A DNA stretch of 64,000 nt. It comes from Paludibacteraceae bacterium (GTDB taxonomy: Bacteria; Bacteroidota; Bacteroidia; Bacteroidales; Paludibacteraceae). Position 1 is the stretch's first letter; every line of letters begins with the position of its first letter. Below, piece by piece: positions 1-64,000 of the stretch. The notes below the pieces were generated by a model. It was not told where the DNA came from. It did no database searches and saw nothing but the letters and a program-made list of their open reading frames with translations. The stretch lies in the NCBI GenBank assembly GCA_024401435.1, contig JAKSLB010000007.1, positions 62,001 to 126,000 on the forward strand, in the 5' to 3' direction. The position numbers and the translations under genes are program-made.

Positions 1-246
1 CTTACCGAAAGCGGTCTTTAGTAGAGCCATCTGTTCAGGTTTCAAACCATTTAGGGCATCAATGAGATTGTCAATGCCTTCGGTATTCTTCAACTTGGAA
101 AGGAGTTCCTTTACTTCGGCATCCTTTTCATCAACCTTGCCATCACCATTGACATCTTCGCCATTGGTATCTTCGTTCAAACTACGACAATACTTGTAAA
201 TATCACCGAAAGTCATCTTTGTCAATTCATTTATAGAAATGCTCAT
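1..246 (-). CDS. Small late protein with a dockerin/EF-hand-like loop (3' end outside window)
   Basis: Reads from an ATG at 246 off the left edge; 82 residues are visible. Residues 30-43 form a calcium-loop pattern, DVNGDGKVDEKD, with acidic or polar residues at positions 1, 3, 5, 9 and 12 as in type I dockerin repeats and EF-hands. Only one such loop is visible. A box reading CATAAATAATATATAAAG lies about 20 bases upstream, followed by AAAGGA, so it is probably expressed late. The function is unknown. The loop is seen directly; calcium binding is inference. Confidence 0.75.
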   Translation of the reverse strand, partial: MSISINELTKMTFGDIYKYCRSLNEDTNGEDVNGDGKVDEKDAEVKELLSKLKNTEGIDNLIDALNGLKPEQMALLKTAFGK

Positions 247-265
247 TTTTTTAAAATCCTTTTTT

Positions 266-283
266 CTTTATATATTATTTATG
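266..283 (-). promoter_or_regulatory. Late-type AT-rich promoter box
   Basis: The minus strand reads CATAAATAATATATAAAG just after the terminator of the upstream gene. It contains the ATAAATA core seen before many virion genes here and resembles the T4 late promoter TATAAATA. An AAAGGA ribosome site follows. Confidence 0.5.
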
Positions 284-313
284 AAAAAGACCACTAAAAA
301 TAGTGGTCTTTTC
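284..313 (-). terminator. Stem-loop terminator
   Basis: A 9-bp stem, AGACCACTA/TAGTGGTCT (289-309), is flanked by A and T runs. It ends the metallophosphoesterase transcript on the minus strand. Confidence 0.7.
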
Positions 314-323
314 AAATGAAAGA

Positions 324-1601
324 TTAAACATTGTCTAGTTTTACTAGCATACTAGAGGTGATTTCATCACCATCGGTAACAATCAAGTAACTAGAAGGTG
401 GGAAATCACTATGTAGTTTTTGTAGCGAATATGAGTTTGGTCCTACAATTGAGGGGTTAAAGTACACTGGGATATTTGCGGAAGAAAGATACCAAATGCC
501 ACCAATATGCCAATGACCCATAAGACCAACATCAGCCTTTAGACCTCTATTTGAGAAGATGATATAGTCCTTGAAACTATCTCTAATCACAGTGCTCAAT
601 GGAGATACGAAAGAACCACCACCCTTATAAGCATCACCATGTTCAAGTTTCCAATACTGATTACCGATTTTTGCGAAATATACGGAAGAATCTGGGATTT
701 CAACGGAAACCTTCGTATTACCCATAGCTTCAAACATCATCTTGATGTTATGATATAGCACATATTCCCAGTTGTCAATGACCTTGTTCTTGGTTTTCCA
801 TTCCTTTGATACTCTTGAATGGTTTCCAACGACACAATATAGGTTAACATTCGTAAAATGTTCAGAAAGACCATTTATAACACCAACAAGGAACTTTGTA
901 AGGTCAATGACCGCTTGTGGCATAGTCATTTCATTGGTTTCAATTAATTCTTCGTGAATATTACCGCTAAACATATCACCAAGCATAGGAATATCCAAGA
1001 TTGAGCATTCGTGCTTAACGGCATACTTGATAGCCTCTGCTGCTAAAGCCTCAATTCTTCTCTTTGCGATGGCGGTATTGTATTCATTGCACTTGTTGAT
1101 TTGTTCTGGGGCTACCACTTCACCGAAATGAAGGTCTGAAAGTGGCATAACAAGTCTATTAGTGCCATTAGCCTTTGTCTTGACATTGACCTTGAAATTG
1201 ATTGAATCTGGCTTTGAAGCCTTGATGCTATCACTGATGGCATCAACCAACTTCTTAACCTTGTAGTCGGCTACACTATAATTCTTATTAGCCAACTTCA
1301 ATGAATTTAGGTCTTGTCTCAATAGACCGATTTCCGTATCCTTCATCTTCAAGACATCTTCAATGGTGGTGTCAACAACAACGGAATTTTCTTCAACATT
1401 GGAAACTGCCTTAACTTCAACCTTTTCCAAAAGTCTATCCACACGCTTTCTATATACATCCTTCGTAATGCCAAGTCTATTCTTTGTGATTTCGGTGTTG
1501 GCATTGTTCATTATTTCAACTCTATTGAAATTGTATTTCTTTAAAATCCCATATAGTACCTTCTGTTCTTCAGATAGGTTCATTGTATTTGTATCTTTCA
1601 T
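324..1601 (-). CDS. Calcineurin-like metallophosphoesterase
   Basis: The 425-aa protein carries the five metal-binding motifs of the calcineurin-like phosphoesterase superfamily in order: SDLHFGE (near residue 155), LGDMF, VVGNHSR, LEHGDAY and GHWHIGG. It therefore probably hydrolyses a phosphodiester or phosphomonoester with two metal ions. The first 70 residues are helical with a helix-turn-helix look (ITKNRLGITKDVYRKRVDRL), followed by a coiled segment, so it may bind DNA. It differs from the gp47-like nuclease at 43389-44378. AAAGG precedes the start; ATG 1583 is an alternative. Substrate unknown. Confidence 0.85.
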   Translation of the reverse strand: MKDTNTMNLSEEQKVLYGILKKYNFNRVEIMNNANTEITKNRLGITKDVYRKRVDRLLEKVEVKAVSNVEENSVVVDTTIEDVLKMKDTEIGLLRQDLNSLKLANKNYSVADYKVKKLVDAISDSIKASKPDSINFKVNVKTKANGTNRLVMPLSDLHFGEVVAPEQINKCNEYNTAIAKRRIEALAAEAIKYAVKHECSILDIPMLGDMFSGNIHEELIETNEMTMPQAVIDLTKFLVGVINGLSEHFTNVNLYCVVGNHSRVSKEWKTKNKVIDNWEYVLYHNIKMMFEAMGNTKVSVEIPDSSVYFAKIGNQYWKLEHGDAYKGGGSFVSPLSTVIRDSFKDYIIFSNRGLKADVGLMGHWHIGGIWYLSSANIPVYFNPSIVGPNSYSLQKLHSDFPPSSYLIVTDGDEITSSMLVKLDNV

Positions 1602-1628
1602 TTTTATTATGACCTTTTATGGTTATAA

Positions 1629-1667
1629 GAAAATATAAAAAAGTCTAGGAAACAATGTTCCTAGACT
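1629..1667 (-). terminator. Stem-loop terminator with U run
   Basis: A 10-bp perfect stem, AGTCTAGGAA/TTCCTAGACT (1642-1667), is followed on the minus strand by TTTTTT. Confidence 0.8.
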
Positions 1668-1669
1668 CC

Positions 1670-1785
1670 TTCTCATTGTCTTAACCTAAAACCCTACCCT
1701 TATGGGGACATTCACAATAAACCGTTATTTGTTTTGTGGTTAAAAAGTATCTAATCATTTGGTCATAGGCTTTCCAACCGAATTT
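1670..1785 (-). other. Gap between two terminators; possible 25-codon ORF or small RNA
   Basis: About 115 bases lie between two minus-strand terminators. An ATG on the minus strand opens 25 codons ending in CECPHKGRVLG, without a clear ribosome site. No tRNA cloverleaf was recognised. The tiny ORF is weakly supported; the segment may instead be a short RNA unit. Confidence 0.25.
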
Positions 1786-1831
1786 AAAAAAAGGCTAAAA
1801 CAACGATTGCATATAAATATATACAATCGTT
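1786..1831 (-). terminator. Stem-loop terminator at the end of the 1830-3176 operon
   Basis: An AACGATTG/CAATCGTT stem (1802-1831) is followed on the minus strand by GTTTTAGCC and a seven-T run. It overlaps the stop codon region of the last gene. Confidence 0.65.
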
Positions 1832-2324
1832 AAATGCCATCCGCAAATATTCGTAAACTTTTCTTAAATTCATCCACTAGGTTTTGAATGTTTTGGGCTT
1901 CTTCCAATACCGCCTTCATAGCTTCATCATATTGGTCAATATCAAAAGTTCTACTACCAACATTATACTCTAGCAATATATCACTACTAACCTCAATGTG
2001 ATTTATATGATATACCCTAATATGCATTCCACTCCAAGTATAACATTCCAATAATGAGGTACGACAATTATTGCATTTTAAGCGAACCATTAGTCTATAA
2101 TCACTATAATTATGTTCGCAAGCGAATCTCAAATCTTTAAGATTCTCATCGTTTTTAAGGATTTCATAGGCATCATTTACAATAGAAAATTGCTCATTGT
2201 TGTATAACTTTTCAATGTTATAAGAATCGCATTTAACACTTTCTTCTCTATTAATCATTCTAACATACTTTTTTAGCAATCCAGATTCTTCAAGGAAATC
2301 CTTCATTGAATATTCAAAACTCAT
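1830..2324 (-). CDS. Unknown protein
   Basis: A 164-aa soluble, acidic protein with one CNNC pair near residue 94. Its start overlaps the end of the preceding gene by 11 bases, so the two are probably translationally coupled. Not recognised. A helix-rich start, a beta-rich middle and a final helix give it the general look of the small proteins at 36-43 kb, but the similarity is too weak to claim relationship. Confidence 0.75.
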   Translation of the reverse strand: MSFEYSMKDFLEESGLLKKYVRMINREESVKCDSYNIEKLYNNEQFSIVNDAYEILKNDENLKDLRFACEHNYSDYRLMVRLKCNNCRTSLLECYTWSGMHIRVYHINHIEVSSDILLEYNVGSRTFDIDQYDEAMKAVLEEAQNIQNLVDEFKKSLRIFADGI

Positions 2325-2865
2325 CTTCGTATAGTCCTTCGTTAATTCGCTTTAACACATCCATAGCAAGTTTCTTTGCGTCCATCAATGTAGTTTTCAA
2401 ACTATATTCAATGGCTTGTGTATTGATTGTTCCATCATCATTGTATAATGATTCAATATCCCATTTCGTGTTCTCTTTATTACACCAAATATGGTTTTTG
2501 CATTCATTTTCATCAAAAGTAATCCTATCTGGTGAATATAAAGTCAACTCATCACTATTCACATCATAACGCATCAACGATTTAAGAAAATTAAAACCAT
2601 TCAATGATGAATTCGTACATATACAAATGTACGAATTTTTTTCACTAAACGACCCACTTGTTGGATTCATTTTAATTTCCAACTCAATAGGCAATTTGTT
2701 ATTCTTTACAATGGTGCGGAAAGCCTTCTTAACATCTTTCCAATGTTTTTCTAGACTATCCCTATGTTCTTCAAATCGTTTATTCCAAGTGTCTAGATAC
2801 TCATCATATCTACCTTCCTTCTTGAGAAAGGCTTCAAGTTTGGATTCACTGAAATCATAGTTCAT
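2314..2865 (-). CDS. Unknown protein
   Basis: A 183-aa protein, helical and charged at the N-terminus (residues 1-55), then mixed. No known motif. It is the middle gene of a three-gene minus-strand operon and overlaps the next gene by 11 bases. Its ATG touches the stop of the gene upstream. Confidence 0.75.
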   Translation of the reverse strand: MNYDFSESKLEAFLKKEGRYDEYLDTWNKRFEEHRDSLEKHWKDVKKAFRTIVKNNKLPIELEIKMNPTSGSFSEKNSYICICTNSSLNGFNFLKSLMRYDVNSDELTLYSPDRITFDENECKNHIWCNKENTKWDIESLYNDDGTINTQAIEYSLKTTLMDAKKLAMDVLKRINEGLYEDEF

Positions 2866-3176
2866 TAAATTGCCTTCTTTTTCTTCTTTGACTTGCCCTT
2901 GAAAGTCATAAGCATACCAAGACTATTTTCCTTTACGATACCGACATCAATGGATTCAAGTTTATTTCCATCATCATCGGTCATATCGTAAAAGTTGGAC
3001 ATCTTGTCCATTTCAACAAGACTCTTGAACTTTTCAAGATAATCACCAACATTAAGACCTTCCATAAAGAAAGGTTTTTCATCACTTTCACACTTTAGTG
3101 CCACACTTGACTTCATAGACAAGTCAGTGACCTTGATTAGTTCCTCAATACGGCTAATTGCTACATTCAATCGCAT
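2865..3176 (-). CDS. Unknown small protein
   Basis: 103 aa from the ATG at 3176, chosen because GGAG lies 7-8 bases upstream. A longer reading would start inside the terminator-like stem at 3200-3219. The C-terminus is a lysine run (KGKSKKKKKA), suggesting nucleic-acid contact. First gene after DNA ligase on the same strand. Confidence 0.7.
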   Translation of the reverse strand: MRLNVAISRIEELIKVTDLSMKSSVALKCESDEKPFFMEGLNVGDYLEKFKSLVEMDKMSNFYDMTDDDGNKLESIDVGIVKENSLGMLMTFKGKSKKKKKAI

Positions 3177-3192
3177 ATGCATTCTCCATTGG

Positions 3193-3219
3193 TAAATAAG
3201 GTGGGCTTTAAAACCCACC
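3193..3219 (-). terminator. Weak stem-loop after DNA ligase
   Basis: GGTGGG...CCCACC stem (3200-3219) followed on the minus strand only by TTATTT. It probably ends or attenuates the ligase transcript. Confidence 0.45.
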
Positions 3220-3234
3220 CCTTATATGTATCAA

Positions 3235-4530
3235 TTAAGTCCATCGTTCTTCGCCATGAACACACTTCAATGTGGGGTGGCGAAGACTCCAATTACCATC
3301 CTTGTCCTGCGTTTCTTCAAGATACTTGATGGTAATGGTCTTTCCAATAATCAAGGAAGGGTCTTTGAACCATTCAATTCTCTGTTCCTTGGTAAGACCG
3401 CCACCAACACGGACATCACATCCCTTGTGCTTGATTACAAGTGCGGAAACTCCATCAAATTCCTTGTTGCCTTCACCCGCAACGGCATAGGTCTGCTTGC
3501 CAGTAACAACACCTTCAACAACCGCTTCAAAGTCATCAAAGTAAGGCTTGTACTTGAGCAAGTCCTTGGTACGACCGCTCTTGTAGGGTGCGTTCTTGCG
3601 GAGCATAAAACCTTCCCAGTTGTAGGTTTCAACATAGCCAGCCCACTTGTCAAAGATTTCTTGGGAGGTAATGAGTTCCTGTTCAAGAACCTTAACATTT
3701 TCATCCTTGGGGAGGTTGCAAAGCATTTCATAACGCTTGTCAAAGTTTTCACTTTCAACTTCGCCATTGAATTCTTCTTCGGTAACGATGTCAAAAATGC
3801 GGTACTGCGGATTTTCAATGGTGTAGTTCTTGCGTGTAACTTCCTTCATCAAACCCTGGAAATCATCTTCACCATTGGGAAGCAACTTGCAGCATTCACC
3901 ATCAAGAACCCAAGAACCTTCCTTGCCTTCCATAACATTAAAGATGTGTTCGGTAAGGTTGGAAAGGGTTGTGTATTCCTTTCCACTTCTAGAAAGGTAC
4001 TTGACAGTGCGTTCTTCCATATCAACATGGACATTCAATCTTACACCGTCAAGCTTCATAGAGGCATAATAAGAGCCATCAATGGGGTTAACACCCTTCA
4101 CATCCTTCAAGTGCTTTGCCAAAGCAACTTGGTAATCGGTATTTTCAATACCACACCACTTGCAATAGTTGGTGTTGGATACACCAATCTTCAAGTTGCG
4201 GTCAATGATGTTCACCAAAATCTTCTGGTCAATCTCACGGAACTGATTAATCATAGTGTTAACCGCTTCAATAGCAGCATTACCCGTGATGCTTCGCTTG
4301 TTCAATTCCACAAGCAAGTCGTGGAATGTATAATAGTTGAGGTCAATGGTAGCATTGCCACTTGTTGTGATGTTGATTGTGTTGCTTGTTACACCATACA
4401 CATAACTATTGTTGTAGGTGTCATCAAAAATCTTATCCATAAGGTCACAGCGTTCTTGAAGTACAAGTGCCTTCTTTTCAGTAGCCTTGGATGTCATTGC
4501 AATCTTTTCAAATACGGAAGAAATATTCAT
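3235..4530 (-). CDS. ATP-dependent DNA ligase (T4 gp30-like)
   Basis: The 431-aa protein has the nucleotidyltransferase motifs of ATP-dependent ligases: motif I SMKLDGVRL with the adenylated lysine K159, motif III WVLDGECC (near 207-214), motif IV EGFMLR and motif V LLKYKP. It seals nicks during replication and repair. The length fits a phage ligase with a small N-terminal domain and a C-terminal OB fold (T4 ligase is a little longer). AGAGG precedes the ATG and a class A promoter lies at 4554-4582. A long ORF on the opposite strand is a shadow of this gene. Confidence 0.95.
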   Translation of the reverse strand: MNISSVFEKIAMTSKATEKKALVLQERCDLMDKIFDDTYNNSYVYGVTSNTINITTSGNATIDLNYYTFHDLLVELNKRSITGNAAIEAVNTMINQFREIDQKILVNIIDRNLKIGVSNTNYCKWCGIENTDYQVALAKHLKDVKGVNPIDGSYYASMKLDGVRLNVHVDMEERTVKYLSRSGKEYTTLSNLTEHIFNVMEGKEGSWVLDGECCKLLPNGEDDFQGLMKEVTRKNYTIENPQYRIFDIVTEEEFNGEVESENFDKRYEMLCNLPKDENVKVLEQELITSQEIFDKWAGYVETYNWEGFMLRKNAPYKSGRTKDLLKYKPYFDDFEAVVEGVVTGKQTYAVAGEGNKEFDGVSALVIKHKGCDVRVGGGLTKEQRIEWFKDPSLIIGKTITIKYLEETQDKDGNWSLRHPTLKCVHGEERWT

Positions 4531-4553
4531 CTTTTACCTCTCTTTGTACCATT

Positions 4554-4582
4554 AATATAGAAAATTATATAACAATTGTCAA
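4554..4582 (-). promoter_or_regulatory. Class A promoter for DNA ligase
   Basis: Minus strand TTGACA, 17-bp spacer containing TTATATAATTTT, then TATATT. The ligase ATG is 24 bases downstream. Confidence 0.85.
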
Positions 4583-4585
4583 GGG

Positions 4586-4918
4586 TTATTTGCGATATAT
4601 TGCAACTTTTTTGTCTTTTTTAACGCACTCAAACTCCATTATGAACTTTGAATGGCTTACGCCATCAACTTCAAATTCATCATACCAAGGATACTCCTCA
4701 ACCGTTACAAATCTTGTAAAAACCTCACAATCGTTAAACATAGATTTCAAGTAATTAATTGTGTCACGGAGGAATTTGCGTTCAAAACTAAAGGTTTTGT
4801 CCTTGAATACCTTAATCCTTACAACATTATCACCGTCATCAAGGGTTATACTATCAAATTCAACAGAATTTGTATCAAATCGTTTTTCAATAAGTTCAAG
4901 TTTTTCCTTGTTTGTCAT
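4586..4918 (-). CDS. Unknown small protein
   Basis: 110 aa from ATG 4918 (MTNKEKLEL), chosen over a longer reading because AGG lies about 5 bases upstream and the extension is hydrophobic and unlikely. Acidic, beta-rich, no known motif. Divergent from the endolysin gene. Confidence 0.7.
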   Translation of the reverse strand: MTNKEKLELIEKRFDTNSVEFDSITLDDGDNVVRIKVFKDKTFSFERKFLRDTINYLKSMFNDCEVFTRFVTVEEYPWYDEFEVDGVSHSKFIMEFECVKKDKKVAIYRK

Positions 4919-4977
4919 TTTGCCTAAATAGTTGTTTCCCACACCACAAAATATAAAATAATAGGTCAAAAGTACCA

Positions 4978-5068
4978 AAAAGTGCCAAATTAGGATTGCA
5001 AATACTCTTAACGGAAGGATATATGTGCGGAACTAAAGATATTTATCCACATCTAATTTGGCACTTTT
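4978..5068. repeat. 16-bp perfect inverted repeat spanning 60 bases
   Basis: AAAAGTGCCAAATTAG at 4978-4993 is exactly complemented by CTAATTTGGCACTTTT at 5053-5068, between two divergent genes. A near copy, CTAAATTGGCAC, lies at 5983-5994 on the other side of the endolysin gene. It could be an operator or a trace of cassette exchange. Confidence 0.7.
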
Positions 5069-5117
5069 CCCGAAAAGAGTACAACCACACATAGATAAGA
5101 TAACGAAAGGAATAGAT

Positions 5118-5912
5118 ATGGAAAACACATTACAGAACATTAAAATCTATGAAGGTGGAATAGACAAATGTAAGAAGACAAATAGGGAGATAAAGTATAT
5201 TGTATTACATTATACGGCTGGTGTAAGCAATAAGAGTGAAAGCACAAATCTTAATATTTGTAAGTATTGGGATAAGAGTGAAAGTAAGGCTAGTGCGGAT
5301 TTTGTAGTTGATGAGGATGACATATATCAATACAATACGGACATAAAGAACTATTACACATATCATTGTGGAGGTTCAAAGTATAGTTATAAGGGTGGTG
5401 CTAGAATGTATGGAAAATGTACCAATACCAATTCAATAGGCATAGAGATGTGTTCCTTTAGAAAGGATGGAAACGCAAAGGCAAGTGCAGAAGATGAAGG
5501 ATGGGAGATTGGTGATAATACATTGGTGTTGACAAAGATATTGGTCAAGTATCTTATGGAGGCATATAACATACCTGTTGAAAATGTCATTACTCACTTT
5601 GATGTGACTGGTAAGTTATGTCCCAGACCATTCTTATGCAAGGATGATAGTGGTGTATGGTCATTGACGGATTCCTATTATGATACATTCTTTGGAGAGG
5701 ATGAAGAATTGAGCAAGGGTTTACGCAATCCAATATACACCATAGAGACCCTTGTGGACTTGAATTGTAGGAAGGGTGTAGGTACTACCTATGCCAAGGT
5801 TACAATGTACGAAAAGGGCACTTTCTTGGCTATATATGAGGAAAAGGATGGCTGGGGTGAAACATCCCAAGGGTGGATTTCGCTCAATTCAAAATATGTG
5901 AAGAAGATTTAG
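5118..5912 (+). CDS. Endolysin: N-acetylmuramoyl-L-alanine amidase with SH3-type domain
   Basis: 264 aa from ATG 5118, with AAAGGA upstream. Residues 24-172 form an Amidase_2/PGRP fold with probable zinc ligands H31 (IVLHYTAG), H160 (VITHFDVTG) and C168 (KLCPRP); this family cleaves the amide bond between muramic acid and L-alanine. Residues about 200-264 (LVDLNCRKGVGTTYAKV to GWISLNSKYV) are an SH3b-type wall-binding domain. No signal peptide is visible, so release would need a holin, not identified here. An upstream in-frame TTG reading is less likely. Confidence 0.9.
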   Translation: MENTLQNIKIYEGGIDKCKKTNREIKYIVLHYTAGVSNKSESTNLNICKYWDKSESKASADFVVDEDDIYQYNTDIKNYYTYHCGGSKYSYKGGARMYGKCTNTNSIGIEMCSFRKDGNAKASAEDEGWEIGDNTLVLTKILVKYLMEAYNIPVENVITHFDVTGKLCPRPFLCKDDSGVWSLTDSYYDTFFGEDEELSKGLRNPIYTIETLVDLNCRKGVGTTYAKVTMYEKGTFLAIYEEKDGWGETSQGWISLNSKYVKKI

Positions 5913-5920
5913 TTTTTTTG

Positions 5921-5956
5921 AAAAAAGTCAACTCTATTGAAGGGTTGGCTTTTTTA
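5921..5956 (+). terminator. Terminator after endolysin
   Basis: AAAGTCAAC/GTTGGCTTT stem followed by a T run ending at 5955. Confidence 0.75.
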
Positions 5957-6000
5957 TATTTTGGGTGATAAGAAACCTCAATCTAAATTGGCACATAAAA

Positions 6001-7902
6001 ATGAAAGTTGATGAGCAGTTGGTCATATACAATCACGAAAGTAGTGATAAGATAGTAAACATAAGTAATAACGCAAAGAGAACTGAAGCCTATATTGTAA
6101 ACATAAAGTCCTTTGGTGATTTGGTGAACATATTCAAGACATTTTCCAAGTTTGGAATAAATTGGAATAGGGATGGTGTCTATTATGAAAGCCGTAGGGG
6201 ATTTAAGTCTAACTTTGTCTTTATGGACTATGACAATTTGACAAAGGACGGATATGAGAAGATACATAAGTATTATGACAAGAACAAAGACATTTGCTAT
6301 GTTGAGGATTCAAGTAGTTGCGATGTTTCAAACGGCAAGTACAAGTTGCACTTGTTCCACTGGGTAGACAATTGTGTTATATGGAAGAATTGTATAGACC
6401 CTATGATATGGGAAAATGTAAACCCATACAAGAATGTTCACAAGAAGATATTTGGTGTATACCCAAAGTGGGATGATAAGAAGAACAATCCAAATTACAG
6501 GTCAAAGAGTGAAGATGCGTATGACCTATGCATAGAAACAAATCTATTCAACAAGTGTTTCAATCGTATCCGTGACATTTCGTTGACGGACACATACAAG
6601 ATGCGTAAATATATAAGGAACAACAATAAATACACATATTACAAGTATAGTTCTGATACATTTAGGGCGATATTCAAGGATTTCAATATTGGTGAGAAAC
6701 TTTTCACCATACCTTGTAGAAATGACTTGAAGATTGTATTGAAGGAAGTGACGGACAAGTGGAATCGTGAGGTTTCAATACCTGATTACTTTACCGATGA
6801 CATAAATGAATACTTGAAGGATAAGGGTACATTGAATGGTTATTACAAGAAGATAACCACATTGCGAAAGTATACCCAAAATCTTACCAACGGAAGATGT
6901 TTTCCAAACAATATAAAGAAATTGTTGAATAACATAAAGTATTATGAAGTTATGCCTAGAATGCCAATGATGAGGCATTGTGTATTGAGAAGTTATTCCA
7001 CAAGCAATGGTACTATTAAGAAATTCTTTGTGGATTCTGGTCATAGAAAGGCTTTTTGTGACCATTACATATATTGTGCAACCATTATGCTTTATTTCTC
7101 AAAGAAGTATGACAAGACTATAGATTGGAACTATGAGAGTATAATAAATGCGTTGATGTGTGATAACTCCTATATAGACATATATGAAAAGGATAAGTTC
7201 TTCATTGAATACGATGTAGTGGAAAAGGTTGTACACAGATACTTTGACATCATTGCCAATGAAGAATTGTACATAAAGCACATCAAGACACATCAATGCA
7301 AGAACATCAAGTACAAGCCACACTTGAAGAATTGGAATGTTGAAAAACCTTGGTGCGGAAAGATTATGGAACTTTCAAACAAATTGAAAGCGGAGAAAAA
7401 GAGAATAAACATAGTTCAACTACAAGAATATTGGAACAATGTAGGATTGGACAAGGAATGTCCATTCACTCAATTCTACAATAGTCTTCGTTCATTCCTA
7501 AACACAAACATAACGAAGGATGATTGGTATATCATTGCCGATTTTCAAAGTTGGCTTATGATTGGAAAGAATTGTCCTCATAATGCAGGTATGAAATACA
7601 ACACAATATCCAAAAAGATGGATTGCTCCTTGGACTTGATTAAGGCATACAACAACGGAATCATATCTGAAAGGACATTCAAGAGACGGAAGAAGGAACT
7701 TGGTGTACAAAATGTCCTATTGCGTAGCCTTGCAAATCCAAGGAAGGTGTTCGTAGAGGAAACTGGAAAGACTATTGTGGTAAAAAAGGAAGCCGTTATG
7801 TTGAACAAGGATAAGGTGCGAAATGTATCAAATACGCCTACTAAAAAGAAGAATGTAAAGAAATCTTTACCAAAAGTCGTAGTAGATGTAAGTAATTTGT
7901 AA
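6001..7902 (+). CDS. Putative replication protein with primase-like (AEP) motifs
   Basis: 633 aa from ATG 6001 (a GTG at 5965 would add 12 residues). Near residues 72-80, FVFMDYDNL gives a hydrophobic-D-x-D pattern. About 35 residues later SSSCDVSNGKYKLHLF resembles the S/H-containing motif of archaeo-eukaryotic primases. The C-terminus has a helix-turn-helix-like segment (ISERTFKRRKKELG) and a lysine-rich tail. The combination suggests a primase or replication initiator, but no helicase motifs are seen. This is inference from short motifs. A copy of the CTAAATTGGCAC repeat lies just before the start. Confidence 0.6.
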   Translation: MKVDEQLVIYNHESSDKIVNISNNAKRTEAYIVNIKSFGDLVNIFKTFSKFGINWNRDGVYYESRRGFKSNFVFMDYDNLTKDGYEKIHKYYDKNKDICYVEDSSSCDVSNGKYKLHLFHWVDNCVIWKNCIDPMIWENVNPYKNVHKKIFGVYPKWDDKKNNPNYRSKSEDAYDLCIETNLFNKCFNRIRDISLTDTYKMRKYIRNNNKYTYYKYSSDTFRAIFKDFNIGEKLFTIPCRNDLKIVLKEVTDKWNREVSIPDYFTDDINEYLKDKGTLNGYYKKITTLRKYTQNLTNGRCFPNNIKKLLNNIKYYEVMPRMPMMRHCVLRSYSTSNGTIKKFFVDSGHRKAFCDHYIYCATIMLYFSKKYDKTIDWNYESIINALMCDNSYIDIYEKDKFFIEYDVVEKVVHRYFDIIANEELYIKHIKTHQCKNIKYKPHLKNWNVEKPWCGKIMELSNKLKAEKKRINIVQLQEYWNNVGLDKECPFTQFYNSLRSFLNTNITKDDWYIIADFQSWLMIGKNCPHNAGMKYNTISKKMDCSLDLIKAYNNGIISERTFKRRKKELGVQNVLLRSLANPRKVFVEETGKTIVVKKEAVMLNKDKVRNVSNTPTKKKNVKKSLPKVVVDVSNL

Positions 7903-7992
7903 CATTTTCCACTACACAAAAGGCATACAATTTTTTAAATTTACAAATATGAAAGGAGTTTCCTTTCAACTTTAGATAAAAGGACAATAAAG

Positions 7993-8319
7993 ATGTACAA
8001 TACACATATCATTGTAAAGGACAAGAAGGGTGAATATCTCGCCATTCGCAAGGACGCAAAGGTTCATTCCCAGGGTCGCATCACTGGCAGACTTGTAAAC
8101 ATTGACTATGAAGCTGACAAGCGTAGTGGTTATCGTGAACGCCAGAATTCCAGCATTGAAAAGGTTGAAGCATACCAGTACAAGGATGGTTCTATCTGGA
8201 TTATGGAAAAGACCGACAAGCAGCTTATTTGCCACAAGGCTAATTGCGAAATCCGCAAGAAGTATTCTCGTAGCGAATACAAGTCCCTCCCCAAGGAAAT
8301 GTGGAAGAAGTTCAAGTAG
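7993..8319 (+). CDS. Unknown small basic protein
   Basis: 108 aa, rich in K and R, with host-preferred codons (CGC, CTC, CCC) unlike its neighbours, so probably abundant. AAAGGA precedes the ATG. The leader holds an 8-codon mini-ORF (7949-7975) containing a GAAAGGA/TCCTTTC hairpin, which may affect translation. No known motif. Confidence 0.75.
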   Translation: MYNTHIIVKDKKGEYLAIRKDAKVHSQGRITGRLVNIDYEADKRSGYRERQNSSIEKVEAYQYKDGSIWIMEKTDKQLICHKANCEIRKKYSRSEYKSLPKEMWKKFK

Positions 8320-8342
8320 GATTTTCTCTATGTTGAAACAAG

Positions 8343-8373
8343 AACACCCTTCATTAGGAAGGGTGTTTTTTTT
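8343..8373 (+). terminator. Strong terminator
   Basis: AACACCCTTC/GAAGGGTGTT stem followed by eight T. Confidence 0.85.
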
Positions 8374-8548
8374 AATTCTGTTTCATCCACAATTCATAAT
8401 CGTTGATGTATTCAAACGCAAGCCAACCACCTTCAACCTTCGCCCAACGACTAGCCCACGGAGTCCTTCGCTTGGCAGTCGCACGGGTCTTGCATTCAAC
8501 AAAAACATTGTTTGAATATACAGGTTTTGAAATATATGTCTGTTTCAT
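8372..8548 (-). CDS. Unknown small protein
   Basis: 58 aa from ATG 8548, set by GGAG six bases upstream. Tryptophan-rich and basic in the middle (TAKRRTPWASRWAKVEGGW). It starts inside the end of the preceding gene, so the two form an operon from the class A promoter at 8889-8917. Confidence 0.65.
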   Translation of the reverse strand: MKQTYISKPVYSNNVFVECKTRATAKRRTPWASRWAKVEGGWLAFEYINDYELWMKQN

Positions 8549-8559
8549 TGTTAGCTCCA

Positions 8560-8865
8560 TTAAGCCAAAAAGCATTCCCAAAATTCATTGAAGTTCACGA
8601 TGCGATAAGTTTTACCAGCAACGGACTTATTTCCAAGCCACATAAAGAAAGATTCATTGAATCCTTTAAGCAACTCATCGTTCATACGGTTATCTTCAAT
8701 GCTAAAAGACACACAATCACTATTGAGGAAGATACGCACCTCAATACAATATACCTCAAATGAGTTGTCATCATCATCATACTTTGTGGTAAAAGAACCA
8801 TCAACGGTCATAGAGGTGATAGCATCAACATTGACAACAGTATTTTTAGGAAGATTCAAAAACAT
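8560..8865 (-). CDS. Unknown small protein
   Basis: 101 aa from ATG 8865, set by GGAG six bases upstream. Acidic; contains a DDDD run near residue 31. First gene behind a class A promoter. Not recognised. Confidence 0.7.
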   Translation of the reverse strand: MFLNLPKNTVVNVDAITSMTVDGSFTTKYDDDDNSFEVYCIEVRIFLNSDCVSFSIEDNRMNDELLKGFNESFFMWLGNKSVAGKTYRIVNFNEFWECFLA

Positions 8866-8888
8866 ATACAACTCCTTTGTTTTTATAT

Positions 8889-8917
8889 AATATACAAAAT
8901 TATATAAGGCTTGTCAA
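8889..8917 (-). promoter_or_regulatory. Class A promoter
   Basis: TTGACA, 17-bp spacer with CTTATATAATTTTG, TATATT on the minus strand, 24 bases before ATG 8865. Confidence 0.85.
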
Positions 8918-8926
8918 GTGGTGTTA

Positions 8927-8955
8927 TGAAAAAAACCTTCCTTTTTAGGAAGGTT
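8927..8955 (-). terminator. Terminator of the 8962-9975 gene
   Basis: AACCTTCC/GGAAGGTT stem followed on the minus strand by a T run. Confidence 0.75.
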
Positions 8956-8961
8956 TTGTTA

Positions 8962-9975
8962 TTATCTCTTGTTTATTATTGTTCTAAAGTGTGGTCTATT
9001 CACATCACCCCAAGCAAGGATTGTTCTAACATACCATTTTTGACCGACATTTCCATACTTCGTATCTTCAGTTTGTTCAACTAGGGCGGTTATGTTTTGA
9101 CGGAAATCGGTATCAACCTTAATCAACTTTGGTGAATGACCTGCGTAAGTACCGATTTCAAAATAAGCCCTATCAAGTTCTTGACGGACATATAGTTCCG
9201 CTTCATTACGCATTCTTTCATAAAATCTTGGTTCTTCCCATACCTTTGTCCTACACTTGTAATCCCAAGCGTTTCTTCCGTTTTCCTTGTCCTTGATGTA
9301 TCTTTCGTATTCCCTCTTGTACATATTTGTCATAACATCAATGTACTTGTCAACCATTACATCCTTGCCGAAATCTTCCATTTCTTGTATTGGCTTACAC
9401 ATAGTGTGAAGAATTCTTTCTTGATTTTCCCTTTTCTTGTCACTACGATTTCTTGCCCTTTGGCACTTTTCGTATTCTTCCTTTAGGTTCTTGTAAGCGG
9501 ATGCAAGTCTTTCAATCTTACCGCCAATGAAGTCAAGTTCTGAATCCCTCTTGTCATATTCAAGGTTTGCTTCAATGTCGGTTCTATCGTTCGGTCTATG
9601 GAAATCCCTTTCATTTGATTCAACGAAGGCATCCAACGCTTCTCTTGCGGTGTATGTATATGGGGTCTTGATGAAATCTTCCTCAATGTACATATAAAAG
9701 CCTTCTCTTGGCTTGGCATCCTTGCTTAAAGCGTAGGATACACCCTTTTGCTTTAGGTTTGGTTGAGAACAACCTTCAATTTGCTTTTTGAGATAGTCAT
9801 ATTTCTTCACAACCTTGGGGTCATTAAATTCTTCTTCCCCTATATTCTCAAACCATTCAACCGCTTCTCTTGCGTAATTGCTCTTTACAATTTCATATAT
9901 GATATTGAAGAAGGAGTTGTCTAGTTCTACTTCCTTCTTTTCGTTGATAATGTCGTATTTAGTTGGAATTCTCAT
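8962..9975 (-). CDS. Unknown highly charged, helical protein, probably virion-associated
   Basis: 337 aa, very rich in E, K, R and Y, with probable coiled coils (residues about 150-190). No ribosome site; AATATATAATCT sits directly before the ATG, the arrangement seen at virion genes here. Divergent from the large fibre/baseplate gene at 10014. Not recognised. Confidence 0.75.
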   Translation of the reverse strand: MRIPTKYDIINEKKEVELDNSFFNIIYEIVKSNYAREAVEWFENIGEEEFNDPKVVKKYDYLKKQIEGCSQPNLKQKGVSYALSKDAKPREGFYMYIEEDFIKTPYTYTAREALDAFVESNERDFHRPNDRTDIEANLEYDKRDSELDFIGGKIERLASAYKNLKEEYEKCQRARNRSDKKRENQERILHTMCKPIQEMEDFGKDVMVDKYIDVMTNMYKREYERYIKDKENGRNAWDYKCRTKVWEEPRFYERMRNEAELYVRQELDRAYFEIGTYAGHSPKLIKVDTDFRQNITALVEQTEDTKYGNVGQKWYVRTILAWGDVNRPHFRTIINKR

Positions 9976-10013
9976 AGATTATATATTTCACATAATAGAC
10001 ATAAATAAGTAGT
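9976..10013. promoter_or_regulatory. Divergent pair of late-type boxes
   Basis: The minus strand reads AAATATATAATCT-ATG and the plus strand CATAAATAAGTAGT-ATG within 38 bases. The plus box matches the T4 late core (ATAAATA) and is nearly identical to the one before the peptide gene at 53274. Confidence 0.6.
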
Positions 10014-13000
10014 ATGAAGCACATTGTTAGTAACGATTTCATTTATAGATTGATGAAAGGTCAAGTTCCTTCTGGTAAGGAAGGGATAAATGTAAAACTT
10101 GTACCTTTGAATGATAACCTAAAGTTGCCCTTTGACAAGAGGAATATTAGAACCACCGCTGATATTCCAAACTATAGCATATACGATGAATTCACCAACC
10201 CAGAGGGTGTTATAGAACCATTGACCGCATTTATGGTTGAATATAGCAAGACCAATGAAATCCGTGACAATGATGTTCCAACATACATTGATAGTGCAAA
10301 TAGCGGTAGTTCTGCTTATAGTGCTCTTTATCAAAATGTGTTGAATACCTATGATGCTAGATATAGAGAGGCTTTGAAAGTTTCTGAAAAGGCGGCTTAC
10401 GATTGGGTACAAGAAAAGTTAAGAATGATGAGTGGTTTCTACTTGGTTGGTAATAGCGACCACTTGAAGTACCTAGCCAATCTATGTAACGCAAAGGCTA
10501 ATTACAACAACACATTCAATATGTACATTTGTGATAGTGCTTTCCAATATGATGGTAGCTATCCCATCGGCACTTTTGAAAGACCTTATAATGGTATATT
10601 GTTTGGAAACTTTTGTACTCTTAAACTTCAAAAGGATTCCCAAACAAATGAAGCACAAAAAATTTATTGTAATGACTATACAAATGGTCTTATCGGTTGT
10701 CTTGGTGAAGAAGGTATTGTGTCTGACCTCTATATTGAAGGTGAATCAGATATAGTTTGTAGGAAGAAGATTTCTATAGAAACAATCAAGAACGAAAGTA
10801 GAAATGTCTACTTTGGTACACTTGTAGGCATAAACTATGGTCTAGTTAGAAACATATTTGTAAGTGCGGAACTTACATTGAAGAACTTTGTACCTGGCGT
10901 ATATTGTATAGGTGATAAGTCTGAAACATTGAGATACTACAATAACAATGATGAAAACTATCATTACCCAGACTTCTTCTGTGTAAACGCATCAACCAAT
11001 GCCGTTCCATATATCGGTTATTTCGCTCACGGACAACCTTGGGTAACATATAATCAAAAGCAATCATTAAATAATCCAGTGAGTTTCCTTAATTTTTCTG
11101 GTCCTGATGATTCAACATATTCCGCAAGTATGAACAATCCATATATTCCTTGGAGTTTTGGAATTATGCCAAATGTTATGCATACAAGTGGATTGTCTTT
11201 GTCAGGAATTCAAGAAACATGGAAGCCTTTTAAGGTATTTGATGGTACTAAAGGTTTTGTTCTTACCGCCAATCAATATTGTAACATAAATTCATTCTCA
11301 CATTTAATAACTAGGGATGAATTTATTAATCATGGAATAAGCACGGACACACAACCACAACAAACTCCGTTCGCTTGGTATCACGAAGAAGACCAATATG
11401 ATAACACAATACCGTTCCCCTCACCTACGGATGGAAATACTACCCAAAGAATGCACCAATTCTCACGCAACGCATATTATATCGGTGGTGTGATTGGTAT
11501 GAATAGAGGTACTATCATAAATGTGATGGCTAACAAGATGGTACATAGACTAAAATCCACCTTTGTTGGTTTCATAGGTGGTATAGTAGGAAAGGAAGTA
11601 GGAAACTTTGTATCAGACATTCACTTGAATGATGTCTATATGAAACTTGATGATGATTATATACCAGACAAGGTTGTGTTTGGTGATGGTGATGGTGATG
11701 TCAATAAGATGACTCTCACCTATGTTGAACCTACCATTTATGAATACGGAAGATTTTGTGGTGAAATCACTACGATGTCTAGGTCAACTTATTACGATAA
11801 AATATTGTACGATTTTACCAGTCATATAAAGCAAGCAGCAACGGAACAACAATTTCTAATATACAACCATAGCAAGTACACAAATGAAAATTTGTACTAT
11901 ATGTTTGACTTGGGTCTTTGCCATGGAGGAGAATTTGCTGGTGTTTTGCAGATTAATGGAAATGATACGGAATGTAATGCATACACAAATGTAAACATAA
12001 ACAAGAACAATGTGATGAAAGTGTATACAAACCTTACTGGTAAATACACAAATTTCATAGGTTATCAATCCGTAGATACCAAGATAAATCCTAGTATTTC
12101 ATTTGCATACCTACTTCCTGGATTTACTAAAAATACAGAAATAGATGGCATTAAAGATATGACTAACCACATATTTGGTGAAGAATGTTGTGAACTACCT
12201 ATATGTGAGGGCGTTAATAGAGCAATAAATCTACCTGGTGTATATCTACCTTCTGGTTATTTTCCTCTTACATATAAGAAATATGAAGGAAAATCTTATG
12301 AATTAGAATCCGTATATTATCCATCAGCATTGTCAACATATTTGACAACAAACGGAAGGAATTATCACAATCCAGCGGGCACTGTATTGGATACTTTGTG
12401 TGATGGCATTGAAAAGGCAGCTAATTCAACTGCCAAGTATTCATATAAATTATTTAGGAATAATTCGTATTGTGGTACATTGTTAATGTCAAATTTTATT
12501 GAAAACCACACTTATGTTCGCTCATATAGTTTATTGGAAGAAATAGGAAAAGAATACATTCCTTATGACATTAAGACTTTTAGTTTGACTACCTTACACC
12601 AAAAACATCCACAGATATTTGGAACGCATTCAAAGGTATCTTATAATTTAGCCGTATATAGTCCAATGTTATATGAGGGTGATTATCCATTTTCTTTATA
12701 TACAATTCCACATACTGGTGGAGAACACACAATCCGTTCATTTGACGGAATTATGCATTATTTGCCAACAAATATGAAGTATTCCTTTGCAGAACCTAAT
12801 AGGTATGATTCTGAATACGAAAGGTCTGATAATTTAATTCAATTATCTCAATATCATATTTGGGACTACGAGAAAGGTTATAGACAATACGGATATAACT
12901 GGTATACTAATTCTATGATTGTTGGTAACAAGAATCTATATTGGGGAGGAACTAGACATAATGGTGGTTTGTTGGAATGGGTCGTTCCAAATGATATATA

Positions 13001-13565
13001 TACACAAATCAATGACATAATGGTTATGCATTATAACTATGTATATGACAACGCTGCTAATGGTCAAACCAATATTCCATTTGTAACTGCTTTGAAATAC
13101 AATAGAGATGCATTACCAAAACCAGTTCTTGAAGAAGAATACTCTAACTATCAATTGTATGATATAAACTATGTTGGAAATGAATTTGTATATAATGGTT
13201 CACCCATAACAAATGAGTTCTTCTCTGGGAACATATATTGGGATAGTGGTGACAATGAAAATAATAAGCCAATGTTCAAATATAGTTCAAATTGCACATT
13301 TAATACAGCAAACAATTCAACTCAAATGTATTCTAGCTATATGTGTGTTGGAAATTGTCCATCACTAAAATATGTATTGAATAAATTTGAAGAAGATGAT
13401 ATTTATAAGGTTGATGCTTATCTACTCAATTCCAAAAACAACATAGATAGCATATTGGTTGTTGAGGATAATGGTAATGTCATTAGCATTATAGATAACA
13501 TAGGTCAAAAACTTGAAAGTGGTAGTTTCACCATTGATTTTTCACAAGGATTCATTTCGTTCTAA
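10014..13565 (+). CDS. Large virion protein, probably beta-helical fibre or baseplate component
   Basis: 1183 aa, rich in N, Y, S and G. Repeated glycine-turn segments such as GTLVGINYGLVRNIFV and GGVIGMNRGTIINVM resemble GLUG-type or beta-helix rungs. The N-terminal 150 residues contain helices (YDARYREALKVSEKAAYDWVQ) that could attach to the baseplate. Together with the next gene it forms a late unit. Enzymatic activity cannot be seen; receptor binding is inference. Confidence 0.75.
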   Translation: MKHIVSNDFIYRLMKGQVPSGKEGINVKLVPLNDNLKLPFDKRNIRTTADIPNYSIYDEFTNPEGVIEPLTAFMVEYSKTNEIRDNDVPTYIDSANSGSSAYSALYQNVLNTYDARYREALKVSEKAAYDWVQEKLRMMSGFYLVGNSDHLKYLANLCNAKANYNNTFNMYICDSAFQYDGSYPIGTFERPYNGILFGNFCTLKLQKDSQTNEAQKIYCNDYTNGLIGCLGEEGIVSDLYIEGESDIVCRKKISIETIKNESRNVYFGTLVGINYGLVRNIFVSAELTLKNFVPGVYCIGDKSETLRYYNNNDENYHYPDFFCVNASTNAVPYIGYFAHGQPWVTYNQKQSLNNPVSFLNFSGPDDSTYSASMNNPYIPWSFGIMPNVMHTSGLSLSGIQETWKPFKVFDGTKGFVLTANQYCNINSFSHLITRDEFINHGISTDTQPQQTPFAWYHEEDQYDNTIPFPSPTDGNTTQRMHQFSRNAYYIGGVIGMNRGTIINVMANKMVHRLKSTFVGFIGGIVGKEVGNFVSDIHLNDVYMKLDDDYIPDKVVFGDGDGDVNKMTLTYVEPTIYEYGRFCGEITTMSRSTYYDKILYDFTSHIKQAATEQQFLIYNHSKYTNENLYYMFDLGLCHGGEFAGVLQINGNDTECNAYTNVNINKNNVMKVYTNLTGKYTNFIGYQSVDTKINPSISFAYLLPGFTKNTEIDGIKDMTNHIFGEECCELPICEGVNRAINLPGVYLPSGYFPLTYKKYEGKSYELESVYYPSALSTYLTTNGRNYHNPAGTVLDTLCDGIEKAANSTAKYSYKLFRNNSYCGTLLMSNFIENHTYVRSYSLLEEIGKEYIPYDIKTFSLTTLHQKHPQIFGTHSKVSYNLAVYSPMLYEGDYPFSLYTIPHTGGEHTIRSFDGIMHYLPTNMKYSFAEPNRYDSEYERSDNLIQLSQYHIWDYEKGYRQYGYNWYTNSMIVGNKNLYWGGTRHNGGLLEWVVPNDIYTQINDIMVMHYNYVYDNAANGQTNIPFVTALKYNRDALPKPVLEEEYSNYQLYDINYVGNEFVYNGSPITNEFFSGNIYWDSGDNENNKPMFKYSSNCTFNTANNSTQMYSSYMCVGNCPSLKYVLNKFEEDDIYKVDAYLLNSKNNIDSILVVEDNGNVISIIDNIGQKLESGSFTIDFSQGFISF

Positions 13566-13567
13566 TT

Positions 13568-15253
13568 ATGAATACAATTTTATACAATAATGTCTTGGAA
13601 AGGATAGGAAAACCAGCGGCTGATGGTTACATAAAAGAACCTTTCCGTGGTTCTAACATAATTCCTTTGAAGGAGGAAGATAAACTATTAAAGCCAGAAG
13701 CAACGCAAAATGATATGAAGACTTTTGCGGAATATACAGATGAATCATTTGACAAAAGACTATTAAAAACTCCTATGGAGTGTAATGCACAAGAAACATA
13801 CTTTTGGAGTGATGACCTAGAAACTTGGTGTACATATAAGAAAGAATTTGAAGAAGGTGCAGCAGTAAATCTACACATATGGGATTGTGTTACATATCAA
13901 TGGGTAAGATATGATGCTTGCGTTTCATTAGTACCTATTTGGCAACAATTAATGGGCGTTAAGGTTATATCCAATATGCATATCTTCCATAGTAAGTTTC
14001 CTGAGAATCACGGATTTAATGTCCTTCAAAACGATGCCGAAATGGTAAACATATCAATCGTATCAAAACATAAAATTAACTATTCCATATATGATGATAG
14101 ATTCGCTGCAAAGAGAACCGTTGTAAAAGGAACTAAAACACAAAGATATTGGACTACCGCTCTTGGTTGTCCAATGATTCAAAGGACTTCATCTAATGAA
14201 TTGATGTATGCTATACGATTTACCGCTACCGATGGTCAATATACACCATACATATTCAATTCTGAAACAATGAAAACATTCCTACAATATGCACAAGAAG
14301 TGTTCGGTAGTGGTAAGGATAAGACTGTTGATGATACTGTTTGGAAGAAAATTTATGAAGTTCATCTATCTACGCTAGATGGTTATGCAATATATCCATA
14401 TTCATTTGAATTGAGACCATTATGGGGTCGTCAACTTGAAGGCGATAGAATTATATATGCTTCAACATATAACCTTAACATCGGCACATTGGAACAACAC
14501 ACTAACCCAACGGCTTATGCTAATATTCCACATAGCAACCCCAAGGATGTTGCAGCATATATATCAGCAAGTTGCGGTATAGAATACACAGAAGCAATGT
14601 TATGGGATAAAATAAACCAAGAGATTTTAAATATTTGGATAAAAGTAATGTCCGTCTATGAAAACGGATATGGTAAGAAATGGATATATCTTGATAATTT
14701 CAACAATATGCTTGCATACAACCAAGTGCTATTCAACAATCCATATACATTTGGATATTCAATAAATGGTGTTGATGATAGCAATCCTTTAGATGTAAAT
14801 AGAGCGTTCCTTGTAAATGATAACAAGGCATATAAGCACACAAACGGATATGATGAAAAATACATTGTGTTTGATTATCCAACAGGTACAAATGGATATA
14901 CCTTTACACTAAATGTGGCGTTATTAAATGCAGGAAACAATGGTAATAATGTAGTTTTATTCCAACCAGTGCCAGGTTATGATTTATGGGTATCAATCCG
15001 TGGAGAACAATTCGCAAATGGTACTGTTAATGAAAATAATATGACATATCAGTTCACAAACAAGCCTTGTAAGATTTATAGATATTTGAGACCACAACAA
15101 AGACATATTGATAGTAGTGAAGTGAATTCATACAAGCACTATGTATACAAGCCAAATGAATTGGGTGAAGGTACGGCAAAGTTGAAGTTTGATATAAATA
15201 ATATAGACATCAATGGTGATGTGCCATACGAAGGATTTGTACAAAAATGGTGA
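13568..15253 (+). CDS. Virion protein, probable fibre or baseplate component
   Basis: 561 aa, aromatic- and N-rich, two bases after the preceding stop. Its first residues (VLERIGKPAADGYIKEPFRGSN) are extended, then a mostly beta protein follows. It likely works with the 1183-aa protein. No family recognised. Confidence 0.75.
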   Translation: MNTILYNNVLERIGKPAADGYIKEPFRGSNIIPLKEEDKLLKPEATQNDMKTFAEYTDESFDKRLLKTPMECNAQETYFWSDDLETWCTYKKEFEEGAAVNLHIWDCVTYQWVRYDACVSLVPIWQQLMGVKVISNMHIFHSKFPENHGFNVLQNDAEMVNISIVSKHKINYSIYDDRFAAKRTVVKGTKTQRYWTTALGCPMIQRTSSNELMYAIRFTATDGQYTPYIFNSETMKTFLQYAQEVFGSGKDKTVDDTVWKKIYEVHLSTLDGYAIYPYSFELRPLWGRQLEGDRIIYASTYNLNIGTLEQHTNPTAYANIPHSNPKDVAAYISASCGIEYTEAMLWDKINQEILNIWIKVMSVYENGYGKKWIYLDNFNNMLAYNQVLFNNPYTFGYSINGVDDSNPLDVNRAFLVNDNKAYKHTNGYDEKYIVFDYPTGTNGYTFTLNVALLNAGNNGNNVVLFQPVPGYDLWVSIRGEQFANGTVNENNMTYQFTNKPCKIYRYLRPQQRHIDSSEVNSYKHYVYKPNELGEGTAKLKFDINNIDINGDVPYEGFVQKW

Positions 15254-15459
15254 AACCTGTTGTAAGCTATGTTAATAATTGGATTCAAGTAGAGGAAGTC
15301 GTTGAAGATGTCAAGGATTTCCTTCTACGGACAATCAACAACTTCCAATTGGATGAATCAAAGTTCATCTTTGGGGACGACTATATTCTAATCTATGTCA
15401 ATGATGATAAAGAAAAGAATTTCTTTATGAATGTCCTAGATTCAATGGATGTCCTCTAG
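15247..15459 (+). CDS. Unknown small acidic protein
   Basis: 70 aa; its ATG lies within the last codons of the preceding gene, implying coupling. Could be a chaperone or small structural part. Its 3' end overlaps the end of a convergent small gene. Confidence 0.65.
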   Translation: MVKPVVSYVNNWIQVEEVVEDVKDFLLRTINNFQLDESKFIFGDDYILIYVNDDKEKNFFMNVLDSMDVL

Positions 15460-15585
15460 GATTTCCTCTATATCCATATTGTTTTCAATGATATATTGAG
15501 CCAAGGATTGAACATCCACATATTTTGCGTGTTCCTTGTCCTTGTAAAATTCTTTTAACTTTTCTATAATTTCGTACCTTTCCAT
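15442..15585 (-). CDS. Unknown 47-aa protein
   Basis: Starts at ATG 15585 and ends at TGA 15442. The acidic helical protein begins MERYEIIEKLKEFYKD. The start sits at the edge of a palindrome, TCCATACATTATGTATGGA, whose TACATAATGT matches other late boxes (before 57593 and 34679). The last 18 bases overlap the convergent gene. Confidence 0.5.
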   Translation of the reverse strand: MERYEIIEKLKEFYKDKEHAKYVDVQSLAQYIIENNMDIEEILEDIH

Positions 15586-15606
15586 ACATTATGTATGGAA
15601 ATAGCC

Positions 15607-16254
15607 TTAAATCATCCCAAGATTTAACTTTGTTGTTATTGAACAAGTACCTGGGGATATTATACCACCGCTTGTTGTAGTGATTGGTTCTGGCAGCATC
15701 ATATATTGTGGTGTGAATATAGTAATATCATTGAAAGCATTCTCAACACCCACATCTAATTGCTCATATAGTATCTTGGGGTCTGTAATCTTCATAGCGG
15801 TTACTATTGTCTTTACATATTCTCCCCATTTTGTAAAATCAAGAGTATATGGCATCAATACGGGTAAATTGAAATAACCAATAGTCATTTTATTAATTTT
15901 TGGAAATTGATAGTAGGCATTCCAAAAGATTTTACTCCTATTTAACACATCCGCTATGAATTGATAGAGGTTGTTGAAATATTGTGAACCATCTTTAAGC
16001 CTTATTTGGATTTCATCTGCGGTTATAGGGGAAAGTACATAACTATCAATATGACACACATTACCAATCAAAGGAATTGTTGCTTCGCCTACAATTTCAA
16101 ATCCGTTTATTAATGCGAAGGATTTTAGTGTATTGTATTCAAGTAGGTCATCTACGAACTTGTTAATTATATTGGCTAGTTCCCTATGGTAACTACCATA
16201 CTTGTCATCCACTAGGTTCATACCATCTCTATAATATTCAGAAAATTTCCGCAT
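15607..16254 (-). CDS. Putative virion protein
   Basis: 215 aa from ATG 16254, chosen because TATATATTTCATATT directly precedes it as at other late genes. Begins MRKFSEYYRDGMNLVDDKYG; C-terminus is proline/threonine-rich (MLPEPITTTSGGIISPG). Probably a baseplate or tail part by location and promoter type; not recognised. Confidence 0.65.
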   Translation of the reverse strand: MRKFSEYYRDGMNLVDDKYGSYHRELANIINKFVDDLLEYNTLKSFALINGFEIVGEATIPLIGNVCHIDSYVLSPITADEIQIRLKDGSQYFNNLYQFIADVLNRSKIFWNAYYQFPKINKMTIGYFNLPVLMPYTLDFTKWGEYVKTIVTAMKITDPKILYEQLDVGVENAFNDITIFTPQYMMLPEPITTTSGGIISPGTCSITTKLNLGMI

Positions 16255-16301
16255 AATATGAAATATATATGACATATAGTAATTTTTTAACGATAATACT
16301 A

Positions 16302-16330
16302 TTGACAAGTCTTACATAATTTTATATATT
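16302..16330 (+). promoter_or_regulatory. Class A promoter
   Basis: TTGACA, 17 bp with CTTACATAATTTTA, TATATT; ATG 16351 follows with GAGG. Confidence 0.85.
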
Positions 16331-16350
16331 AGAGGAAAAGAGGTAAAGAA

Positions 16351-16896
16351 ATGGAACTTAACGAAAAAATCAATATGGAACGCAACCGCAAGATGCTTGG
16401 CTTCACCGAAGGCTTCAAGTTTAGTTCAACTCTTCAAAAGTTGCTTCCAGAGAACATTGTAATCAAGCAAGATGCCGTAAACCATTGTGCTAGGGTGATT
16501 TACACCGAAGGCGATGTTGAACTCTTCATCATTAAGAAGGTTGATGAAGAAAAAGAACATTTGATTTCCGTGTACATTTCATTGCCAACCATCAAATTGA
16601 AGGATGTGCGTACAATGTACGATGTTCAGTTGGATGACATTGTTGAAGGTCGCAAGACCGCACTTTGGTATAAGGAATTGAATACCGATGGGCTTTTGAG
16701 GACTACTATCAAGAAAGAGGGAAGTTTTTCCTATAGGATTCCTTTTAAGAGTTACAATCCAGAGCAATTCGCTATCCGTTGCGATAAGTTGGCTAGGACT
16801 CTCGCTATCCGTGCCTCCATTATGGTAAATATGGACTTGAAGTTTCTCAATGCACAAAACAAGATTCTTCAAATCCTCCGTTCTTGTGCAATCTAG
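16351..16896 (+). CDS. Unknown protein
   Basis: 181 aa, soluble, mixed alpha/beta, GAGGTAAAGAA before the ATG. First gene of a two-gene unit with the zinc-ribbon-like protein. No known motif. Confidence 0.75.
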   Translation: MELNEKINMERNRKMLGFTEGFKFSSTLQKLLPENIVIKQDAVNHCARVIYTEGDVELFIIKKVDEEKEHLISVYISLPTIKLKDVRTMYDVQLDDIVEGRKTALWYKELNTDGLLRTTIKKEGSFSYRIPFKSYNPEQFAIRCDKLARTLAIRASIMVNMDLKFLNAQNKILQILRSCAI

Positions 16897-16904
16897 GAGG
16901 GAGT

Positions 16905-17252
16905 ATGTATCCAAAGTGGAAAGAAATTTTTGAAAAGTCTCACGAAGAAAGCCGTTCCATTAGTATTTCTGAAAAAAGAGTCATCAAAAAGACTTGTAGA
17001 ATTTGCAACTTTTGCCAAAAGATTTGTTACGAAACATACAAGAAGGCACAAACGGCAATAAACAACCAACGATTTAGAGATGATTCAAGGAATTGCAAGA
17101 CAATCTATCTATGCAAGTATTGTAGCAACTGGCACTTGTCATCCCAAGTCAATGCTACTAACGCATACAAGAAGGAATATAACATTAGGAAGAAAAGCCG
17201 TATTGCCGAATTGCGTAACAATGAAATGAATAGATTGGATGATTTTGTTTGA
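16905..17252 (+). CDS. Small protein with paired cysteine (zinc-ribbon-like) motifs
   Basis: 115 aa from ATG 16905, set by GGAGGGAG. Two cysteine clusters, CRICNFCQKICY and YLCKYCSNWHLSS, could bind zinc; flanks are strongly basic. Suggests a nucleic-acid-binding role. The longer reading upstream overlaps the previous gene and is not supported. Confidence 0.75.
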   Translation: MYPKWKEIFEKSHEESRSISISEKRVIKKTCRICNFCQKICYETYKKAQTAINNQRFRDDSRNCKTIYLCKYCSNWHLSSQVNATNAYKKEYNIRKKSRIAELRNNEMNRLDDFV

Positions 17253-17266
17253 TTTCCTTGTGTCCA

Positions 17267-17304
17267 AAGAGGGGGATTCCGTTATGGAATCCCCCTTTAT
17301 TAAT
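17267..17304 (+). terminator. Strong terminator
   Basis: AAAGAGGGGGATTCC/GGAATCCCCCTTT stem, 17267-17300. Confidence 0.85.
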
Positions 17305-17309
17305 TGTTT

Positions 17310-17338
17310 TTGAAAACATTATATATTTAATGTATCAA
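17310..17338 (+). promoter_or_regulatory. Probable class A-like promoter
   Basis: TTGAAA, 17 bp containing ATTATATATTTAATG, TATCAA. It diverges from the consensus but keeps spacing and an AT-rich spacer. Confidence 0.5.
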
Positions 17339-17364
17339 AAACTTTAATTAAAGGAAAATAAACT

Positions 17365-17610
17365 ATGTATCCACAAGATATGCAAAACAATGCTCCAACA
17401 AAGCAAGTAAATAACAATCTTGACACCATTATGACCTCCGTCCGTGGTCTTGCAAAGATTCTAAACGGAAAGATTGAAGAAGTCAAGGCATTCAAGTCTA
17501 CCGCAAAGAAGGAAGAAGATAAGCACAACGATGAAGTCTATCAGGTTGGTTATCTCAAGGCTCTTGAAGATATCAAGAAGACTATGCAGAATCTAAATCT
17601 TCCCATCTAA
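17365..17610 (+). CDS. Unknown small helical protein
   Basis: 81 aa, mostly helical and charged after residue 18, suggesting an oligomer or coiled coil. AAAGGA upstream. Precedes an acidic protein in the same unit. Confidence 0.7.
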   Translation: MYPQDMQNNAPTKQVNNNLDTIMTSVRGLAKILNGKIEEVKAFKSTAKKEEDKHNDEVYQVGYLKALEDIKKTMQNLNLPI

Positions 17611-17625
17611 TAGGAGAGTTCACCT

Positions 17626-17988
17626 ATGGATGAAGAATTGGAAGAATTTGATGGTAGTAATCTCTTATCCAATTCAGACTCTTACGATGGCAACAAGACC
17701 AAGGTATATTCTTTATTGAATGACTATGGTTATGATGTGGAAGACATAGATGATGAAACGGGTTTACCAAAGTTTCTCGCTAGGTTGGTTGATGGTTCAA
17801 ACTATGATGAAATATGCAAGTTCAACTACAACCTTCTAAAGATACACAAGAAACATCATATTCCAATGACTGCCATCATAATGATATTGGAAGAAGATTT
17901 CTTGGATTATAAAGAACTTTTGGGCTTTATCCAAATCAATCTTCTAACAAGATTACGAATTGAAAACAAAAAAGAAAAGACCACTTAA
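17626..17988 (+). CDS. Unknown acidic protein
   Basis: 120 aa, very acidic N-terminus (MDEELEEFDGSN) and a helical C-terminal half. AGGAGAG upstream. Second gene of the 17365 unit. Not recognised. Confidence 0.7.
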   Translation: MDEELEEFDGSNLLSNSDSYDGNKTKVYSLLNDYGYDVEDIDDETGLPKFLARLVDGSNYDEICKFNYNLLKIHKKHHIPMTAIIMILEEDFLDYKELLGFIQINLLTRLRIENKKEKTT

Positions 17989-18003
17989 TGTGGTCTTTTT
18001 CTT
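17976..18003 (+). terminator. Terminator
   Basis: AAAGACCAC/GTGGTCTTT stem plus T run, overlapping the end of the acidic protein gene. Confidence 0.8.
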
Positions 18004-18006
18004 TCA

Positions 18007-18744
18007 TTAGTGATAGTTGTATTCACTACAAGGCTTTCCGTTCCATAGATGACAAGAACCATAACTGGAAATCTTGATATGTGGTTCACCCTTGTAAAGG
18101 TATATTGCCTTTTTCATTGGTTCACCAATCACCTTTGTGCCACAAGTAACCTCTGAAGCACCTACGGAAGGATTATAATAGCCTTCTTCATTTTCAACAT
18201 TCTTTGACATTTCTACTATTTCAACCATACTAGAACCAATTATCTTTGTCACCTTATAGAAATGAACGATATTTGCTTCATAGCCGTATTGATATACGAA
18301 AATGTCACCTACATTGACCTTATCAGTTGAAGAAGTTTCATATTCCTCATGCAAGTCCTTAATCATCTTTTGGAAATGTTCAAACTTCAATGCACCTTCG
18401 CCAGTGCTCTTTACTGACTTCATTCTCTTGGTCTTGTATGCCAAACGATACCAAACATGGTCACTCCATCTTGTCTTGGGGTTCTTCCATATGTACACCA
18501 AGTTGCCATTCATATCAATACATAGCTTATCACAATATCTACGATATTCGGCATTGTCCTCTGGAATATCATCTTCGGTCAACTTTGTAAAGTCATTATA
18601 AGAAATCACACCACTTACTTCTTTCTTCTTGTTCTTTGCTATGATTTCATCAAGTTCGGCATCCATAGCGTCCATATAGGCATCTTCATCCAATATATGT
18701 CGCACCTTATTAAATTCATTCTCGGTCAAAAGTATAGTCTTCAT
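18007..18744 (-). CDS. Unknown late protein
   Basis: 245 aa. N-terminal helices rich in D, E and K, then a beta domain (VNVGDIFVYQYGYEANIVHFYKV) of possible SH3-like character. ATATATAACTT sits directly before ATG; no ribosome site. Divergent from the gp53-like gene. Confidence 0.7.
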   Translation of the reverse strand: MKTILLTENEFNKVRHILDEDAYMDAMDAELDEIIAKNKKKEVSGVISYNDFTKLTEDDIPEDNAEYRRYCDKLCIDMNGNLVYIWKNPKTRWSDHVWYRLAYKTKRMKSVKSTGEGALKFEHFQKMIKDLHEEYETSSTDKVNVGDIFVYQYGYEANIVHFYKVTKIIGSSMVEIVEMSKNVENEEGYYNPSVGASEVTCGTKVIGEPMKKAIYLYKGEPHIKISSYGSCHLWNGKPCSEYNYH

Positions 18745-18760
18745 AAGTTATATATAAGGT
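18745..18760. promoter_or_regulatory. Shared bidirectional late box
   Basis: The only 16 bases between two divergent ATGs read AAGTTATATATAAGGT. The TTATATATAA core is palindromic and can serve both directions. It leaves no room for a normal leader or ribosome site. Confidence 0.65.
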
Positions 18761-19081
18761 ATGCCAGTATCAAGATACAATTTGTCATATTTTCTAGACA
18801 CAAATGTGGTTGACGGACAAAAGGAATTTGACTTTTCTTCATTGCCACAAATTGAATCAATATCTGACCAAATCTACATAGTTAAGGATTCAGATTATGC
18901 AAGACCAGATGTCATTTCTTGGAATGTTTATGGCAATTGTGAATATTGGTGGATTCTTATGGAGTTCAACGGAATATCTGACATTTGGCATGACCTTATC
19001 CCAGGAACTATACTTAAATGCCCATATACAACGGAAATTGAGGCTTTTGTGGATAAGTATTGTCATTGGAGCAAGAATTAA
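18761..19081 (+). CDS. Baseplate wedge protein, T4 gp53-like
   Basis: 106 aa. The central segment YARPDVISWNVYGNCEYWW followed by ILMEFNGI and PGTILKCP matches the gp53 family pattern (RPDL.S...YG...YWW....NGI...PG..L..P). gp53 clamps wedge subunits together in the T4 baseplate. It begins the run of baseplate genes on the plus strand. Confidence 0.75.
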   Translation: MPVSRYNLSYFLDTNVVDGQKEFDFSSLPQIESISDQIYIVKDSDYARPDVISWNVYGNCEYWWILMEFNGISDIWHDLIPGTILKCPYTTEIEAFVDKYCHWSKN

Positions 19082-19095
19082 TTATATTTTGAGCT

Positions 19096-19713
19096 ATGCT
19101 CAACGAAGAAATAAAAAAAGTATCTAAAACCGAAATAGAAAACAATTACAAGTCCTATTTCAATACACAGGTAAATGAATACATCAAGAGATGGAATATA
19201 AAGGAAGATAATTTCCATAAATATTCCAATGAATTGTGTTATGTAATTTCACTTGTTGATGACGACAAGTATAGCATAGAAGTCAATTGCGATATTGAAA
19301 GATTTATGATTGATGTCTCCATTCGTGAAGATGGAGATAATTTGCATACAATTAAGAATGTAAATGAAACATTCTTCCATGAAGGTTCTCCAGAAGAACT
19401 TATTGCATTGATTACGCAAGCGAAGTTGAATGAAACAACAATGGAACGGAAATATGATATGCAAAATGTCATATTTAGAAATGGTCTTATATCATCCATA
19501 AAATGGGATAGAACTAAAATTGACTATATTGTAGCCAAAGGCAACAAGAAACTTGAAATATCTCCTAAATATGATTTGACAACAAACAACTTCAATGTTA
19601 AATTGAAATTGATTGTAAATGACATAACTGCTAGGGTTGCGGAATACTATGGTGTCAAAATTGGAAATATGGATGAAATGATTAATCTAATCAATAGTTG
19701 GGAAAGGCTATAA
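19096..19713 (+). CDS. Putative baseplate or tail protein
   Basis: 205 aa, downstream of the gp53-like gene and ending TAATG with the next gene. Mixed alpha/beta, no motif recognised. ATATTTTGAGCT precedes the ATG without a ribosome site. Confidence 0.7.
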   Translation: MLNEEIKKVSKTEIENNYKSYFNTQVNEYIKRWNIKEDNFHKYSNELCYVISLVDDDKYSIEVNCDIERFMIDVSIREDGDNLHTIKNVNETFFHEGSPEELIALITQAKLNETTMERKYDMQNVIFRNGLISSIKWDRTKIDYIVAKGNKKLEISPKYDLTTNNFNVKLKLIVNDITARVAEYYGVKIGNMDEMINLINSWERL

Positions 19714-19985
19714 TGAAGGAACTAACTCATAACACAATCTACAATATATTCTATGGTTGGAACGAAGTATCTGACACAGAACCACAATTCTCCGCAACAC
19801 TTAAAGGTGACATTTGCGATGTTACTATGGAATATCTATATGATGAAAAGATGTTGATAACTAAAATTGAAACTAATGGTGATTGTATAAGACTTAAAAG
19901 CAATAACATATCTTTCACCGATGACCTATATCCGCATAAGGAAAAGGCTGAAAAGATTTTCCGTGCAATGAATATCAATGCATAG
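19713..19985 (+). CDS. Unknown small protein
   Basis: 90 aa; the ATG at 19713 overlaps the previous stop (TAATG) and GGGAAAGG lies before it. A longer reading from 19698 is less likely. Probably a co-translated virion or assembly protein. Confidence 0.7.
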   Translation: MKELTHNTIYNIFYGWNEVSDTEPQFSATLKGDICDVTMEYLYDEKMLITKIETNGDCIRLKSNNISFTDDLYPHKEKAEKIFRAMNINA

Positions 19986-19987
19986 AA

Positions 19988-20012
19988 AAACGGAGGTTAA
20001 TTCCTCCGTTTC
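19988..20012. terminator. Convergent terminator
   Basis: AACGGAGG/CCTCCGTT stem between the 19985 stop and the terminase gene; T-rich on the plus side. Confidence 0.7.
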
Positions 20013-20015
20013 ATT

Positions 20016-21047
20016 TTAAACAGTCCAAACCCAACTATCATCATCACTATCAGCTTTGACATACCTTGAATAGAACGGGTCACCATCAAAGTCATCATTT
20101 TCATCTTCATCTTGAGGTGAGAATTCATATTCAAATTCACCTAGTGTAGTGATGATAGCAGCCCACACAAGGCTCATAACAAGGTCATCGTGTCCAGCAA
20201 CGGACATATAAGATTCCTTTACCCTTTCAAATTGCTTTAGTTCGCTAATGGTATCCTTGTCATACACTACAAGTTTTCTTTCTTCCATTAGTTTCTTTAG
20301 ATTCAAGCAACCAGAAATCTTGGTCTTGTGTGTACACTTCACTCCTGGGTTTATGTTGTCATAGTGTACAAGTTCCTCATATTCAAGTTCATTCCAAAGA
20401 GAATATATGCATAGTTCACCTGGTCCGTTGTTCTCAACTAGGGTCTTTGGGCAACCATACATTTTTGCAACCTGTAAAATCTTTTCGGCAAATACATTTG
20501 GTCTTATCTTGTTGTTTGCGTATACACATACTTGTTCAATTCTTTCCGTGGATACAATCTTCAAGACTTGTATGCAAGAATAGTCATTTTGAGTTCCATC
20601 ACCGACATCAACACCAATTATGTATTGATAGTTCTTGTCATATTTCTCATATATTCTACCATCAATTCCATCAAAGGTTTCTATTGGTTCTTTTTGTATA
20701 AGAGAACCAAGAACCATACCATCAATCAATGTAGTTGAAGAACCTAGGAATGAGCAATTATGGTTATTGAACTTTACACCGCCTATGTTTGCCGTATAGT
20801 AATGACCTTCAACATTTACTGGTTCGTAAAAGTCTTGTGTTGTCGGTTCTATTGAAGCAATCTTCTTTCCAATCAACATATCACCGACATTTAAAGTATT
20901 TGCCACAATTTCTTTATCATCTAGGAATATATGGTTCTTACCACACTTAATGACAAATCCATCATCAAATGTAATCTTTATTCCAGTCTTTACAACTTTT
21001 TGAATAAATGCGTAATTCTTATATTCATTGTTAAACTTAATCTTCAT
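20016..21047 (-). CDS. terL: Large terminase C-terminal nuclease half fused to a C-terminal split-intein fragment
   Basis: 343 aa. Residues 1-97 are the C-part of an intein: block B with KCGKNHIF (H39) and ANTLNVGDML, block F near YEPVNVEGHYYTAN, and block G ending HN (H96, N97) before Cys98, the expected +1 residue. From C98 the protein is T4 gp17-like: CSFLGSSTTLIDG, then an RNase H-type nuclease with GVDVGDG (D147), LVENNGPG (E205) and GHDDLVMSL (D287/D288). The ATPase half is absent, so it should be a separate gene ending in the short N-intein. The layout matches the AceL-TerL type of atypically split intein. An in-frame TAG upstream and no earlier start codon argue against a longer protein. 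Confidence 0.9.
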   Translation of the reverse strand: MKIKFNNEYKNYAFIQKVVKTGIKITFDDGFVIKCGKNHIFLDDKEIVANTLNVGDMLIGKKIASIEPTTQDFYEPVNVEGHYYTANIGGVKFNNHNCSFLGSSTTLIDGMVLGSLIQKEPIETFDGIDGRIYEKYDKNYQYIIGVDVGDGTQNDYSCIQVLKIVSTERIEQVCVYANNKIRPNVFAEKILQVAKMYGCPKTLVENNGPGELCIYSLWNELEYEELVHYDNINPGVKCTHKTKISGCLNLKKLMEERKLVVYDKDTISELKQFERVKESYMSVAGHDDLVMSLVWAAIITTLGEFEYEFSPQDEDENDDFDGDPFYSRYVKADSDDDSWVWTV

Positions 21048-21144
21048 TGATGTGAACCATCCTTCATTATCTATTTTTGAAAAAAAGTTTTCCTAAAATG
21101 AATGTTTGGCATATATATTTTAAATTGTAAATAAGGGCTTTAAT

Positions 21145-21402
21145 ATGATGTACAATGATTATGAAAAGATTTGCCAAGAATACATTAAGAAACTTGGCAC
21201 TATGGAAAAGGGCACAAAGGAATACCTTGAAACCAATATTGAATATGTTGAAAAGCAAATTGAATACAAGGAATCCCACCTAAACGGCAATTCTACATTG
21301 ATGACAAATATCATCAAAGAGGACTTGGATATTCTCTACAATAAGCTACTAACATTGAGAGATAAGTATCTTGACATTGTAGAAGCCGAACTTGATTGTT
21401 AA
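21145..21402 (+). CDS. Unknown small helical protein
   Basis: 85 aa, acidic, likely coiled coil (YLETNIEYVEKQIEYKES). AAGGG precedes two adjacent ATGs (21145 or 21148). GTAAATAAGG upstream may be a late box. Divergent from the terminase gene. Confidence 0.7.
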   Translation: MMYNDYEKICQEYIKKLGTMEKGTKEYLETNIEYVEKQIEYKESHLNGNSTLMTNIIKEDLDILYNKLLTLRDKYLDIVEAELDC

Positions 21403-21423
21403 AAGTTTCTGTTCTGTTCCTTC

Positions 21424-21459
21424 TAAAAAGACCACATTCGCAAGTTTGTGGTCTTTTTT
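21424..21459 (+). terminator. Terminator between convergent genes
   Basis: AAAGACCACA/TGTGGTCTTT stem with T run. Confidence 0.8.
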
Positions 21460-22053
21460 CTATTCGGTCATTTCAAATTGGGAATCGGTCATACGGAAAT
21501 TATCATAGTGTATAGTAACCGACATCGTTAGATATCCGTTGGTATCATTGTTCAATTGTGACCAAGATACATTTGTTACATAGCAATTGTATAATGTGTA
21601 TTGCCTTACAACACCATCAAGGGTATCCTCATCATAGTCAGCACCATTGAATATGCGTATCTTTATCTTTGTGAACAATCCATCAAAATAATCCGTACTA
21701 TTGAAAAGGTTTCCTTGCTTGAATTTTAGCAATGGGGTTTCCTTCAATATTTGTGTTTCAGCATTGTTGTTTGAGCAAATGTATTCAAGGTTTATGTCAC
21801 CACTTCTCTTTACCTTAATTGGGAATGATTTTTCGGTTTCAAAGAAGTTTAGGGTCTTTGTTATTACTTCAGCCTTTGGAAGGTCTATTGATTTTAGGAA
21901 AAGATGTTGCTTGAATATGTTAGCCATATCATCCATATAACGACCGAAATAGTCAAAGTATTGGACATCAAAATACCAAGTAGGTATCAATGACGCCTGA
22001 CTCATCGTTTCATTATATTGTTTCCGCTTGTATTGAAATACATTCATTCCCAT
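21460..22053 (-). CDS. Tail-tube-fold protein (gp19/gp54-like)
   Basis: 197 aa. The end, YNCYVTNVSWSQLNN followed by LTMSVTIHYDNF, is the pattern common to T4 gp19-type tube proteins (strand, loop with L, then I/V.V...YDNW/F). Early segments (YFDVQYFDYF, IDLPKAEV) fit the tube beta-barrel. It may be a tube or tube-initiator subunit of the baseplate. TATACATAACTT directly precedes the ATG. Confidence 0.55.
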   Translation of the reverse strand: MGMNVFQYKRKQYNETMSQASLIPTWYFDVQYFDYFGRYMDDMANIFKQHLFLKSIDLPKAEVITKTLNFFETEKSFPIKVKRSGDINLEYICSNNNAETQILKETPLLKFKQGNLFNSTDYFDGLFTKIKIRIFNGADYDEDTLDGVVRQYTLYNCYVTNVSWSQLNNDTNGYLTMSVTIHYDNFRMTDSQFEMTE

Positions 22054-22056
22054 AAG

Positions 22057-22515
22057 TTATGTATAATGTATTTCAACTTTGTAGAAACTATCTTCGGTAA
22101 GGTATTCAATCAAGTAGTCCTTAATCCTAGATATTTCACCCATAAAGTCATCAACATTATAGAAACCGAAACCCTCAACTGTATTCATAACCTTCTTGTC
22201 TAGATGGTATACGAAATCCGTAAAGGGTCTATTGTTCTTTAGTATTTCATGTAGATATTTATCGTGCTTGTTCTTGGTGTAGTTCTCAAACGGAAGTGTG
22301 AACTTGAATACATCCACAAAAGGCAAGTATAGACCGCTCCTATTGTCATAGGACATCAAATCTCCACATTCTATGTAAGACACACCCTTTTGCAACTTGT
22401 TGTATTGTTCTTGTCTTAAAACTAGATTATCCGTTTCTCCAAGAATGAATGATTGCTTATACAAAGGATGGTTCAACATATTGTTTCCAGCGAAATATAT
22501 GTACTTTGTTACCAT
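22057..22515 (-). CDS. Putative virion protein
   Basis: 152 aa from ATG 22515; AAATATATATTTTTGTTG precedes it. Ends three bases before the tube-like gene. Aromatic, mixed protein, not recognised. Likely tail or baseplate by context. Confidence 0.65.
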   Translation of the reverse strand: MVTKYIYFAGNNMLNHPLYKQSFILGETDNLVLRQEQYNKLQKGVSYIECGDLMSYDNRSGLYLPFVDVFKFTLPFENYTKNKHDKYLHEILKNNRPFTDFVYHLDKKVMNTVEGFGFYNVDDFMGEISRIKDYLIEYLTEDSFYKVEIHYT

Positions 22516-22540
22516 CAACAAAAATATATATTTTATAAGT
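22516..22540. promoter_or_regulatory. Shared divergent late box
   Basis: Twenty-five bases between divergent ATGs contain ATATATATTTTATAAGT (plus) and its complement; no ribosome sites. Confidence 0.55.
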
Positions 22541-23341
22541 ATGAAGAAATTAAATCTACCAGAAGAAGGTCAACACTTGGAAATGGGTGGTTTCCAAATG
22601 CCAAGTATACAAGAAGCACCAAAGCCAATGAATCCAAGTATGGTTATGCTTGACAAGGGTCTTTTGCCTAGCAAGGGTCGTTTCTATGAAAATGACATCT
22701 ATATCAAGAAATGGGGTGTTCTTGATATCAAGAACCTCAACAAGATGACCGCAAATAATCTTGATGGTGTAGTAAATTCCGTATTGTCTAATTGCATTAG
22801 CGGTGTAAAGTTGAACGATATTGTCATTACGGATAAGATGTTCCTCCTAATCTATACAAGATTCTTTACATATAACAACAAGCCAATCTCAATTCAAGTT
22901 GAATGTCCTATTTGTGGCAATGCCGAAAAGAGAATGTTCACAAGCAAGGATATTGATGTCATTCAAATATCTGATGATTTTGATACTGACATTGAATTGC
23001 CAAGCGGTACAATACTAACTCTAAAAGCCCCAACAATTGGGAATGAACTTGAAGCGAATAGATTGATGAACAACCCTCAAATCATTGAATCTCTTGACAA
23101 GGATATGTTGATGGTTGGTGCTTGGATTAAGTCAAAGAACGGAAATGATATGTCTATGTTCAACTCATATACATATTTGAGCCATGAAATCTCACAAGAG
23201 GATTTCACATCTCTAATCAACTATCTAATGAATACATACTACTTTGGTTGTAAGGGCTTGATGAAATATGATTGCTCTTGCGGTAGTGAGAACAAGGTTG
23301 CTATTCCATTTGACAACCAATTCTTTGCTCCAAAGATGTAA
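22541..23341 (+). CDS. Baseplate hub assembly protein, T4 gp26-like
   Basis: 266 aa from ATG 22541. LPSKGRFYENDIYIKKWG is the signature opening of T4-type baseplate hub proteins of the gp26/T4_baseplate family. Two cysteine pairs, CPICG and CSCG, probably bind zinc. Location among baseplate genes agrees. Longer readings upstream are out of context. Confidence 0.65.
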   Translation: MKKLNLPEEGQHLEMGGFQMPSIQEAPKPMNPSMVMLDKGLLPSKGRFYENDIYIKKWGVLDIKNLNKMTANNLDGVVNSVLSNCISGVKLNDIVITDKMFLLIYTRFFTYNNKPISIQVECPICGNAEKRMFTSKDIDVIQISDDFDTDIELPSGTILTLKAPTIGNELEANRLMNNPQIIESLDKDMLMVGAWIKSKNGNDMSMFNSYTYLSHEISQEDFTSLINYLMNTYYFGCKGLMKYDCSCGSENKVAIPFDNQFFAPKM

Positions 23342-23365
23342 TGACATAAGTTCATTTAAAATTAA

Positions 23366-23396
23366 AAACCACCCAAACTAATGGGTGGCTTTTTTA
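23366..23396. terminator. Bidirectional terminator
   Basis: AACCACCC/GGGTGGCTT stem with A and T runs on both sides, between convergent genes. Confidence 0.85.
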
Positions 23397-23397
23397 A

Positions 23398-23823
23398 TCA
23401 TTTGTACAAAGTTTTCAATCCGTATTGGTCAATCTTTCCCATATCATCTGGATGCCAATTCTTTAGGAATTGTTCAGAGTTGTATAGCATATTCGCTATC
23501 TTTGGTATATCCAATTCACCATTCAATAGATAGTAGTCGTTATAGAATACAGGTTTTAGCAATTCTTTTACAGTGTTGTATTTTGCAAGGTCGGCTGCTT
23601 CCAACTTGTCAAATCCGTAATTCTCTAAATGGTTGTATACATATATGGAATGCATTTGTGATTTCAACTTGTCCAAGTTCAATTTACGATTATTCCTATA
23701 TAGGAACAATTGACCCATCTCCTTTCTACCACACCATAATTCTGGGTTTATCTCCTTTGTCATTATGGTTGTGTTTGAAGCCTTTTCCTCTTGTACTTTA
23801 ATGTATTCATCAAATGTTGTCAT
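23398..23823 (-). CDS. Unknown protein between structural genes
   Basis: 141 aa from ATG 23823, set by GAGGAA upstream; GATATATTTAA lies further up. Helical, no known motif; downstream of the 610-aa structural gene. Confidence 0.65.
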   Translation of the reverse strand: MTTFDEYIKVQEEKASNTTIMTKEINPELWCGRKEMGQLFLYRNNRKLNLDKLKSQMHSIYVYNHLENYGFDKLEAADLAKYNTVKELLKPVFYNDYYLLNGELDIPKIANMLYNSEQFLKNWHPDDMGKIDQYGLKTLYK

Positions 23824-23846
23824 AGTTAATTCCTCATTTAAATATA

Positions 23847-25679
23847 TCAATAATGTGCCTCGGTGACACTATTGTTCCATATATTGACCATTTCTTGACC
23901 ATCATTATATTCATTTCTTTGACCCCTTTCTCTAGTTGACCTATAATGGTCTCTTGCGGTATCCATCTGTTCCTTTGTTGGATTCTTTACACCATTCGCC
24001 TTAAAATAACCTTTTATCATAGCATCAAGTTCACTATCCGTCTTGTTTCCACCATTTCCATTTTTAGCATCATAGAAATCTGCAACACCCAAGTCCTCCA
24101 TACCCCTATATACGGATACATCCTTGTATTTATCACTCTTGTGCAATTCTTCTATTTGTTCCTCACCAAAAGAACCCTTGTCATTTTCGCCATTCAATAC
24201 ACTCAATTCGGTTTCCGCTATATGTAATGCTCTATTTTCTTCTTCGGTAAGTTCTTCACCATTTGATTTTTTTTCTTCCATCTTATCAATTATAGCTAAT
24301 GCGGTGTTGTATGTTTTTTCCAATTCATATCCAACATTGACATCATCCGTCTTACCATAAGCACCCATCATCATTCTCATTGTTTCTCTTATTTGTGCAT
24401 CTTCAACCTTTTGTTGGTCTATCTCAACTTGTATTTTTTTGCCCTCATAATCTTCTTTTCCAGTATCAATATATCTTTTTTCTCCATTGTTCGTAGCAGC
24501 AAGCAATCTTCTATCCGCTTCCTCACTACCCTCAACATTTCCATTGTATATTACATCATTAACGGCTTTTTCAGCGGACTTCCATAATTGGGTGTTAACC
24601 TTTTCTCTATTTTCAGCACCTCCTGGTAGTTTAAATGTTAACCAACCATCAAAGCTATCTCTTAATTCCCATTCTTTTGATTTTGTAAATTTACCATTCG
24701 CCAAATCTTTGAATGTATCATTCATAGTCGTTCCATCATCTTTATTGGTTCGTATTGGCGTAGTGTTGTACTTATAGTTATCATTTGCGTGTAAATTAGG
24801 GTCTCTTGTCTTATTCTCATAGGTTTTATTAGCTTGTTCTCTATTCTCTTGTCTTTTCTGTCTAAAACCTTTTAATGTGTTTACAATCAAAGGCATATTA
24901 CTTTGTGCTTGCTTTGTAGAATCAGTTTTGAATGTATGTTCACTTTCAAGACCTTTTACATTGCTTCTATCAATCATTCCCTTACGCAATCTACTCCTAC
25001 TAATCTTGCTCATATCAAGACCCCTTCCATAGTTTTCAATCTCAAAGTATTCATATGATATGCTCAAGTTGATGTTCACATAGGTATTTGATGTATAAGT
25101 CATATTGTAGTGATTGTAACTATCTATATGGCAATCCTTGAAGATGTATGTCTTTATTATATTGCTACCTACATTGTCAAACACATGAACCTTTATTTCC
25201 TTTATAGGCTTTCTTGTAGCTGGTTCTGGAATATTTGTCTTGTAATATTCGGCTACACTAGGGTCTTTGTTGTAGCCGTATTGGTCACGGAAATATTTAG
25301 TAACCAAGTTCATAACAGTACCATCAAGGGTTTCATAGAAAGTCAATTCAAGATTGGACTTATCATACTTTGGAATCATCATAAATGTTCCACCATTTCC
25401 GTAACGCCATTCCTTCTTGTCCTTCTTGATTTCTGGAATCTTCACACTTATGCAGTTTATCAATTCCAATATTCTAGTCTTATCCTCAACGCCATCCCTA
25501 GACAATTCACTAAATTGGTAATAATCCCCATATACATGACCCATAACATGGGTCTTGTACTTCTTGTCCTTCTCCTTGTCGGTCAAATAATCCGTATCCG
25601 TTATGGTTACTAGATACTTGTGACCAAACATATAGTTGGTTCTAGTGTTGAAATTCCTTAATGTATTGTTTATAGGCAT
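23847..25679 (-). CDS. Virion protein: tube-like N-terminal domain plus long polar tail
   Basis: 610 aa from ATG 25679, chosen because CATAAATAATTTA directly precedes it. Residues about 40-240 look like a tail-tube fold (ending NTYVNINLSISYEYFEIE). Residues about 260-610 are highly charged and low in hydrophobics, with many Asn, Lys and Glu, probably extended or helical. Could be a baseplate tube-cap protein with an unusual extension. Domain assignment is inference from pattern. Confidence 0.6.
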   Translation of the reverse strand: MPINNTLRNFNTRTNYMFGHKYLVTITDTDYLTDKEKDKKYKTHVMGHVYGDYYQFSELSRDGVEDKTRILELINCISVKIPEIKKDKKEWRYGNGGTFMMIPKYDKSNLELTFYETLDGTVMNLVTKYFRDQYGYNKDPSVAEYYKTNIPEPATRKPIKEIKVHVFDNVGSNIIKTYIFKDCHIDSYNHYNMTYTSNTYVNINLSISYEYFEIENYGRGLDMSKISRSRLRKGMIDRSNVKGLESEHTFKTDSTKQAQSNMPLIVNTLKGFRQKRQENREQANKTYENKTRDPNLHANDNYKYNTTPIRTNKDDGTTMNDTFKDLANGKFTKSKEWELRDSFDGWLTFKLPGGAENREKVNTQLWKSAEKAVNDVIYNGNVEGSEEADRRLLAATNNGEKRYIDTGKEDYEGKKIQVEIDQQKVEDAQIRETMRMMMGAYGKTDDVNVGYELEKTYNTALAIIDKMEEKKSNGEELTEEENRALHIAETELSVLNGENDKGSFGEEQIEELHKSDKYKDVSVYRGMEDLGVADFYDAKNGNGGNKTDSELDAMIKGYFKANGVKNPTKEQMDTARDHYRSTRERGQRNEYNDGQEMVNIWNNSVTEAHY

Positions 25680-25692
25680 TAAATTATTTATG
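25680..25692 (-). promoter_or_regulatory. Late box directly before the 25679 start
   Basis: The minus strand reads CATAAATAATTTA followed immediately by ATG; with T4 geometry transcription would begin at the A of ATG. Confidence 0.6.
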
Positions 25693-25954
25693 ATTTTTAT
25701 TTGACATTTTCTTTTTGTGAAACGATATAACAAATGTAAGGGTTGAATTAAAAAAAATTAAAAAAAATTAATAAAAATCCTTGACAAGCCTTATATAATT
25801 TTGTATATTAGGTGTAGAAGAAAAGAGAATTGCGAAGGTTTTCGTAGGACTTGAAAAAAATTAAAAAAATTCAAGATTATCCCTTGCCAAACCTTTTATA
25901 ATTTTCTATCATTGTAAACACAAGACCAATAAAGGTCACAAAAGAGGTAAAAAA
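25693..25954 (+). promoter_or_regulatory. Tandem class A promoters and leader of the MoxR gene
   Basis: Two promoters lie 103 bases apart: TTGACA-N17-TATATT (25781-25809) and TTGCCA-N17-TATCAT (25884-25912). Between them is a CTTGAA/TTCAAG hairpin (25850-25875) and A-rich tracts. A small GACC/GGTC hairpin and AGAGG precede ATG 25955. No ORF is visible. Confidence 0.75.
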
Positions 25955-27151
25955 ATGAACATTAAGACTTTCAAAGCAGTTTCCAAGCTCATCGGTGCTA
26001 ATGCAGAAGACAAGGTGTCCACCGCAATCCTTATTAAGGGTTGCCACGGCATTGGCAAGAGCCAGATTATCAACCAGATTGCCAAGGAACTTGGTATGGA
26101 ATGCGTAACCTTTATGTGTTCTCAGGTTGCCGATGTGGGTGATGTCATCGGTTTGCCGAGCATCAAGCATTACAAGGTTAATGTCGCAACTGGCGAAGAA
26201 ACCGAAATCCAGGAAAGCGAAATTGTGGCACTTGACCGAACCAAGTATAGCCACATCAGCCGTACCGTTTTCAACCCTCCCTATTGGTACAAGGCAGACA
26301 AGCCTGTTGTCCTTTTCTTTGATGAAATCAATCGTGCTCGTAAGGAAATCTCCAATGCTCTTATGCAGATTACCCTTGAACACAAGATTTTGAACTTTTC
26401 CCTTCCAAAGGGCACTCGCATCTTTGCAGCTATCAACCCCAACGATAGCGGTGAATACGATGTTGAAGATATGGACCCCGCAAAGTATGACCGCTTTGCA
26501 GTCTATGACCTTGTTCCTTCTCCGCAGGAATGGCTTGAATTTGCCGAAGCCGAGGGTATTCACCCTTGCATCATCAACTACATTTCCAAGAACCACTCTG
26601 ACCTTGACCCTTATTCCAACCAGCAGTTGGTGAAGGTTGCCAATAGCGGTGGTAACAATGTCCTTCCTTCCCGTAGAAGTTGGCATCAGTTGTCTGATGA
26701 CTTGAAGAATGGTGACAAGGAACACCTCTTTGATGGCAAGGAAGGCAAGAAGTTCCTCATTGAACTTGTAAGCGGTTATGTCGGTAATGCTACCGCAGTG
26801 AACTTTGCAGCAGCTTACAATCTTGATGATGGTGTTGACATTGAAAAGATGCTCACCAAGTTCACCAAGACCCATAAGGCAAAGTTGGCTGCAATGGACG
26901 CACCCGCAGCAACCAAGTTGGTCAATTCCGTCCGTAACCTTATCAAGGATGGTAGCATCAATGTTGATGAGAATGTGAGCGAAAACTTCTACAACATTCT
27001 TACCTCCTTCCGTAAGGACATTCAGGTTGCCCTTGTTCAGAATGTCATCTTTGAAGCCGTTGAAAAGATGGAAGATTGGATTGGCAAGTTGAACAACCGC
27101 AAACTCAATGACTACTTTGCAAGTGTCATTAGTATGTCCGCTATGGTATAA
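25955..27151 (+). CDS. MoxR-type AAA+ ATPase
   Basis: 398 aa. Walker A GCHGIGKS (29-36), Walker B VVLFFDEINRA (118-128) and sensor 1 FAAINPND (158-164) place it with MoxR/RavA-like AAA+ proteins. Codons are host-like, so expression is probably high. The next gene encodes a VWA-domain protein, the usual partner: such pairs remodel or insert metal into target complexes. The target in this phage is unknown. The long reverse-strand ORF here is a shadow. Confidence 0.9.
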   Translation: MNIKTFKAVSKLIGANAEDKVSTAILIKGCHGIGKSQIINQIAKELGMECVTFMCSQVADVGDVIGLPSIKHYKVNVATGEETEIQESEIVALDRTKYSHISRTVFNPPYWYKADKPVVLFFDEINRARKEISNALMQITLEHKILNFSLPKGTRIFAAINPNDSGEYDVEDMDPAKYDRFAVYDLVPSPQEWLEFAEAEGIHPCIINYISKNHSDLDPYSNQQLVKVANSGGNNVLPSRRSWHQLSDDLKNGDKEHLFDGKEGKKFLIELVSGYVGNATAVNFAAAYNLDDGVDIEKMLTKFTKTHKAKLAAMDAPAATKLVNSVRNLIKDGSINVDENVSENFYNILTSFRKDIQVALVQNVIFEAVEKMEDWIGKLNNRKLNDYFASVISMSAMV

Positions 27152-27168
27152 TAAGCCATTTACCTCTA

Positions 27169-27220
27169 CCTCCAAGGGAGTTTCTATGTGTCTCAACTCC
27201 CTTGGGGGTTATTTTTTTAA
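27169..27220 (+). terminator. Strong terminator after MoxR gene
   Basis: CTCCAAGGGAGTT/AACTCCCTTGGGGG stem with a T run at 27212-27219. Confidence 0.85.
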
Positions 27221-27240
27221 ACTTTTTTGTTCCAAAACCC

Positions 27241-27269
27241 TTGACAAGTCTTATATAATTTTATAAATT
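27241..27269 (+). promoter_or_regulatory. Class A promoter
   Basis: TTGACA, 17 bp with CTTATATAATTTTA, TAAATT; upstream of the VWA gene with its own GGAG. Confidence 0.85.
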
Positions 27270-27298
27270 TATGTCATAAACTTAACGGAGTTACAAAT

Positions 27299-28723
27299 AT
27301 GACAATTGAAGATAAGTTCTCTTATGCGGTAGACAAGTTCGGTATGATTTGTCCCGCCTTGCTTTCATTCTATTCCCTCATTGAGTTGAGGGAAAACAAG
27401 AACATTCAGACTATGCGTTTGAATGTCAAGGAAGATGTCAACGCAATCTTTGAATACAATCCTGATTTCCTTAATGAATTGAATGAAGCACTTTTCACTT
27501 CATTGTTCGGTACGGAAATCTTCAAGATGGTCTTGCACCATTGCACTAGCCGTGTTCAAATGCCCGCAAGCGTATTCACTCTCGCTTCCTACATCGTAGC
27601 AACCAATGAAACCATTTCTTCCTTGGTATGCCTTTCCAATGAAACCCAAGACCTTGGCAAGTGCCTTCCTACATTGCAGAATATGAGGGAATATTTTCCA
27701 AAGGATTTCAACGAAAAGGATGACCTCTATGTTGAAAAGGTTCACGCCATTCTTATGAAGAAGATGGGTGAACAAATGCAGCAGATGGAAATGATGGGTA
27801 TGGGCGGTGGTTCATCCAATGAAGAAAATGGTGAAGACCAGAACAATAGCGGTAGCAATGGCGGTAGCAATGGCGAAAATGAAGAAAACGACAATGCTAA
27901 CGGCAAAGGAAAGAATGACAAGAAAGATAATGGGAACGGCAATGGCAATGATGGTAAGGATGGCAATGGAGATTGCAAGAACATCCCCAACGGAAATGCA
28001 AATGTGAAGAATCCCAAGCAGAAGGAATTGCTTAACAAGTTCTTTTCTCCTAGTGCAATGAAGGAAAACTCTGAAATGTACGGAGAAAACCAGATTCTTG
28101 ATGAACAGGTAAAGCAAGAATTTGACCGCACTCCTACATCTTCTTGGGGCAATATGAAGGGTGATGAAATCCTTCGCTTGCAGATGGCTAATGTCCGTAA
28201 GGTTGATGTCCGTCAGATTCTCCGTAGATTCAACACCTCCGTTACCACTACCGAAGATGAATCTACAAGAATGAAAATTAATCGTAGATATGGTCTTGCA
28301 CAACCTGGTCGTAGATACTTGGAAAAGTCCAAGATTCTTATTGCCATTGACGGAAGCGGTTCTATCGGTGGCAAGGAATTGGAAGATGCTTGCCAGTTGA
28401 TTAACTCCTTTGTCAAGGCAAGCGAAGTTTGGTATTGCACTTGGGACACCACCTGCTCTCCCTTCAAGCAAAGCCGAAAGGAATTGAAGGAATGTATTCT
28501 TGAAGATATCGGTGGCGGTACTGACCCCCAGTGCATCATCAAGCGAATCCAAAAGGAAAAGGTTTATTTTGATGGCATCGTGGTCATTACCGACTGTTGG
28601 TTTAGTTGGGAACAGCCCAAGATTGGCTCAAAGATTTTCATCATCCGTAATGGTAATGGTGAAATGCCCGCTTGGTGCAAGTACAACACCGATATGGCAG
28701 ACCTTCTCAAGATTAGAGGATAA
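27299..28723 (+). CDS. VWA-domain protein, partner of MoxR ATPase
   Basis: 474 aa. The C-terminal third is a VWA-like metal-site domain: LIAIDGSGSIGG (near 346-357, the MIDAS DxSxS), a later conserved T in GGGTDPQ, and VVITDCWFSW. Residues about 165-240 are low-complexity N/G/K/D/E linker. The N-terminal part is helical. Pairing with the MoxR gene just upstream matches bacterial MoxR-VWA modules. Host-like codons. Role in infection unknown. Confidence 0.85.
   Translation: MTIEDKFSYAVDKFGMICPALLSFYSLIELRENKNIQTMRLNVKEDVNAIFEYNPDFLNELNEALFTSLFGTEIFKMVLHHCTSRVQMPASVFTLASYIVATNETISSLVCLSNETQDLGKCLPTLQNMREYFPKDFNEKDDLYVEKVHAILMKKMGEQMQQMEMMGMGGGSSNEENGEDQNNSGSNGGSNGENEENDNANGKGKNDKKDNGNGNGNDGKDGNGDCKNIPNGNANVKNPKQKELLNKFFSPSAMKENSEMYGENQILDEQVKQEFDRTPTSSWGNMKGDEILRLQMANVRKVDVRQILRRFNTSVTTTEDESTRMKINRRYGLAQPGRRYLEKSKILIAIDGSGSIGGKELEDACQLINSFVKASEVWYCTWDTTCSPFKQSRKELKECILEDIGGGTDPQCIIKRIQKEKVYFDGIVVITDCWFSWEQPKIGSKIFIIRNGNGEMPAWCKYNTDMADLLKIRG
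27795..28012 (+). repeat. Low-complexity Asn/Gly coding segment
   Basis: Imperfect repeats of GGTAGCAATGGC and GGCAATGATGG type encode an N/G/D/K-rich linker inside the VWA protein. Confidence 0.7.
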
Positions 28724-28751
28724 TTCCTAAAAAAGAAACTCCGTTAAAGGG

Positions 28752-28782
28752 GGGCACTCCGTAAGGGGTGCTCTCTTTTTTG
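28752..28782 (+). terminator. Terminator
   Basis: GGCACTCC/GGGGTGCT stem then CTCTTTTTT. Confidence 0.75.
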
Positions 28783-28805
28783 TTATAGATTCAATCCAAC
28801 CTTGA

Positions 28806-28818
28806 TATATTTCAAGGT
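28806..28818 (+). promoter_or_regulatory. Late-type box
   Basis: GATATATTTCAAGGT directly before ATG 28819, inside a small CCTTGA/TCAAGG palindrome. Confidence 0.4.
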
Positions 28819-29133
28819 ATGAATAAGAAGAAACACATTGCGATGTCGGTATTCATTGGAATACTTTATGTAATTATCCTATGTAGATTAGGACTTTTGG
28901 GTGAAACAATGCGTACCTTTGGCGTATATGCCATAGAATATGCCGTAAAGCCCCTTATTTACCTCTTTGGACTTGTAGTGATAGTCTACCTACCCTTTGC
29001 CGTTACAAACGCACAGGAACGCAAGAAACGCACAAAAGAAGAACTTGCAAAAAGAACCAAGGAAATGCAAGAAAGGATAAAGCAACAAAATATGCGTAAG
29101 TTGCTCCAAGATAGAGAAAACAAGGTGGGTTAA
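28819..29133 (+). CDS. Small membrane protein
   Basis: 104 aa with two probable membrane segments (residues about 8-26 and 43-62) and a positively charged helical C-tail (65-104). Two bases before the polymerase gene. Could be a holin-like or membrane anchor protein, but nothing specific shows this. Confidence 0.7.
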   Translation: MNKKKHIAMSVFIGILYVIILCRLGLLGETMRTFGVYAIEYAVKPLIYLFGLVVIVYLPFAVTNAQERKKRTKEELAKRTKEMQERIKQQNMRKLLQDRENKVG

Positions 29134-29135
29134 AG

Positions 29136-31334
29136 ATGGCAGGTATATCAAAGAATGTTGAAGGCGTTAAGCCTTGTAAGACCGCATTATTTAGAAATGA
29201 TGCAATTTACTATAAAGAAATCGGTGATGCGGATTTCAAGACCGCACCAGTTGAATATGGTTATTATACCAAGACAAATCAAAAGACCGAATGGGTTGAT
29301 GTTGAAGGCAATTGCTTGGAATACAAGACAACCGATACGAAGGATTTCTTGGATAAGTTGAGAACCATAGGAACATTCCCTATGTGTGAATCAGACTTGA
29401 CGGAAGTTCAAAGATTCCTACATAACAGGTATGATTTCTTGGATGACAAGGCGAAAACTAGTGATTATAGAATTGCCTATTTTGATATTGAAACCCAAAC
29501 TGGTAGAAAGTATCCATTAGCAACAAAGATTACTACGGAAAATCACGGACAATTGATTGCATTGGAAATTGAAATGATTGACAAGACAATGAATGTCTTT
29601 GATATTGAAGCCAATGAATGGAAGCCTTACAACGAAAGTTGTTACTATGTGGTTGAATTCCCAGAACCTAGTGATGCTAAATACCCAATCAACCTAATAA
29701 CAGTTTATAGCAACATCACCAATACTACATATACTTGGGGCTTGTTCAAGTACAAGGGGGACAAGATTCCAAACTATGTGTACATTGAAGATGAATATGA
29801 AATGGCTAAACACTTTGTAAAGTGGTTTCATGACCAAAAGTTTGACATCATAACAGGTTACAATAGTGAAACATTTGATATTCCGTACATTTGCAATAGA
29901 TTTAGAAACATTTGTTTGGAAAGGGGTGTTGATGAACATAATCTAACAAAGCACCTTTCACCATTTAATTCAAAGCCAAGAATCAAGACTGTAAAAGATG
30001 ATTTCGGTCTTGAACAAACCACCTATGAATTTGACGGATTGTATCATATTGATATGTTGAAACTTGTCAAGAAATATGGTGGAATTAACGATATTCCTTC
30101 TTGGAAACTTGATGTCGTTTGTAAGGAAATCCTAGGTGTAGGTAAATTGGAATATGAAGGTTCTATCATAGACATCTATATGAAAGACCCAGACACATAT
30201 GCCGAATACAATGTGATAGATGTGGTGAGAACTTATCAATTAGATGAAAAGTTGAAATTGTTTGATAACATCATCAACCTTTCAAATGAATGTCTTATTC
30301 CATTGAACAAGTACGATTCACAGGTCAATGTTTGTGAAGGTGCTGCGTTGAAATATTCCCATAGAGAAGGCATTATCATTTGGGATAGAAAGAGCAAGCC
30401 AGCGGTTGACTTATATAAGCAAGAGGGTTGGTACAAGGTCATTCTAAACAATGGAAAGATTGAATGGCAAAATTGCGAAGATGGGCAAGAAACATTCCCA
30501 GACTTTAAGGTTAAGGCTGGTTGGTGTGATGCCGTACCTGGTCGTTATGACCATGTTATGTCTGCGGACATTACATCCTCTTATCCGCACCACATTAGAA
30601 TGTACAACATTTCACCAGAATGCAAGGTTGTAAATCCCACCGAAATTGATATAAAGACTAGAAACCTTATCAAGTCAAAGATTAACAACATATACTTCAC
30701 TAGGGATAGGGAAGGTGTTGTGCCGATGGTATCTAGAATCTTCTTTGCAAAGAGAAAGGAATTCAAGAAACTAATGAAGAAGGCAGGTGAGGAAGGAAAC
30801 CTTGAAATGGTTCAAATCTATAATGCTTCCCAGTTGTCAATGAAGTTGTTGATTAACTCCATTTATGGTTGTTGTTTGAACAATTATAGCCGTTTCTTTG
30901 ACATTGATTGTGCAAGAGCAATTACAAGAGCTGCAAGATGTACAATCCGTTATTTAAAGAGAAGTACGGACACATTCTATCAATCAAGTGTTATGTTGGA
31001 ACATATGAACACATACCTTCCTACCATTTGCTTGGATGACAAGTATTACACCGCAAGTGAAATGATTAAGGTTCGTATGGATGGTGATTCCACCGAAACC
31101 GAGTTTGAAATTGAAGCCAAGGAATTTGATACCAATTCACATATCCTAAATGCTGGTATCAAGACTGTGAACATTGATGGTTATTCTTTCAATCCAGATG
31201 ATGAAATCACAATCTATGATAATAGCGAAAAGGAAGAGAAGAAAAGGGAAAAGGTCATATTGGCAAAGGACTTTGACATAAATAACCATCTTCTTGGAAT
31301 TGATGAAGAAAGTGGAAAACCAATAATAGTATAG
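29136..31334 (+). CDS. Family B DNA polymerase (T4 gp43-like), N-terminal part lacking motif C
   Basis: 732 aa. Exonuclease motifs are present: FDIET (D117, E119), ITGYNSETFDIPY and YNVIDVV. Polymerase motif A is ADITSSYP (near 477) and motif B is KLLINSIYG (near 570). The YGDTDS motif C, the rest of the palm and the thumb are missing, so this chain alone should be inactive as a polymerase. After the helix following motif B come about 120 residues unlike family B polymerases, with two related patches (IEAKEFDTNSHILNAG, ILAKDFDINNHLLG) resembling the post-block-B part of intein folds. A second gene must supply motif C. Confidence 0.85.
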   Translation: MAGISKNVEGVKPCKTALFRNDAIYYKEIGDADFKTAPVEYGYYTKTNQKTEWVDVEGNCLEYKTTDTKDFLDKLRTIGTFPMCESDLTEVQRFLHNRYDFLDDKAKTSDYRIAYFDIETQTGRKYPLATKITTENHGQLIALEIEMIDKTMNVFDIEANEWKPYNESCYYVVEFPEPSDAKYPINLITVYSNITNTTYTWGLFKYKGDKIPNYVYIEDEYEMAKHFVKWFHDQKFDIITGYNSETFDIPYICNRFRNICLERGVDEHNLTKHLSPFNSKPRIKTVKDDFGLEQTTYEFDGLYHIDMLKLVKKYGGINDIPSWKLDVVCKEILGVGKLEYEGSIIDIYMKDPDTYAEYNVIDVVRTYQLDEKLKLFDNIINLSNECLIPLNKYDSQVNVCEGAALKYSHREGIIIWDRKSKPAVDLYKQEGWYKVILNNGKIEWQNCEDGQETFPDFKVKAGWCDAVPGRYDHVMSADITSSYPHHIRMYNISPECKVVNPTEIDIKTRNLIKSKINNIYFTRDREGVVPMVSRIFFAKRKEFKKLMKKAGEEGNLEMVQIYNASQLSMKLLINSIYGCCLNNYSRFFDIDCARAITRAARCTIRYLKRSTDTFYQSSVMLEHMNTYLPTICLDDKYYTASEMIKVRMDGDSTETEFEIEAKEFDTNSHILNAGIKTVNIDGYSFNPDDEITIYDNSEKEEKKREKVILAKDFDINNHLLGIDEESGKPIIV

Positions 31335-31342
31335 AGGTAGAT

Positions 31343-31480
31343 ATGATTAACTACGAAGGATATAACTCTTGGAAATACAACCTACTTAAAGAATTTCCTG
31401 GTTCTTTGGGCGAACGCATTGAACTTGAAGAACTACTAAAGGAATTTGAAAAGAGGAATGCGATAACAAGCAAGTATTAA
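31343..31480 (+). CDS. Unknown 45-aa protein
   Basis: ATG 31343 to TAA 31480 with GAGG upstream, eight bases after the polymerase stop. Acidic and helical (ELEELLKEFEKRN). Probably a real small gene of the same transcript. Confidence 0.6.
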   Translation: MINYEGYNSWKYNLLKEFPGSLGERIELEELLKEFEKRNAITSKY

Positions 31481-31486
31481 CCACAA

Positions 31487-31512
31487 ACCGCTTGGTTTAA
31501 ACCAAGCGGTCT
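31487..31512 (+). terminator. Terminator
   Basis: ACCGCTTGGTTT/AAACCAAGCGGT perfect stem, then CTTTC. Confidence 0.75.
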
Positions 31513-31532
31513 TTCATTATAGATAATATAGA

Positions 31533-32306
31533 ATGACTAGAGAAGAATGGGACAAACTTTACGATAATTCTACCGAAAAGGAAATAAATGTCGCAAGCAA
31601 CGCAATGAAGTCTTACAAGGTAAAGACCGAATTGAAGAAAATGTTTGCGGATGACTTTAATGGTGGTGAAAATGCAAAGATAACATCCAAGTTGGATGTG
31701 AAATCATTCTATGCCATAATTGACATAATGGCAAGTAAGTTTGACCTCTCCTTTTGGGAAAACCTTGATGAACTTCAACCAAAGATAAAAGAAAAGATTG
31801 GATATGAGTTTGACCTAACCAAGACAAAGTATGGTCAACAAATGGTTGACTTGGTTAAGTGCCTTGAAACTGTTAAAGGAAAAGGTGCTCATAACATAGG
31901 GAAGGGCGAAATTGAACTAGCGGTATTGTTCAAGGATTGTTATCTTGCTAAAGGCAAGGGTGATATTTCATTAGACGGAAACAATACTGGAAACACAATA
32001 GAATTGAAGAATTGTGAGAATAGTCTTTGGAGCAACAAGGATATAATAGAAATTGCAAAGAAAATAAAGGACAAGGCTAACATTGAAGGTATCCCATTGA
32101 TTAACATTCTAATCAATTACATAATGGAAGATAAATACCTAATAGTTACCGATGGCTTCCGTTATAGATGCTTTGACAATCAAAAAATCAAATATTATAT
32201 ATTTACCGAAGATAAGGTTAATGTAGAATATGCAAAGAAGAACCCCTATATGATTAAGGATTATAGGGTGGAAGGAAATAGGATTAAGATATCCTTTGAG
32301 TGGTAA
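31533..32306 (+). CDS. Putative PD-(D/E)XK nuclease-like virion protein
   Basis: 257 aa. A core of GKGEIELAVLF (near 129-139), KGDISLDG and IELK (near 150-168) matches the E...GD...(E)xK layout of restriction-type nuclease folds. Late-type TAGATAATATAGA precedes the ATG and a structural gene follows, so it may be packaged or act in DNA end processing. The catalytic assignment is inference from a short motif. Confidence 0.5.
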   Translation: MTREEWDKLYDNSTEKEINVASNAMKSYKVKTELKKMFADDFNGGENAKITSKLDVKSFYAIIDIMASKFDLSFWENLDELQPKIKEKIGYEFDLTKTKYGQQMVDLVKCLETVKGKGAHNIGKGEIELAVLFKDCYLAKGKGDISLDGNNTGNTIELKNCENSLWSNKDIIEIAKKIKDKANIEGIPLINILINYIMEDKYLIVTDGFRYRCFDNQKIKYYIFTEDKVNVEYAKKNPYMIKDYRVEGNRIKISFEW

Positions 32307-32309
32307 TCT

Positions 32310-33659
32310 ATGAATATTAGTACAATAAACGAACTTTGGTGTGATTACATCTATATGTCCTTCAAGACACTTGAAACCGCTGGCAAGGCTATGGTTGATG
32401 CACTATGCCTTGTTTTTGATGGCGTAAAGGATTTGTTGAAGATTGTACAGAAATACTTCTTGGATGTTCTACAAACTATGTTGGACTTTGCTACGGAAGT
32501 TGTAAATAAGATTCACACTTGGGTAGCCGAATTCTATAGCAATCTTACCACTAGTGCATTTTGTAAGAAATACTACAATTGCTCATTCATAATTGAAGAC
32601 TTGATTAACCCCAATTCTCCTTTCAATGTTAGTTTGAGAAAGCTACTTGGGTACGAAAATGAAAATTCATTTCAAACCGCTATCTATTGTGCGTTGAAAG
32701 ACTACAACAATTTCAAGAAAACTATTTGTTCTGGTTTGGACTTTGGTTTCCTAGTTGATATGTTGAAAAGCCTTGTTGATTCCGCAAAGTCAGCATTGGG
32801 TAAAGCCGAAGCATTCCTAAATAGACAATACAAGAGATTCTTGAAATTGATTAATGGATATGAAATGATGCTATTGGATATGGGTGTTGAGGATTTCCTC
32901 AACAAGTTACGAAAGTATTTCAATTGCATATTGGATGGTTCTGCTGCTTGTGCCGAACTTGATTCCGCAAAGTCATTCTTCAACTATATGATTTCAAAGT
33001 TGCATCTTCAAATGGTAACGGACAATACATACAAGTTGAATGCCGATGCCATTGATGAAATGACTGGTATCTTTAGGACTCCATTGAACACAATAAGCAA
33101 CCTAAAGAAAATGTTGGATAGCACTGTCGGTAGCCTTGATAAAATTCTATCTAATCCAGGCGGTCTTTCCGCTTTGTCAATTTATGACAATATTGTGGGT
33201 GCTTGGAATGCATTTGAGGATGGTGATTTCAAGGTTTCTAGAGTTCCTTTACTTCAAAAAATAAGAACCGATTGGAATAGCATAAGGAACGCATTCAACC
33301 TAACCATAGATTCACCAGATGAAGACCCATTCATAAGAATTGAAATTGATGACATTAATGGGACGGTTACTGTAATTCGTACAAAGCTAAATCCAAGAAA
33401 TTGTGAGATTGAAGATGAAATAATATCCAAGACTTGGAATGAGATTGAAGGTGCTACAATGGAAAAGGTAAATGATTCAATCCTAGTTCCAACGGATAAT
33501 AGAAACACACAATTGGTGATGTCTGATGGCATCGTACAAAGTTCCGTAAGTAGAGCGGTTGATTATATCAATAACCCACAACTCCTTGAAAGGGATAGGG
33601 AAGATTTTAGCGAAGTCCTAAATATGGTGGAAAAAGGTAAAGTTGCCGTTAAGTTTTAA
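32310..33659 (+). CDS. Helical virion protein
   Basis: 449 aa, three bases after the previous stop. Long amphipathic helices dominate residues 1-330; the last 120 residues include a beta segment (IRIEIDDINGTVTVIRT). Probably a baseplate or tail component. Not recognised. Confidence 0.65.
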   Translation: MNISTINELWCDYIYMSFKTLETAGKAMVDALCLVFDGVKDLLKIVQKYFLDVLQTMLDFATEVVNKIHTWVAEFYSNLTTSAFCKKYYNCSFIIEDLINPNSPFNVSLRKLLGYENENSFQTAIYCALKDYNNFKKTICSGLDFGFLVDMLKSLVDSAKSALGKAEAFLNRQYKRFLKLINGYEMMLLDMGVEDFLNKLRKYFNCILDGSAACAELDSAKSFFNYMISKLHLQMVTDNTYKLNADAIDEMTGIFRTPLNTISNLKKMLDSTVGSLDKILSNPGGLSALSIYDNIVGAWNAFEDGDFKVSRVPLLQKIRTDWNSIRNAFNLTIDSPDEDPFIRIEIDDINGTVTVIRTKLNPRNCEIEDEIISKTWNEIEGATMEKVNDSILVPTDNRNTQLVMSDGIVQSSVSRAVDYINNPQLLERDREDFSEVLNMVEKGKVAVKF

Positions 33660-33665
33660 AAAGAA

Positions 33666-33691
33666 AAACCATTCAATTGAATGGTTTTTTC
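33666..33691. terminator. Terminator between convergent genes
   Basis: AAACCATTCAATTGAATGGTTT perfect palindrome followed by T run on plus. Confidence 0.8.
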
Positions 33692-33692
33692 A

Positions 33693-34679
33693 TTATTTGT
33701 TCTTTTCGCTATTTACTACGGTTTCATTAACTAGCATATCATAGAAATTTGGAATCTGTATAGCTTTCAATCCCAATTCAAAATCTATGTAATATGGCTT
33801 TGGCTTACCATCATCACCTATAAAGAATTGCATACTAGGTGTATAACTAAAGTTTGAAATGCCCCACATACTCTTTTTGTTTTCATATACCTTGTTATAT
33901 AGGCTTATACCCATCTTTATGTTGAAAGATACATGACCTATTGCGGAAGTGAAACTATCTTGTATTTGATTCAACAACGAACTAAAATAATCCGCACCTT
34001 GAGCACCCTCAACTATGATATCATGCTTTTCGGTAGCTTCTGGGTCATCACCAACAAGTTGTACTAGATTTGCAACCTTTTTAAGGTTAGTCCAAACCTC
34101 ACTACCACTACTATTGGTAAGTTTAGTTTTTAAGTTCTTTAGGTTATCAATAAATGCGTTAAAGTTATCACCTATGTTTTCATACACGGACATAGTTAAT
34201 GGGGATGTCGCAGCAATCAAGTATGGCAATACCATATCATATGTTGAAACCCCATGTGTCTTAAATACTTGTGGTTGTGTCTTGCTATGGAATGCCCTAA
34301 ACTTTATGCTTATTTCTGGTGTATTCATTTTTGTAGTTATTTGCTTTTGTGAATACACACCGCATTTTACAAAAGAGGAATAGTTTTGACCCGCTGCAAT
34401 TTGGGCTACAGTTTGTACATCCTCCATAAAGTCAATGAGTTTTGCAATACCTGTATCCTCCAATGAATATTGCAACTTAAAATCTGGAAATCCATTGCCA
34501 GGGTCTAGGATGAACTTTAGGTTATATCCATCACCTTCCTTCACATTACTAAACTCATCGGTTGCGTCTAGAATCAAATTAATGAATTTCTTATTGTTAT
34601 CTTGACTTACACTTGTGTTCAAGATTAACTCAAAAGTAAACGCATTTGTTATTTGATTGTTGTTATATAAAACGCCCAT
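33693..34679 (-). CDS. Putative baseplate tube-cap protein (gp48-like)
   Basis: 328 aa from ATG 34679; ATACATAATGTAT directly before it matches other late boxes. An ATG at 34685 would add two residues. The N-terminal strands (FTFELILNTSV), Gly/Pro-rich loops and the end IDFELGLKAIQIPNFYDM suggest a tube-associated baseplate protein. The family call is tentative. Confidence 0.5.
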   Translation of the reverse strand: MGVLYNNNQITNAFTFELILNTSVSQDNNKKFINLILDATDEFSNVKEGDGYNLKFILDPGNGFPDFKLQYSLEDTGIAKLIDFMEDVQTVAQIAAGQNYSSFVKCGVYSQKQITTKMNTPEISIKFRAFHSKTQPQVFKTHGVSTYDMVLPYLIAATSPLTMSVYENIGDNFNAFIDNLKNLKTKLTNSSGSEVWTNLKKVANLVQLVGDDPEATEKHDIIVEGAQGADYFSSLLNQIQDSFTSAIGHVSFNIKMGISLYNKVYENKKSMWGISNFSYTPSMQFFIGDDGKPKPYYIDFELGLKAIQIPNFYDMLVNETVVNSEKNK

Positions 34680-34698
34680 ATACATTATGTATATGGGC
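34674..34698 (-). terminator. 12-bp palindrome overlapping a start codon
   Basis: GCCCATATACAT/ATGTATATGGGC. On the minus strand GTTTTATAT follows, so it could end the helicase transcript. It also contains the late box and start codon of the next gene. Confidence 0.45.
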
Positions 34699-34709
34699 TT
34701 TGGGGAAAC

Positions 34710-36299
34710 TTATTTTAGGAATATGATTCTATCCGTAAAGTATTTGGGCAAAGTATTCTTGCTCTTGTTATACCAATAGGTAAACTTGTCATCAAACACA
34801 AATGTTACGGATTGGTCATCTTCACTTCTTGTACTTCTACCAGATGCTTGAATGAACTTCTTCCACATTTCATTTGAATACCAATTTCCATTTTGTGAAA
34901 GTTTCTTCACCCTATCACTAGCCAATGATTGCCAAGGCAACTTAACAATGATTTGGAAACGGGACATATCCTCGTTCAAGGACACACCCTCCGTCATACT
35001 TGAACTAACCAAGACAGTATTCTTTCCTTTCTTGTGTTGTTCAAGAATCATATTGTTGGTTGTGTTCTCATAACGGACTAGAAGCCTACGACCACCTATG
35101 TAGTCCTTGATATGCTTTGAAATCTTCATATTGCCAGTATGGATGATGCCCTTGCAATTCTTGAAAGCATCCATTTCCAAAATCTTCTCACATTCATTCG
35201 CAATGTTGTTCATATTTTGAATGTTCTGCAAAGACTTGTAATCGGTTGAACAACAATCCATAATGTATATGGGAGATTTCTTGGGGTCAAATGTACTATC
35301 AAGTCTAATATATTCCGTTTGATTTGCAGGTATACCAGTGCTTTGACAAAATTCATTGAAATCCAAGATGGTGGCACTCATAAAGATGAACTTTGTAGCC
35401 ATAGGTTCTACAATGGACTTGAACAACCAATTGACATACAATGGTTCAATAATCAATGTCTTTGTAAAGTCATCCCAAGTATAACTCCATTCCTCATCTT
35501 CATGTGAAGAATAGAAATTCACCTTCTCAATGAAACTACGCTCAAATGTACTAGGATTGAAAGGTTCTTGTGCTTCTTCGCATTTTTCCTTTTCCTTGTT
35601 GTAAGCCCTTTGTGCGTTCTCTATGATATAGTTGATGAAACTCTTGTTATGCTCATAGTCACCAGTAATGCACTTGAAATTCATAAGGTTGTCATGAATA
35701 TCCTTGCGTAACTTGAACTTGAAGGTGTTGTTCAACTTTTCATAATTGAGTTCAATTCTTGCAGCATCCAACAAAGCGGATTCCAACAAATGTGCCTCAT
35801 CAAAGATAAGCAATTGACGGACATCGTTCATAATCGCATTACCACCACCATTGGCGGTCAATACGGAACTGTTTGTTAGAAAGATGTTGGAATTGTTAGC
35901 TGCGTGTTTTGCATTGTAATAAGGGCAATTGCCCTCCTCACGGCAATTTAGCATATCCATAGGCTTTGTCTTGCATAGGCTGTCTTCGCAACTTCTACCA
36001 TCACTACCATAAACACTATGTGTGCATTGATAGTTGGACTTACCCTTCAAGTTTGCTATGATACTTTCATCATACTTCAAGAAATCACTTACATACTGGT
36101 CTTGCAATGACTTATTTGTGCAAATGAGATAGGATGATGATGCACTACAACCAAGAGTGAATGCAATAGCGGACTTACCGATTCCAGTAGGTGCTTCAAT
36201 CACAATATACTTCTTGTCGCACTTGTCTACCTTTTTAAGTGCATCTTCTTGTCCATCTCTAATGAAATCGTAAGGGAACTTGGAAAAATCTACTTTCAT
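34710..36299 (-). CDS. Superfamily 2 DNA helicase, DinG/XPD type
   Basis: 529 aa. Walker A APTGIGKS (36-43), DEAH in IFDEAHLLE, motif III MSATIL, motif V SSSMTEGVSLNED and motif VI QASGRSTRSEDD are all present. Four cysteines between motifs I and II (CTHSVY...CEDSLC...C...CPYY) fit the iron-sulphur cluster of XPD/DinG helicases, which unwind 5'-3'. Likely in recombination, repair or replication (compare T4 Dda/UvsW roles, different family). AGAGG and a promoter at 36320-36348 precede it. Confidence 0.9.
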   Translation of the reverse strand: MKVDFSKFPYDFIRDGQEDALKKVDKCDKKYIVIEAPTGIGKSAIAFTLGCSASSSYLICTNKSLQDQYVSDFLKYDESIIANLKGKSNYQCTHSVYGSDGRSCEDSLCKTKPMDMLNCREEGNCPYYNAKHAANNSNIFLTNSSVLTANGGGNAIMNDVRQLLIFDEAHLLESALLDAARIELNYEKLNNTFKFKLRKDIHDNLMNFKCITGDYEHNKSFINYIIENAQRAYNKEKEKCEEAQEPFNPSTFERSFIEKVNFYSSHEDEEWSYTWDDFTKTLIIEPLYVNWLFKSIVEPMATKFIFMSATILDFNEFCQSTGIPANQTEYIRLDSTFDPKKSPIYIMDCCSTDYKSLQNIQNMNNIANECEKILEMDAFKNCKGIIHTGNMKISKHIKDYIGGRRLLVRYENTTNNMILEQHKKGKNTVLVSSSMTEGVSLNEDMSRFQIIVKLPWQSLASDRVKKLSQNGNWYSNEMWKKFIQASGRSTRSEDDQSVTFVFDDKFTYWYNKSKNTLPKYFTDRIIFLK

Positions 36300-36319
36300 T
36301 TTAAAACCTCTATTACATA

Positions 36320-36348
36320 ATTATAGAAAAATGAAAACAATTTGTAAA
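36320..36348 (-). promoter_or_regulatory. Sigma70-like promoter for the helicase
   Basis: TTTACA, 17 bp, TATAAT on the minus strand. The spacer (CATTTTTC) lacks the usual class A core. Confidence 0.6.
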
Positions 36349-36354
36349 GGGGTA

Positions 36355-37188
36355 TTATACTTGAACAACGGCTCTTATCATATTTGTATACTTATCTAGC
36401 TCATTGATTGGTATATCCGTCAATGAGAATTTTATTCGTGAATCACTTTCATCGTAACTATTTATTGAAATAGACACAAGACCATTCATTTTAATATTCT
36501 TATTTACTTGAAATATCACTTCATTATTGTTGACATATGTGGTTGTTTTTCCATCTGAAGACTTTACCCTATTGGTGAGGATTCCTTGAAATGTGTTATA
36601 TTGCCACAAATCATAAACCATATTCCTTCTTTTTATTTCCAATTCCTTTTCAATCTTCAATTTCATCACTAGAGCAACCAAATCTTCAATTGAATAGTCA
36701 AAAGGGTTTTTCAAGTATTCGTAACCTATATCTTCACTTGATATTGTCAAACCACCAAATCCGTCAAAATCATACAAGGATATGGTGGTCTTTCCTTTCG
36801 CATTTACATAAATGTCAATATGTTGTTCATCACCTTTCACATATGTAAAAAGGGCTTCATCATCTTCAATGTATTTCTCTTTACAAGAATACTTGTTAAT
36901 GTACTCTCTACATTTCTTTTCAAATTCACTTACTTCTTTCCTAGAATAATCACTATAATATCTGTTTTGGTTGATTATATTAGTACGATACTTATAGTCA
37001 TCTTTTAAGTTTTTGTCATTTGTTGAATCTTTCTTCAACCATTTTCTTAATTCTTCTCTTGCAATCATATTAGTACAATAGTTATAGTTACAGTTTAAGT
37101 CTTTGTCGTTTGTTAAATCTTTATCCAACAATTTTCTTAATTCTTCTTTTGCATTCATAAATTTACTCAATTCTTCTCTTGCGTTCAT
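36355..37188 (-). CDS. Array protein 1, with N-terminal 30-aa repeats
   Basis: 277 aa. Residues 1-80 hold two near-identical 30-residue repeats with the core AREELRK(W/L)L plus a partial copy. The rest shows the common array plan: beta-rich half, charged middle helix, second beta-rich half, closing helix. GGAG precedes the ATG, which overlaps the previous stop (ATGA). Last gene of the operon starting at 39641. Confidence 0.75.
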   Translation of the reverse strand: MNAREELSKFMNAKEELRKLLDKDLTNDKDLNCNYNYCTNMIAREELRKWLKKDSTNDKNLKDDYKYRTNIINQNRYYSDYSRKEVSEFEKKCREYINKYSCKEKYIEDDEALFTYVKGDEQHIDIYVNAKGKTTISLYDFDGFGGLTISSEDIGYEYLKNPFDYSIEDLVALVMKLKIEKELEIKRRNMVYDLWQYNTFQGILTNRVKSSDGKTTTYVNNNEVIFQVNKNIKMNGLVSISINSYDESDSRIKFSLTDIPINELDKYTNMIRAVVQV

Positions 37189-37190
37189 GA
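36977..37190 (-). repeat. Tandem 90-bp repeat in array gene 1
   Basis: ATATTAGTAC recurs at 36977 and 37067, and the following 80 bases match closely. A shorter third copy reaches 37190. Confidence 0.75.
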
Positions 37191-37838
37191 ATTCACTCCA
37201 ATTATAGAAAGTCCAGAATCAATTTGTTTATAAATGCCATTTAACATTTTGTTTATGTTTCCATATTTGTGCTTTAAGCTGATGTTTAAGGTATCATCAC
37301 AAAGAAAACTAAATTTAAAGCATTCATTACAATCTTCCTTTCCTTCCATCAAATCAAATATTAAATTGCATTTCTTATCATTTATTACACTTTTTGAAGC
37401 ATAGCCATAGAAACATATATATCTTTCTAATGTAATTCCATACCTATTTGATATGTTCATAAACATCATATTAAAGATGTTCCTCTTTCTTTCAGATTCT
37501 TCCTTTTTCTTGATGTATTCCTTTATAACCTCACCCTTGACATATGAAAGGGAAAGAGTTTTCAACCTTTCCTTGTTAAGGCATTTCACAAAGGAACTAT
37601 CAACATCATACAAAGGTGAATTGCTATTCGTTTCATTTGAATCATAAAGTTTATAGCGGACTAGATTGTTGGGTTCAAATATCAATACTTCATATTTGAA
37701 ATCGTGATATCTATTGAAAATGATTTTGTTTATTCTACCGCTATTGAATGTGATTATCCTATCACAACTACTACCATCTAATGTAATCCAATTTCTCCAA
37801 AATTCAACTTCTTTCTTATAATAATTCTTCTTTGTCAT
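37185..37838 (-). CDS. Array protein 2
   Basis: 217 aa, unknown. Two mixed beta halves around a charged helix (KEYIKKKEESERKRN, residues about 108-122). GAGG precedes the start; the stop of the gene before is TAATG-coupled. Confidence 0.75.
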   Translation of the reverse strand: MTKKNYYKKEVEFWRNWITLDGSSCDRIITFNSGRINKIIFNRYHDFKYEVLIFEPNNLVRYKLYDSNETNSNSPLYDVDSSFVKCLNKERLKTLSLSYVKGEVIKEYIKKKEESERKRNIFNMMFMNISNRYGITLERYICFYGYASKSVINDKKCNLIFDLMEGKEDCNECFKFSFLCDDTLNISLKHKYGNINKMLNGIYKQIDSGLSIIGVNS

Positions 37839-38392
37839 TAAGACCTCTTATCAATTTCATTGAACCATATAACCAATTGTTGACGGATTTGTTCAATTTC
37901 ATTCGCATTTCTTTCACCAGAAACAAAATAGAATTTTTCACCTCTTTTGCTAGTGTGCGTTATGTAAAAGTTGAACCCTACATCATAGTCATCCATAGTT
38001 ATTAGAAACAACCTATCGTTCCACATATATTCAAAGAAACTTATCTTCTTCAAGGAGATATTTTCCAAATTGCCAAATATGTTGTAAAACAAAAGATTCC
38101 ATTTCTTTTGTTTCATTTCCTCCTTGCAAATCTCATTCATCAGATGTTTCTTCAATATTGGAATCAATTCTTTGGGTGGTGGTAGTGTCTCAACATTGTA
38201 AACTCTTTCAACCTTACCGAAATCCAACTTACTTGTAGAAACAAACCAATATAATTGATTTGTATTGCGGTTCAATGATACACCAACTTCACTTTCATCT
38301 ATATGCTCCAAAACTATGCTAAAACTATCCTTTAGTTCAGCATAACTATAACCATAGGTTGAAGCATATTCAATGAAAACGGATTCTAGCAT
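37838..38392 (-). CDS. Array protein 3
   Basis: 184 aa, unknown. Contains PPPKELIPILKKHL and ICKEEMKQKKW in the middle, closely matched in array protein 6 (CPPDEYIGILNKQILDEICKEE), the clearest evidence that the array members are related. Overlaps the previous gene by 7 bases. Confidence 0.8.
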   Translation of the reverse strand: MLESVFIEYASTYGYSYAELKDSFSIVLEHIDESEVGVSLNRNTNQLYWFVSTSKLDFGKVERVYNVETLPPPKELIPILKKHLMNEICKEEMKQKKWNLLFYNIFGNLENISLKKISFFEYMWNDRLFLITMDDYDVGFNFYITHTSKRGEKFYFVSGERNANEIEQIRQQLVIWFNEIDKRS

Positions 38393-38964
38393 CTATCACA
38401 CCAAGTTGCCAATTTAGTCAAACGCTTTGAAATGTCATCAAAGTCATCAATGCTTGTACAAAAACTATCACTAACACACCCAACACCCTTAACATATTGA
38501 GTATGGTAGGAAACACTTATGGTCTTAACATCTTTCAAGCCATAGTTAATATAGACATCAACATTCTTGAATTTGTATTTATTATCATAATCGGTTTTCA
38601 CAAAACCAAGATTAATAATTAACAACTTCAATGAAATTTCTACCTTCTTTTTCGCCTTCATAGCTGACAAATTTGATTGCAAAAGCGGTGAGGTCATTTC
38701 TTCAACTATACTAGACGGACTTTTATCCATTAGAACTTTTTTTGAGATTGTCTTTCTATATGTTTTTCCATCAAGTTTATTGAAACACACAACTTGTATT
38801 GCTGTAAGATTTAAAATTTCAATGTAAACGGAAAAGTTAGAATCCTTATGTAATGAAATGTCACCATCAGATACAAGTTTTAAGCCACCCTTTCGTAGAT
38901 TCCACTTTTCTTCGTAATCTTGGATGAATTTCACTACCTTCCTATTAGGCATATATTTACGCAT
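38386..38964 (-). CDS. Array protein 4
   Basis: 192 aa, unknown, AGGA before ATG 38964. Beta strands around a central AMKAKKKVEISLK helix, then FCTSIDDFDDISKRLTKL at the end, matching the closing-helix plan of the array. Confidence 0.75.
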   Translation of the reverse strand: MRKYMPNRKVVKFIQDYEEKWNLRKGGLKLVSDGDISLHKDSNFSVYIEILNLTAIQVVCFNKLDGKTYRKTISKKVLMDKSPSSIVEEMTSPLLQSNLSAMKAKKKVEISLKLLIINLGFVKTDYDNKYKFKNVDVYINYGLKDVKTISVSYHTQYVKGVGCVSDSFCTSIDDFDDISKRLTKLATWCDRC

Positions 38965-38972
38965 ATCAATTC

Positions 38973-39641
38973 CTATTTAAACAATTCTATTTGTTTCTTA
39001 ACCAAGTCATATACCTTTTCTTTTATACCTGCATTTATTGATGGGTATTTCAACGAAAGCAATACATCATTGAAATCGTTCTTCAATATCAAGTCTAGAT
39101 ATATGAAGCATTCACTTGTTGTATAGTCAATATATGTACCAAATGTTGCCTTACATTCGTACCCTTTATGCATCTTTGCTATGTAAAAGTTCAATCTAGA
39201 GCCATAATCTCTATAAATATTAGGGTCTACATTACATTGAGCCAACTGAAAGTCTAGTCCTAGATGACTTGATAGGTTGTCTATTGTTGTAAAAACATTA
39301 AACTTTTCCAATCGGTCTTTGTTCATTTTGTACATTTTCAATGTGTTATACACATTTTCTATGCAATCTTGTGGGTTCAATGACATCAATTGATTGCGTT
39401 TGTAACAAAATCTTATCCATCTATGATAGTCATCAACAAACGATTTGTTGTTTCTAACCTTTAGATATATTATATCAGGTTCAGATTTTGTCCATTCAAA
39501 GAAAATGCTTCTATCTTCCATATCAAGGTTAAGATATAATATGATGGCGACCTCCGCATCACATACATTTTCTTTATAGTCTATGCCGTACTTTTCAGCA
39601 TAGTTCTTGAACAATCTAACCTGTTTCTTATATGCGTCCAT
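38973..39641 (-). CDS. Array protein 5
   Basis: 222 aa, unknown. Starts FKNYAEKYGIDYKEN, similar in style to YAEEYAKKYELG of protein 6 and YDYCNKYSIIYED of protein 8. Only 8 bases separate the promoter -10 from the ATG, so the mRNA would be nearly leaderless. First gene of the 39641-36355 operon. Confidence 0.75.
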   Translation of the reverse strand: MDAYKKQVRLFKNYAEKYGIDYKENVCDAEVAIILYLNLDMEDRSIFFEWTKSEPDIIYLKVRNNKSFVDDYHRWIRFCYKRNQLMSLNPQDCIENVYNTLKMYKMNKDRLEKFNVFTTIDNLSSHLGLDFQLAQCNVDPNIYRDYGSRLNFYIAKMHKGYECKATFGTYIDYTTSECFIYLDLILKNDFNDVLLSLKYPSINAGIKEKVYDLVKKQIELFK

Positions 39642-39649
39642 ATTCTACA

Positions 39650-39678
39650 ATATTACAAAATTATGTAAATATTGTCAA
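39650..39678 (-). promoter_or_regulatory. Class A promoter of the array
   Basis: TTGACA, 17 bp with TTTACATAATTTTG, TAATAT on the minus strand. Confidence 0.8.
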
Positions 39679-39684
39679 GTGATG

Positions 39685-40320
39685 TTACCATAACTTTACA
39701 ATTGAATTGATTTTTTCGTGTATGAAATCAACATCTTCAAGACAAATGTTCTTGAACATATATGAACCATCATATTTGTCATCTTGGAACATAAATTTGA
39801 AGCATTTGCCATATTTAGCATTTGAATGGAAAAAGAACTTGAATTGGCAATTTACATTTCCACAAGTCATTTCATATGAAATGATTTTAGACAAGTCAAT
39901 ATCAATTTTAATATTTTGAGTTATACCAGATAATATTGTATGTGCTATGAGCACTAATGTCTTTCTATCGGCTTCCTCTTTACATATTTCATCAAGTATT
40001 TGTTTATTCAATATTCCAATATATTCATCTGGAGGACACAATAAATAGTTTTCTATGTCAGTAATACGATATGACGCATCAATCTGCATACTATTAAATC
40101 TACTACCACCATAACTATGAAATTTATGAATATGTATAATTGGTTCACCATTTTCAGTTGGTGAATAAAATTCAAGGACATAGCCATAGCCACCATCGGT
40201 GTTATGTGGTAGCTCTACTTGAAATCTACCATCAACAATAGGTGCTGCCAACACACTTCCTAATTCATATTTTTTGGCATACTCTTCCGCATACTTATAT
40301 GACAAATAATTACAATTCAT
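39685..40320 (-). CDS. Array protein 6
   Basis: 211 aa from ATG 40320, set by AGG upstream and the stop of the previous gene. Shares the CPPDEYIGIL...ICKEE middle with protein 3 and the YAEEYAKKYE opening with several members. Function unknown. Confidence 0.75.
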   Translation of the reverse strand: MNCNYLSYKYAEEYAKKYELGSVLAAPIVDGRFQVELPHNTDGGYGYVLEFYSPTENGEPIIHIHKFHSYGGSRFNSMQIDASYRITDIENYLLCPPDEYIGILNKQILDEICKEEADRKTLVLIAHTILSGITQNIKIDIDLSKIISYEMTCGNVNCQFKFFFHSNAKYGKCFKFMFQDDKYDGSYMFKNICLEDVDFIHEKINSIVKLW

Positions 40321-40328
40321 GAAATAAC

Positions 40329-40712
40329 CTAATGAAATAGTGGATTTCCACATCTATACAAATATTTAATCAAATCATTTTCTATGTTATCATTATCTTC
40401 ATCCAAGTGAATTGTAAATGTTTTATTACATTTCTTGCAACCTATACTAATGAAACCATTTTCGTTGTGGTTTATGTCGGTATATATGTGATAGTAGTTA
40501 TCCTTTCCATTTATTAGAATCCTAAATCCATTGCCATCAATTTTAGGAGAACAATCACTAAACTTGATGTTTGGAAACAATTCATTCAATACAAAATTCA
40601 ACCTCAACATTATATCCATATTGATTCTTTTATCTTCTATGGTTCTCCTTACACTATCACTATCAATGAAATTGCTTTCATCCATACACATTTGAAAATC
40701 TATTTCATTCAT
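40329..40712 (-). CDS. Array protein 7 (short)
   Basis: 127 aa from ATG 40712 with GGAG upstream, overlapping protein 8's stop. It looks like only one half of the array plan; a GCKKC pair occurs near residue 96. Could be a shortened copy. Confidence 0.65.
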   Translation of the reverse strand: MNEIDFQMCMDESNFIDSDSVRRTIEDKRINMDIMLRLNFVLNELFPNIKFSDCSPKIDGNGFRILINGKDNYYHIYTDINHNENGFISIGCKKCNKTFTIHLDEDNDNIENDLIKYLYRCGNPLFH

Positions 40713-41367
40713 TGACTTTCTCCGTATAGTATTTTCCCATTTCATATTCCAATATGTTTGACAACTTCGTACTAATCATATTTCTCAACAAAGGAATGTC
40801 ATTTTCTGTCAAATGGTATACAATATTCATATCACATTCCCAAATTGAATATTTACCATTGGTATAGAAATCTTCATTTAAACGCAAGAACTTGAATCTT
40901 ACAACATAATTATCAAAAGTGTTACTAGGCAACAATTCAGATTGGAAATAGAATACAATGCCTTCATTTGAAAGGTATATGTCATTTGAAGATTCTATCT
41001 TCCTTGCAATCATTCCATTTAGGGCTTTAAATGTGAACATTTTTTCAAGTCTATGTTTTCTATTGTCATTGACAACACCTTTTGCCTTCATAGACTTGCA
41101 ATACTCCATTATTTCCATTGGTGTCATATTCAACGGATTGAAGTTTTCATCTTTCTTGAAATTTAGGATGGAATCAACATCATTTTTGTTGGCATAGACA
41201 TATTCAATCTCTATACGACCATCAATGTTTGAACTTAATGTAATGGATTCACCAGTATAACAAAATAGATTTATACTATTATATCCGCTTCCCTTAAAAA
41301 CAGCATCCTCATAGATTATGGAATACTTATTGCAATAATCATATATCACTTTTTCAAACTTTTTCAT
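40705..41367 (-). CDS. Array protein 8
   Basis: 220 aa from ATG 41367. Opening MKKFEKVIYDYCNKYSI, a middle TPMEIMEYCKSMKAKG and a C-terminal beta half with closing helix (NDIPLLRNMISTKL). GAGG lies 11 bases before the start. Confidence 0.75.
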   Translation of the reverse strand: MKKFEKVIYDYCNKYSIIYEDAVFKGSGYNSINLFCYTGESITLSSNIDGRIEIEYVYANKNDVDSILNFKKDENFNPLNMTPMEIMEYCKSMKAKGVVNDNRKHRLEKMFTFKALNGMIARKIESSNDIYLSNEGIVFYFQSELLPSNTFDNYVVRFKFLRLNEDFYTNGKYSIWECDMNIVYHLTENDIPLLRNMISTKLSNILEYEMGKYYTEKVNE

Positions 41368-41369
41368 AT

Positions 41370-41993
41370 CTACCAAGACCTCACCATACGATTGAAATTT
41401 TCAATATCTTCATCATTTATTATGCGTAATGTTTTGTAATCATCATCAATACATACATCAATCAAGAATTCATTTGAGTCATTTATACAAAATTCATAAT
41501 GAATAGTAATTGTTTTTTCATTACAAGAATACATTTGGTTAATATGACAACTACAACTTCCTTCATCATATATCCCTTCATTGTTTTGGTTTAAAATGAA
41601 ATAATCCTCATACAACTTAAACGCACAATCCTTGAATAAACCATAATTAAAGCTATTAATACGGAAATCAATCATTCTTTTAATTGCCATATGGCTCATA
41701 CACAATTTAGTATGCCTTAAATAAATGTCCTCTGGGGAATACTTTAGTATATCATCATCTAGTTCAATGATTTCTTTGTTGAAATATTGTAAACCATATA
41801 TTTCCAATGTAATTATTCCATTATCAAAACAGAACGAACCAATTATCCCATATACGATAGAATTAGAATCATCCGTCTTGTAAATCAAGACGGATTCAAG
41901 ACAATCTGTATAACTATAGGATTCTTCATCATTTTTAAAATAAGTATCCTTATATTTATCAATAGCTTTTTTGAAATAACCTATTGTATACAC
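41370..41993 (-). CDS. Array protein 9
   Basis: 207 aa, probable GTG start at 41993 with AAGG upstream. Middle YSPEDIYLRHTKLCMSHMA and end NDEDIENFNRMVRSW fit the array plan. Overlaps the previous gene by 13 bases. Confidence 0.7.
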   Translation of the reverse strand: MYTIGYFKKAIDKYKDTYFKNDEESYSYTDCLESVLIYKTDDSNSIVYGIIGSFCFDNGIITLEIYGLQYFNKEIIELDDDILKYSPEDIYLRHTKLCMSHMAIKRMIDFRINSFNYGLFKDCAFKLYEDYFILNQNNEGIYDEGSCSCHINQMYSCNEKTITIHYEFCINDSNEFLIDVCIDDDYKTLRIINDEDIENFNRMVRSW

Positions 41994-42361
41994 GCAACAC
42001 CTTCATTTGAATAGTTGTTCAACTGCTTGAATACATTTAGTCTTTCATTCCTTGTCTTTTCCAATATCATATTGTAACGGATAGACCTCAATTCATCGTA
42101 ATTAGGAACTTCGTTAATGTCAAAATCTGAAGTTTCCAAGTAATCATCATCATAAAAATGAGCACACACAACATTGTTGAACAAATCCCAAACCAATTCA
42201 ATAATCATATGACTTGAACGCTCTCTTTTTTCAAATATTTGAATATATATTGTGTTTGTTTCAGATGTCCAATTCACATATTCATTATCAGACATCTTAT
42301 CCATACCATTGTCTTTAAAATATTTTCTAGCAACCTTATAACCATTAAGCATACACATCAT
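41981..42361 (-). CDS. Array protein 10 (short)
   Basis: 126 aa, GGAGG before two adjacent ATGs. Corresponds to the N-terminal half plus middle helix only (NEVPNYDELRSIRYNMILEK). Unknown function. Confidence 0.7.
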   Translation of the reverse strand: MMCMLNGYKVARKYFKDNGMDKMSDNEYVNWTSETNTIYIQIFEKRERSSHMIIELVWDLFNNVVCAHFYDDDYLETSDFDINEVPNYDELRSIRYNMILEKTRNERLNVFKQLNNYSNEGVACIQ

Positions 42362-42365
42362 TTGA

Positions 42366-42989
42366 TTACGCCTCCATCAAAACCTTCGTTATATCAACAT
42401 TTTCAAGATTTCTTACCTTTTCAACAAATTCCTTTATTTCCCTATTGATTTCATCAATATGATTCTTTTTAATTGCCTTTATGTCATCCGTATAATTAAA
42501 TGGTGCTCTATACCGCATAGTTAATAAGTAAATGTCTTTATCCTTTTCATCCAATCGCAATTCAATAATTTTGTTAGTCTTATTGATTTTATAACAATTT
42601 TGTCTTTCTATTGGGGTGATGTCAATGTCATAAATGGCTGATTTCAATGTCATCTCACGAACCATTTTACTTCTTTTAAATTCTATGAATTTTACTATAT
42701 AATATTCGCTACTTGTATTTAAGATGTCTTCAATCTTTATATGCTTACAATCATCTATCCTATATTCATAACGGAAAGTTCCCAATTCACATATATACAG
42801 AATTTTTACTTCTATGTGTTTTTTATAGAATTTTAAAAGTATCCCAGCATTTTCATAATTGAACTTTATTTCATCACATTTGATAGCATCATGAACAATA
42901 GCATAACGGAGGTCATATTTCGCCCTTATTTCATTCAAACCACCATTGTCGGCTAAAAACCTCTGTGTTATCTTATAATAATTGTTCAT
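42366..42989 (-). CDS. Array protein 11
   Basis: 207 aa, opening ITQRFLADNGGLNEIRAKYD, closing helix EINREIKEFVEKVRNL. Its GAGG ribosome site lies in the arm of a CCTCAAC/GTTGAGG palindrome. First gene of the 42989-39685 run. Confidence 0.75.
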   Translation of the reverse strand: MNNYYKITQRFLADNGGLNEIRAKYDLRYAIVHDAIKCDEIKFNYENAGILLKFYKKHIEVKILYICELGTFRYEYRIDDCKHIKIEDILNTSSEYYIVKFIEFKRSKMVREMTLKSAIYDIDITPIERQNCYKINKTNKIIELRLDEKDKDIYLLTMRYRAPFNYTDDIKAIKKNHIDEINREIKEFVEKVRNLENVDITKVLMEA

Positions 42990-42999
42990 ACGAAAAAGA

Positions 43000-43039
43000 C
43001 CTCAACCATAATATAGAAATAGTTGAGGTTTTTTGTCAA
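43000..43039 (-). promoter_or_regulatory. Promoter overlapping a palindrome, before array protein 11
   Basis: TTGACA-N18-TATATT (43010-43039, minus) overlaps CCTCAAC/GTTGAGG (43000-43028). The palindrome covers the -10, the probable start site and the ribosome site. It may be an operator or a terminator of the 43041 gene. Confidence 0.5.
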
Positions 43040-43040
43040 A

Positions 43041-43370
43041 TTATTTAATTCCGTAGTATTTCAACACTAACTTTGAAATGTTCTTCACACTACCATACTT
43101 GAACTTTCTTATGAACCTAGGAGTATTTGGTTCATAGAATTCGTATGTACATACACTAAATCCAACACATTCTTCACCATTTCTAGTTGTGACAATCCAA
43201 TCTTTGATATGAAACGCAATTGTGCCAAACTTTGTCGTATTGAAGAACAATCCGCACTTGTTTAAACCTTCATATTCTCCAGTTACACCCAAAGCCAAGA
43301 AAATCTTTTCTTTTTCAAAGACAACCAATTTCTTGGCTCTTTCAATTTCAACACTTTCATCTACATTCAT
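43041..43370 (-). CDS. Unknown small protein
   Basis: 109 aa, single beta-rich domain (FGTIAFHIKDWIVTTRNGEECVGFSVCTYEFY) with a closing helix. TATATTATC lies just before the start; no ribosome site. May be a one-domain relative of the array proteins. Confidence 0.65.
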   Translation of the reverse strand: MNVDESVEIERAKKLVVFEKEKIFLALGVTGEYEGLNKCGLFFNTTKFGTIAFHIKDWIVTTRNGEECVGFSVCTYEFYEPNTPRFIRKFKYGSVKNISKLVLKYYGIK

Positions 43371-43388
43371 AATGATAATATAGCAAAT

Positions 43389-44378
43389 TTAATTTTGATT
43401 ATAGTAAAGTTTTGTAAACTTTTGCATTATTTCTTGCTTGTTGTCATATTCACTCATATCAAGATATTCTTGCATTAGCTTGAAAATGTCAATGTTGTCA
43501 TCAACCTCAATCTCAACCTTTTCTTCTTGCTTGTCAACCATAACAACATTAGCTGGATTGTCTAGATTAAGGTTCAATATCCAATCACTAACATCCGTCA
43601 ACTTTTCACCATATTCAACAGGTACTTTAACATCAACAAAGTCATTTGCACGGATGTCACCATTGGTTTCATTAGGGTATGTGATTGTCTTATATCTTGA
43701 ACTAACCACATTTTCAATGAACTTTGTAGTATTATCGTTCAATTCTAGTATTGTGAACCCCTTTTGCTCATTTTCATCAATCCTAGTCAATTCATACGGA
43801 GAACCAACATAGGTTATGTTATTGAAAGTATTTCGCTTATGGAAATGACCAGTATAGATATAGTTCCAATTATGACAAAGGTCTTCTTGTGCAATACCCT
43901 TTTCGCATACATTAACCTTGTCCATCTTCATACCTATAATGTCAAGATGTCCAAAGCAATACTTCGCCTTTAGGTCTGGCAACGGCTTTTCACACAACCA
44001 AGGCAACATTGTAACCTCAACGCCATCAAATGAAACATTTGTGGGTTTCTCATATACTACAATGTTGTTTATTTCCGCTATGTTCTTTAATGAGTTAACT
44101 TCGGTTGTAGTTGTATAGTAGATGTCGTGATTACCTGTAATAATGTGTATATTAAAGTCCTTGCTCAAATCCTTGAACAATTCAACTGTATGATTTTCAA
44201 TATACACATTCACATTAGTCCTATCATCAAACACATCACCTAATATGATAATGGTCTTTATTTCATTCTGTAATAGATATTCTTTCATTTGGTCATAGAA
44301 CTTCATTTGAGATTTGAAGAAACCTACATTGTTCTTATGAGCACCAAAATGTAAATCGGCAATTAGACAAACTTTCAT
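43389..44378 (-). CDS. Recombination nuclease subunit, gp47/SbcD/Mre11-like
   Basis: 329 aa. Phosphoesterase motifs in order: IADLHFG, ILGDVFDDR, ITGNHDIYY, and GHFHKRNT, followed by a cap domain. T4 gp47 works with the gp46 ATPase in end resection and host DNA breakdown. No gp46 gene is visible in this window. The neighbouring clamp and RegA genes echo the T4 47-46-45-44-62-regA-43 order. Confidence 0.9.
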   Translation of the reverse strand: MKVCLIADLHFGAHKNNVGFFKSQMKFYDQMKEYLLQNEIKTIIILGDVFDDRTNVNVYIENHTVELFKDLSKDFNIHIITGNHDIYYTTTTEVNSLKNIAEINNIVVYEKPTNVSFDGVEVTMLPWLCEKPLPDLKAKYCFGHLDIIGMKMDKVNVCEKGIAQEDLCHNWNYIYTGHFHKRNTFNNITYVGSPYELTRIDENEQKGFTILELNDNTTKFIENVVSSRYKTITYPNETNGDIRANDFVDVKVPVEYGEKLTDVSDWILNLNLDNPANVVMVDKQEEKVEIEVDDNIDIFKLMQEYLDMSEYDNKQEIMQKFTKLYYNQN

Positions 44379-44478
44379 ACACTAAATATAAAATTGGATG
44401 AATATGTTTTTTTTAGGAAAAATCAAAATGGAAGATTATATATTTCAAGTACAAAGATTAATCAAAAGGATAATCAAA

Positions 44479-45231
44479 ATGACTGAACATCAAATGACAT
44501 ATTCTCCAGAGTTCATTGAAAAGATGATTGAACTCTCCAAGATTTCCCACTACCTAGTATTCAACAAGAGCAGTGATGGTTCTTCCATTGAATGCTATGG
44601 TCAGAATGGTGGTAAGTGTGTTCTTTACAAGGTTGTTGCTCCTTGTGATAAGTTCAACTTCGCTTGCAACGAACTTGCTTTCCACGAAACTAGCTATCTA
44701 AACCAGACCTATGAATACCTCAAGACCAAGGATGAAAACGGAAACACCAAGTATCCTATCTTCGTGGTTAGTGAAGATGAAGGCGTGGCAAAGCACTTCC
44801 ACATTCTAAATGAAAACATTTCTTGCTCCACCCTCACTGGTGACACTTCCATTATGGAATTGTGCGAAGAAATTGATGATACCGAACTTTTCGCACCTGA
44901 AAGCATTATCGCAAAGTTTGATATGTCCAAGAATGTGCTAAAGGAAATCAATAAGTACATTAGCATCAACTCCGCAACTCATGTCAAGTTCAAGTTTGAA
45001 CAAGGCTCTAGCGAAAGCAACATTGAAATCTTCAACTCCAAGTTGGGCTTGAAGACCAAGTACAAGATTACTCTCAACGCACCCGCAACAAAGAGTGATG
45101 AATTCTCCATTGTTAAGGACGGTTTCCAGCTTGCCATTGATGGTGATACCACCGTTGATGTGTCTAGTGATGGTCTATTCCGTCTTAACTACAAGGATGC
45201 CGATTTCTTAATGAACATCTATTTGAGTTAA
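44479..45231 (+). CDS. Probable sliding clamp, gp45-like
   Basis: 250 aa from ATG 44479, set by AAAGGA; ATG 44428 also has AGGA and would add 17 basic residues. Codon use turns host-like from 44479. Two beta-rich halves (residues 1-135 and 145-250), the second with IIAKFDMSKNVLKEINKYI and FSIVKDGFQLAIDGDTTV, fit a gp45 clamp domain. Adjacent RegA supports this because the two are close in T4. Sequence similarity itself is weak. Confidence 0.6.
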   Translation: MTEHQMTYSPEFIEKMIELSKISHYLVFNKSSDGSSIECYGQNGGKCVLYKVVAPCDKFNFACNELAFHETSYLNQTYEYLKTKDENGNTKYPIFVVSEDEGVAKHFHILNENISCSTLTGDTSIMELCEEIDDTELFAPESIIAKFDMSKNVLKEINKYISINSATHVKFKFEQGSSESNIEIFNSKLGLKTKYKITLNAPATKSDEFSIVKDGFQLAIDGDTTVDVSSDGLFRLNYKDADFLMNIYLS

Positions 45232-45249
45232 TGTTCATTTTGTTATCCA

Positions 45250-45287
45250 AAAAGAGACCATTTCCTATATGGAAATGGTCTTTTTTG
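45250..45287 (+). terminator. Terminator
   Basis: AGACCATTTCC/GGAAATGGTCT stem with T run. Confidence 0.85.
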
Positions 45288-45295
45288 TGCTAAAA

Positions 45296-45309
45296 TAATA
45301 TATAAGGTA
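45296..45309 (+). promoter_or_regulatory. Late-type box before regA
   Basis: AATATATAAGGT precedes ATT-GTG; the same TATATAAGGT is followed by ATG at the gp53-like gene. Confidence 0.5.
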
Positions 45310-45311
45310 TT

Positions 45312-45680
45312 GTGATTAAGATAAAATTGATAGCTGATGAAAAGGTTATTCACGAAACCCTATCAAGAATCGGTGTAAAGAATGGAGAATACTTTATACC
45401 TTCTTGCTATCTATATAAGTCCTATGAAACATACTATATAGCACATTTCAAGGAACTTTTGACTTTGAAGAAGGGTAAGAATGAATATCTTCCACCCGAA
45501 GATTACCTTGTATTGCACAATATTACAAATATGTTACGAAAATGGAAGCTAATCAAGGTATACTTTGATTATAGTTTTTCCAAAGTACAGGTAGATACTA
45601 TACCTAAAAAGCATAAGGAAAAGATTCACCACCTTATAACCTACAAAGAAATTGATGAAATCTCCCCCAAAGATAAATAA
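45312..45680 (+). CDS. regA: Translational repressor RegA
   Basis: 122 aa, the same size as T4 RegA. HETLSRIGV, IPSCYLYKS, TYYIAHFKELL and LRKWKLIKV line up with the T4 protein (ETLTRMGI, SCHILQK, YYIVHFKEML, LEDWGLIE). RegA binds ribosome sites of early mRNAs and represses their translation. No ATG: GTG at 45312 is taken as the start, but the ATT at 45309 stands where ATG occurs behind the same box elsewhere. Confidence 0.9.
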   Translation: MIKIKLIADEKVIHETLSRIGVKNGEYFIPSCYLYKSYETYYIAHFKELLTLKKGKNEYLPPEDYLVLHNITNMLRKWKLIKVYFDYSFSKVQVDTIPKKHKEKIHHLITYKEIDEISPKDK

Positions 45681-45683
45681 TAT
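45672..45683 (+). promoter_or_regulatory. Late box inside the regA stop region
   Basis: GATAAATAATAT directly before ATG 45684; the box includes the regA TAA. Confidence 0.5.
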
Positions 45684-46229
45684 ATGATTAAGATTAGCCC
45701 ACTAGAAAATTGTATTCATAATATGTTCAAGACTATGAACGAAGGCATCTCTGATGATGTCAATAAGATTCTTGGTATTGCCCCAAAGGAAGAACCAAAG
45801 GAAGAGGTCAAAGAAGAACCCAAGGAAGAACCTATTGACAATCAAGAGGAAAAGGTAGTTGAAGAACCAAAGGAAGAAACAAACATTGAATCCACAGAAA
45901 AGGAAATATCCTTTAAGGAAAAGTTGAAGCCATTGGTTGATATTGCCAATTCAACTATGACCTCAATCAACAATATGTTCTCAAACAATTGTGGAAACAG
46001 TGATAAATATAAGCCTTTCAAGGAAGAAATATCAAACTTTGAAAAGACTATCCGTGGTACGGCACAACAAATCATCTCTATCGTTAATAGAAACAAGTTC
46101 AATGTTGAAGATAACAACATTTGTTCACCCACCGCATATAACGCAATCAAGCAATATGATTCCCGTGATAGAAGTGTGATTGATATTTGTGGTGCAATAA
46201 TCATTTTCTACAATAGTGTGAAAGAATAA
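45684..46229 (+). CDS. Acidic late protein
   Basis: 181 aa. Residues 33-75 are Pro-Lys-Glu repeats (PKEEPKEEVKEEPKEEP), probably extended. The C-terminal half is helical. Precedes the tape-measure-like gene; may be its chaperone or a virion part. Confidence 0.65.
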   Translation: MIKISPLENCIHNMFKTMNEGISDDVNKILGIAPKEEPKEEVKEEPKEEPIDNQEEKVVEEPKEETNIESTEKEISFKEKLKPLVDIANSTMTSINNMFSNNCGNSDKYKPFKEEISNFEKTIRGTAQQIISIVNRNKFNVEDNNICSPTAYNAIKQYDSRDRSVIDICGAIIIFYNSVKE

Positions 46230-46244
46230 TAGGAGATTTCTTTA

Positions 46245-48008
46245 ATGGACTTATCTTCTATGATGGCTGCTGCGTTGAAGAATAAAAAGGAACAAAATGA
46301 ATCCAACGCAAGAAATGAAACCCTAGGAAACATTGATACCAATGTAGCCTCCATAGCCAATGGGGTTCAAGAAGATAAGACAATAAAGGAAGAGATTGCC
46401 AAAAAAGTAAAGGAAATCCGTGATGCGTTGGTTGACAACATATCACCTCTCCGTGATGAAATAAAGGAATCAAATGAAGCCGTAAATGAGTCATTTAAAC
46501 AACTATATGACCCATTGAATGAAATGCGTAATGCTTTAAATAGGATTGAAAACCTAACAAAGGAAGTATTGAGTTCCGTATTCAATTCATTGTCTGGAAT
46601 AAGTTCCGTAAGCACCACATTGGGAACTACAAATGAAGAAACTATAACAAAAGATAATGACAACAAGAGCATATTGGATATTCTATCAAACACAAACATA
46701 CTTGTAGGTTTGGGTAGGGGAATACATAGCCAATTGTTGAAGATGAATAAGTCTAAACTAAATGACAATACCGAATCCGTTAATGTAATAAAGGCTCAAA
46801 AACAAAAGGAAGACAAGGATAAGGCTCTTTCCATATCACAAGCAAAACCTGTCCAAAATGATTTAAATGAAATTATGGCAAACATACTTAAATCATTGGA
46901 AAAAGACATCAAAGATATAGCAAAGAACATAAAATTCTTGACTGGACCTGGAATCTATCTAATAGTTGGTATGTTAATTGTGGGTTTAGGGGTAATCATA
47001 CTTGGTGCTCTTTACCTACTCAAAGACATAATAGGACAAGTAGTAAACATAATAAAAGATGTAGTTTCAGAAGTAATCTCAATATTGGATAGAGTAGCGG
47101 ATGTCGGTGTTAGACTATTAGACACAATAGTTGATTTCATCGGTAGTATATTCAAACCAATAGCAAATACTGTTTCTAGTGTACTCACCACAATATCTAA
47201 CATAATATCATCAATAGGAAATGAAATAACATCAGCCATAGATGTTGTAGTTGACATTTTAAATTCCGTTGGTGATATTATAATTGAAATAGGCAATTCA
47301 ATAAAAACTATCGTAAAAGGTGTTGCAAATATATTTGGTAGTGCATTTGAAACAACCGCAAAGGTTATTGGCGGTGTAGGTAAGGTTGTTGGTAGTGTTG
47401 TTGATGGTATTGCTAGTTTCTTTGGCGGTAACGAAGACTACAATGATAAGGGATTAAATGAAATTGTTGGATATGGATTTGAATCCATAATTAAACTATT
47501 GAATGAAAGAAATGATTTCAACAACAAAAACTTAAACGAAATTGTTGGACACGGATTTGAAACTATCATAAACATATTGACTGACAATAATGGCAACAAT
47601 AAAGAAGTTCATTCCAATGGAAATGAAGAATACCACAATGGACTAAACCAAAAGTTTGACAATGAATATAGGTCATCCGTCATTTCGGCATTTGACAAGT
47701 TGATTGAAATCAATAGCAACATAGCCCAACATCAAGCAAACCTAGTGGCAACCATAGCCAATGGAATGATTGGTCAAGGTGGTATTGTAAGCAGTGTATT
47801 CAACAATAGCATTTCAAATGTTCAAGAAAATGAAAAGAATGTCCTATACAAGCAAGAAAAGGACACATTGGAAGAACAAGCAAAGTTGTTGAACGATTTC
47901 TATACATCCTTTATGGAATTGAAGGAATATGTAATAAGCGAAAAGTGGAAATCAATTGACTTAATGGAAAGACAAATTAACAACAGATATATCAATGCTA
48001 GAGATTAA
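46245..48008 (+). CDS. Tape-measure-like or membrane-active virion protein
   Basis: 587 aa. Residues 1-225 are polar helices; about 232-262 is a strong membrane segment (GIYLIVGMLIVGLGVIILGA); about 265-400 is a long run of V/I/S/N heptads rich in glycine near its end; 400-587 are polar helices. This resembles tape-measure or membrane-penetrating virion proteins, but it is short for a myovirus tape measure. GGAG before the ATG. Confidence 0.55.
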   Translation: MDLSSMMAAALKNKKEQNESNARNETLGNIDTNVASIANGVQEDKTIKEEIAKKVKEIRDALVDNISPLRDEIKESNEAVNESFKQLYDPLNEMRNALNRIENLTKEVLSSVFNSLSGISSVSTTLGTTNEETITKDNDNKSILDILSNTNILVGLGRGIHSQLLKMNKSKLNDNTESVNVIKAQKQKEDKDKALSISQAKPVQNDLNEIMANILKSLEKDIKDIAKNIKFLTGPGIYLIVGMLIVGLGVIILGALYLLKDIIGQVVNIIKDVVSEVISILDRVADVGVRLLDTIVDFIGSIFKPIANTVSSVLTTISNIISSIGNEITSAIDVVVDILNSVGDIIIEIGNSIKTIVKGVANIFGSAFETTAKVIGGVGKVVGSVVDGIASFFGGNEDYNDKGLNEIVGYGFESIIKLLNERNDFNNKNLNEIVGHGFETIINILTDNNGNNKEVHSNGNEEYHNGLNQKFDNEYRSSVISAFDKLIEINSNIAQHQANLVATIANGMIGQGGIVSSVFNNSISNVQENEKNVLYKQEKDTLEEQAKLLNDFYTSFMELKEYVISEKWKSIDLMERQINNRYINARD

Positions 48009-48011
48009 AAG

Positions 48012-48025
48012 ATATATTTTAATCT
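48012..48025 (+). promoter_or_regulatory. Late box
   Basis: GATATATTTTAATCT directly before ATG 48026; the gene at 57946 has GATATATTTTATTAT in the same place. Confidence 0.5.
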
Positions 48026-48778
48026 ATGATATATTGCGTTCTATTGACAAAATGTTATGACAAGGATGGTTTTCTATATTGGTATAGATGGCATAGCAAG
48101 TTCATTGACCATTTCATAATATTTGACAATGAATCTAGTATAAACTTCAAGACAATACTTCTTGACAAATGTGAAATACACGAAGTAAAAGGTTGGGCTA
48201 ACCAATATCAATTATATACAGACCTGCTAAATTCAAAAAGATTCAATGATGGTGATTATATAGTGTTCATTGATGATGATGAATACATTGTAAATGAAAC
48301 AAACAATCTAACCGAATACTTGGATAATATGGGTAGGGATTTATATCATCTACCTGAAATACTTTTTAGCACAAAGGAACTACAAGATACTAGGGATTAT
48401 AGTGTACCCATATACAAGTCACACACATATCGTAGAAATGACTTGGCTAATACTATAAAGAGCATTGTAAAATATAACCATAACAACACCTATGACTTTC
48501 TACATTCAATTGATTGCATAGGACATAAACCTATGATTAATGGTGAATTCCCAAATAGTTATGGTTTTGGGTCTTTCTATGATGATAGGAGTGTGAATAG
48601 TTATGCTATGATAGATTATAACGCACCTATAAGATTGAACCATTACCATATCCGTAGTAGGGAAGAATGGGATATAAAGGTAAAGAGAGGGTCTGCTGCA
48701 ACAATGAAACCTTGGTATTCTAACAAGATTGAAGATAATTATGCCTATGGTGGTTATGACATACTTTCAATCAAATGA
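48026..48778 (+). CDS. Glycosyltransferase (GT-A, GT2/GT92-like)
   Basis: 250 aa. An N-terminal strand MIYCVLLTKCYDKDGFLYWY, a DXD-type metal site in FIDDDEYI (83-85) and the later NHYHIRSREEW near 213-224 match the Glyco_tranf_2_4/DUF23 group. It lies between virion genes and the fibres and has a late box, so glycosylation of virion proteins or host surface glycans is a reasonable inference. Donor and acceptor unknown. Confidence 0.75.
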   Translation: MIYCVLLTKCYDKDGFLYWYRWHSKFIDHFIIFDNESSINFKTILLDKCEIHEVKGWANQYQLYTDLLNSKRFNDGDYIVFIDDDEYIVNETNNLTEYLDNMGRDLYHLPEILFSTKELQDTRDYSVPIYKSHTYRRNDLANTIKSIVKYNHNNTYDFLHSIDCIGHKPMINGEFPNSYGFGSFYDDRSVNSYAMIDYNAPIRLNHYHIRSREEWDIKVKRGSAATMKPWYSNKIEDNYAYGGYDILSIK

Positions 48779-48856
48779 ATACAATAAAAAAAGACCTCCA
48801 TTAGCGGATGCTTCCTCAAATTCTTGTGAACCGTATATATCAGAAAATTTTGCCAT
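48767..48856 (-). CDS. 29-aa ORF with the fibre start module (MAKFSD)
   Basis: The start MAKFSDIYG and upstream CATATATAAGAT-ATGGC repeat those of the fibre gene at 51067. After residue 6 it is unrelated. Overlaps the end of the glycosyltransferase gene. Either a remnant of a third fibre gene or a tiny late gene. Confidence 0.4.
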   Translation of the reverse strand: MAKFSDIYGSQEFEEASANGGLFLLYSFD

Positions 48857-48913
48857 ATCTTATATATGACAAAATTTCCTTTTCATTTAATGACAATTTC
48901 ATTTAATGATTGT

Positions 48914-51067
48914 CTAGTATACTAGATATATAGTGTCTGATTCCTTGGTGGCAGTTATAAAGTTAGCCCAAGTGGTAGAGGACATTGGTTGTTGTGGCAA
49001 TCCTAGATATTCCTTTACACCACTCTTTGATGCATCCTTTATTGTGGCTACTGAATTTTCATCTGAACCTGTTTTCCAAGCAGCAATATATTTGATTTCG
49101 TCTGCTTTTAATGCATTGCCAACATATGAAGCAGAAACTTTATTCTTTTTACTATTTCCACCATCTAGATATTGTGCAACTGCATTTTTATTATCCTTCG
49201 CCCAAAGATAGTTCGTGTTGGCTTCCGCACTCCATTTTGAACCATCTGGAATAGTGTATGCCGAAAGACCCATAGCGGAAAGATTTGAACCAGTCAAGAA
49301 ATAACATTTGGTTGAATCTAATGTAGTAGATTTCACCATTACCGCAGTAGCAGTGCTATTATTTATAACATCTCCACTTATGTCAATGTTACCGAATTGT
49401 CCGCTAGTAGCACTTATTCCACTCTTATCCTTTGGCACAATTGTGTTATTTCCATTTGCACTCCATCTTGAACTATCAGGTGCGGTGTATTTAGAAAGAC
49501 CCATAGCGGAAACACTAGTACCAGTCAAGAAATAATAATCACCTGCGGTAGGAGAGTTTGTTACAAATGTAGCCGAACCAGTAGTATTCTTAACAACATC
49601 ACTACTTATTGTGACACTTCCAAATTTACCCGTAGTAGCACTTAAATCAACAATTCTACCACTAGTAGCACTTATACCACTATTATCCTTTGGTTGTATA
49701 GTATTAGCATTAGCGGATTGCCACTTTGAATTATCTAGGTCAGTCTTATCCACCTTTTTATTATCTAATGCTGATGAAACCGCTGAAATATAAGAAAGTG
49801 TAGCTAATGTTGCCGTTTGAGAAGCACTAGGGTTATATTTTGCCGTAGTGCTACCAGTTGTTATGGATGTATTATTTACAACCGCTGTAATGGAACTTAA
49901 AGTCAATACACCACTTGTCTTTGAACCCATCTTTGAATCAAGGCTTGAAGAAATCGCAGTTAGATAGGATTCGCCAACTAGACTAGCCATATTTGAGTCA
50001 GCACTAGGATTGTATGATGTGCTTACATAGGAGGTTGTAACACCATAGTTAGCTGCCGTTGTAGCGGTCTTTGCACTAACCTTTAGCACACCACTTGTAC
50101 GATAGTTTACAAATGCGGTGGATGCCAAATCACCCCAATCGGCACCCGTATTCAATGGGTTGTATGATAGATTAGCGGTAATGGTATCAGAACTATACTT
50201 CTTTGCGGAAAGTGTACCGCTAAAGTCATTTCTCATCATACCTATCTTTACGAATGCGTTCTTTTGTGAATCCCAAACATATTCATAGGTTTTGTCTACA
50301 CCAGTATCGGTTTCATTACCAACAATCCAAATATAGGACTTTTGCTTTTTTGTTGGATTGGTAGGTAATTCGCCAGATGCACTAACATAAGTATAAGTTG
50401 ACTTTAGTTCAAGTTTGTTGCCAATAGAATCAACATAGGATTTCAATGCTATAGGGTCGGTATTTGTAGCAATTGTAGTATTGGCACTTGGGTTATATGA
50501 GTTCGTAAACCCAGCAGATGTCATAGTTTCTTTTTCACTATCCCAAGTAGCCGAAACCAAGTTTTCGGTCAACACACCACTTGTTGAGGATTGATTGTTG
50601 AAATCCAATCTTGAACTTACTGAATTTACATAGGATTCCAACGCAACATGGTCAGTAGTAGAACCAAATGATTGACCAGCACTAGGGTTGTATGTCTTAA
50701 CAACGGATGAACTATAAACACCTTTATTCGTAGTATTATAATTAGCGGAAATCATATTACCAGTCAACACACCACTTGTATAATGCTTCATATAATCATT
50801 TGAAACAAAATCCACTTCTTCGGTGTCTATGTCATCACTTGGATTATAGAAGATTTCCCTACTTGCGGTAGTTCCATCATCGTCTAGATAATATTGTGTG
50901 GCACTCCAAGTACCACTTGTCTTTGATTCAATATCATCGCTCAAAGAACTAAATGAAACTCTAACATTGGTCTTTTGAACTTCGTTAGTATAATAACCCG
51001 CAATGTAACCATTGCTAGTGACATTTTGATAGGAATCCTCTATAAAATCTGAAAACTTTGTAGCCAT
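48914..51067 (-). CDS. Tail fibre protein A
   Basis: 717 aa starting MATKFSDF, rich in S, T, N and A, with repeated units of about 60 residues carrying TSGVL, YNPSA and SYVNSVSSRLD. The C-terminal repeats use SGISATSG and LSAMGLS. Repeats of this type form trimeric fibre shafts; the C-terminus would carry the receptor tip. Late box CATATATAAGAT abuts the ATG. Confidence 0.8.
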   Translation of the reverse strand: MATKFSDFIEDSYQNVTSNGYIAGYYTNEVQKTNVRVSFSSLSDDIESKTSGTWSATQYYLDDDGTTASREIFYNPSDDIDTEEVDFVSNDYMKHYTSGVLTGNMISANYNTTNKGVYSSSVVKTYNPSAGQSFGSTTDHVALESYVNSVSSRLDFNNQSSTSGVLTENLVSATWDSEKETMTSAGFTNSYNPSANTTIATNTDPIALKSYVDSIGNKLELKSTYTYVSASGELPTNPTKKQKSYIWIVGNETDTGVDKTYEYVWDSQKNAFVKIGMMRNDFSGTLSAKKYSSDTITANLSYNPLNTGADWGDLASTAFVNYRTSGVLKVSAKTATTAANYGVTTSYVSTSYNPSADSNMASLVGESYLTAISSSLDSKMGSKTSGVLTLSSITAVVNNTSITTGSTTAKYNPSASQTATLATLSYISAVSSALDNKKVDKTDLDNSKWQSANANTIQPKDNSGISATSGRIVDLSATTGKFGSVTISSDVVKNTTGSATFVTNSPTAGDYYFLTGTSVSAMGLSKYTAPDSSRWSANGNNTIVPKDKSGISATSGQFGNIDISGDVINNSTATAVMVKSTTLDSTKCYFLTGSNLSAMGLSAYTIPDGSKWSAEANTNYLWAKDNKNAVAQYLDGGNSKKNKVSASYVGNALKADEIKYIAAWKTGSDENSVATIKDASKSGVKEYLGLPQQPMSSTTWANFITATKESDTIYLVY

Positions 51068-51103
51068 ATCTTATATATGTGCTTTGTGTGTAATATATAA
51101 TTT
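51068..51103. promoter_or_regulatory. Divergent late boxes for the two fibres
   Basis: Minus CATATATAAGAT-ATGGC and plus TAATATATAATTT-ATGGC, 36 bases between the start codons, no ribosome sites. Confidence 0.6.
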
Positions 51104-52756
51104 ATGGCTACTAAATTTTCTGATTTTGCTCAATTAGATGTTACTACAAACCAAAGTTTCTATGTTGTTGGTTATTCAGCAGATAATGACAACACCGCTG
51201 GAACTAATGTACAAACAAAACATCCTATTAATTTCAATGACTATATGTCAACGACTACCCATGATGCTAGCACTTCACATAAGTCATTGTCAATTCAATC
51301 CTATTATGGATTAACTGATTCTAATAATAAAGTAACGGCAACGGCATCAGAAAGCCAATCATACAATCCAAATACAACAACATCTTTCAATAATACCACC
51401 ACAACTGGCTATGTTGACTTTATGATTAGAAACAAGACAAGTGGTGCAAAGTTTACCGCAACGCAATATTATTTTGATAGTAAAACCAATGATTCGGCTA
51501 GTACCGCATACACATATGACCCATTATCAACATCAACATTGAATTTAGAAAACTATACCACAACTGGATATGTTGACTATGCTATAAAGAAGAAAACTAG
51601 TGCAGCAAAATTTACTATAACCGAATTTTATGCGTCCAATTCAGACAATACACAAACGGCTTCAAAGACACAAAACTATGACCCATTATCCACAACAACA
51701 TTGGATATGGACAACTATTGCACAACTGGTTATGTTGATTATAGATTCAAGAACTTCAAGGCGTTGCCACAAGGTAGTAATTCCGCACAAGTCTTGATTA
51801 CAAATAAAACTAGCCCCTACGATGCAAAATGGAATAATTACGGAACTATCAAAGTTAGTGGTGAAACAGGTTGGAGTGCAAAGAAATTCTATGACACATA
51901 TACCGTTAGAAATGTAACTGACGAGTTTTTAACCTATGTACCACACTTCCAAACACCAACATATCACGCAAGAATCGTATATGTAGGTAGTTATGATGCT
52001 AATGAAGGTGTTAAAACTGGTTCAACTACAAAAATAAATGATGCTGCGTCATACTATCAATATTATGATATAGATACCAAAAAAATAGTTACGGGGAATA
52101 TACAATCAACATCAAATGCAGTACCTGGTCATATACATTTTAATATACCAAAAATTGGATTTTTTGAAGGTTATAACTGGAATACAAAGAGAAGAACAGG
52201 GTTTATAAATGTTGTCGTGGATATAAGTGGTCAAGATGAAGAAGGTCACGGATGGACAACATACGATTATTATATCACTGCTGAATCTGAATACTCCTCT
52301 AACTCATACAAAGGTCTTGGTGTAATTGTTCAAATACCCGTTCACGAAAGAACTCTTACTATGAATAGAACATATTCCATAAGTGTATTCCATAATAATA
52401 AGGATACTGTTGGTAGTGAAACTTGTCCTACATATTTCTCTTTCTATCTCCCACCAGACAATACTAGAGATAAAAATTATAGAATTAGACATTTTACTAA
52501 TAACTATACAGTAGGTGCGTTACGAAGTTCACCACAAGGTACAAGAGAATCATCAATACATTTTAGTGAAGATGGTTCTAAAAGTATAAGAAAAACACAA
52601 ACACCTACTACAGAATTTTTAATTTCAGAAATTGGTACTGAAGAATATTCATTATATACCACATTTAATTTTATGATTCTAAATAGTTCATATAGTAGTA
52701 TAAAAACAACAAACGATACAATAGTATTTGATATAATACATAAACCAAAAATTTAA
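51104..52756 (+). CDS. Tail fibre protein B
   Basis: 550 aa sharing the MATKFSDF start and the (T/C)TGYVDY...K(T)SAAKFT repeat style with fibre A. Residues about 60-210 are three to four repeats with YDPLST. The C-terminal 300 residues are a different beta domain (Y, H and T rich), probably the receptor-binding end. Divergent to fibre A. Confidence 0.8.
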   Translation: MATKFSDFAQLDVTTNQSFYVVGYSADNDNTAGTNVQTKHPINFNDYMSTTTHDASTSHKSLSIQSYYGLTDSNNKVTATASESQSYNPNTTTSFNNTTTTGYVDFMIRNKTSGAKFTATQYYFDSKTNDSASTAYTYDPLSTSTLNLENYTTTGYVDYAIKKKTSAAKFTITEFYASNSDNTQTASKTQNYDPLSTTTLDMDNYCTTGYVDYRFKNFKALPQGSNSAQVLITNKTSPYDAKWNNYGTIKVSGETGWSAKKFYDTYTVRNVTDEFLTYVPHFQTPTYHARIVYVGSYDANEGVKTGSTTKINDAASYYQYYDIDTKKIVTGNIQSTSNAVPGHIHFNIPKIGFFEGYNWNTKRRTGFINVVVDISGQDEEGHGWTTYDYYITAESEYSSNSYKGLGVIVQIPVHERTLTMNRTYSISVFHNNKDTVGSETCPTYFSFYLPPDNTRDKNYRIRHFTNNYTVGALRSSPQGTRESSIHFSEDGSKSIRKTQTPTTEFLISEIGTEEYSLYTTFNFMILNSSYSSIKTTNDTIVFDIIHKPKI

Positions 52757-52758
52757 CC

Positions 52759-52787
52759 TTGACAATTCTTATATAATTTACTATATT
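52759..52787 (+). promoter_or_regulatory. Class A promoter
   Basis: TTGACA, 17 bp with CTTATATAATTTAC, TATATT; AAAGGAG then ATG 52811. Confidence 0.85.
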
Positions 52788-52810
52788 CAATTGTAGAAAA
52801 GGAGTACAAA

Positions 52811-53095
52811 ATGAAGAACACCCAAAAGGATAGATATTTCAACAAGTTACAAAGGTTCTTGAAGGAACTTGGTGAAGGTACACCTATGGAATATAGTTGT
52901 TGGGCACAGAAGAAGGCAGAACTCTATCGTAAGTATGGATTCACCGACAACGATTGGCATAAGGCTATCCGTCTCACGGAATCTGGACAAGATAGTAGGC
53001 ATTTCTTCAAGACCACAAATTGCCGTAATGACAAGACAATCAAGGAATTGAAATACATTGACCATTGCAACTTTGAAATGAATGATTGTGAATAG
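52811..53095 (+). CDS. Unknown small protein
   Basis: 94 aa, basic and helical, strong AAAGGAG site, own promoter and terminator. Not recognised. Confidence 0.75.
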   Translation: MKNTQKDRYFNKLQRFLKELGEGTPMEYSCWAQKKAELYRKYGFTDNDWHKAIRLTESGQDSRHFFKTTNCRNDKTIKELKYIDHCNFEMNDCE

Positions 53096-53099
53096 AAAA

Positions 53100-53126
53100 T
53101 GCCCTCTTATGAGGGCACTTTTCATT
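53100..53126 (+). terminator. Terminator
   Basis: TGCCCTC/GAGGGCA stem then CTTTTC. Confidence 0.75.
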
Positions 53127-53274
53127 TCCACCATTCATCTTCGCTAGGTTGTCTATCGCACCACCAAGGATTATCACCACAATCATCTGGCGAATCACTT
53201 GATGATGCAAGCAATGTAGTCTTGAAGTTGAATTCTAGGACTTTAACCTTTGGCTTTACATATTCTTTCTTCAT
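53122..53274 (-). CDS. 50-aa late peptide resembling Bacteroidota LLASS-type peptides
   Basis: ATG 53274 to TGA 53122. It begins MKKEYVKPKVKVLEF, then LLASSS, then an acidic, Trp/Cys-bearing tail. Short peptides of the form MKKxYxxPxVxVVxF...LLA(G/S)S are abundant in Bacteroidota genomes. AATAAATAATTAGT stands directly before ATG, nearly the same as before the 1183-aa virion protein, so it is probably late. Function unknown. Confidence 0.6.
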   Translation of the reverse strand: MKKEYVKPKVKVLEFNFKTTLLASSSDSPDDCGDNPWWCDRQPSEDEWWK

Positions 53275-53288
53275 ACTAATTATTTATT
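53275..53288 (-). promoter_or_regulatory. Late box of the LLASS peptide
   Basis: AATAAATAATTAGT followed by ATGAAG; compare CATAAATAAGTAGT followed by ATGAAG at 10000-10019. Confidence 0.6.
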
Positions 53289-53547
53289 TTTTCAAATTAT
53301 CATAGTCCTCTGAATACATCCATCCGTCAATCGTGAAGGAATTTGAAACCTCATCGTTCCAACCTTCATCTTCATCATAATGAAATTTACCTTCAATGAC
53401 ACGATTTCCAGAAGTGAACCAATGACCCTTTAGCACACAAGCCAAACCAACCATAGGTTTTTCATTCTTGTTGTGCCATAGGCTTGAATTCCATAGGGTT
53501 TCAAACTCATTCTTTTCTTTTTCGGTATTTAAGTCTTTAAAATTCAT
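53284..53547 (-). CDS. Unknown small protein
   Basis: 87 aa, acidic and tryptophan-rich. Overlaps the CoaD gene by 4 bases (ATGA type), so they are co-translated. No known motif. Confidence 0.7.
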   Translation of the reverse strand: MNFKDLNTEKEKNEFETLWNSSLWHNKNEKPMVGLACVLKGHWFTSGNRVIEGKFHYDEDEGWNDEVSNSFTIDGWMYSEDYDNLKK

Positions 53548-54077
53548 ACCAAGTCACCGCCTTCTTTGTAGATTTCAAACAATTGCTCACAATATGTTTC
53601 CCATTTATCATTTTCAGGTTCTATCTTGTCATTTGGCATAAACTTTAAAAAGTATTCACTATTGTTTGGGAACGCCTTCGCCAAGTCCCTAACCATAGTT
53701 GAGGAAACATTTGAAATTAAAGGGTTTGTAGTCAAGAAAAGTGTTTCAATATTGCCAAAAGTCTTATTGCAAAACGCTTGGGATTGTTCATAGACAAGGT
53801 CAATTCCATTACGCAAGCCCTTAACTATGACATCAACATTGTTATTCTTACAATATTCGGCAATAGAACCATCAAATGTTTCAACCCTAACATTGTCTTT
53901 GACAACGGACTTCGCTAGGTTCATATTCAATTCAATAGCATATTCATTGACCTTTCGCTTTTGTGGATTTTTGCAAAACAACACAACAACTTCATCAAAC
54001 AACTTGGAAGCCCTATTTACAATATCCAAATGTCCGTTATGGAATGGATTGAATGTTCCTGGGTATAAAGCCTTCAT
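53544..54077 (-). CDS. coaD: Phosphopantetheine adenylyltransferase-like protein
   Basis: 177 aa, full CoaD size. YPGTFNPFHNGHLDIV (5-20) holds the HxGH nucleotidyltransferase site; VKGLRNGIDLVYE (85-97) and SNVSSTMVRDLA (122-133) match the other CoaD motifs. The enzyme adenylates 4'-phosphopantetheine to dephospho-CoA. AGAGG before the ATG. It sits at the end of the 56819-53284 operon behind four array-type proteins. Related nucleotidyltransferases with other substrates cannot be excluded. Confidence 0.8.
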   Translation of the reverse strand: MKALYPGTFNPFHNGHLDIVNRASKLFDEVVVLFCKNPQKRKVNEYAIELNMNLAKSVVKDNVRVETFDGSIAEYCKNNNVDVIVKGLRNGIDLVYEQSQAFCNKTFGNIETLFLTTNPLISNVSSTMVRDLAKAFPNNSEYFLKFMPNDKIEPENDKWETYCEQLFEIYKEGGDLV

Positions 54078-54088
54078 ATAATACCTCT

Positions 54089-54733
54089 TTAATAATCAAC
54101 TCCAGCCATTTTCATAGAATTTTCAAATTCTTCCATTGAAATAGCCTTTTCATCCTTGAAAAACATATTTATCTCAACAACCTTTCGTTCTGGTGTACTT
54201 ACGCTCAACAATGCTTGATAATTTGAATTGTCATATTCAAACTCATACACATTTCCAATGTACTTATAGACAGATGGAAAATACGGCATAGTGATAGGGA
54301 ACATATCTTCAATGATGTTGCACAAAGTACCGCTAAATTGGTTAACACCCTTTTGGTTGGTACAAATAACTCTATTTACATCCACATACTTTACGGATGA
54401 ATCCTTATAGACATACTTATAGAACCCATACATTCTAGAATGGGAATATCCATCATAATCATTTGTACATAGTAAGGGTGTCCGTACCCATTCATTTTCA
54501 TTGTCATTGATTTCGGTTAGAGGTAGTCCTTCCAACAATCTAATCAATATACCTTTAGACATATCATAACTACCACCGCTATGACCATCATCGCAAAGAG
54601 AATGGTATGCCTTCAATGCGGAATCGTAGCAACTCTTGACATACTCCATTAAATAGCCATCTTTATTTTCATCATAATACTTGAATTCTTTTTCAATAGC
54701 ATTCTTAACTTCGTTTTCTGACCATTTCTTCAT
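54089..54733 (-). CDS. Operon protein D of the second array
   Basis: 214 aa from ATG 54733, set by GAGG. Begins MKKWSENEVKNAIEKEF; central part includes HSGGSYDMSKGILIRLLEGLP. C-terminal beta domain with closing helix. Unknown; relation to the array is by layout only. Confidence 0.7.
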   Translation of the reverse strand: MKKWSENEVKNAIEKEFKYYDENKDGYLMEYVKSCYDSALKAYHSLCDDGHSGGSYDMSKGILIRLLEGLPLTEINDNENEWVRTPLLCTNDYDGYSHSRMYGFYKYVYKDSSVKYVDVNRVICTNQKGVNQFSGTLCNIIEDMFPITMPYFPSVYKYIGNVYEFEYDNSNYQALLSVSTPERKVVEINMFFKDEKAISMEEFENSMKMAGVDY

Positions 54734-54743
54734 ATGATGCACC

Positions 54744-55337
54744 TCAACTTTTTAATTCAAAATAAGAATCAACAAACTTTGGAATTTCCTTAATCTTCTC
54801 AACCTTTATATCATCAATAGTAAGGACAATTTCACTTGTAGTTTCTATATAGAAATTGAATCCTAGATGTTCATCAACGAAATAAGAATATTTGTATTCT
54901 TCGCCATTCACTTCAAAATTCTTATCCTTGTCGGCATGATATGCCATAGAAAAGAAATCATCCAATAGGACACTCTGCATTTTGATTTGAGGAATCTTCA
55001 AGGAACAATCCACCTTCATCTTTTCCAATATAGAATGGATTTCTTCTGGTGTTGTACTTGGTTCTAATTCCACAATCATTTGGAATTCACCGCTTTCAAC
55101 CACATTGTTATAGTAGTAATACCGCAACGCCAACTTATGATGGTCATTTGGAGAAGCATAGATATATGCGTACTCTTCAGAACTTTCTATGAGTACGCCA
55201 TCTCTAATCCTTCCAACAGATACATTTGGAAAAAATTTCTTTAGACTTTTTTCATTAGCATCAATGTACAAATCAAGAAGCACCATACCAGCCTTACACC
55301 TTTTTCTAGCATTTTCCAGATTATTCACATCAATCAT
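54744..55337 (-). CDS. Second-array protein C
   Basis: 197 aa. N-half beta-rich, middle STTPEEIHSILEKMKVD, C-half with YSYFVDEHLGFNFYIET and a closing helix, the same plan as array proteins 2-11. Overlaps the previous gene by 4 bases. Confidence 0.75.
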   Translation of the reverse strand: MIDVNNLENARKRCKAGMVLLDLYIDANEKSLKKFFPNVSVGRIRDGVLIESSEEYAYIYASPNDHHKLALRYYYYNNVVESGEFQMIVELEPSTTPEEIHSILEKMKVDCSLKIPQIKMQSVLLDDFFSMAYHADKDKNFEVNGEEYKYSYFVDEHLGFNFYIETTSEIVLTIDDIKVEKIKEIPKFVDSYFELKS

Positions 55338-55966
55338 AGATTGATAATGTCCTTGACAATATCAACATACTTATGATAGTTGTCATAACTAACATTCAAG
55401 AAATAACCATTGAACTTGTCCGTCTTTACACTAATCCTAAAGAATTCATTCTTGACCAACTTTATTTCTAGACGGACATCTATGGATTCATTTCCGTTTT
55501 TAAACACATATCTTCTTGTATCATCATCGGCTTCTTGGTCTTCATCAACTACTGTATCATCTAGTTTAAGACCCACCTTGTTGGTGAACATTGTTGTAAA
55601 TGAATTCTTATTCATCAACTTCATCTTTTGTTCTCTTTCCAAATTCAATTCAAATCTTGAATAAAATGACAAGACTTCTTCAACGGAAGGACAACTTTTA
55701 AACTTGATACGGCAATACTTTGGCAAGTTCCACGAAACATAATAAACCACTTTGTTATCTTTATCACCATATAGGCAACAAGATATGACAATAAAATGGC
55801 TATAATCAAGGTAATCACAAGCCTTTATACCAGGTTTTGAATGCTTTGGAAGAAGAATCCTAAAAGTTTCTGTCATATAATTATAATAACCAACGGACTT
55901 ATCACAAGTCTTTTCAAGTTTCTTTAAATTATTGACAGCATCTTGTAACTTATTTTTCATACGCAT
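55334..55966 (-). CDS. Second-array protein B
   Basis: 210 aa. Middle CPSVEEVLSFYSRFELNLEREQKMKLM recalls the CPP(D/K)E...E.(K) segment of array proteins 3 and 6. C-terminal YDNYHKYVDIVKDIINL helix. Start ATG lies inside the end of the previous gene. Confidence 0.75.
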   Translation of the reverse strand: MRMKNKLQDAVNNLKKLEKTCDKSVGYYNYMTETFRILLPKHSKPGIKACDYLDYSHFIVISCCLYGDKDNKVVYYVSWNLPKYCRIKFKSCPSVEEVLSFYSRFELNLEREQKMKLMNKNSFTTMFTNKVGLKLDDTVVDEDQEADDDTRRYVFKNGNESIDVRLEIKLVKNEFFRISVKTDKFNGYFLNVSYDNYHKYVDIVKDIINL

Positions 55967-56594
55967 TCGCCAACTTCAAATGATATAAAATCATTTCATT
56001 TAGATTTTCACTTTCCAAGTTTGTCTTGCGAAGAACAAAGGAACTATAACCGATAATGTCAAAGTAAACATCCAAGGACTTGTTTGTATCCTTGTTCTTG
56101 TTCTTCACTATCCTTAACTTAACTCTCTTCCCTTTAGACCTATACCAATGGTTTCCACTTACATCAACCCCCTTCTCATCACCAACAAAACCAAACCTAC
56201 TAGCAAAATTGAAATACATCAAATTTTGTTGCTTCTTCTTCATAGAATTTGCTTGACAAATCTCAAGCCTCTTGTGGTCTCTATAAGCAACCAAATCTTC
56301 CAATTTTTTAGGAAGCACATCCAATGGAATGCGTTCCGTCTCATAGTCATATCCATCTTTAAGTCCTTCATTAATGTTACATTTAAATTCAACAAAGAAC
56401 TTGTCAATGACATCTTTTCCTAGTTTATAGATATACTTCAAATATACACTGTCATACACACTTGTATTATCTGATGGTGTCACCATTGGTGTTACCAAAA
56501 TTTGTAACACATTGCCAAAACATGTTGATGTCGTCATCAATTTATGTTTTTTAGCATATCTTTCAAAGATTTCTTTTTTGCTTATGTTTCGCAT
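55950..56594 (-). CDS. Second-array protein A
   Basis: 214 aa. Opening IFERYAKKHKLM and middle LDVLPKKLEDLVAYRDHKR plus ICQANSMKKKQQNLMYFNFASRFGF match the plan of array protein 3 (LPPPKEL...ICKEEMKQKKWNLLFYNIFG). Together these are the best cross-cluster similarity. AGG before the ATG. Confidence 0.8.
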   Translation of the reverse strand: MRNISKKEIFERYAKKHKLMTTSTCFGNVLQILVTPMVTPSDNTSVYDSVYLKYIYKLGKDVIDKFFVEFKCNINEGLKDGYDYETERIPLDVLPKKLEDLVAYRDHKRLEICQANSMKKKQQNLMYFNFASRFGFVGDEKGVDVSGNHWYRSKGKRVKLRIVKNKNKDTNKSLDVYFDIIGYSSFVLRKTNLESENLNEMILYHLKLANAYEK

Positions 56595-56600
56595 AGCAAC

Positions 56601-56819
56601 CTAGATTTCTTCAACATCACATACTTCACAAGCGGAATGATAATCTTCACTCCAACCAAATTCAAAATCAAAATCACCCCAATGCTTTTCCTCACCGTCC
56701 TTCCAATCTTTACGACATTTGTCCTTCACCTTTTCAAGGTTTTCTTCACTATAGGTATAAATCTTACGAACATCATCTGTGTGACGGTCATGACAGATAT
56801 AAACGATTACCTTATTCAT
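56601..56819 (-). CDS. Unknown small protein
   Basis: 72 aa, acidic, with a CEVC end. AAGGAG before the ATG. First gene of the operon leading to CoaD. Confidence 0.75.
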   Translation of the reverse strand: MNKVIVYICHDRHTDDVRKIYTYSEENLEKVKDKCRKDWKDGEEKHWGDFDFEFGWSEDYHSACEVCDVEEI

Positions 56820-56851
56820 CGGTTTCTCCTTTTTTGTAGGTTTCTATATTA

Positions 56852-56880
56852 AAATTACAAAATTATACAAGAAATGTCAA
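56852..56880 (-). promoter_or_regulatory. Class A promoter of the second array/coaD operon
   Basis: TTGACA, 17 bp with CTTGTATAATTTTG, TAATTT on the minus strand. Confidence 0.8.
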
Positions 56881-56905
56881 GGTTTTTGCACTAAAATGAC
56901 AAAAA

Positions 56906-56938
56906 ATCCACCATTTTAGGTGGATTTTTGCAATTTTT
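56906..56938 (-). terminator. Terminator of the 56958 gene
   Basis: AAAAATCCACC/GGTGGATTTTT stem. Confidence 0.75.
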
Positions 56939-56957
56939 TAATGAAAAAAAAGGATTT

Positions 56958-57593
56958 TTAGTCGGTCAAATTGAAATAATAATCAAATTCCTTGCCCTTC
57001 AAATGACTTCTAGCATAATCATTAGCCTTATAATATAGGTCGGCATATAATTTAGAGAATTCCTCATTACCCTTTTCATACCACATCCAGCATCGTTGAT
57101 TAAGGACTATCACCAAGTCGGTTAAATATCTATAATCAGATTTCCAATCACGGAATGACCTATTAAATGTGTCCTTGATTGCCTTGATACCAAATCTATC
57201 GGCAATAGCAAAGTCATTCATAAAGGTAGTAGTAAATTCTTCTTCATCATTTGAAACACTTTCATCAATAGTCACAAAATTCCAAGATGACTTATTGTCA
57301 AGTTCTTCCACACCGACCCAATGACCAACGCCATAATTTCCCTTCCAACGAAGTCTAATCGTAGCAACCAACCCATTTGGGTCTTCATTCTTGTAGGACA
57401 CTGGATTTGTATAGTATTGTTCGGTCTTGTATAAAGATATAGAACCCCTAGCAAGGTCAACATTCTCAACAATGTCCTTGATTTCCTTTAAGGCATCATC
57501 AATATTGTCAGCCTTTAGATTGACCAAATTTCTATTTTGGCTATGGTAACTATGGGTATAGTATTCAACAACAAAATTCTTCAAAATCTTCAT
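56958..57593 (-). CDS. Unknown late-type protein
   Basis: 211 aa, mixed fold, with KGNYGVGHWVGVEEL in the middle and a tryptophan-rich helical end. AATACATAATAT stands directly before ATG. No family recognised. Confidence 0.7.
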   Translation of the reverse strand: MKILKNFVVEYYTHSYHSQNRNLVNLKADNIDDALKEIKDIVENVDLARGSISLYKTEQYYTNPVSYKNEDPNGLVATIRLRWKGNYGVGHWVGVEELDNKSSWNFVTIDESVSNDEEEFTTTFMNDFAIADRFGIKAIKDTFNRSFRDWKSDYRYLTDLVIVLNQRCWMWYEKGNEEFSKLYADLYYKANDYARSHLKGKEFDYYFNLTD

Positions 57594-57605
57594 ATATTAT
57601 GTATT
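57594..57605 (-). promoter_or_regulatory. Late box
   Basis: AATACATAATAT adjacent to ATG 57593, no ribosome site. Confidence 0.45.
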
Positions 57606-57608
57606 TTT

Positions 57609-57638
57609 AGCCAAAAATGACCATTTTAGGGGCATTTT
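57609..57638 (-). terminator. Weak terminator-like stem
   Basis: AAAAATG/CATTTTT stem after the 57626 gene on the minus strand; overlaps its last codons. Confidence 0.35.
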
Positions 57639-57946
57639 TCGGTCATTTCTTGGGGTATTCCATAGTAGAAATCCACATAATCATACTTATCTTGACCAAT
57701 AATCTTGTTCCAAGCACTAGCCATAAGAGCACCCCAAGCCCTCTGTGTGAATGTACTTGTAGATGTAGTTCCGTCATCAAACTCTATAACTGGAACACCA
57801 TTCGTACCATATTGGTGATATTGTGCATCAAAGCAATATCTATTTTCTACTATGTCATCAACGATAGCATCATAAGCCTCATCAGACCAAGTTCTATCAT
57901 CATCTTCAAGGTCATTTGTATACTTTATCCAATCTATAACTCTCAT
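57626..57946 (-). CDS. Unknown late-type protein
   Basis: 106 aa from ATG 57946, chosen because GATATATTTTATTAT abuts it; longer readings run into the divergent class A promoter. Acidic, aromatic, not recognised. Confidence 0.65.
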   Translation of the reverse strand: MRVIDWIKYTNDLEDDDRTWSDEAYDAIVDDIVENRYCFDAQYHQYGTNGVPVIEFDDGTTSTSTFTQRAWGALMASAWNKIIGQDKYDYVDFYYGIPQEMTEKCP

Positions 57947-57971
57947 ATAATAAAATATATCATTTTTCCTA

Positions 57972-58000
57972 TTGACAAATGTTATATAATTTTGTATCTT
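57972..58000 (+). promoter_or_regulatory. Class A promoter
   Basis: TTGACA, 17 bp with GTTATATAATTTTG, TATCTT. Divergent from the late box at 57947-57962. Confidence 0.85.
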
Positions 58001-58027
58001 TATAGGAAACAACAAAGAGGTATAAAA

Positions 58028-58270
58028 ATGAAGATTAAGATTATTGCTGACCAAGTTCGTTATAGCAACGGCATCGTTTCCTATGTCAACGCAAAGGAAA
58101 AGTATTATGAACAAAACAAGTCCATTTCAATTGAAAAAGAAGTGAATAAATTTTGTTCAAAAAAGGACATTGTTGTACATAGCATTACTCCGTCCATTTC
58201 CGTCATTGGAAACAACCCTCCAACACCTGTTATGGTTTACACAATCGTATACGATGATGTTAAGGAATAA
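58028..58270 (+). CDS. Unknown small protein
   Basis: 80 aa from ATG 58028 (AAAGAGG upstream), first gene of a four-gene unit. Upstream in-frame readings cross the promoter and are rejected. No motif. Confidence 0.75.
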   Translation: MKIKIIADQVRYSNGIVSYVNAKEKYYEQNKSISIEKEVNKFCSKKDIVVHSITPSISVIGNNPPTPVMVYTIVYDDVKE

Positions 58271-58275
58271 AACTT

Positions 58276-58509
58276 ATGAGCCAATACATTAAAACCATTA
58301 TTGATAAACTTGAAAACATCACAGAACTTACCGAAGTTGAAAAGTCATATATTGAAAAAGCAATTATGGCGTTTGATTTCTATGAAGACTTATTGGATAT
58401 GAATTTGGGTCTAAAGGAAAACACCGCTGGACTTAAATTTAATGTTCAACCACTAGAACCAACTGATGGATGTCATTATTCTATTTCTTCCAATGAAAAT
58501 AAGGACTAG
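58276..58509 (+). CDS. Unknown small protein
   Basis: 77 aa, acidic, helical N-terminal half. Five bases after the previous stop; weak ribosome site (AAGGAA overlapping the previous stop). Confidence 0.7.
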   Translation: MSQYIKTIIDKLENITELTEVEKSYIEKAIMAFDFYEDLLDMNLGLKENTAGLKFNVQPLEPTDGCHYSISSNENKD

Positions 58510-58512
58510 AAC

Positions 58513-59115
58513 ATGAAACTCATCAACAATCTTACAACCGACAAAGAAATCTACAATCGTAGAATGGAAGAATGTATCAAGAAATTTGGAAATAGTCTTC
58601 CTTTCAACACCCTTAAAGAAGATGAAGACCTTTTCAAGCCTTGGAAGGATTACGCAGAGGAATTAAACCAATATCTTTACACAAAGGAAACTGAAACCGA
58701 CTTTGGTGGTGTATACCTTGATACGCAGTCTTCATTGCATTGGTGTAAGGACTATACGGAAGATTGTTCACGCAAATACGCAAAGGATTACAAGAGTGAT
58801 AGTCTATTAGACTTCATAGAAACTTATGGTGTTGCTGACAACATCGCACAAATCAAGAAATTCATCAAAAAACAAGAAGCTAAAGGATATGACTTTGGTG
58901 AATGTCTGATTTCCATCACCCCAATCCTCCGTCACCTAGAACCTTCAAGTGATGGTTGGAGATGGCATAAGTGGGGGAGATACATTGGCAATTTCAAGCA
59001 TAAGCATGAATACATCTATAATGAAAATGGAATTGATTGCGTATTATGCTTTGAAATCGTACCTTTGAAAAAGAGAACTATTCCTCTTGAAGAAGAACTT
59101 GGAGAATTGTGGTGA
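58513..59115 (+). CDS. Unknown protein
   Basis: 200 aa, soluble, W-, Y- and E-rich; three bases after the previous stop (AAGGAC site). No known motif. Confidence 0.75.
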   Translation: MKLINNLTTDKEIYNRRMEECIKKFGNSLPFNTLKEDEDLFKPWKDYAEELNQYLYTKETETDFGGVYLDTQSSLHWCKDYTEDCSRKYAKDYKSDSLLDFIETYGVADNIAQIKKFIKKQEAKGYDFGECLISITPILRHLEPSSDGWRWHKWGRYIGNFKHKHEYIYNENGIDCVLCFEIVPLKKRTIPLEEELGELW

Positions 59116-59128
59116 CACAAAGGTATCT

Positions 59129-59266
59129 ATGGTAGGAACTAAAGGATTACGGATTGATGCCAAAAATAGCCGTTTCGTATTTCCAAACAACTACATAGTG
59201 AAAACACTAGGTGGATTTTTCATTTTTGATGAAAAGGAATTCTTGAAATCATATAATGAATTCTAG
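59129..59266 (+). CDS. Unknown 45-aa protein
   Basis: ATG 59129 to TAG 59266 with AAAGG upstream. MVGTKGLRIDAKNSRFVF and FFIFDEKEFLK suggest a small beta protein. Last gene of the 58028 unit. Confidence 0.65.
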   Translation: MVGTKGLRIDAKNSRFVFPNNYIVKTLGGFFIFDEKEFLKSYNEF

Positions 59267-59285
59267 ACATCTGTGGGGTCTTTTT

Positions 59286-59296
59286 CATATATAAAG
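59286..59296 (+). promoter_or_regulatory. Late-type box with ribosome site
   Basis: CATATATAAAG then AAAAAGGATTTCCT-ATG; arrangement like that before the gene at 246. Confidence 0.5.
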
Positions 59297-59310
59297 AAAA
59301 AGGATTTCCT

Positions 59311-59925
59311 ATGAATTTAAATGAAGGTTGGTTTTCATCTTATGATTGGCATAGTGCCGATGATGTCCGTGAAGGTCTAAAGACTGAAATATCTAGTGAT
59401 TATGAATTTGTCAACAACTTCGGCAACTTCTTTTGTTTCATCCGCAAGAAGGACAAGTATCCAGTTTGTGAATACTATCTAATTAAGCCTATGGGCGGTG
59501 AATGGGGTTACAAGGGAATGTCCGCTCAATATAGTGGCAAGTACAATGCACAAGCAGCAAAGTGGCTAAAGGATGCACTAATTGAATATGGTTCTACTAA
59601 AGAAGACCCAAAAGGTTTTGAAGGTCAATGGGAATGGATTGAAAACGGAAAGAACCTTGGAAAAGAACGCAAAGAAAAGAGGGATACAATCAAGTCATTG
59701 CTAAAGCCAGGCACAAAAATCAAATGGGATAATGATATTGTCGTATTTGATAAGGAATACACCAACATAAAGTTCGTAGGTCATCTTGTTGGAAATCCAA
59801 GACAATATGCCTTCAAATATAGTGACATAAAGCCAGAGGACATAATTGTTGACAAGATTGAAGAGGCAAAGAAACTTCTTGAATCCGCTGGATTCTATGT
59901 GTTCAAGAAAAAACTTCTAAAATAA
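59311..59925 (+). CDS. Unknown protein, possibly late
   Basis: 204 aa, W- and K-rich, with NEGWFSSYDWHSADDVREGL at the start; AAAGGA upstream. Not recognised. Confidence 0.7.
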   Translation: MNLNEGWFSSYDWHSADDVREGLKTEISSDYEFVNNFGNFFCFIRKKDKYPVCEYYLIKPMGGEWGYKGMSAQYSGKYNAQAAKWLKDALIEYGSTKEDPKGFEGQWEWIENGKNLGKERKEKRDTIKSLLKPGTKIKWDNDIVVFDKEYTNIKFVGHLVGNPRQYAFKYSDIKPEDIIVDKIEEAKKLLESAGFYVFKKKLLK

Positions 59926-59934
59926 TATAAATTA

Positions 59935-59963
59935 TTGGCAACTATTACATAATTTTGTATATT
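59935..59963 (+). promoter_or_regulatory. Class A promoter
   Basis: TTGGCA, 17 bp with ATTACATAATTTTG, TATATT. Confidence 0.8.
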
Positions 59964-59989
59964 ATAATAAAACAAAAAGGGTAGAACTT

Positions 59990-60259
59990 ATGAGTATCTT
60001 GAAAGAACTTGAAGACTTGAATGTTATAACGCTTCCCAATGGTGAAAAAGCATATCTCAAAGAAGAAGTAGATGAAATGTATAAAGAACTATATGAGGAA
60101 TTGTATTCCGCTTATAGTGAACTAGATAATACTTCTCTTTCACGAAAATCTCTGTTTAAACAGATAGACAACTTGGCAAGAAAAGTTGAATATTTGGAAG
60201 ATATGAATGAAAGATTGAAAGAAGAATATGCAAGATTACAACGCAGAGTGGTTCATTGA
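59990..60259 (+). CDS. Unknown coiled-coil protein
   Basis: 89 aa; residues 20-85 are a long charged helix (EEVDEMYKELYEELYSAYSE, IDNLARKVEYLEDMNERL). Probably oligomeric. Own promoter and terminator. Confidence 0.75.
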   Translation: MSILKELEDLNVITLPNGEKAYLKEEVDEMYKELYEELYSAYSELDNTSLSRKSLFKQIDNLARKVEYLEDMNERLKEEYARLQRRVVH

Positions 60260-60296
60260 ACAAATGAAATAATTTGAAACTGAACTCAAAAGTAAG

Positions 60297-60325
60297 AAAC
60301 CGACCATTTAGGTCGGTTTTTTTTC
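60297..60325 (+). terminator. Terminator
   Basis: AACCGACC/GGTCGGTT stem plus eight T. Confidence 0.85.
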
Positions 60326-60333
60326 ATAAACCA

Positions 60334-60362
60334 TTGACAACCATTACATAATTTTGTATATT
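60334..60362 (+). promoter_or_regulatory. Class A promoter
   Basis: TTGACA, 17 bp with ATTACATAATTTTG, TATATT. Confidence 0.9.
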
Positions 60363-60388
60363 ATACCACAACAACAAAGGAGTATCTT

Positions 60389-60586
60389 ATGAAATATGTA
60401 TTGTTTGATGAAAGTGAAAGTAGATATGTGGCAATGGCAAAGAAAGTAACTAAAGTCGGTTATTCTCATATCTTTGATTTGTATATTGAATATACTTATC
60501 TCCTTCGTGAAGCACAACAGTTTTCAAAAAAAGAAGCGGAAAAATGGGCTGAACTCATTGAGAATGTAGTTCTAATTGCGGTTTAA
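60389..60586 (+). CDS. Unknown small protein
   Basis: 65 aa, AAAGGAG before ATG. First of three genes with the same AAAGGAGTAT leader. No motif. Confidence 0.75.
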   Translation: MKYVLFDESESRYVAMAKKVTKVGYSHIFDLYIEYTYLLREAQQFSKKEAEKWAELIENVVLIAV

Positions 60587-60600
60587 AAAAGGAGTATGAT

Positions 60601-60828
60601 ATGAAGGTATATTCAGTCTACTACAAGTCTAGTGTTACAAATTCTATGAAACTTGATAGGTTCTTTGATGAAAGAATTGATGCCGAAGCCTATGCCTATG
60701 AAGAATATGGTGATGATGGTAGAGTTTATGAGGAAAGTTTTGCTAAAATCCTAAACGAAATGTCAAGTAGAATCAACGAACTTGAAGAAAATGTTGAAGA
60801 CCTTTCAAACAACACCATCCGTAGATAA
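60601..60828 (+). CDS. Unknown small protein
   Basis: 75 aa, acidic, C-terminal coiled coil (MSSRINELEENVEDLSN). AAAGGAGTATGAT before ATG. Confidence 0.75.
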   Translation: MKVYSVYYKSSVTNSMKLDRFFDERIDAEAYAYEEYGDDGRVYEESFAKILNEMSSRINELEENVEDLSNNTIRR

Positions 60829-60839
60829 AGGAGTATAAT

Positions 60840-61274
60840 ATGTCCGTAATGAAATTTGAACAAGAAGTCCGCTATGTATTTGAATATGAGGCGGTGCGTT
60901 TCAATGGTGACAACGCACAAGAAATTCTTGACTTCGTTACAGAGCGAGGCGGTAATTGCGACCGTATGGAAACACCAACATACCGCCCAAAGTATTTTGA
61001 CATTGATTGGTATGAATCTGATTGTTTGAAGTTTTGGGAAAAACTTGATTTGAATCCAAGTTTGAAAGACCCCAACGACAAATTGAAATATCATAACCTA
61101 AACAACTTTGAATCTTGGTCTTGTGGTGAAAAGTTTTATATCATCATAAGTGAAGGTAATGGCTATTGCTCTCGCCATTACTTTAAAGATGGTATGTGGA
61201 TTGTCTACAACATTGAAAATGGAGAATTCAAAGAACTCTATGATAGTGACATTAATGAGTTGAAAAAGGTGTAA
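60840..61274 (+). CDS. Unknown protein
   Basis: 144 aa, AAAGGAGTATAAT before ATG. Contains YEAVRFNGDNAQEILDFV near residue 17, a pattern also seen in small phage proteins of unknown role. Third gene of the unit. Confidence 0.75.
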   Translation: MSVMKFEQEVRYVFEYEAVRFNGDNAQEILDFVTERGGNCDRMETPTYRPKYFDIDWYESDCLKFWEKLDLNPSLKDPNDKLKYHNLNNFESWSCGEKFYIIISEGNGYCSRHYFKDGMWIVYNIENGEFKELYDSDINELKKV

Positions 61275-61290
61275 TTACACACAACACACA

Positions 61291-61321
61291 AAAAAGACCA
61301 CCAAAAAGGTGGTCTTTTTTC
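61291..61321. terminator. Bidirectional terminator
   Basis: AAAAGACCACC/GGTGGTCTTTT stem with A and T runs on both sides, between convergent genes. Confidence 0.85.
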
Positions 61322-61324
61322 ATT

Positions 61325-61711
61325 TTATAATTCAAATTCTCGGCTTTTTCTTCTATCAATCTCGGCTATTTCCTCTTTTTGCAAGAATAATTCTGAATAC
61401 CTATCATTTGTGTATTCAACCAAGAAATCATCCTTTGTGCCATCAGAATAGAATAACTCAATATTAGTTGGACGCTTTTTCCACAACCTATTAATCATTT
61501 CTTTCTTATTAGTCATAAGACCCAACAAAGAATGATTATTTGCAAACCGCCAAAGCATTTTCAATTCATCACCAATGTATTTGACCAATGCTTCTTTGTT
61601 TTCAAATCTATCATTCAAGTTGCCATTCAAGTTCCAACTATCCAAGTTCAATGTTGTGTCAAGGCTTGGGCGTTCCTTGTATCTACTAACAACTTTATCC
61701 AAATTCTTCAT
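61325..61711 (-). CDS. Unknown protein
   Basis: 128 aa from ATG 61711, set by GGAGG upstream. Helical and basic. Second gene behind the promoter at 62145-62173. Confidence 0.75.
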   Translation of the reverse strand: MKNLDKVVSRYKERPSLDTTLNLDSWNLNGNLNDRFENKEALVKYIGDELKMLWRFANNHSLLGLMTNKKEMINRLWKKRPTNIELFYSDGTKDDFLVEYTNDRYSELFLQKEEIAEIDRRKSREFEL

Positions 61712-61731
61712 CACACTCCTCCGTTTTTTAA

Positions 61732-62097
61732 TTATTTAATTGTAGGAATTTTTGTTGCAATTTGTTCCAGCTTCTTTATTCGTTTGGCTTTTATTTTTTC
61801 AATATGACCCAATACATCTTCTACGGAAATAACTTTAATCGTAGAAAGCCAAAATTCTTCATGGGGAACATTGCACATATAGTCATTACATACCCCACTA
61901 TAATTTTGATTATATTCATCACTATAGCTAAAGTGCAATATTACGCCCTTGACACGAAGCATTTTGTCGTCTGTGCAAAGTGGGGAAGATACTATAGATA
62001 ATACCTTTTTAACGAAAAAAATTTCATCATCAGCCTTAATCCATTTACCTTCATAGCGGTCACGAAGTTTAGTGATGTCTAAAGTAACTTTCGCCAT
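61732..62097 (-). CDS. Unknown protein
   Basis: 121 aa from ATG 62097 with AGGA upstream. Beta-rich N-terminal domain (KVTLDITKLRDRYEGKWIK) and a charged helical end. Not recognised. Confidence 0.75.
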   Translation of the reverse strand: MAKVTLDITKLRDRYEGKWIKADDEIFFVKKVLSIVSSPLCTDDKMLRVKGVILHFSYSDEYNQNYSGVCNDYMCNVPHEEFWLSTIKVISVEDVLGHIEKIKAKRIKKLEQIATKIPTIK

Positions 62098-62144
62098 AAT
62101 CAAGTCCTATGTTGTTAGTTAAACTATTTTTATACTCCAATGAA

Positions 62145-62173
62145 AAAATAACAAATAATATTAATCTTGTCAA
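62145..62173 (-). promoter_or_regulatory. Class A-type promoter
   Basis: TTGACA, 17 bp (TTAATATTATTTG), TATTTT on the minus strand; divergent from 62194. Confidence 0.65.
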
Positions 62174-62193
62174 TATGATTTTTTAAAAAAGCC

Positions 62194-62222
62194 TTGACAA
62201 TTGTTATATAATTTTGTATATT
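62194..62222 (+). promoter_or_regulatory. Class A promoter
   Basis: TTGACA, 17 bp with GTTATATAATTTTG, TATATT. Confidence 0.9.
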
Positions 62223-62248
62223 GATGTGTATAAAATGGAGGAAATAAA

Positions 62249-62428
62249 ATGGAAAAAATACTTGACGGATATTGGATTTTTGAAGAAGGCAAAATCACCT
62301 ATGTTGAATTTGGTCACCGCATTGAAAAGGTAGAGGTTGCTTATGCTTGGCATATTGCAGAACCTTTAAAGTTTCTTTTCAACCATACTTTGTATAATAA
62401 GATTAAAAGGATTAAGAACGAGGATTAG
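62249..62428 (+). CDS. Unknown 59-aa protein
   Basis: ATG 62249 with GGAGG upstream to TAG 62428. Its basic end KRIKNED resembles the end of the next gene (YIKNENED), suggesting duplication of the junction. Confidence 0.7.
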   Translation: MEKILDGYWIFEEGKITYVEFGHRIEKVEVAYAWHIAEPLKFLFNHTLYNKIKRIKNED

Positions 62429-62433
62429 AATTT

Positions 62434-62757
62434 ATGACATTTGAACAATTTATGACAACTTATGAGTGGTTGTTTTGTATAGGAATCATTGTTTTTGGTA
62501 TAATGTTGCTTATTATAATAAGAAAGATTGAAAATCACTTCAACATTCCTAAAGATTGGGGCTGTGGAAGAAAAACCCATGATAAAATTAAAAAATATAT
62601 TGAAACTACACCAGCAGGTGCGTTTCTATATGAATGTATTGCTCTATTTTTATGGCTAGGATGTGATTCTATTTTAGGTATGCTATTTTCAATTATTGGC
62701 GGTTTAAACTTGTTGTATAATTGTCTTGACTATATTAAGAACGAGAACGAGGACTAG
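62434..62757 (+). CDS. Small membrane protein
   Basis: 107 aa with membrane segments at about 12-31 and 68-95 and a charged loop between. Role unknown. Confidence 0.7.
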   Translation: MTFEQFMTTYEWLFCIGIIVFGIMLLIIIRKIENHFNIPKDWGCGRKTHDKIKKYIETTPAGAFLYECIALFLWLGCDSILGMLFSIIGGLNLLYNCLDYIKNENED

Positions 62758-62761
62758 AACT

Positions 62762-63064
62762 ATGGCTACTATAAAAATCACATTGATTCCTTTCAACACT
62801 TCAAAGTATTTTGACAAGTTCCTTGATGAATATAATGAATCAAGGAAAAACAAGAAGCGTACATTCATTGATACAGTTGAATGGGTAAAGAAACGACATT
62901 TGAATTTCTTCATTGAAGAATTGAAGGATTTTGATAATCGTTTTAATGCTAAAATCAAAAAGGGTTTAATTGAATTCACTTCCAATGATTGGCAAATGGA
63001 TTTAAGAACACTTATGGGTGACTATATAATGAGCGAAGTAGCAAACATTGAAATCGTTAGGTAG
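62762..63064 (+). CDS. Unknown small basic protein
   Basis: 100 aa from ATG 62762; the longer upstream reading starts in the previous gene. Helical and basic. Confidence 0.7.
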   Translation: MATIKITLIPFNTSKYFDKFLDEYNESRKNKKRTFIDTVEWVKKRHLNFFIEELKDFDNRFNAKIKKGLIEFTSNDWQMDLRTLMGDYIMSEVANIEIVR

Positions 63065-63074
63065 AGGAATATCT

Positions 63075-63422
63075 ATGTCTTTAAAAACTGGATTGATTGA
63101 CCTAAATGGAATTGAAATTGAAGAAGGTCATATCATTGTATTCCAATCTGAATACAATGAAGATAAACCAAATCAATATGAACCAAGATATAAGGTACAA
63201 TTTGATTTTGGTGCTTTTGTTGGCATTAAACAATACACAATTGAAAACGGAAAACTTTATACCGAAAAAAACTATAAGCCCAGTATGTCCAATTACGGAA
63301 TTGAAGTCCTCCGTGAACACATTGATGTTGTATATGACGGATACATCTCTAACTATGGCGAAACTTATAGGTTCGCAAACAATATAGTCAAATGTTGGAT
63401 AGTTGATGAAAATTTAATTTAA
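63075..63422 (+). CDS. YopX-like protein
   Basis: 115 aa from ATG 63075 (GAGG upstream). LKTGLIDLNGIEIEEGHIIVF matches the YopX-family hallmark (tGLkDkngkeIyeGDiV), found in many phages and of unknown function. Last gene of the 62249 unit. Confidence 0.6.
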   Translation: MSLKTGLIDLNGIEIEEGHIIVFQSEYNEDKPNQYEPRYKVQFDFGAFVGIKQYTIENGKLYTEKNYKPSMSNYGIEVLREHIDVVYDGYISNYGETYRFANNIVKCWIVDENLI

Positions 63423-63429
63423 AAAACCA

Positions 63430-63458
63430 TTGACAACCATTACATAATTTTGTATATT
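63430..63458 (+). promoter_or_regulatory. Class A promoter
   Basis: TTGACA, 17 bp with ATTACATAATTTTG, TATATT. Confidence 0.9.
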
Positions 63459-63485
63459 ATACTCAAACAACAAAGGAGTATAACT

Positions 63486-63629
63486 ATGAAAGATTTATTA
63501 GAATTGATTTTATTTCCTTTTGAAATCGGTGTAAAATTCATTTTAGGCTTCGCAGCAGTTTATATCGCATTTGCTCTATTGCTTGCTCCGTGGGCATTGT
63601 TTTGTACATACATTTTAGGAATTAAGTAA
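63486..63629 (+). CDS. 47-aa membrane peptide
   Basis: ATG 63486 with AAAGGAG to TAA 63629. Almost entirely hydrophobic (FILGFAAVYIAFALLLAPWA). Early promoter suggests an early membrane function. Confidence 0.7.
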   Translation: MKDLLELILFPFEIGVKFILGFAAVYIAFALLLAPWALFCTYILGIK

Positions 63630-63643
63630 GGAGTAGTAAAATT

Positions 63644-64000
63644 ATGATTACTATCAAACAGTTTTACAACGAACTTCGTAAACTTATTTCTGAAAACAAA
63701 GGTGACTATGAATTTATCCTTGGGAATTACCGCTTGGATGAGCTAGAAATATGTGTTGCTGACTGTTTTAAAACAGCTCGCATTTTCGTGGACGACCGTG
63801 GTAAAGCAACTAAAGTTGATGAAGAAACCAAACAATCTGAATCTGCAGGTGCTAGTAGCCCGAAAAGAATTGCCAAATCAAAATACGATGAAAACGGTAA
63901 TCATTATGATTACGATATCTATGGTCATATTGTTCATTTTAAGAGAATTGACGGATATGAGGAATGGACGGACTACGACATCCAAGGTAACATGGCTTAC
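63644..64000 (+). CDS. Unknown protein (3' end outside window)
   Basis: AAGGAG before ATG 63644; 119 codons visible without a stop. N-terminal MITIKQFYNELRKLIS helix, then a polar linker and a tyrosine/aspartate-rich domain (DYDIYGHIVHFKRIDGYEEW). Not recognised. Confidence 0.7.
   Translation, partial: MITIKQFYNELRKLISENKGDYEFILGNYRLDELEICVADCFKTARIFVDDRGKATKVDEETKQSESAGASSPKRIAKSKYDENGNHYDYDIYGHIVHFKRIDGYEEWTDYDIQGNMAY

Follow-up and report, generated by a model that had tools for sequence, protein, structure and literature searches.

How a phage could build a complete large terminase subunit (TerL) from a gene that begins with an intein piece and has no ATPase beside it is the question raised by one reading frame in the DNA analyzed here, a stretch of 64,000 nucleotides (the "window") corresponding to C172:62001-126000 in a Paludibacteraceae assembly of 3.83 Mb (204 contigs, 93% complete). 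C172 is a phage contig of 137,303 bp. Our reading, drawn from sequence and given a probability of roughly 0.9, is that the frame encodes the C-half of a TerL interrupted by an intein of the AceL/GOS/Cat type, split at an atypical place, that the N-half is encoded 72 kb away, and that the two products would be joined by trans-splicing. We regard the intein as an addition to a known family, that of the AceL/GOS/Cat TerL inteins, and the dispersed gene layout as the novel part.

The frame lies on the minus strand, which the first-pass annotation of this DNA had left unstated; the plus strand of the same interval carries many stops. The frame opens 15 codons 5' of the ATG at 21047, with no further ATG in those codons, and the Shine-Dalgarno-like GAAGGATGG together with its own ATG indicates that the C-half has a separate translation start (Table 1). 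The first-pass annotation had described an intein C-piece with H39 and H96-N97, followed by Cys98 and a gp17-type nuclease, and this description is borne out both by the residues and by matches to Pfam Terminase_6C (aa 144-296, E 9.7e-10), T4 gp17 (3ezk; aa 94-305, E 2.4e-22) and the solved intein C-fragment 6dsl_B, "CatC" (aa 6-87, E 6e-9, by sequence). On the C-half, the Pfam Intein_splicing model stayed below threshold (E 0.088) and the NCBIfam profiles gave no intein match. An AlphaFold2 model built on an alignment of the window protein with 52 IMG/VR rows (mean pLDDT 84.0, pTM 0.69) was matched by Foldseek to 6dsl_B (E 2.2e-6, TM-score by target 0.63) and to gp17 (3cpe, E 2.8e-17; 3c6a and 3ezk also matched); gp41-1 was matched at E 9.1e-4, VidaL weakly (E 0.048), and further inteins again less well than gp41-1. 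The C-half (intein and nuclease) is 28-39% identical to the 52 aligned relatives. H39, a residue outside the scan pattern that fetched these relatives, is kept in 53 of 53 aligned C-halves; HNC at the scanned loci was required by that pattern and hence lends no independent support.

Table 1. Predicted features of the split terminase and of the two-piece DNA polymerase; columns give feature, position (window numbering unless marked C172), strand and basis.
terL C-half gene, C-intein and gp17-type nuclease, 343 aa	20016..21047	-	sequence, profile, fold
Intein C-fragment, aa 1-97	20757..21047	-	6dsl_B by sequence and Foldseek; aligned with six cultured-phage C-halves
Block B histidine, H39	20931..20933	-	alignment of 53 C-halves
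Block G His96-Asn97, intein end	20757..20762	-	sequence, alignment
Cys98, +1 nucleophile, first extein residue	20754..20756	-	sequence, alignment, intein-free L013
C-extein, RNase H-like nuclease of TerL, stop codon included	20016..20756	-	Terminase_6C, 3ezk, 3c6a
Shine-Dalgarno-like GAAGGATGG, 5' of ATG	21057..21065	-	read directly in sequence
terL N-half (ATPase and N-intein), 292 aa	C172:9173-10051, outside window	+	Terminase_6N, gp17, CatN
Family B DNA polymerase, first piece	29136-31334	+	phrog_262 positions 24-569 of 856
DNA polymerase, second piece	C172:19029-20036, outside window	+	phrog_262 positions 573-844

The ATPase half had been reported as absent from the window, correctly, and we found it on the same contig. 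It is the sole Terminase_6N match in the whole assembly (E 1.9e-23; gp17, E 7.2e-35) and the one ORF returned by the genome search that the first-pass annotation had proposed, for a gp17-type ATPase ending in a Cys-first block A. The N-half ends in a tail that begins with this block (..QEFE|CLDGDTEVEV..), and the first 30 residues of the tail match the solved N-fragment 6dsl_A, "CatN" (E 0.00025). The missing N-intein had been expected to be very short, at roughly 25 residues; very short it is, although its actual length is 34 aa. The N-half breaks off at ..QEFE|C and the C-half resumes at HN|CSFLGSS, which places the insertion site directly before Cys +1, and the intein-free TerL of locus L013 (FRQEYECEFIGSS; QEYECEFIGSS) has a Cys at the +1 place.

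A complete separate terL elsewhere, the finding that would have spoken against the split according to the first-pass annotation, did not turn up: the sole Terminase_6C match in the 93% complete assembly is the window ORF itself, so no complete second terL was found. This bears on the idea that another complete terminase is in use and that both ORFs are relics. The assembly is divided among 204 contigs, and a relative (G303) does have a second ATPase-like frame, at 258676-259242, without an N-intein; against this, one Terminase_6N and one Terminase_6C match are found assembly-wide, both frames are open and their catalytic residues are conserved, and we think it highly improbable that the two ORFs are relics.

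An atypically split class 1 intein acting by trans-splicing fits the fragment sizes (34/97) and the residues Cys1, His39, His96-Asn97 and Cys98, and the AceL-type layout proposed at the outset agrees with the sizes given in PMC11766414 (AceL 25/104, GOS 37/115, Cat 30/104). For the AceL, GOS and Cat TerL inteins, the same source describes a disordered short N-fragment that folds onto a partly folded C-fragment (PMC11766414). In the window phage, the two half-proteins would be made separately, the short N-intein would dock into the C-fragment, whose HINT fold is unfinished, Cys1 would attack, the ATPase would move to Cys98 and Asn97 would cyclize; the complete TerL could then package DNA.

Splicing of the pair is a prediction, and the halves might alternatively form a noncovalent two-subunit terminase in which the intein fragments only hold them together, splicing having been lost. 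The same phage has a two-piece family B DNA polymerase with no detectable intein, so it may tolerate two-piece enzymes. The first piece of this polymerase stops just before the DTDS motif, with 100-110 extra residues at its end and about 47 at the start of the second piece. A second intein splitting the polymerase was considered but found no support: the tail starts near a Cys, but gave no significant match in Pfam, PHROGs or a three-mini-intein profile. The polymerase is in one piece in the relatives G301 and G311, and none was found when G303 was searched for it. In the terminase, however, Cys1, His39, His96, Asn97 and Cys98 are all retained despite 28-39% identity to the 52 relatives, which argues that a noncovalent pair is improbable and leaves trans-splicing as the preferred reading.

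The two halves are 72.0 kb apart on the same contig, on opposite strands and convergent, an arrangement that the first-pass annotation could not have seen from the window. End repeats were looked for on C172 and none were found, so that the contig may be incomplete; a circular C172 would give the same polarity and a comparable distance (63.5 kb) the other way round, but we make no such claim. Since both halves sit on a single MAG contig, and since inverting the stretch between them once would yield a tandem order, a chimeric join that parted truly tandem halves has to be weighed. Relatives from other assemblies, however, also have separated halves on opposite strands. In G303 (291 kb), the C-half is at 95387-96427 (-) and the N-half at about 154971-155906 (+), 58.5 kb apart; in G311 (contig C134, 173 kb), they are at 43731-44681 (-) and 102580-103482 (+), and in G313, near-identical to G311 in both genes, at 43074-44021 (-) and 102157-102747 (+), in each case 58 kb apart. 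A baseplate-hub-like gene lies 1-4 kb from the C-half in the window phage, G311 and G303. Because these independently assembled relatives have separated halves, misassembly is unlikely, and we give it very little chance of accounting for the layout seen here.

These relatives came from searching 20 records with Terminase_6N (6 matched) and 12 with the C-half. G301 (142 kb) has the halves as divergent neighbors, C (-) and N (+), with about 90 bp between their frames; in G315 (L113), the frame for the ATPase lies just upstream; and the halves of G312 are on different contigs, so they are not shown to belong to one phage. The N tails of G301, G303, G311, G313 and G312 all start with Cys and carry a block A-like stretch. 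G311 and G313 have four further Terminase_6N matches each, on other contigs, and no ATPase match (Terminase_6N) was found in G298, G300, G302, G308, G309 or G310, which are fragments of 8-75 kb. The ten C-halves scoring best against that of the window (L155, L102, L086, L041, L106, L154, L096, L153, L179 and L173; 32-39% identity) include eight in which 2.5 kb or more of upstream sequence contains no ATPase frame, one with it on the other strand (L086) and one at an end (L106); the next-best, L085, is tandem.

Around the two terL halves of our phage, a Pfam search of the 11 frames lying within about 3 kb of one or the other matched no endonuclease. HNH genes occur ahead of the N-half at a distance of 6-8 kb (C172:634-1341 and 2766-3311), and two TnpB/OrfB_IS605-like genes (C172:40285-41508, +, and 43534-44751, -) lie between the halves, at 30-34 kb from the N-half. 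The sequence TATATATAAGG occurs in three copies in the contig, each at most 60 bp 5' of a frame (the N-half, the head protease and a baseplate gene); we considered it as a late promoter and set it aside, as it is absent upstream of the C-half and three copies are too few to conclude.

To see how common such layouts are, we turned to a census by DNA pattern (HNCxFxG[ST]xxTLI, with a variant one residue longer), which captures only inteins ending in HN followed by Cys and is hence biased and a lower bound. The IMG/VR scan with the C-half protein had given no relative, and that with the N-half gave 12 loci, each one uninterrupted TerL frame (one clipped at its start). In IMG/VR the pattern matched at least 120 and 10 stretches, in GTDB 9, and all 139 of those listed were read; a TerL match was absent from three of the nine GTDB loci (L174, L177 and L178). 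The junction of C-intein and nuclease is in frame in at least 135 loci. Among the matches listed, an ATPase frame lies upstream on the same strand in 89 of 135, both halves are in one frame in 6, the upstream sequence (2.5 kb or more) has no ATPase frame in 9 and that frame is adjacent on the other strand in 1; 23 are too near an end to tell and 7 are cut. The gap between the tandem halves is 300 bp or more in 68 of these 89 and shorter in 21, and a same-strand frame covers more than 60% of the gap in all 68 (again among the matches listed). Nine of ten gap frames scanned match Pfam models of endonucleases or of domains associated with them (GIY-YIG, HNH_3, NUMOD3, DUF559/MTES_1575); the remaining one (L085) matches only DUF7487 and a zinc-binding model. 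In the ATPase frames among the matches listed, Cys or Ser falls exactly at the model end in 75 of 91, and tails are 24-47 aa long in 87 of 91. Some census loci are duplicates, with 107 different rows among the 122 used for the tree.

Six cultured phages also have tandem halves. They were read from a tblastn search of 50,697 phage records with the C-half (2,440 matched, 16 covering at least 80% of the query): Vibrio phages 1.244.A, VP-1 and Va1, Aeromonas phage PX29, Serratia phage 92A1 and Providencia phage PSTRCR_127. In all six, the N-half immediately precedes the C-half on the same strand and its N-intein sits at the shared insertion site. Each also has an endonuclease-like domain, placed between the halves or attached to one of them: GIY-YIG in 1.244.A and VP-1, SegE GIY-YIG in PX29 and PSTRCR_127 and, weakly (E 0.0024), in 92A1, and DUF559/MTES_1575 in Va1. 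The PX29 record itself notes that 17A "contains putative N-intein" and that 17B "contains putative GIY-YIG endonuclease and C-intein." VP-1 (L023), L060 and L085 have, beside the split intein, a second one in the P-loop of the TerL ATPase (contiguous in VP-1), second-intein matches in this ATPase also occur in L043, L092, L164 and others, and a Nitratidesulfovibrio phage (L028) has a contiguous intein at a different TerL site.

The ancestral layout may then have been tandem with an endonuclease in the gap, the endonuclease having been lost in this lineage and a rearrangement having parted the halves; the direction from tandem to dispersed is taken from the layout frequencies because our trees are unrooted. 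In a quick tree of intein and nuclease (122 rows), the window joins dispersed loci (SH-aLRT 81) within a 14-row set that includes L085 and L081 (support 96), and L175 is a separate dispersed row. A careful tree built from the nuclease part alone, on 51 selected rows with L175 and Va1 among those omitted, places the window outside a group of L085, L081 and the dispersed loci (supports 98/99 for the 11 rows and 99/91 for the ten), so that L085, which is tandem, and L081, an edge locus, group with the other dispersed loci. Holding nine rows together (the window, six dispersed, one divergent and one edge) was not rejected (p-AU 0.295), and the branch leading to the window row is long in both trees. 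One or two origins of dispersal, besides that of L175, are possible on these alignments.

Once the halves were separated, the intein could presumably not be lost without breaking an essential gene. Trans-splicing may thereby have become an obligatory assembly step for the packaging motor in one large-phage lineage, and could serve as a gate that times packaging; we offer this as a speculative proposal that is, on balance, unlikely. On this reading, with the halves in different operons and on opposite strands, an intact terL could be regained neither by exact removal of the intein nor by simple recombination, and the motor would form only if both genes, each under its own control, were expressed. 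A single protein family includes tandem layouts with or without an endonuclease-like gene, one-frame, divergent, and halves 58-72 kb apart, which allows a direct comparison of the steps by which a mobile element becomes something that an essential gene cannot do without. At least 89 tandem natural pairs, with N-fragments mostly of 24-47 aa, are a resource for protein labeling; and annotators should be aware that the phage marker gene terL may seem missing or truncated when it is merely split.

Several other features of these contigs deserve mention. A tag like MKxxLLTENE[FY]xxVxxILxE occurs in 7 of 175 frames, within the first 25 residues in 6 of the 7 (window 18007-18744, -; C172:4479-4889, 8518-9135, 10070-11353, 11423-11836, 13080-14012 and 53146-53469), with no match in 20 shuffles of all frames. 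The capsid-targeting sequences of T4, cut by the head protease after I/L-x-E, resemble the shared tag of these C172 frames, and a head protease gene lies at C172:11884-12687. The long window frames 3226-4560 (+) and 25877-27196 (-) lie opposite long frames at 3235-4530 (-) and 25955-27151 (+) and are probably shadows of the coding strand. Contig C139 of the same assembly (L033-L036) has further intein-like matches, which fall in a frame of 1165 aa and another of 781 aa.

Split genes of this kind have precedents. The "fractured genes" with split inteins that Dassa reportedly described in 2009 are said to have one gene for N-extein-IN and another for IC-C-extein, adjacent and with an endonuclease gene between them. 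Our tandem relatives likewise carry an endonuclease-like frame between the halves; in our phage, the halves lie 72 kb from each other, and no endonuclease was found next to them (11 frames, Pfam). In the cyanobacterial DnaE split intein, the halves lie far apart on opposite strands, a precedent for dispersal, but that intein has the canonical long-N/short-C form and serves a cellular polymerase, whereas the window intein is 34/97 in a phage TerL. The six cultured phages, including PX29 with its gp17A/gp17B, share the insertion site and the split, with C-halves 31-33% identical, but have their halves as tandem neighbors with an endonuclease-like domain, unlike the window phage. In the open-licence literature, titles and abstract starts among the matches listed described no terL with widely separated halves, and a separation this wide appears unusual. 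An intein-bearing split PolB is described for phage MIJ3 (PMC6892783) and, as a different solution, a terL joined by RNA splicing for ICP1 (PMC10448857). AceL-TerL, GOS-TerL and Cat-TerL (PMC11766414; PDB 6dsl) have in common with the intein of our phage the TerL host, the very short N- and long C-fragment and the Cys at +1, and Cat (6dsl) matches both of its fragments by sequence and the C-fragment also by fold. Our intein is sized 34/97, and its two genes lie 72 kb apart on opposite strands; the comparison with AceL and GOS is one of proteins. As in a T4 gp17-type TerL, the ATPase and the RNase H-like nuclease are both present here, but on two polypeptides (Terminase_6N and Terminase_6C).
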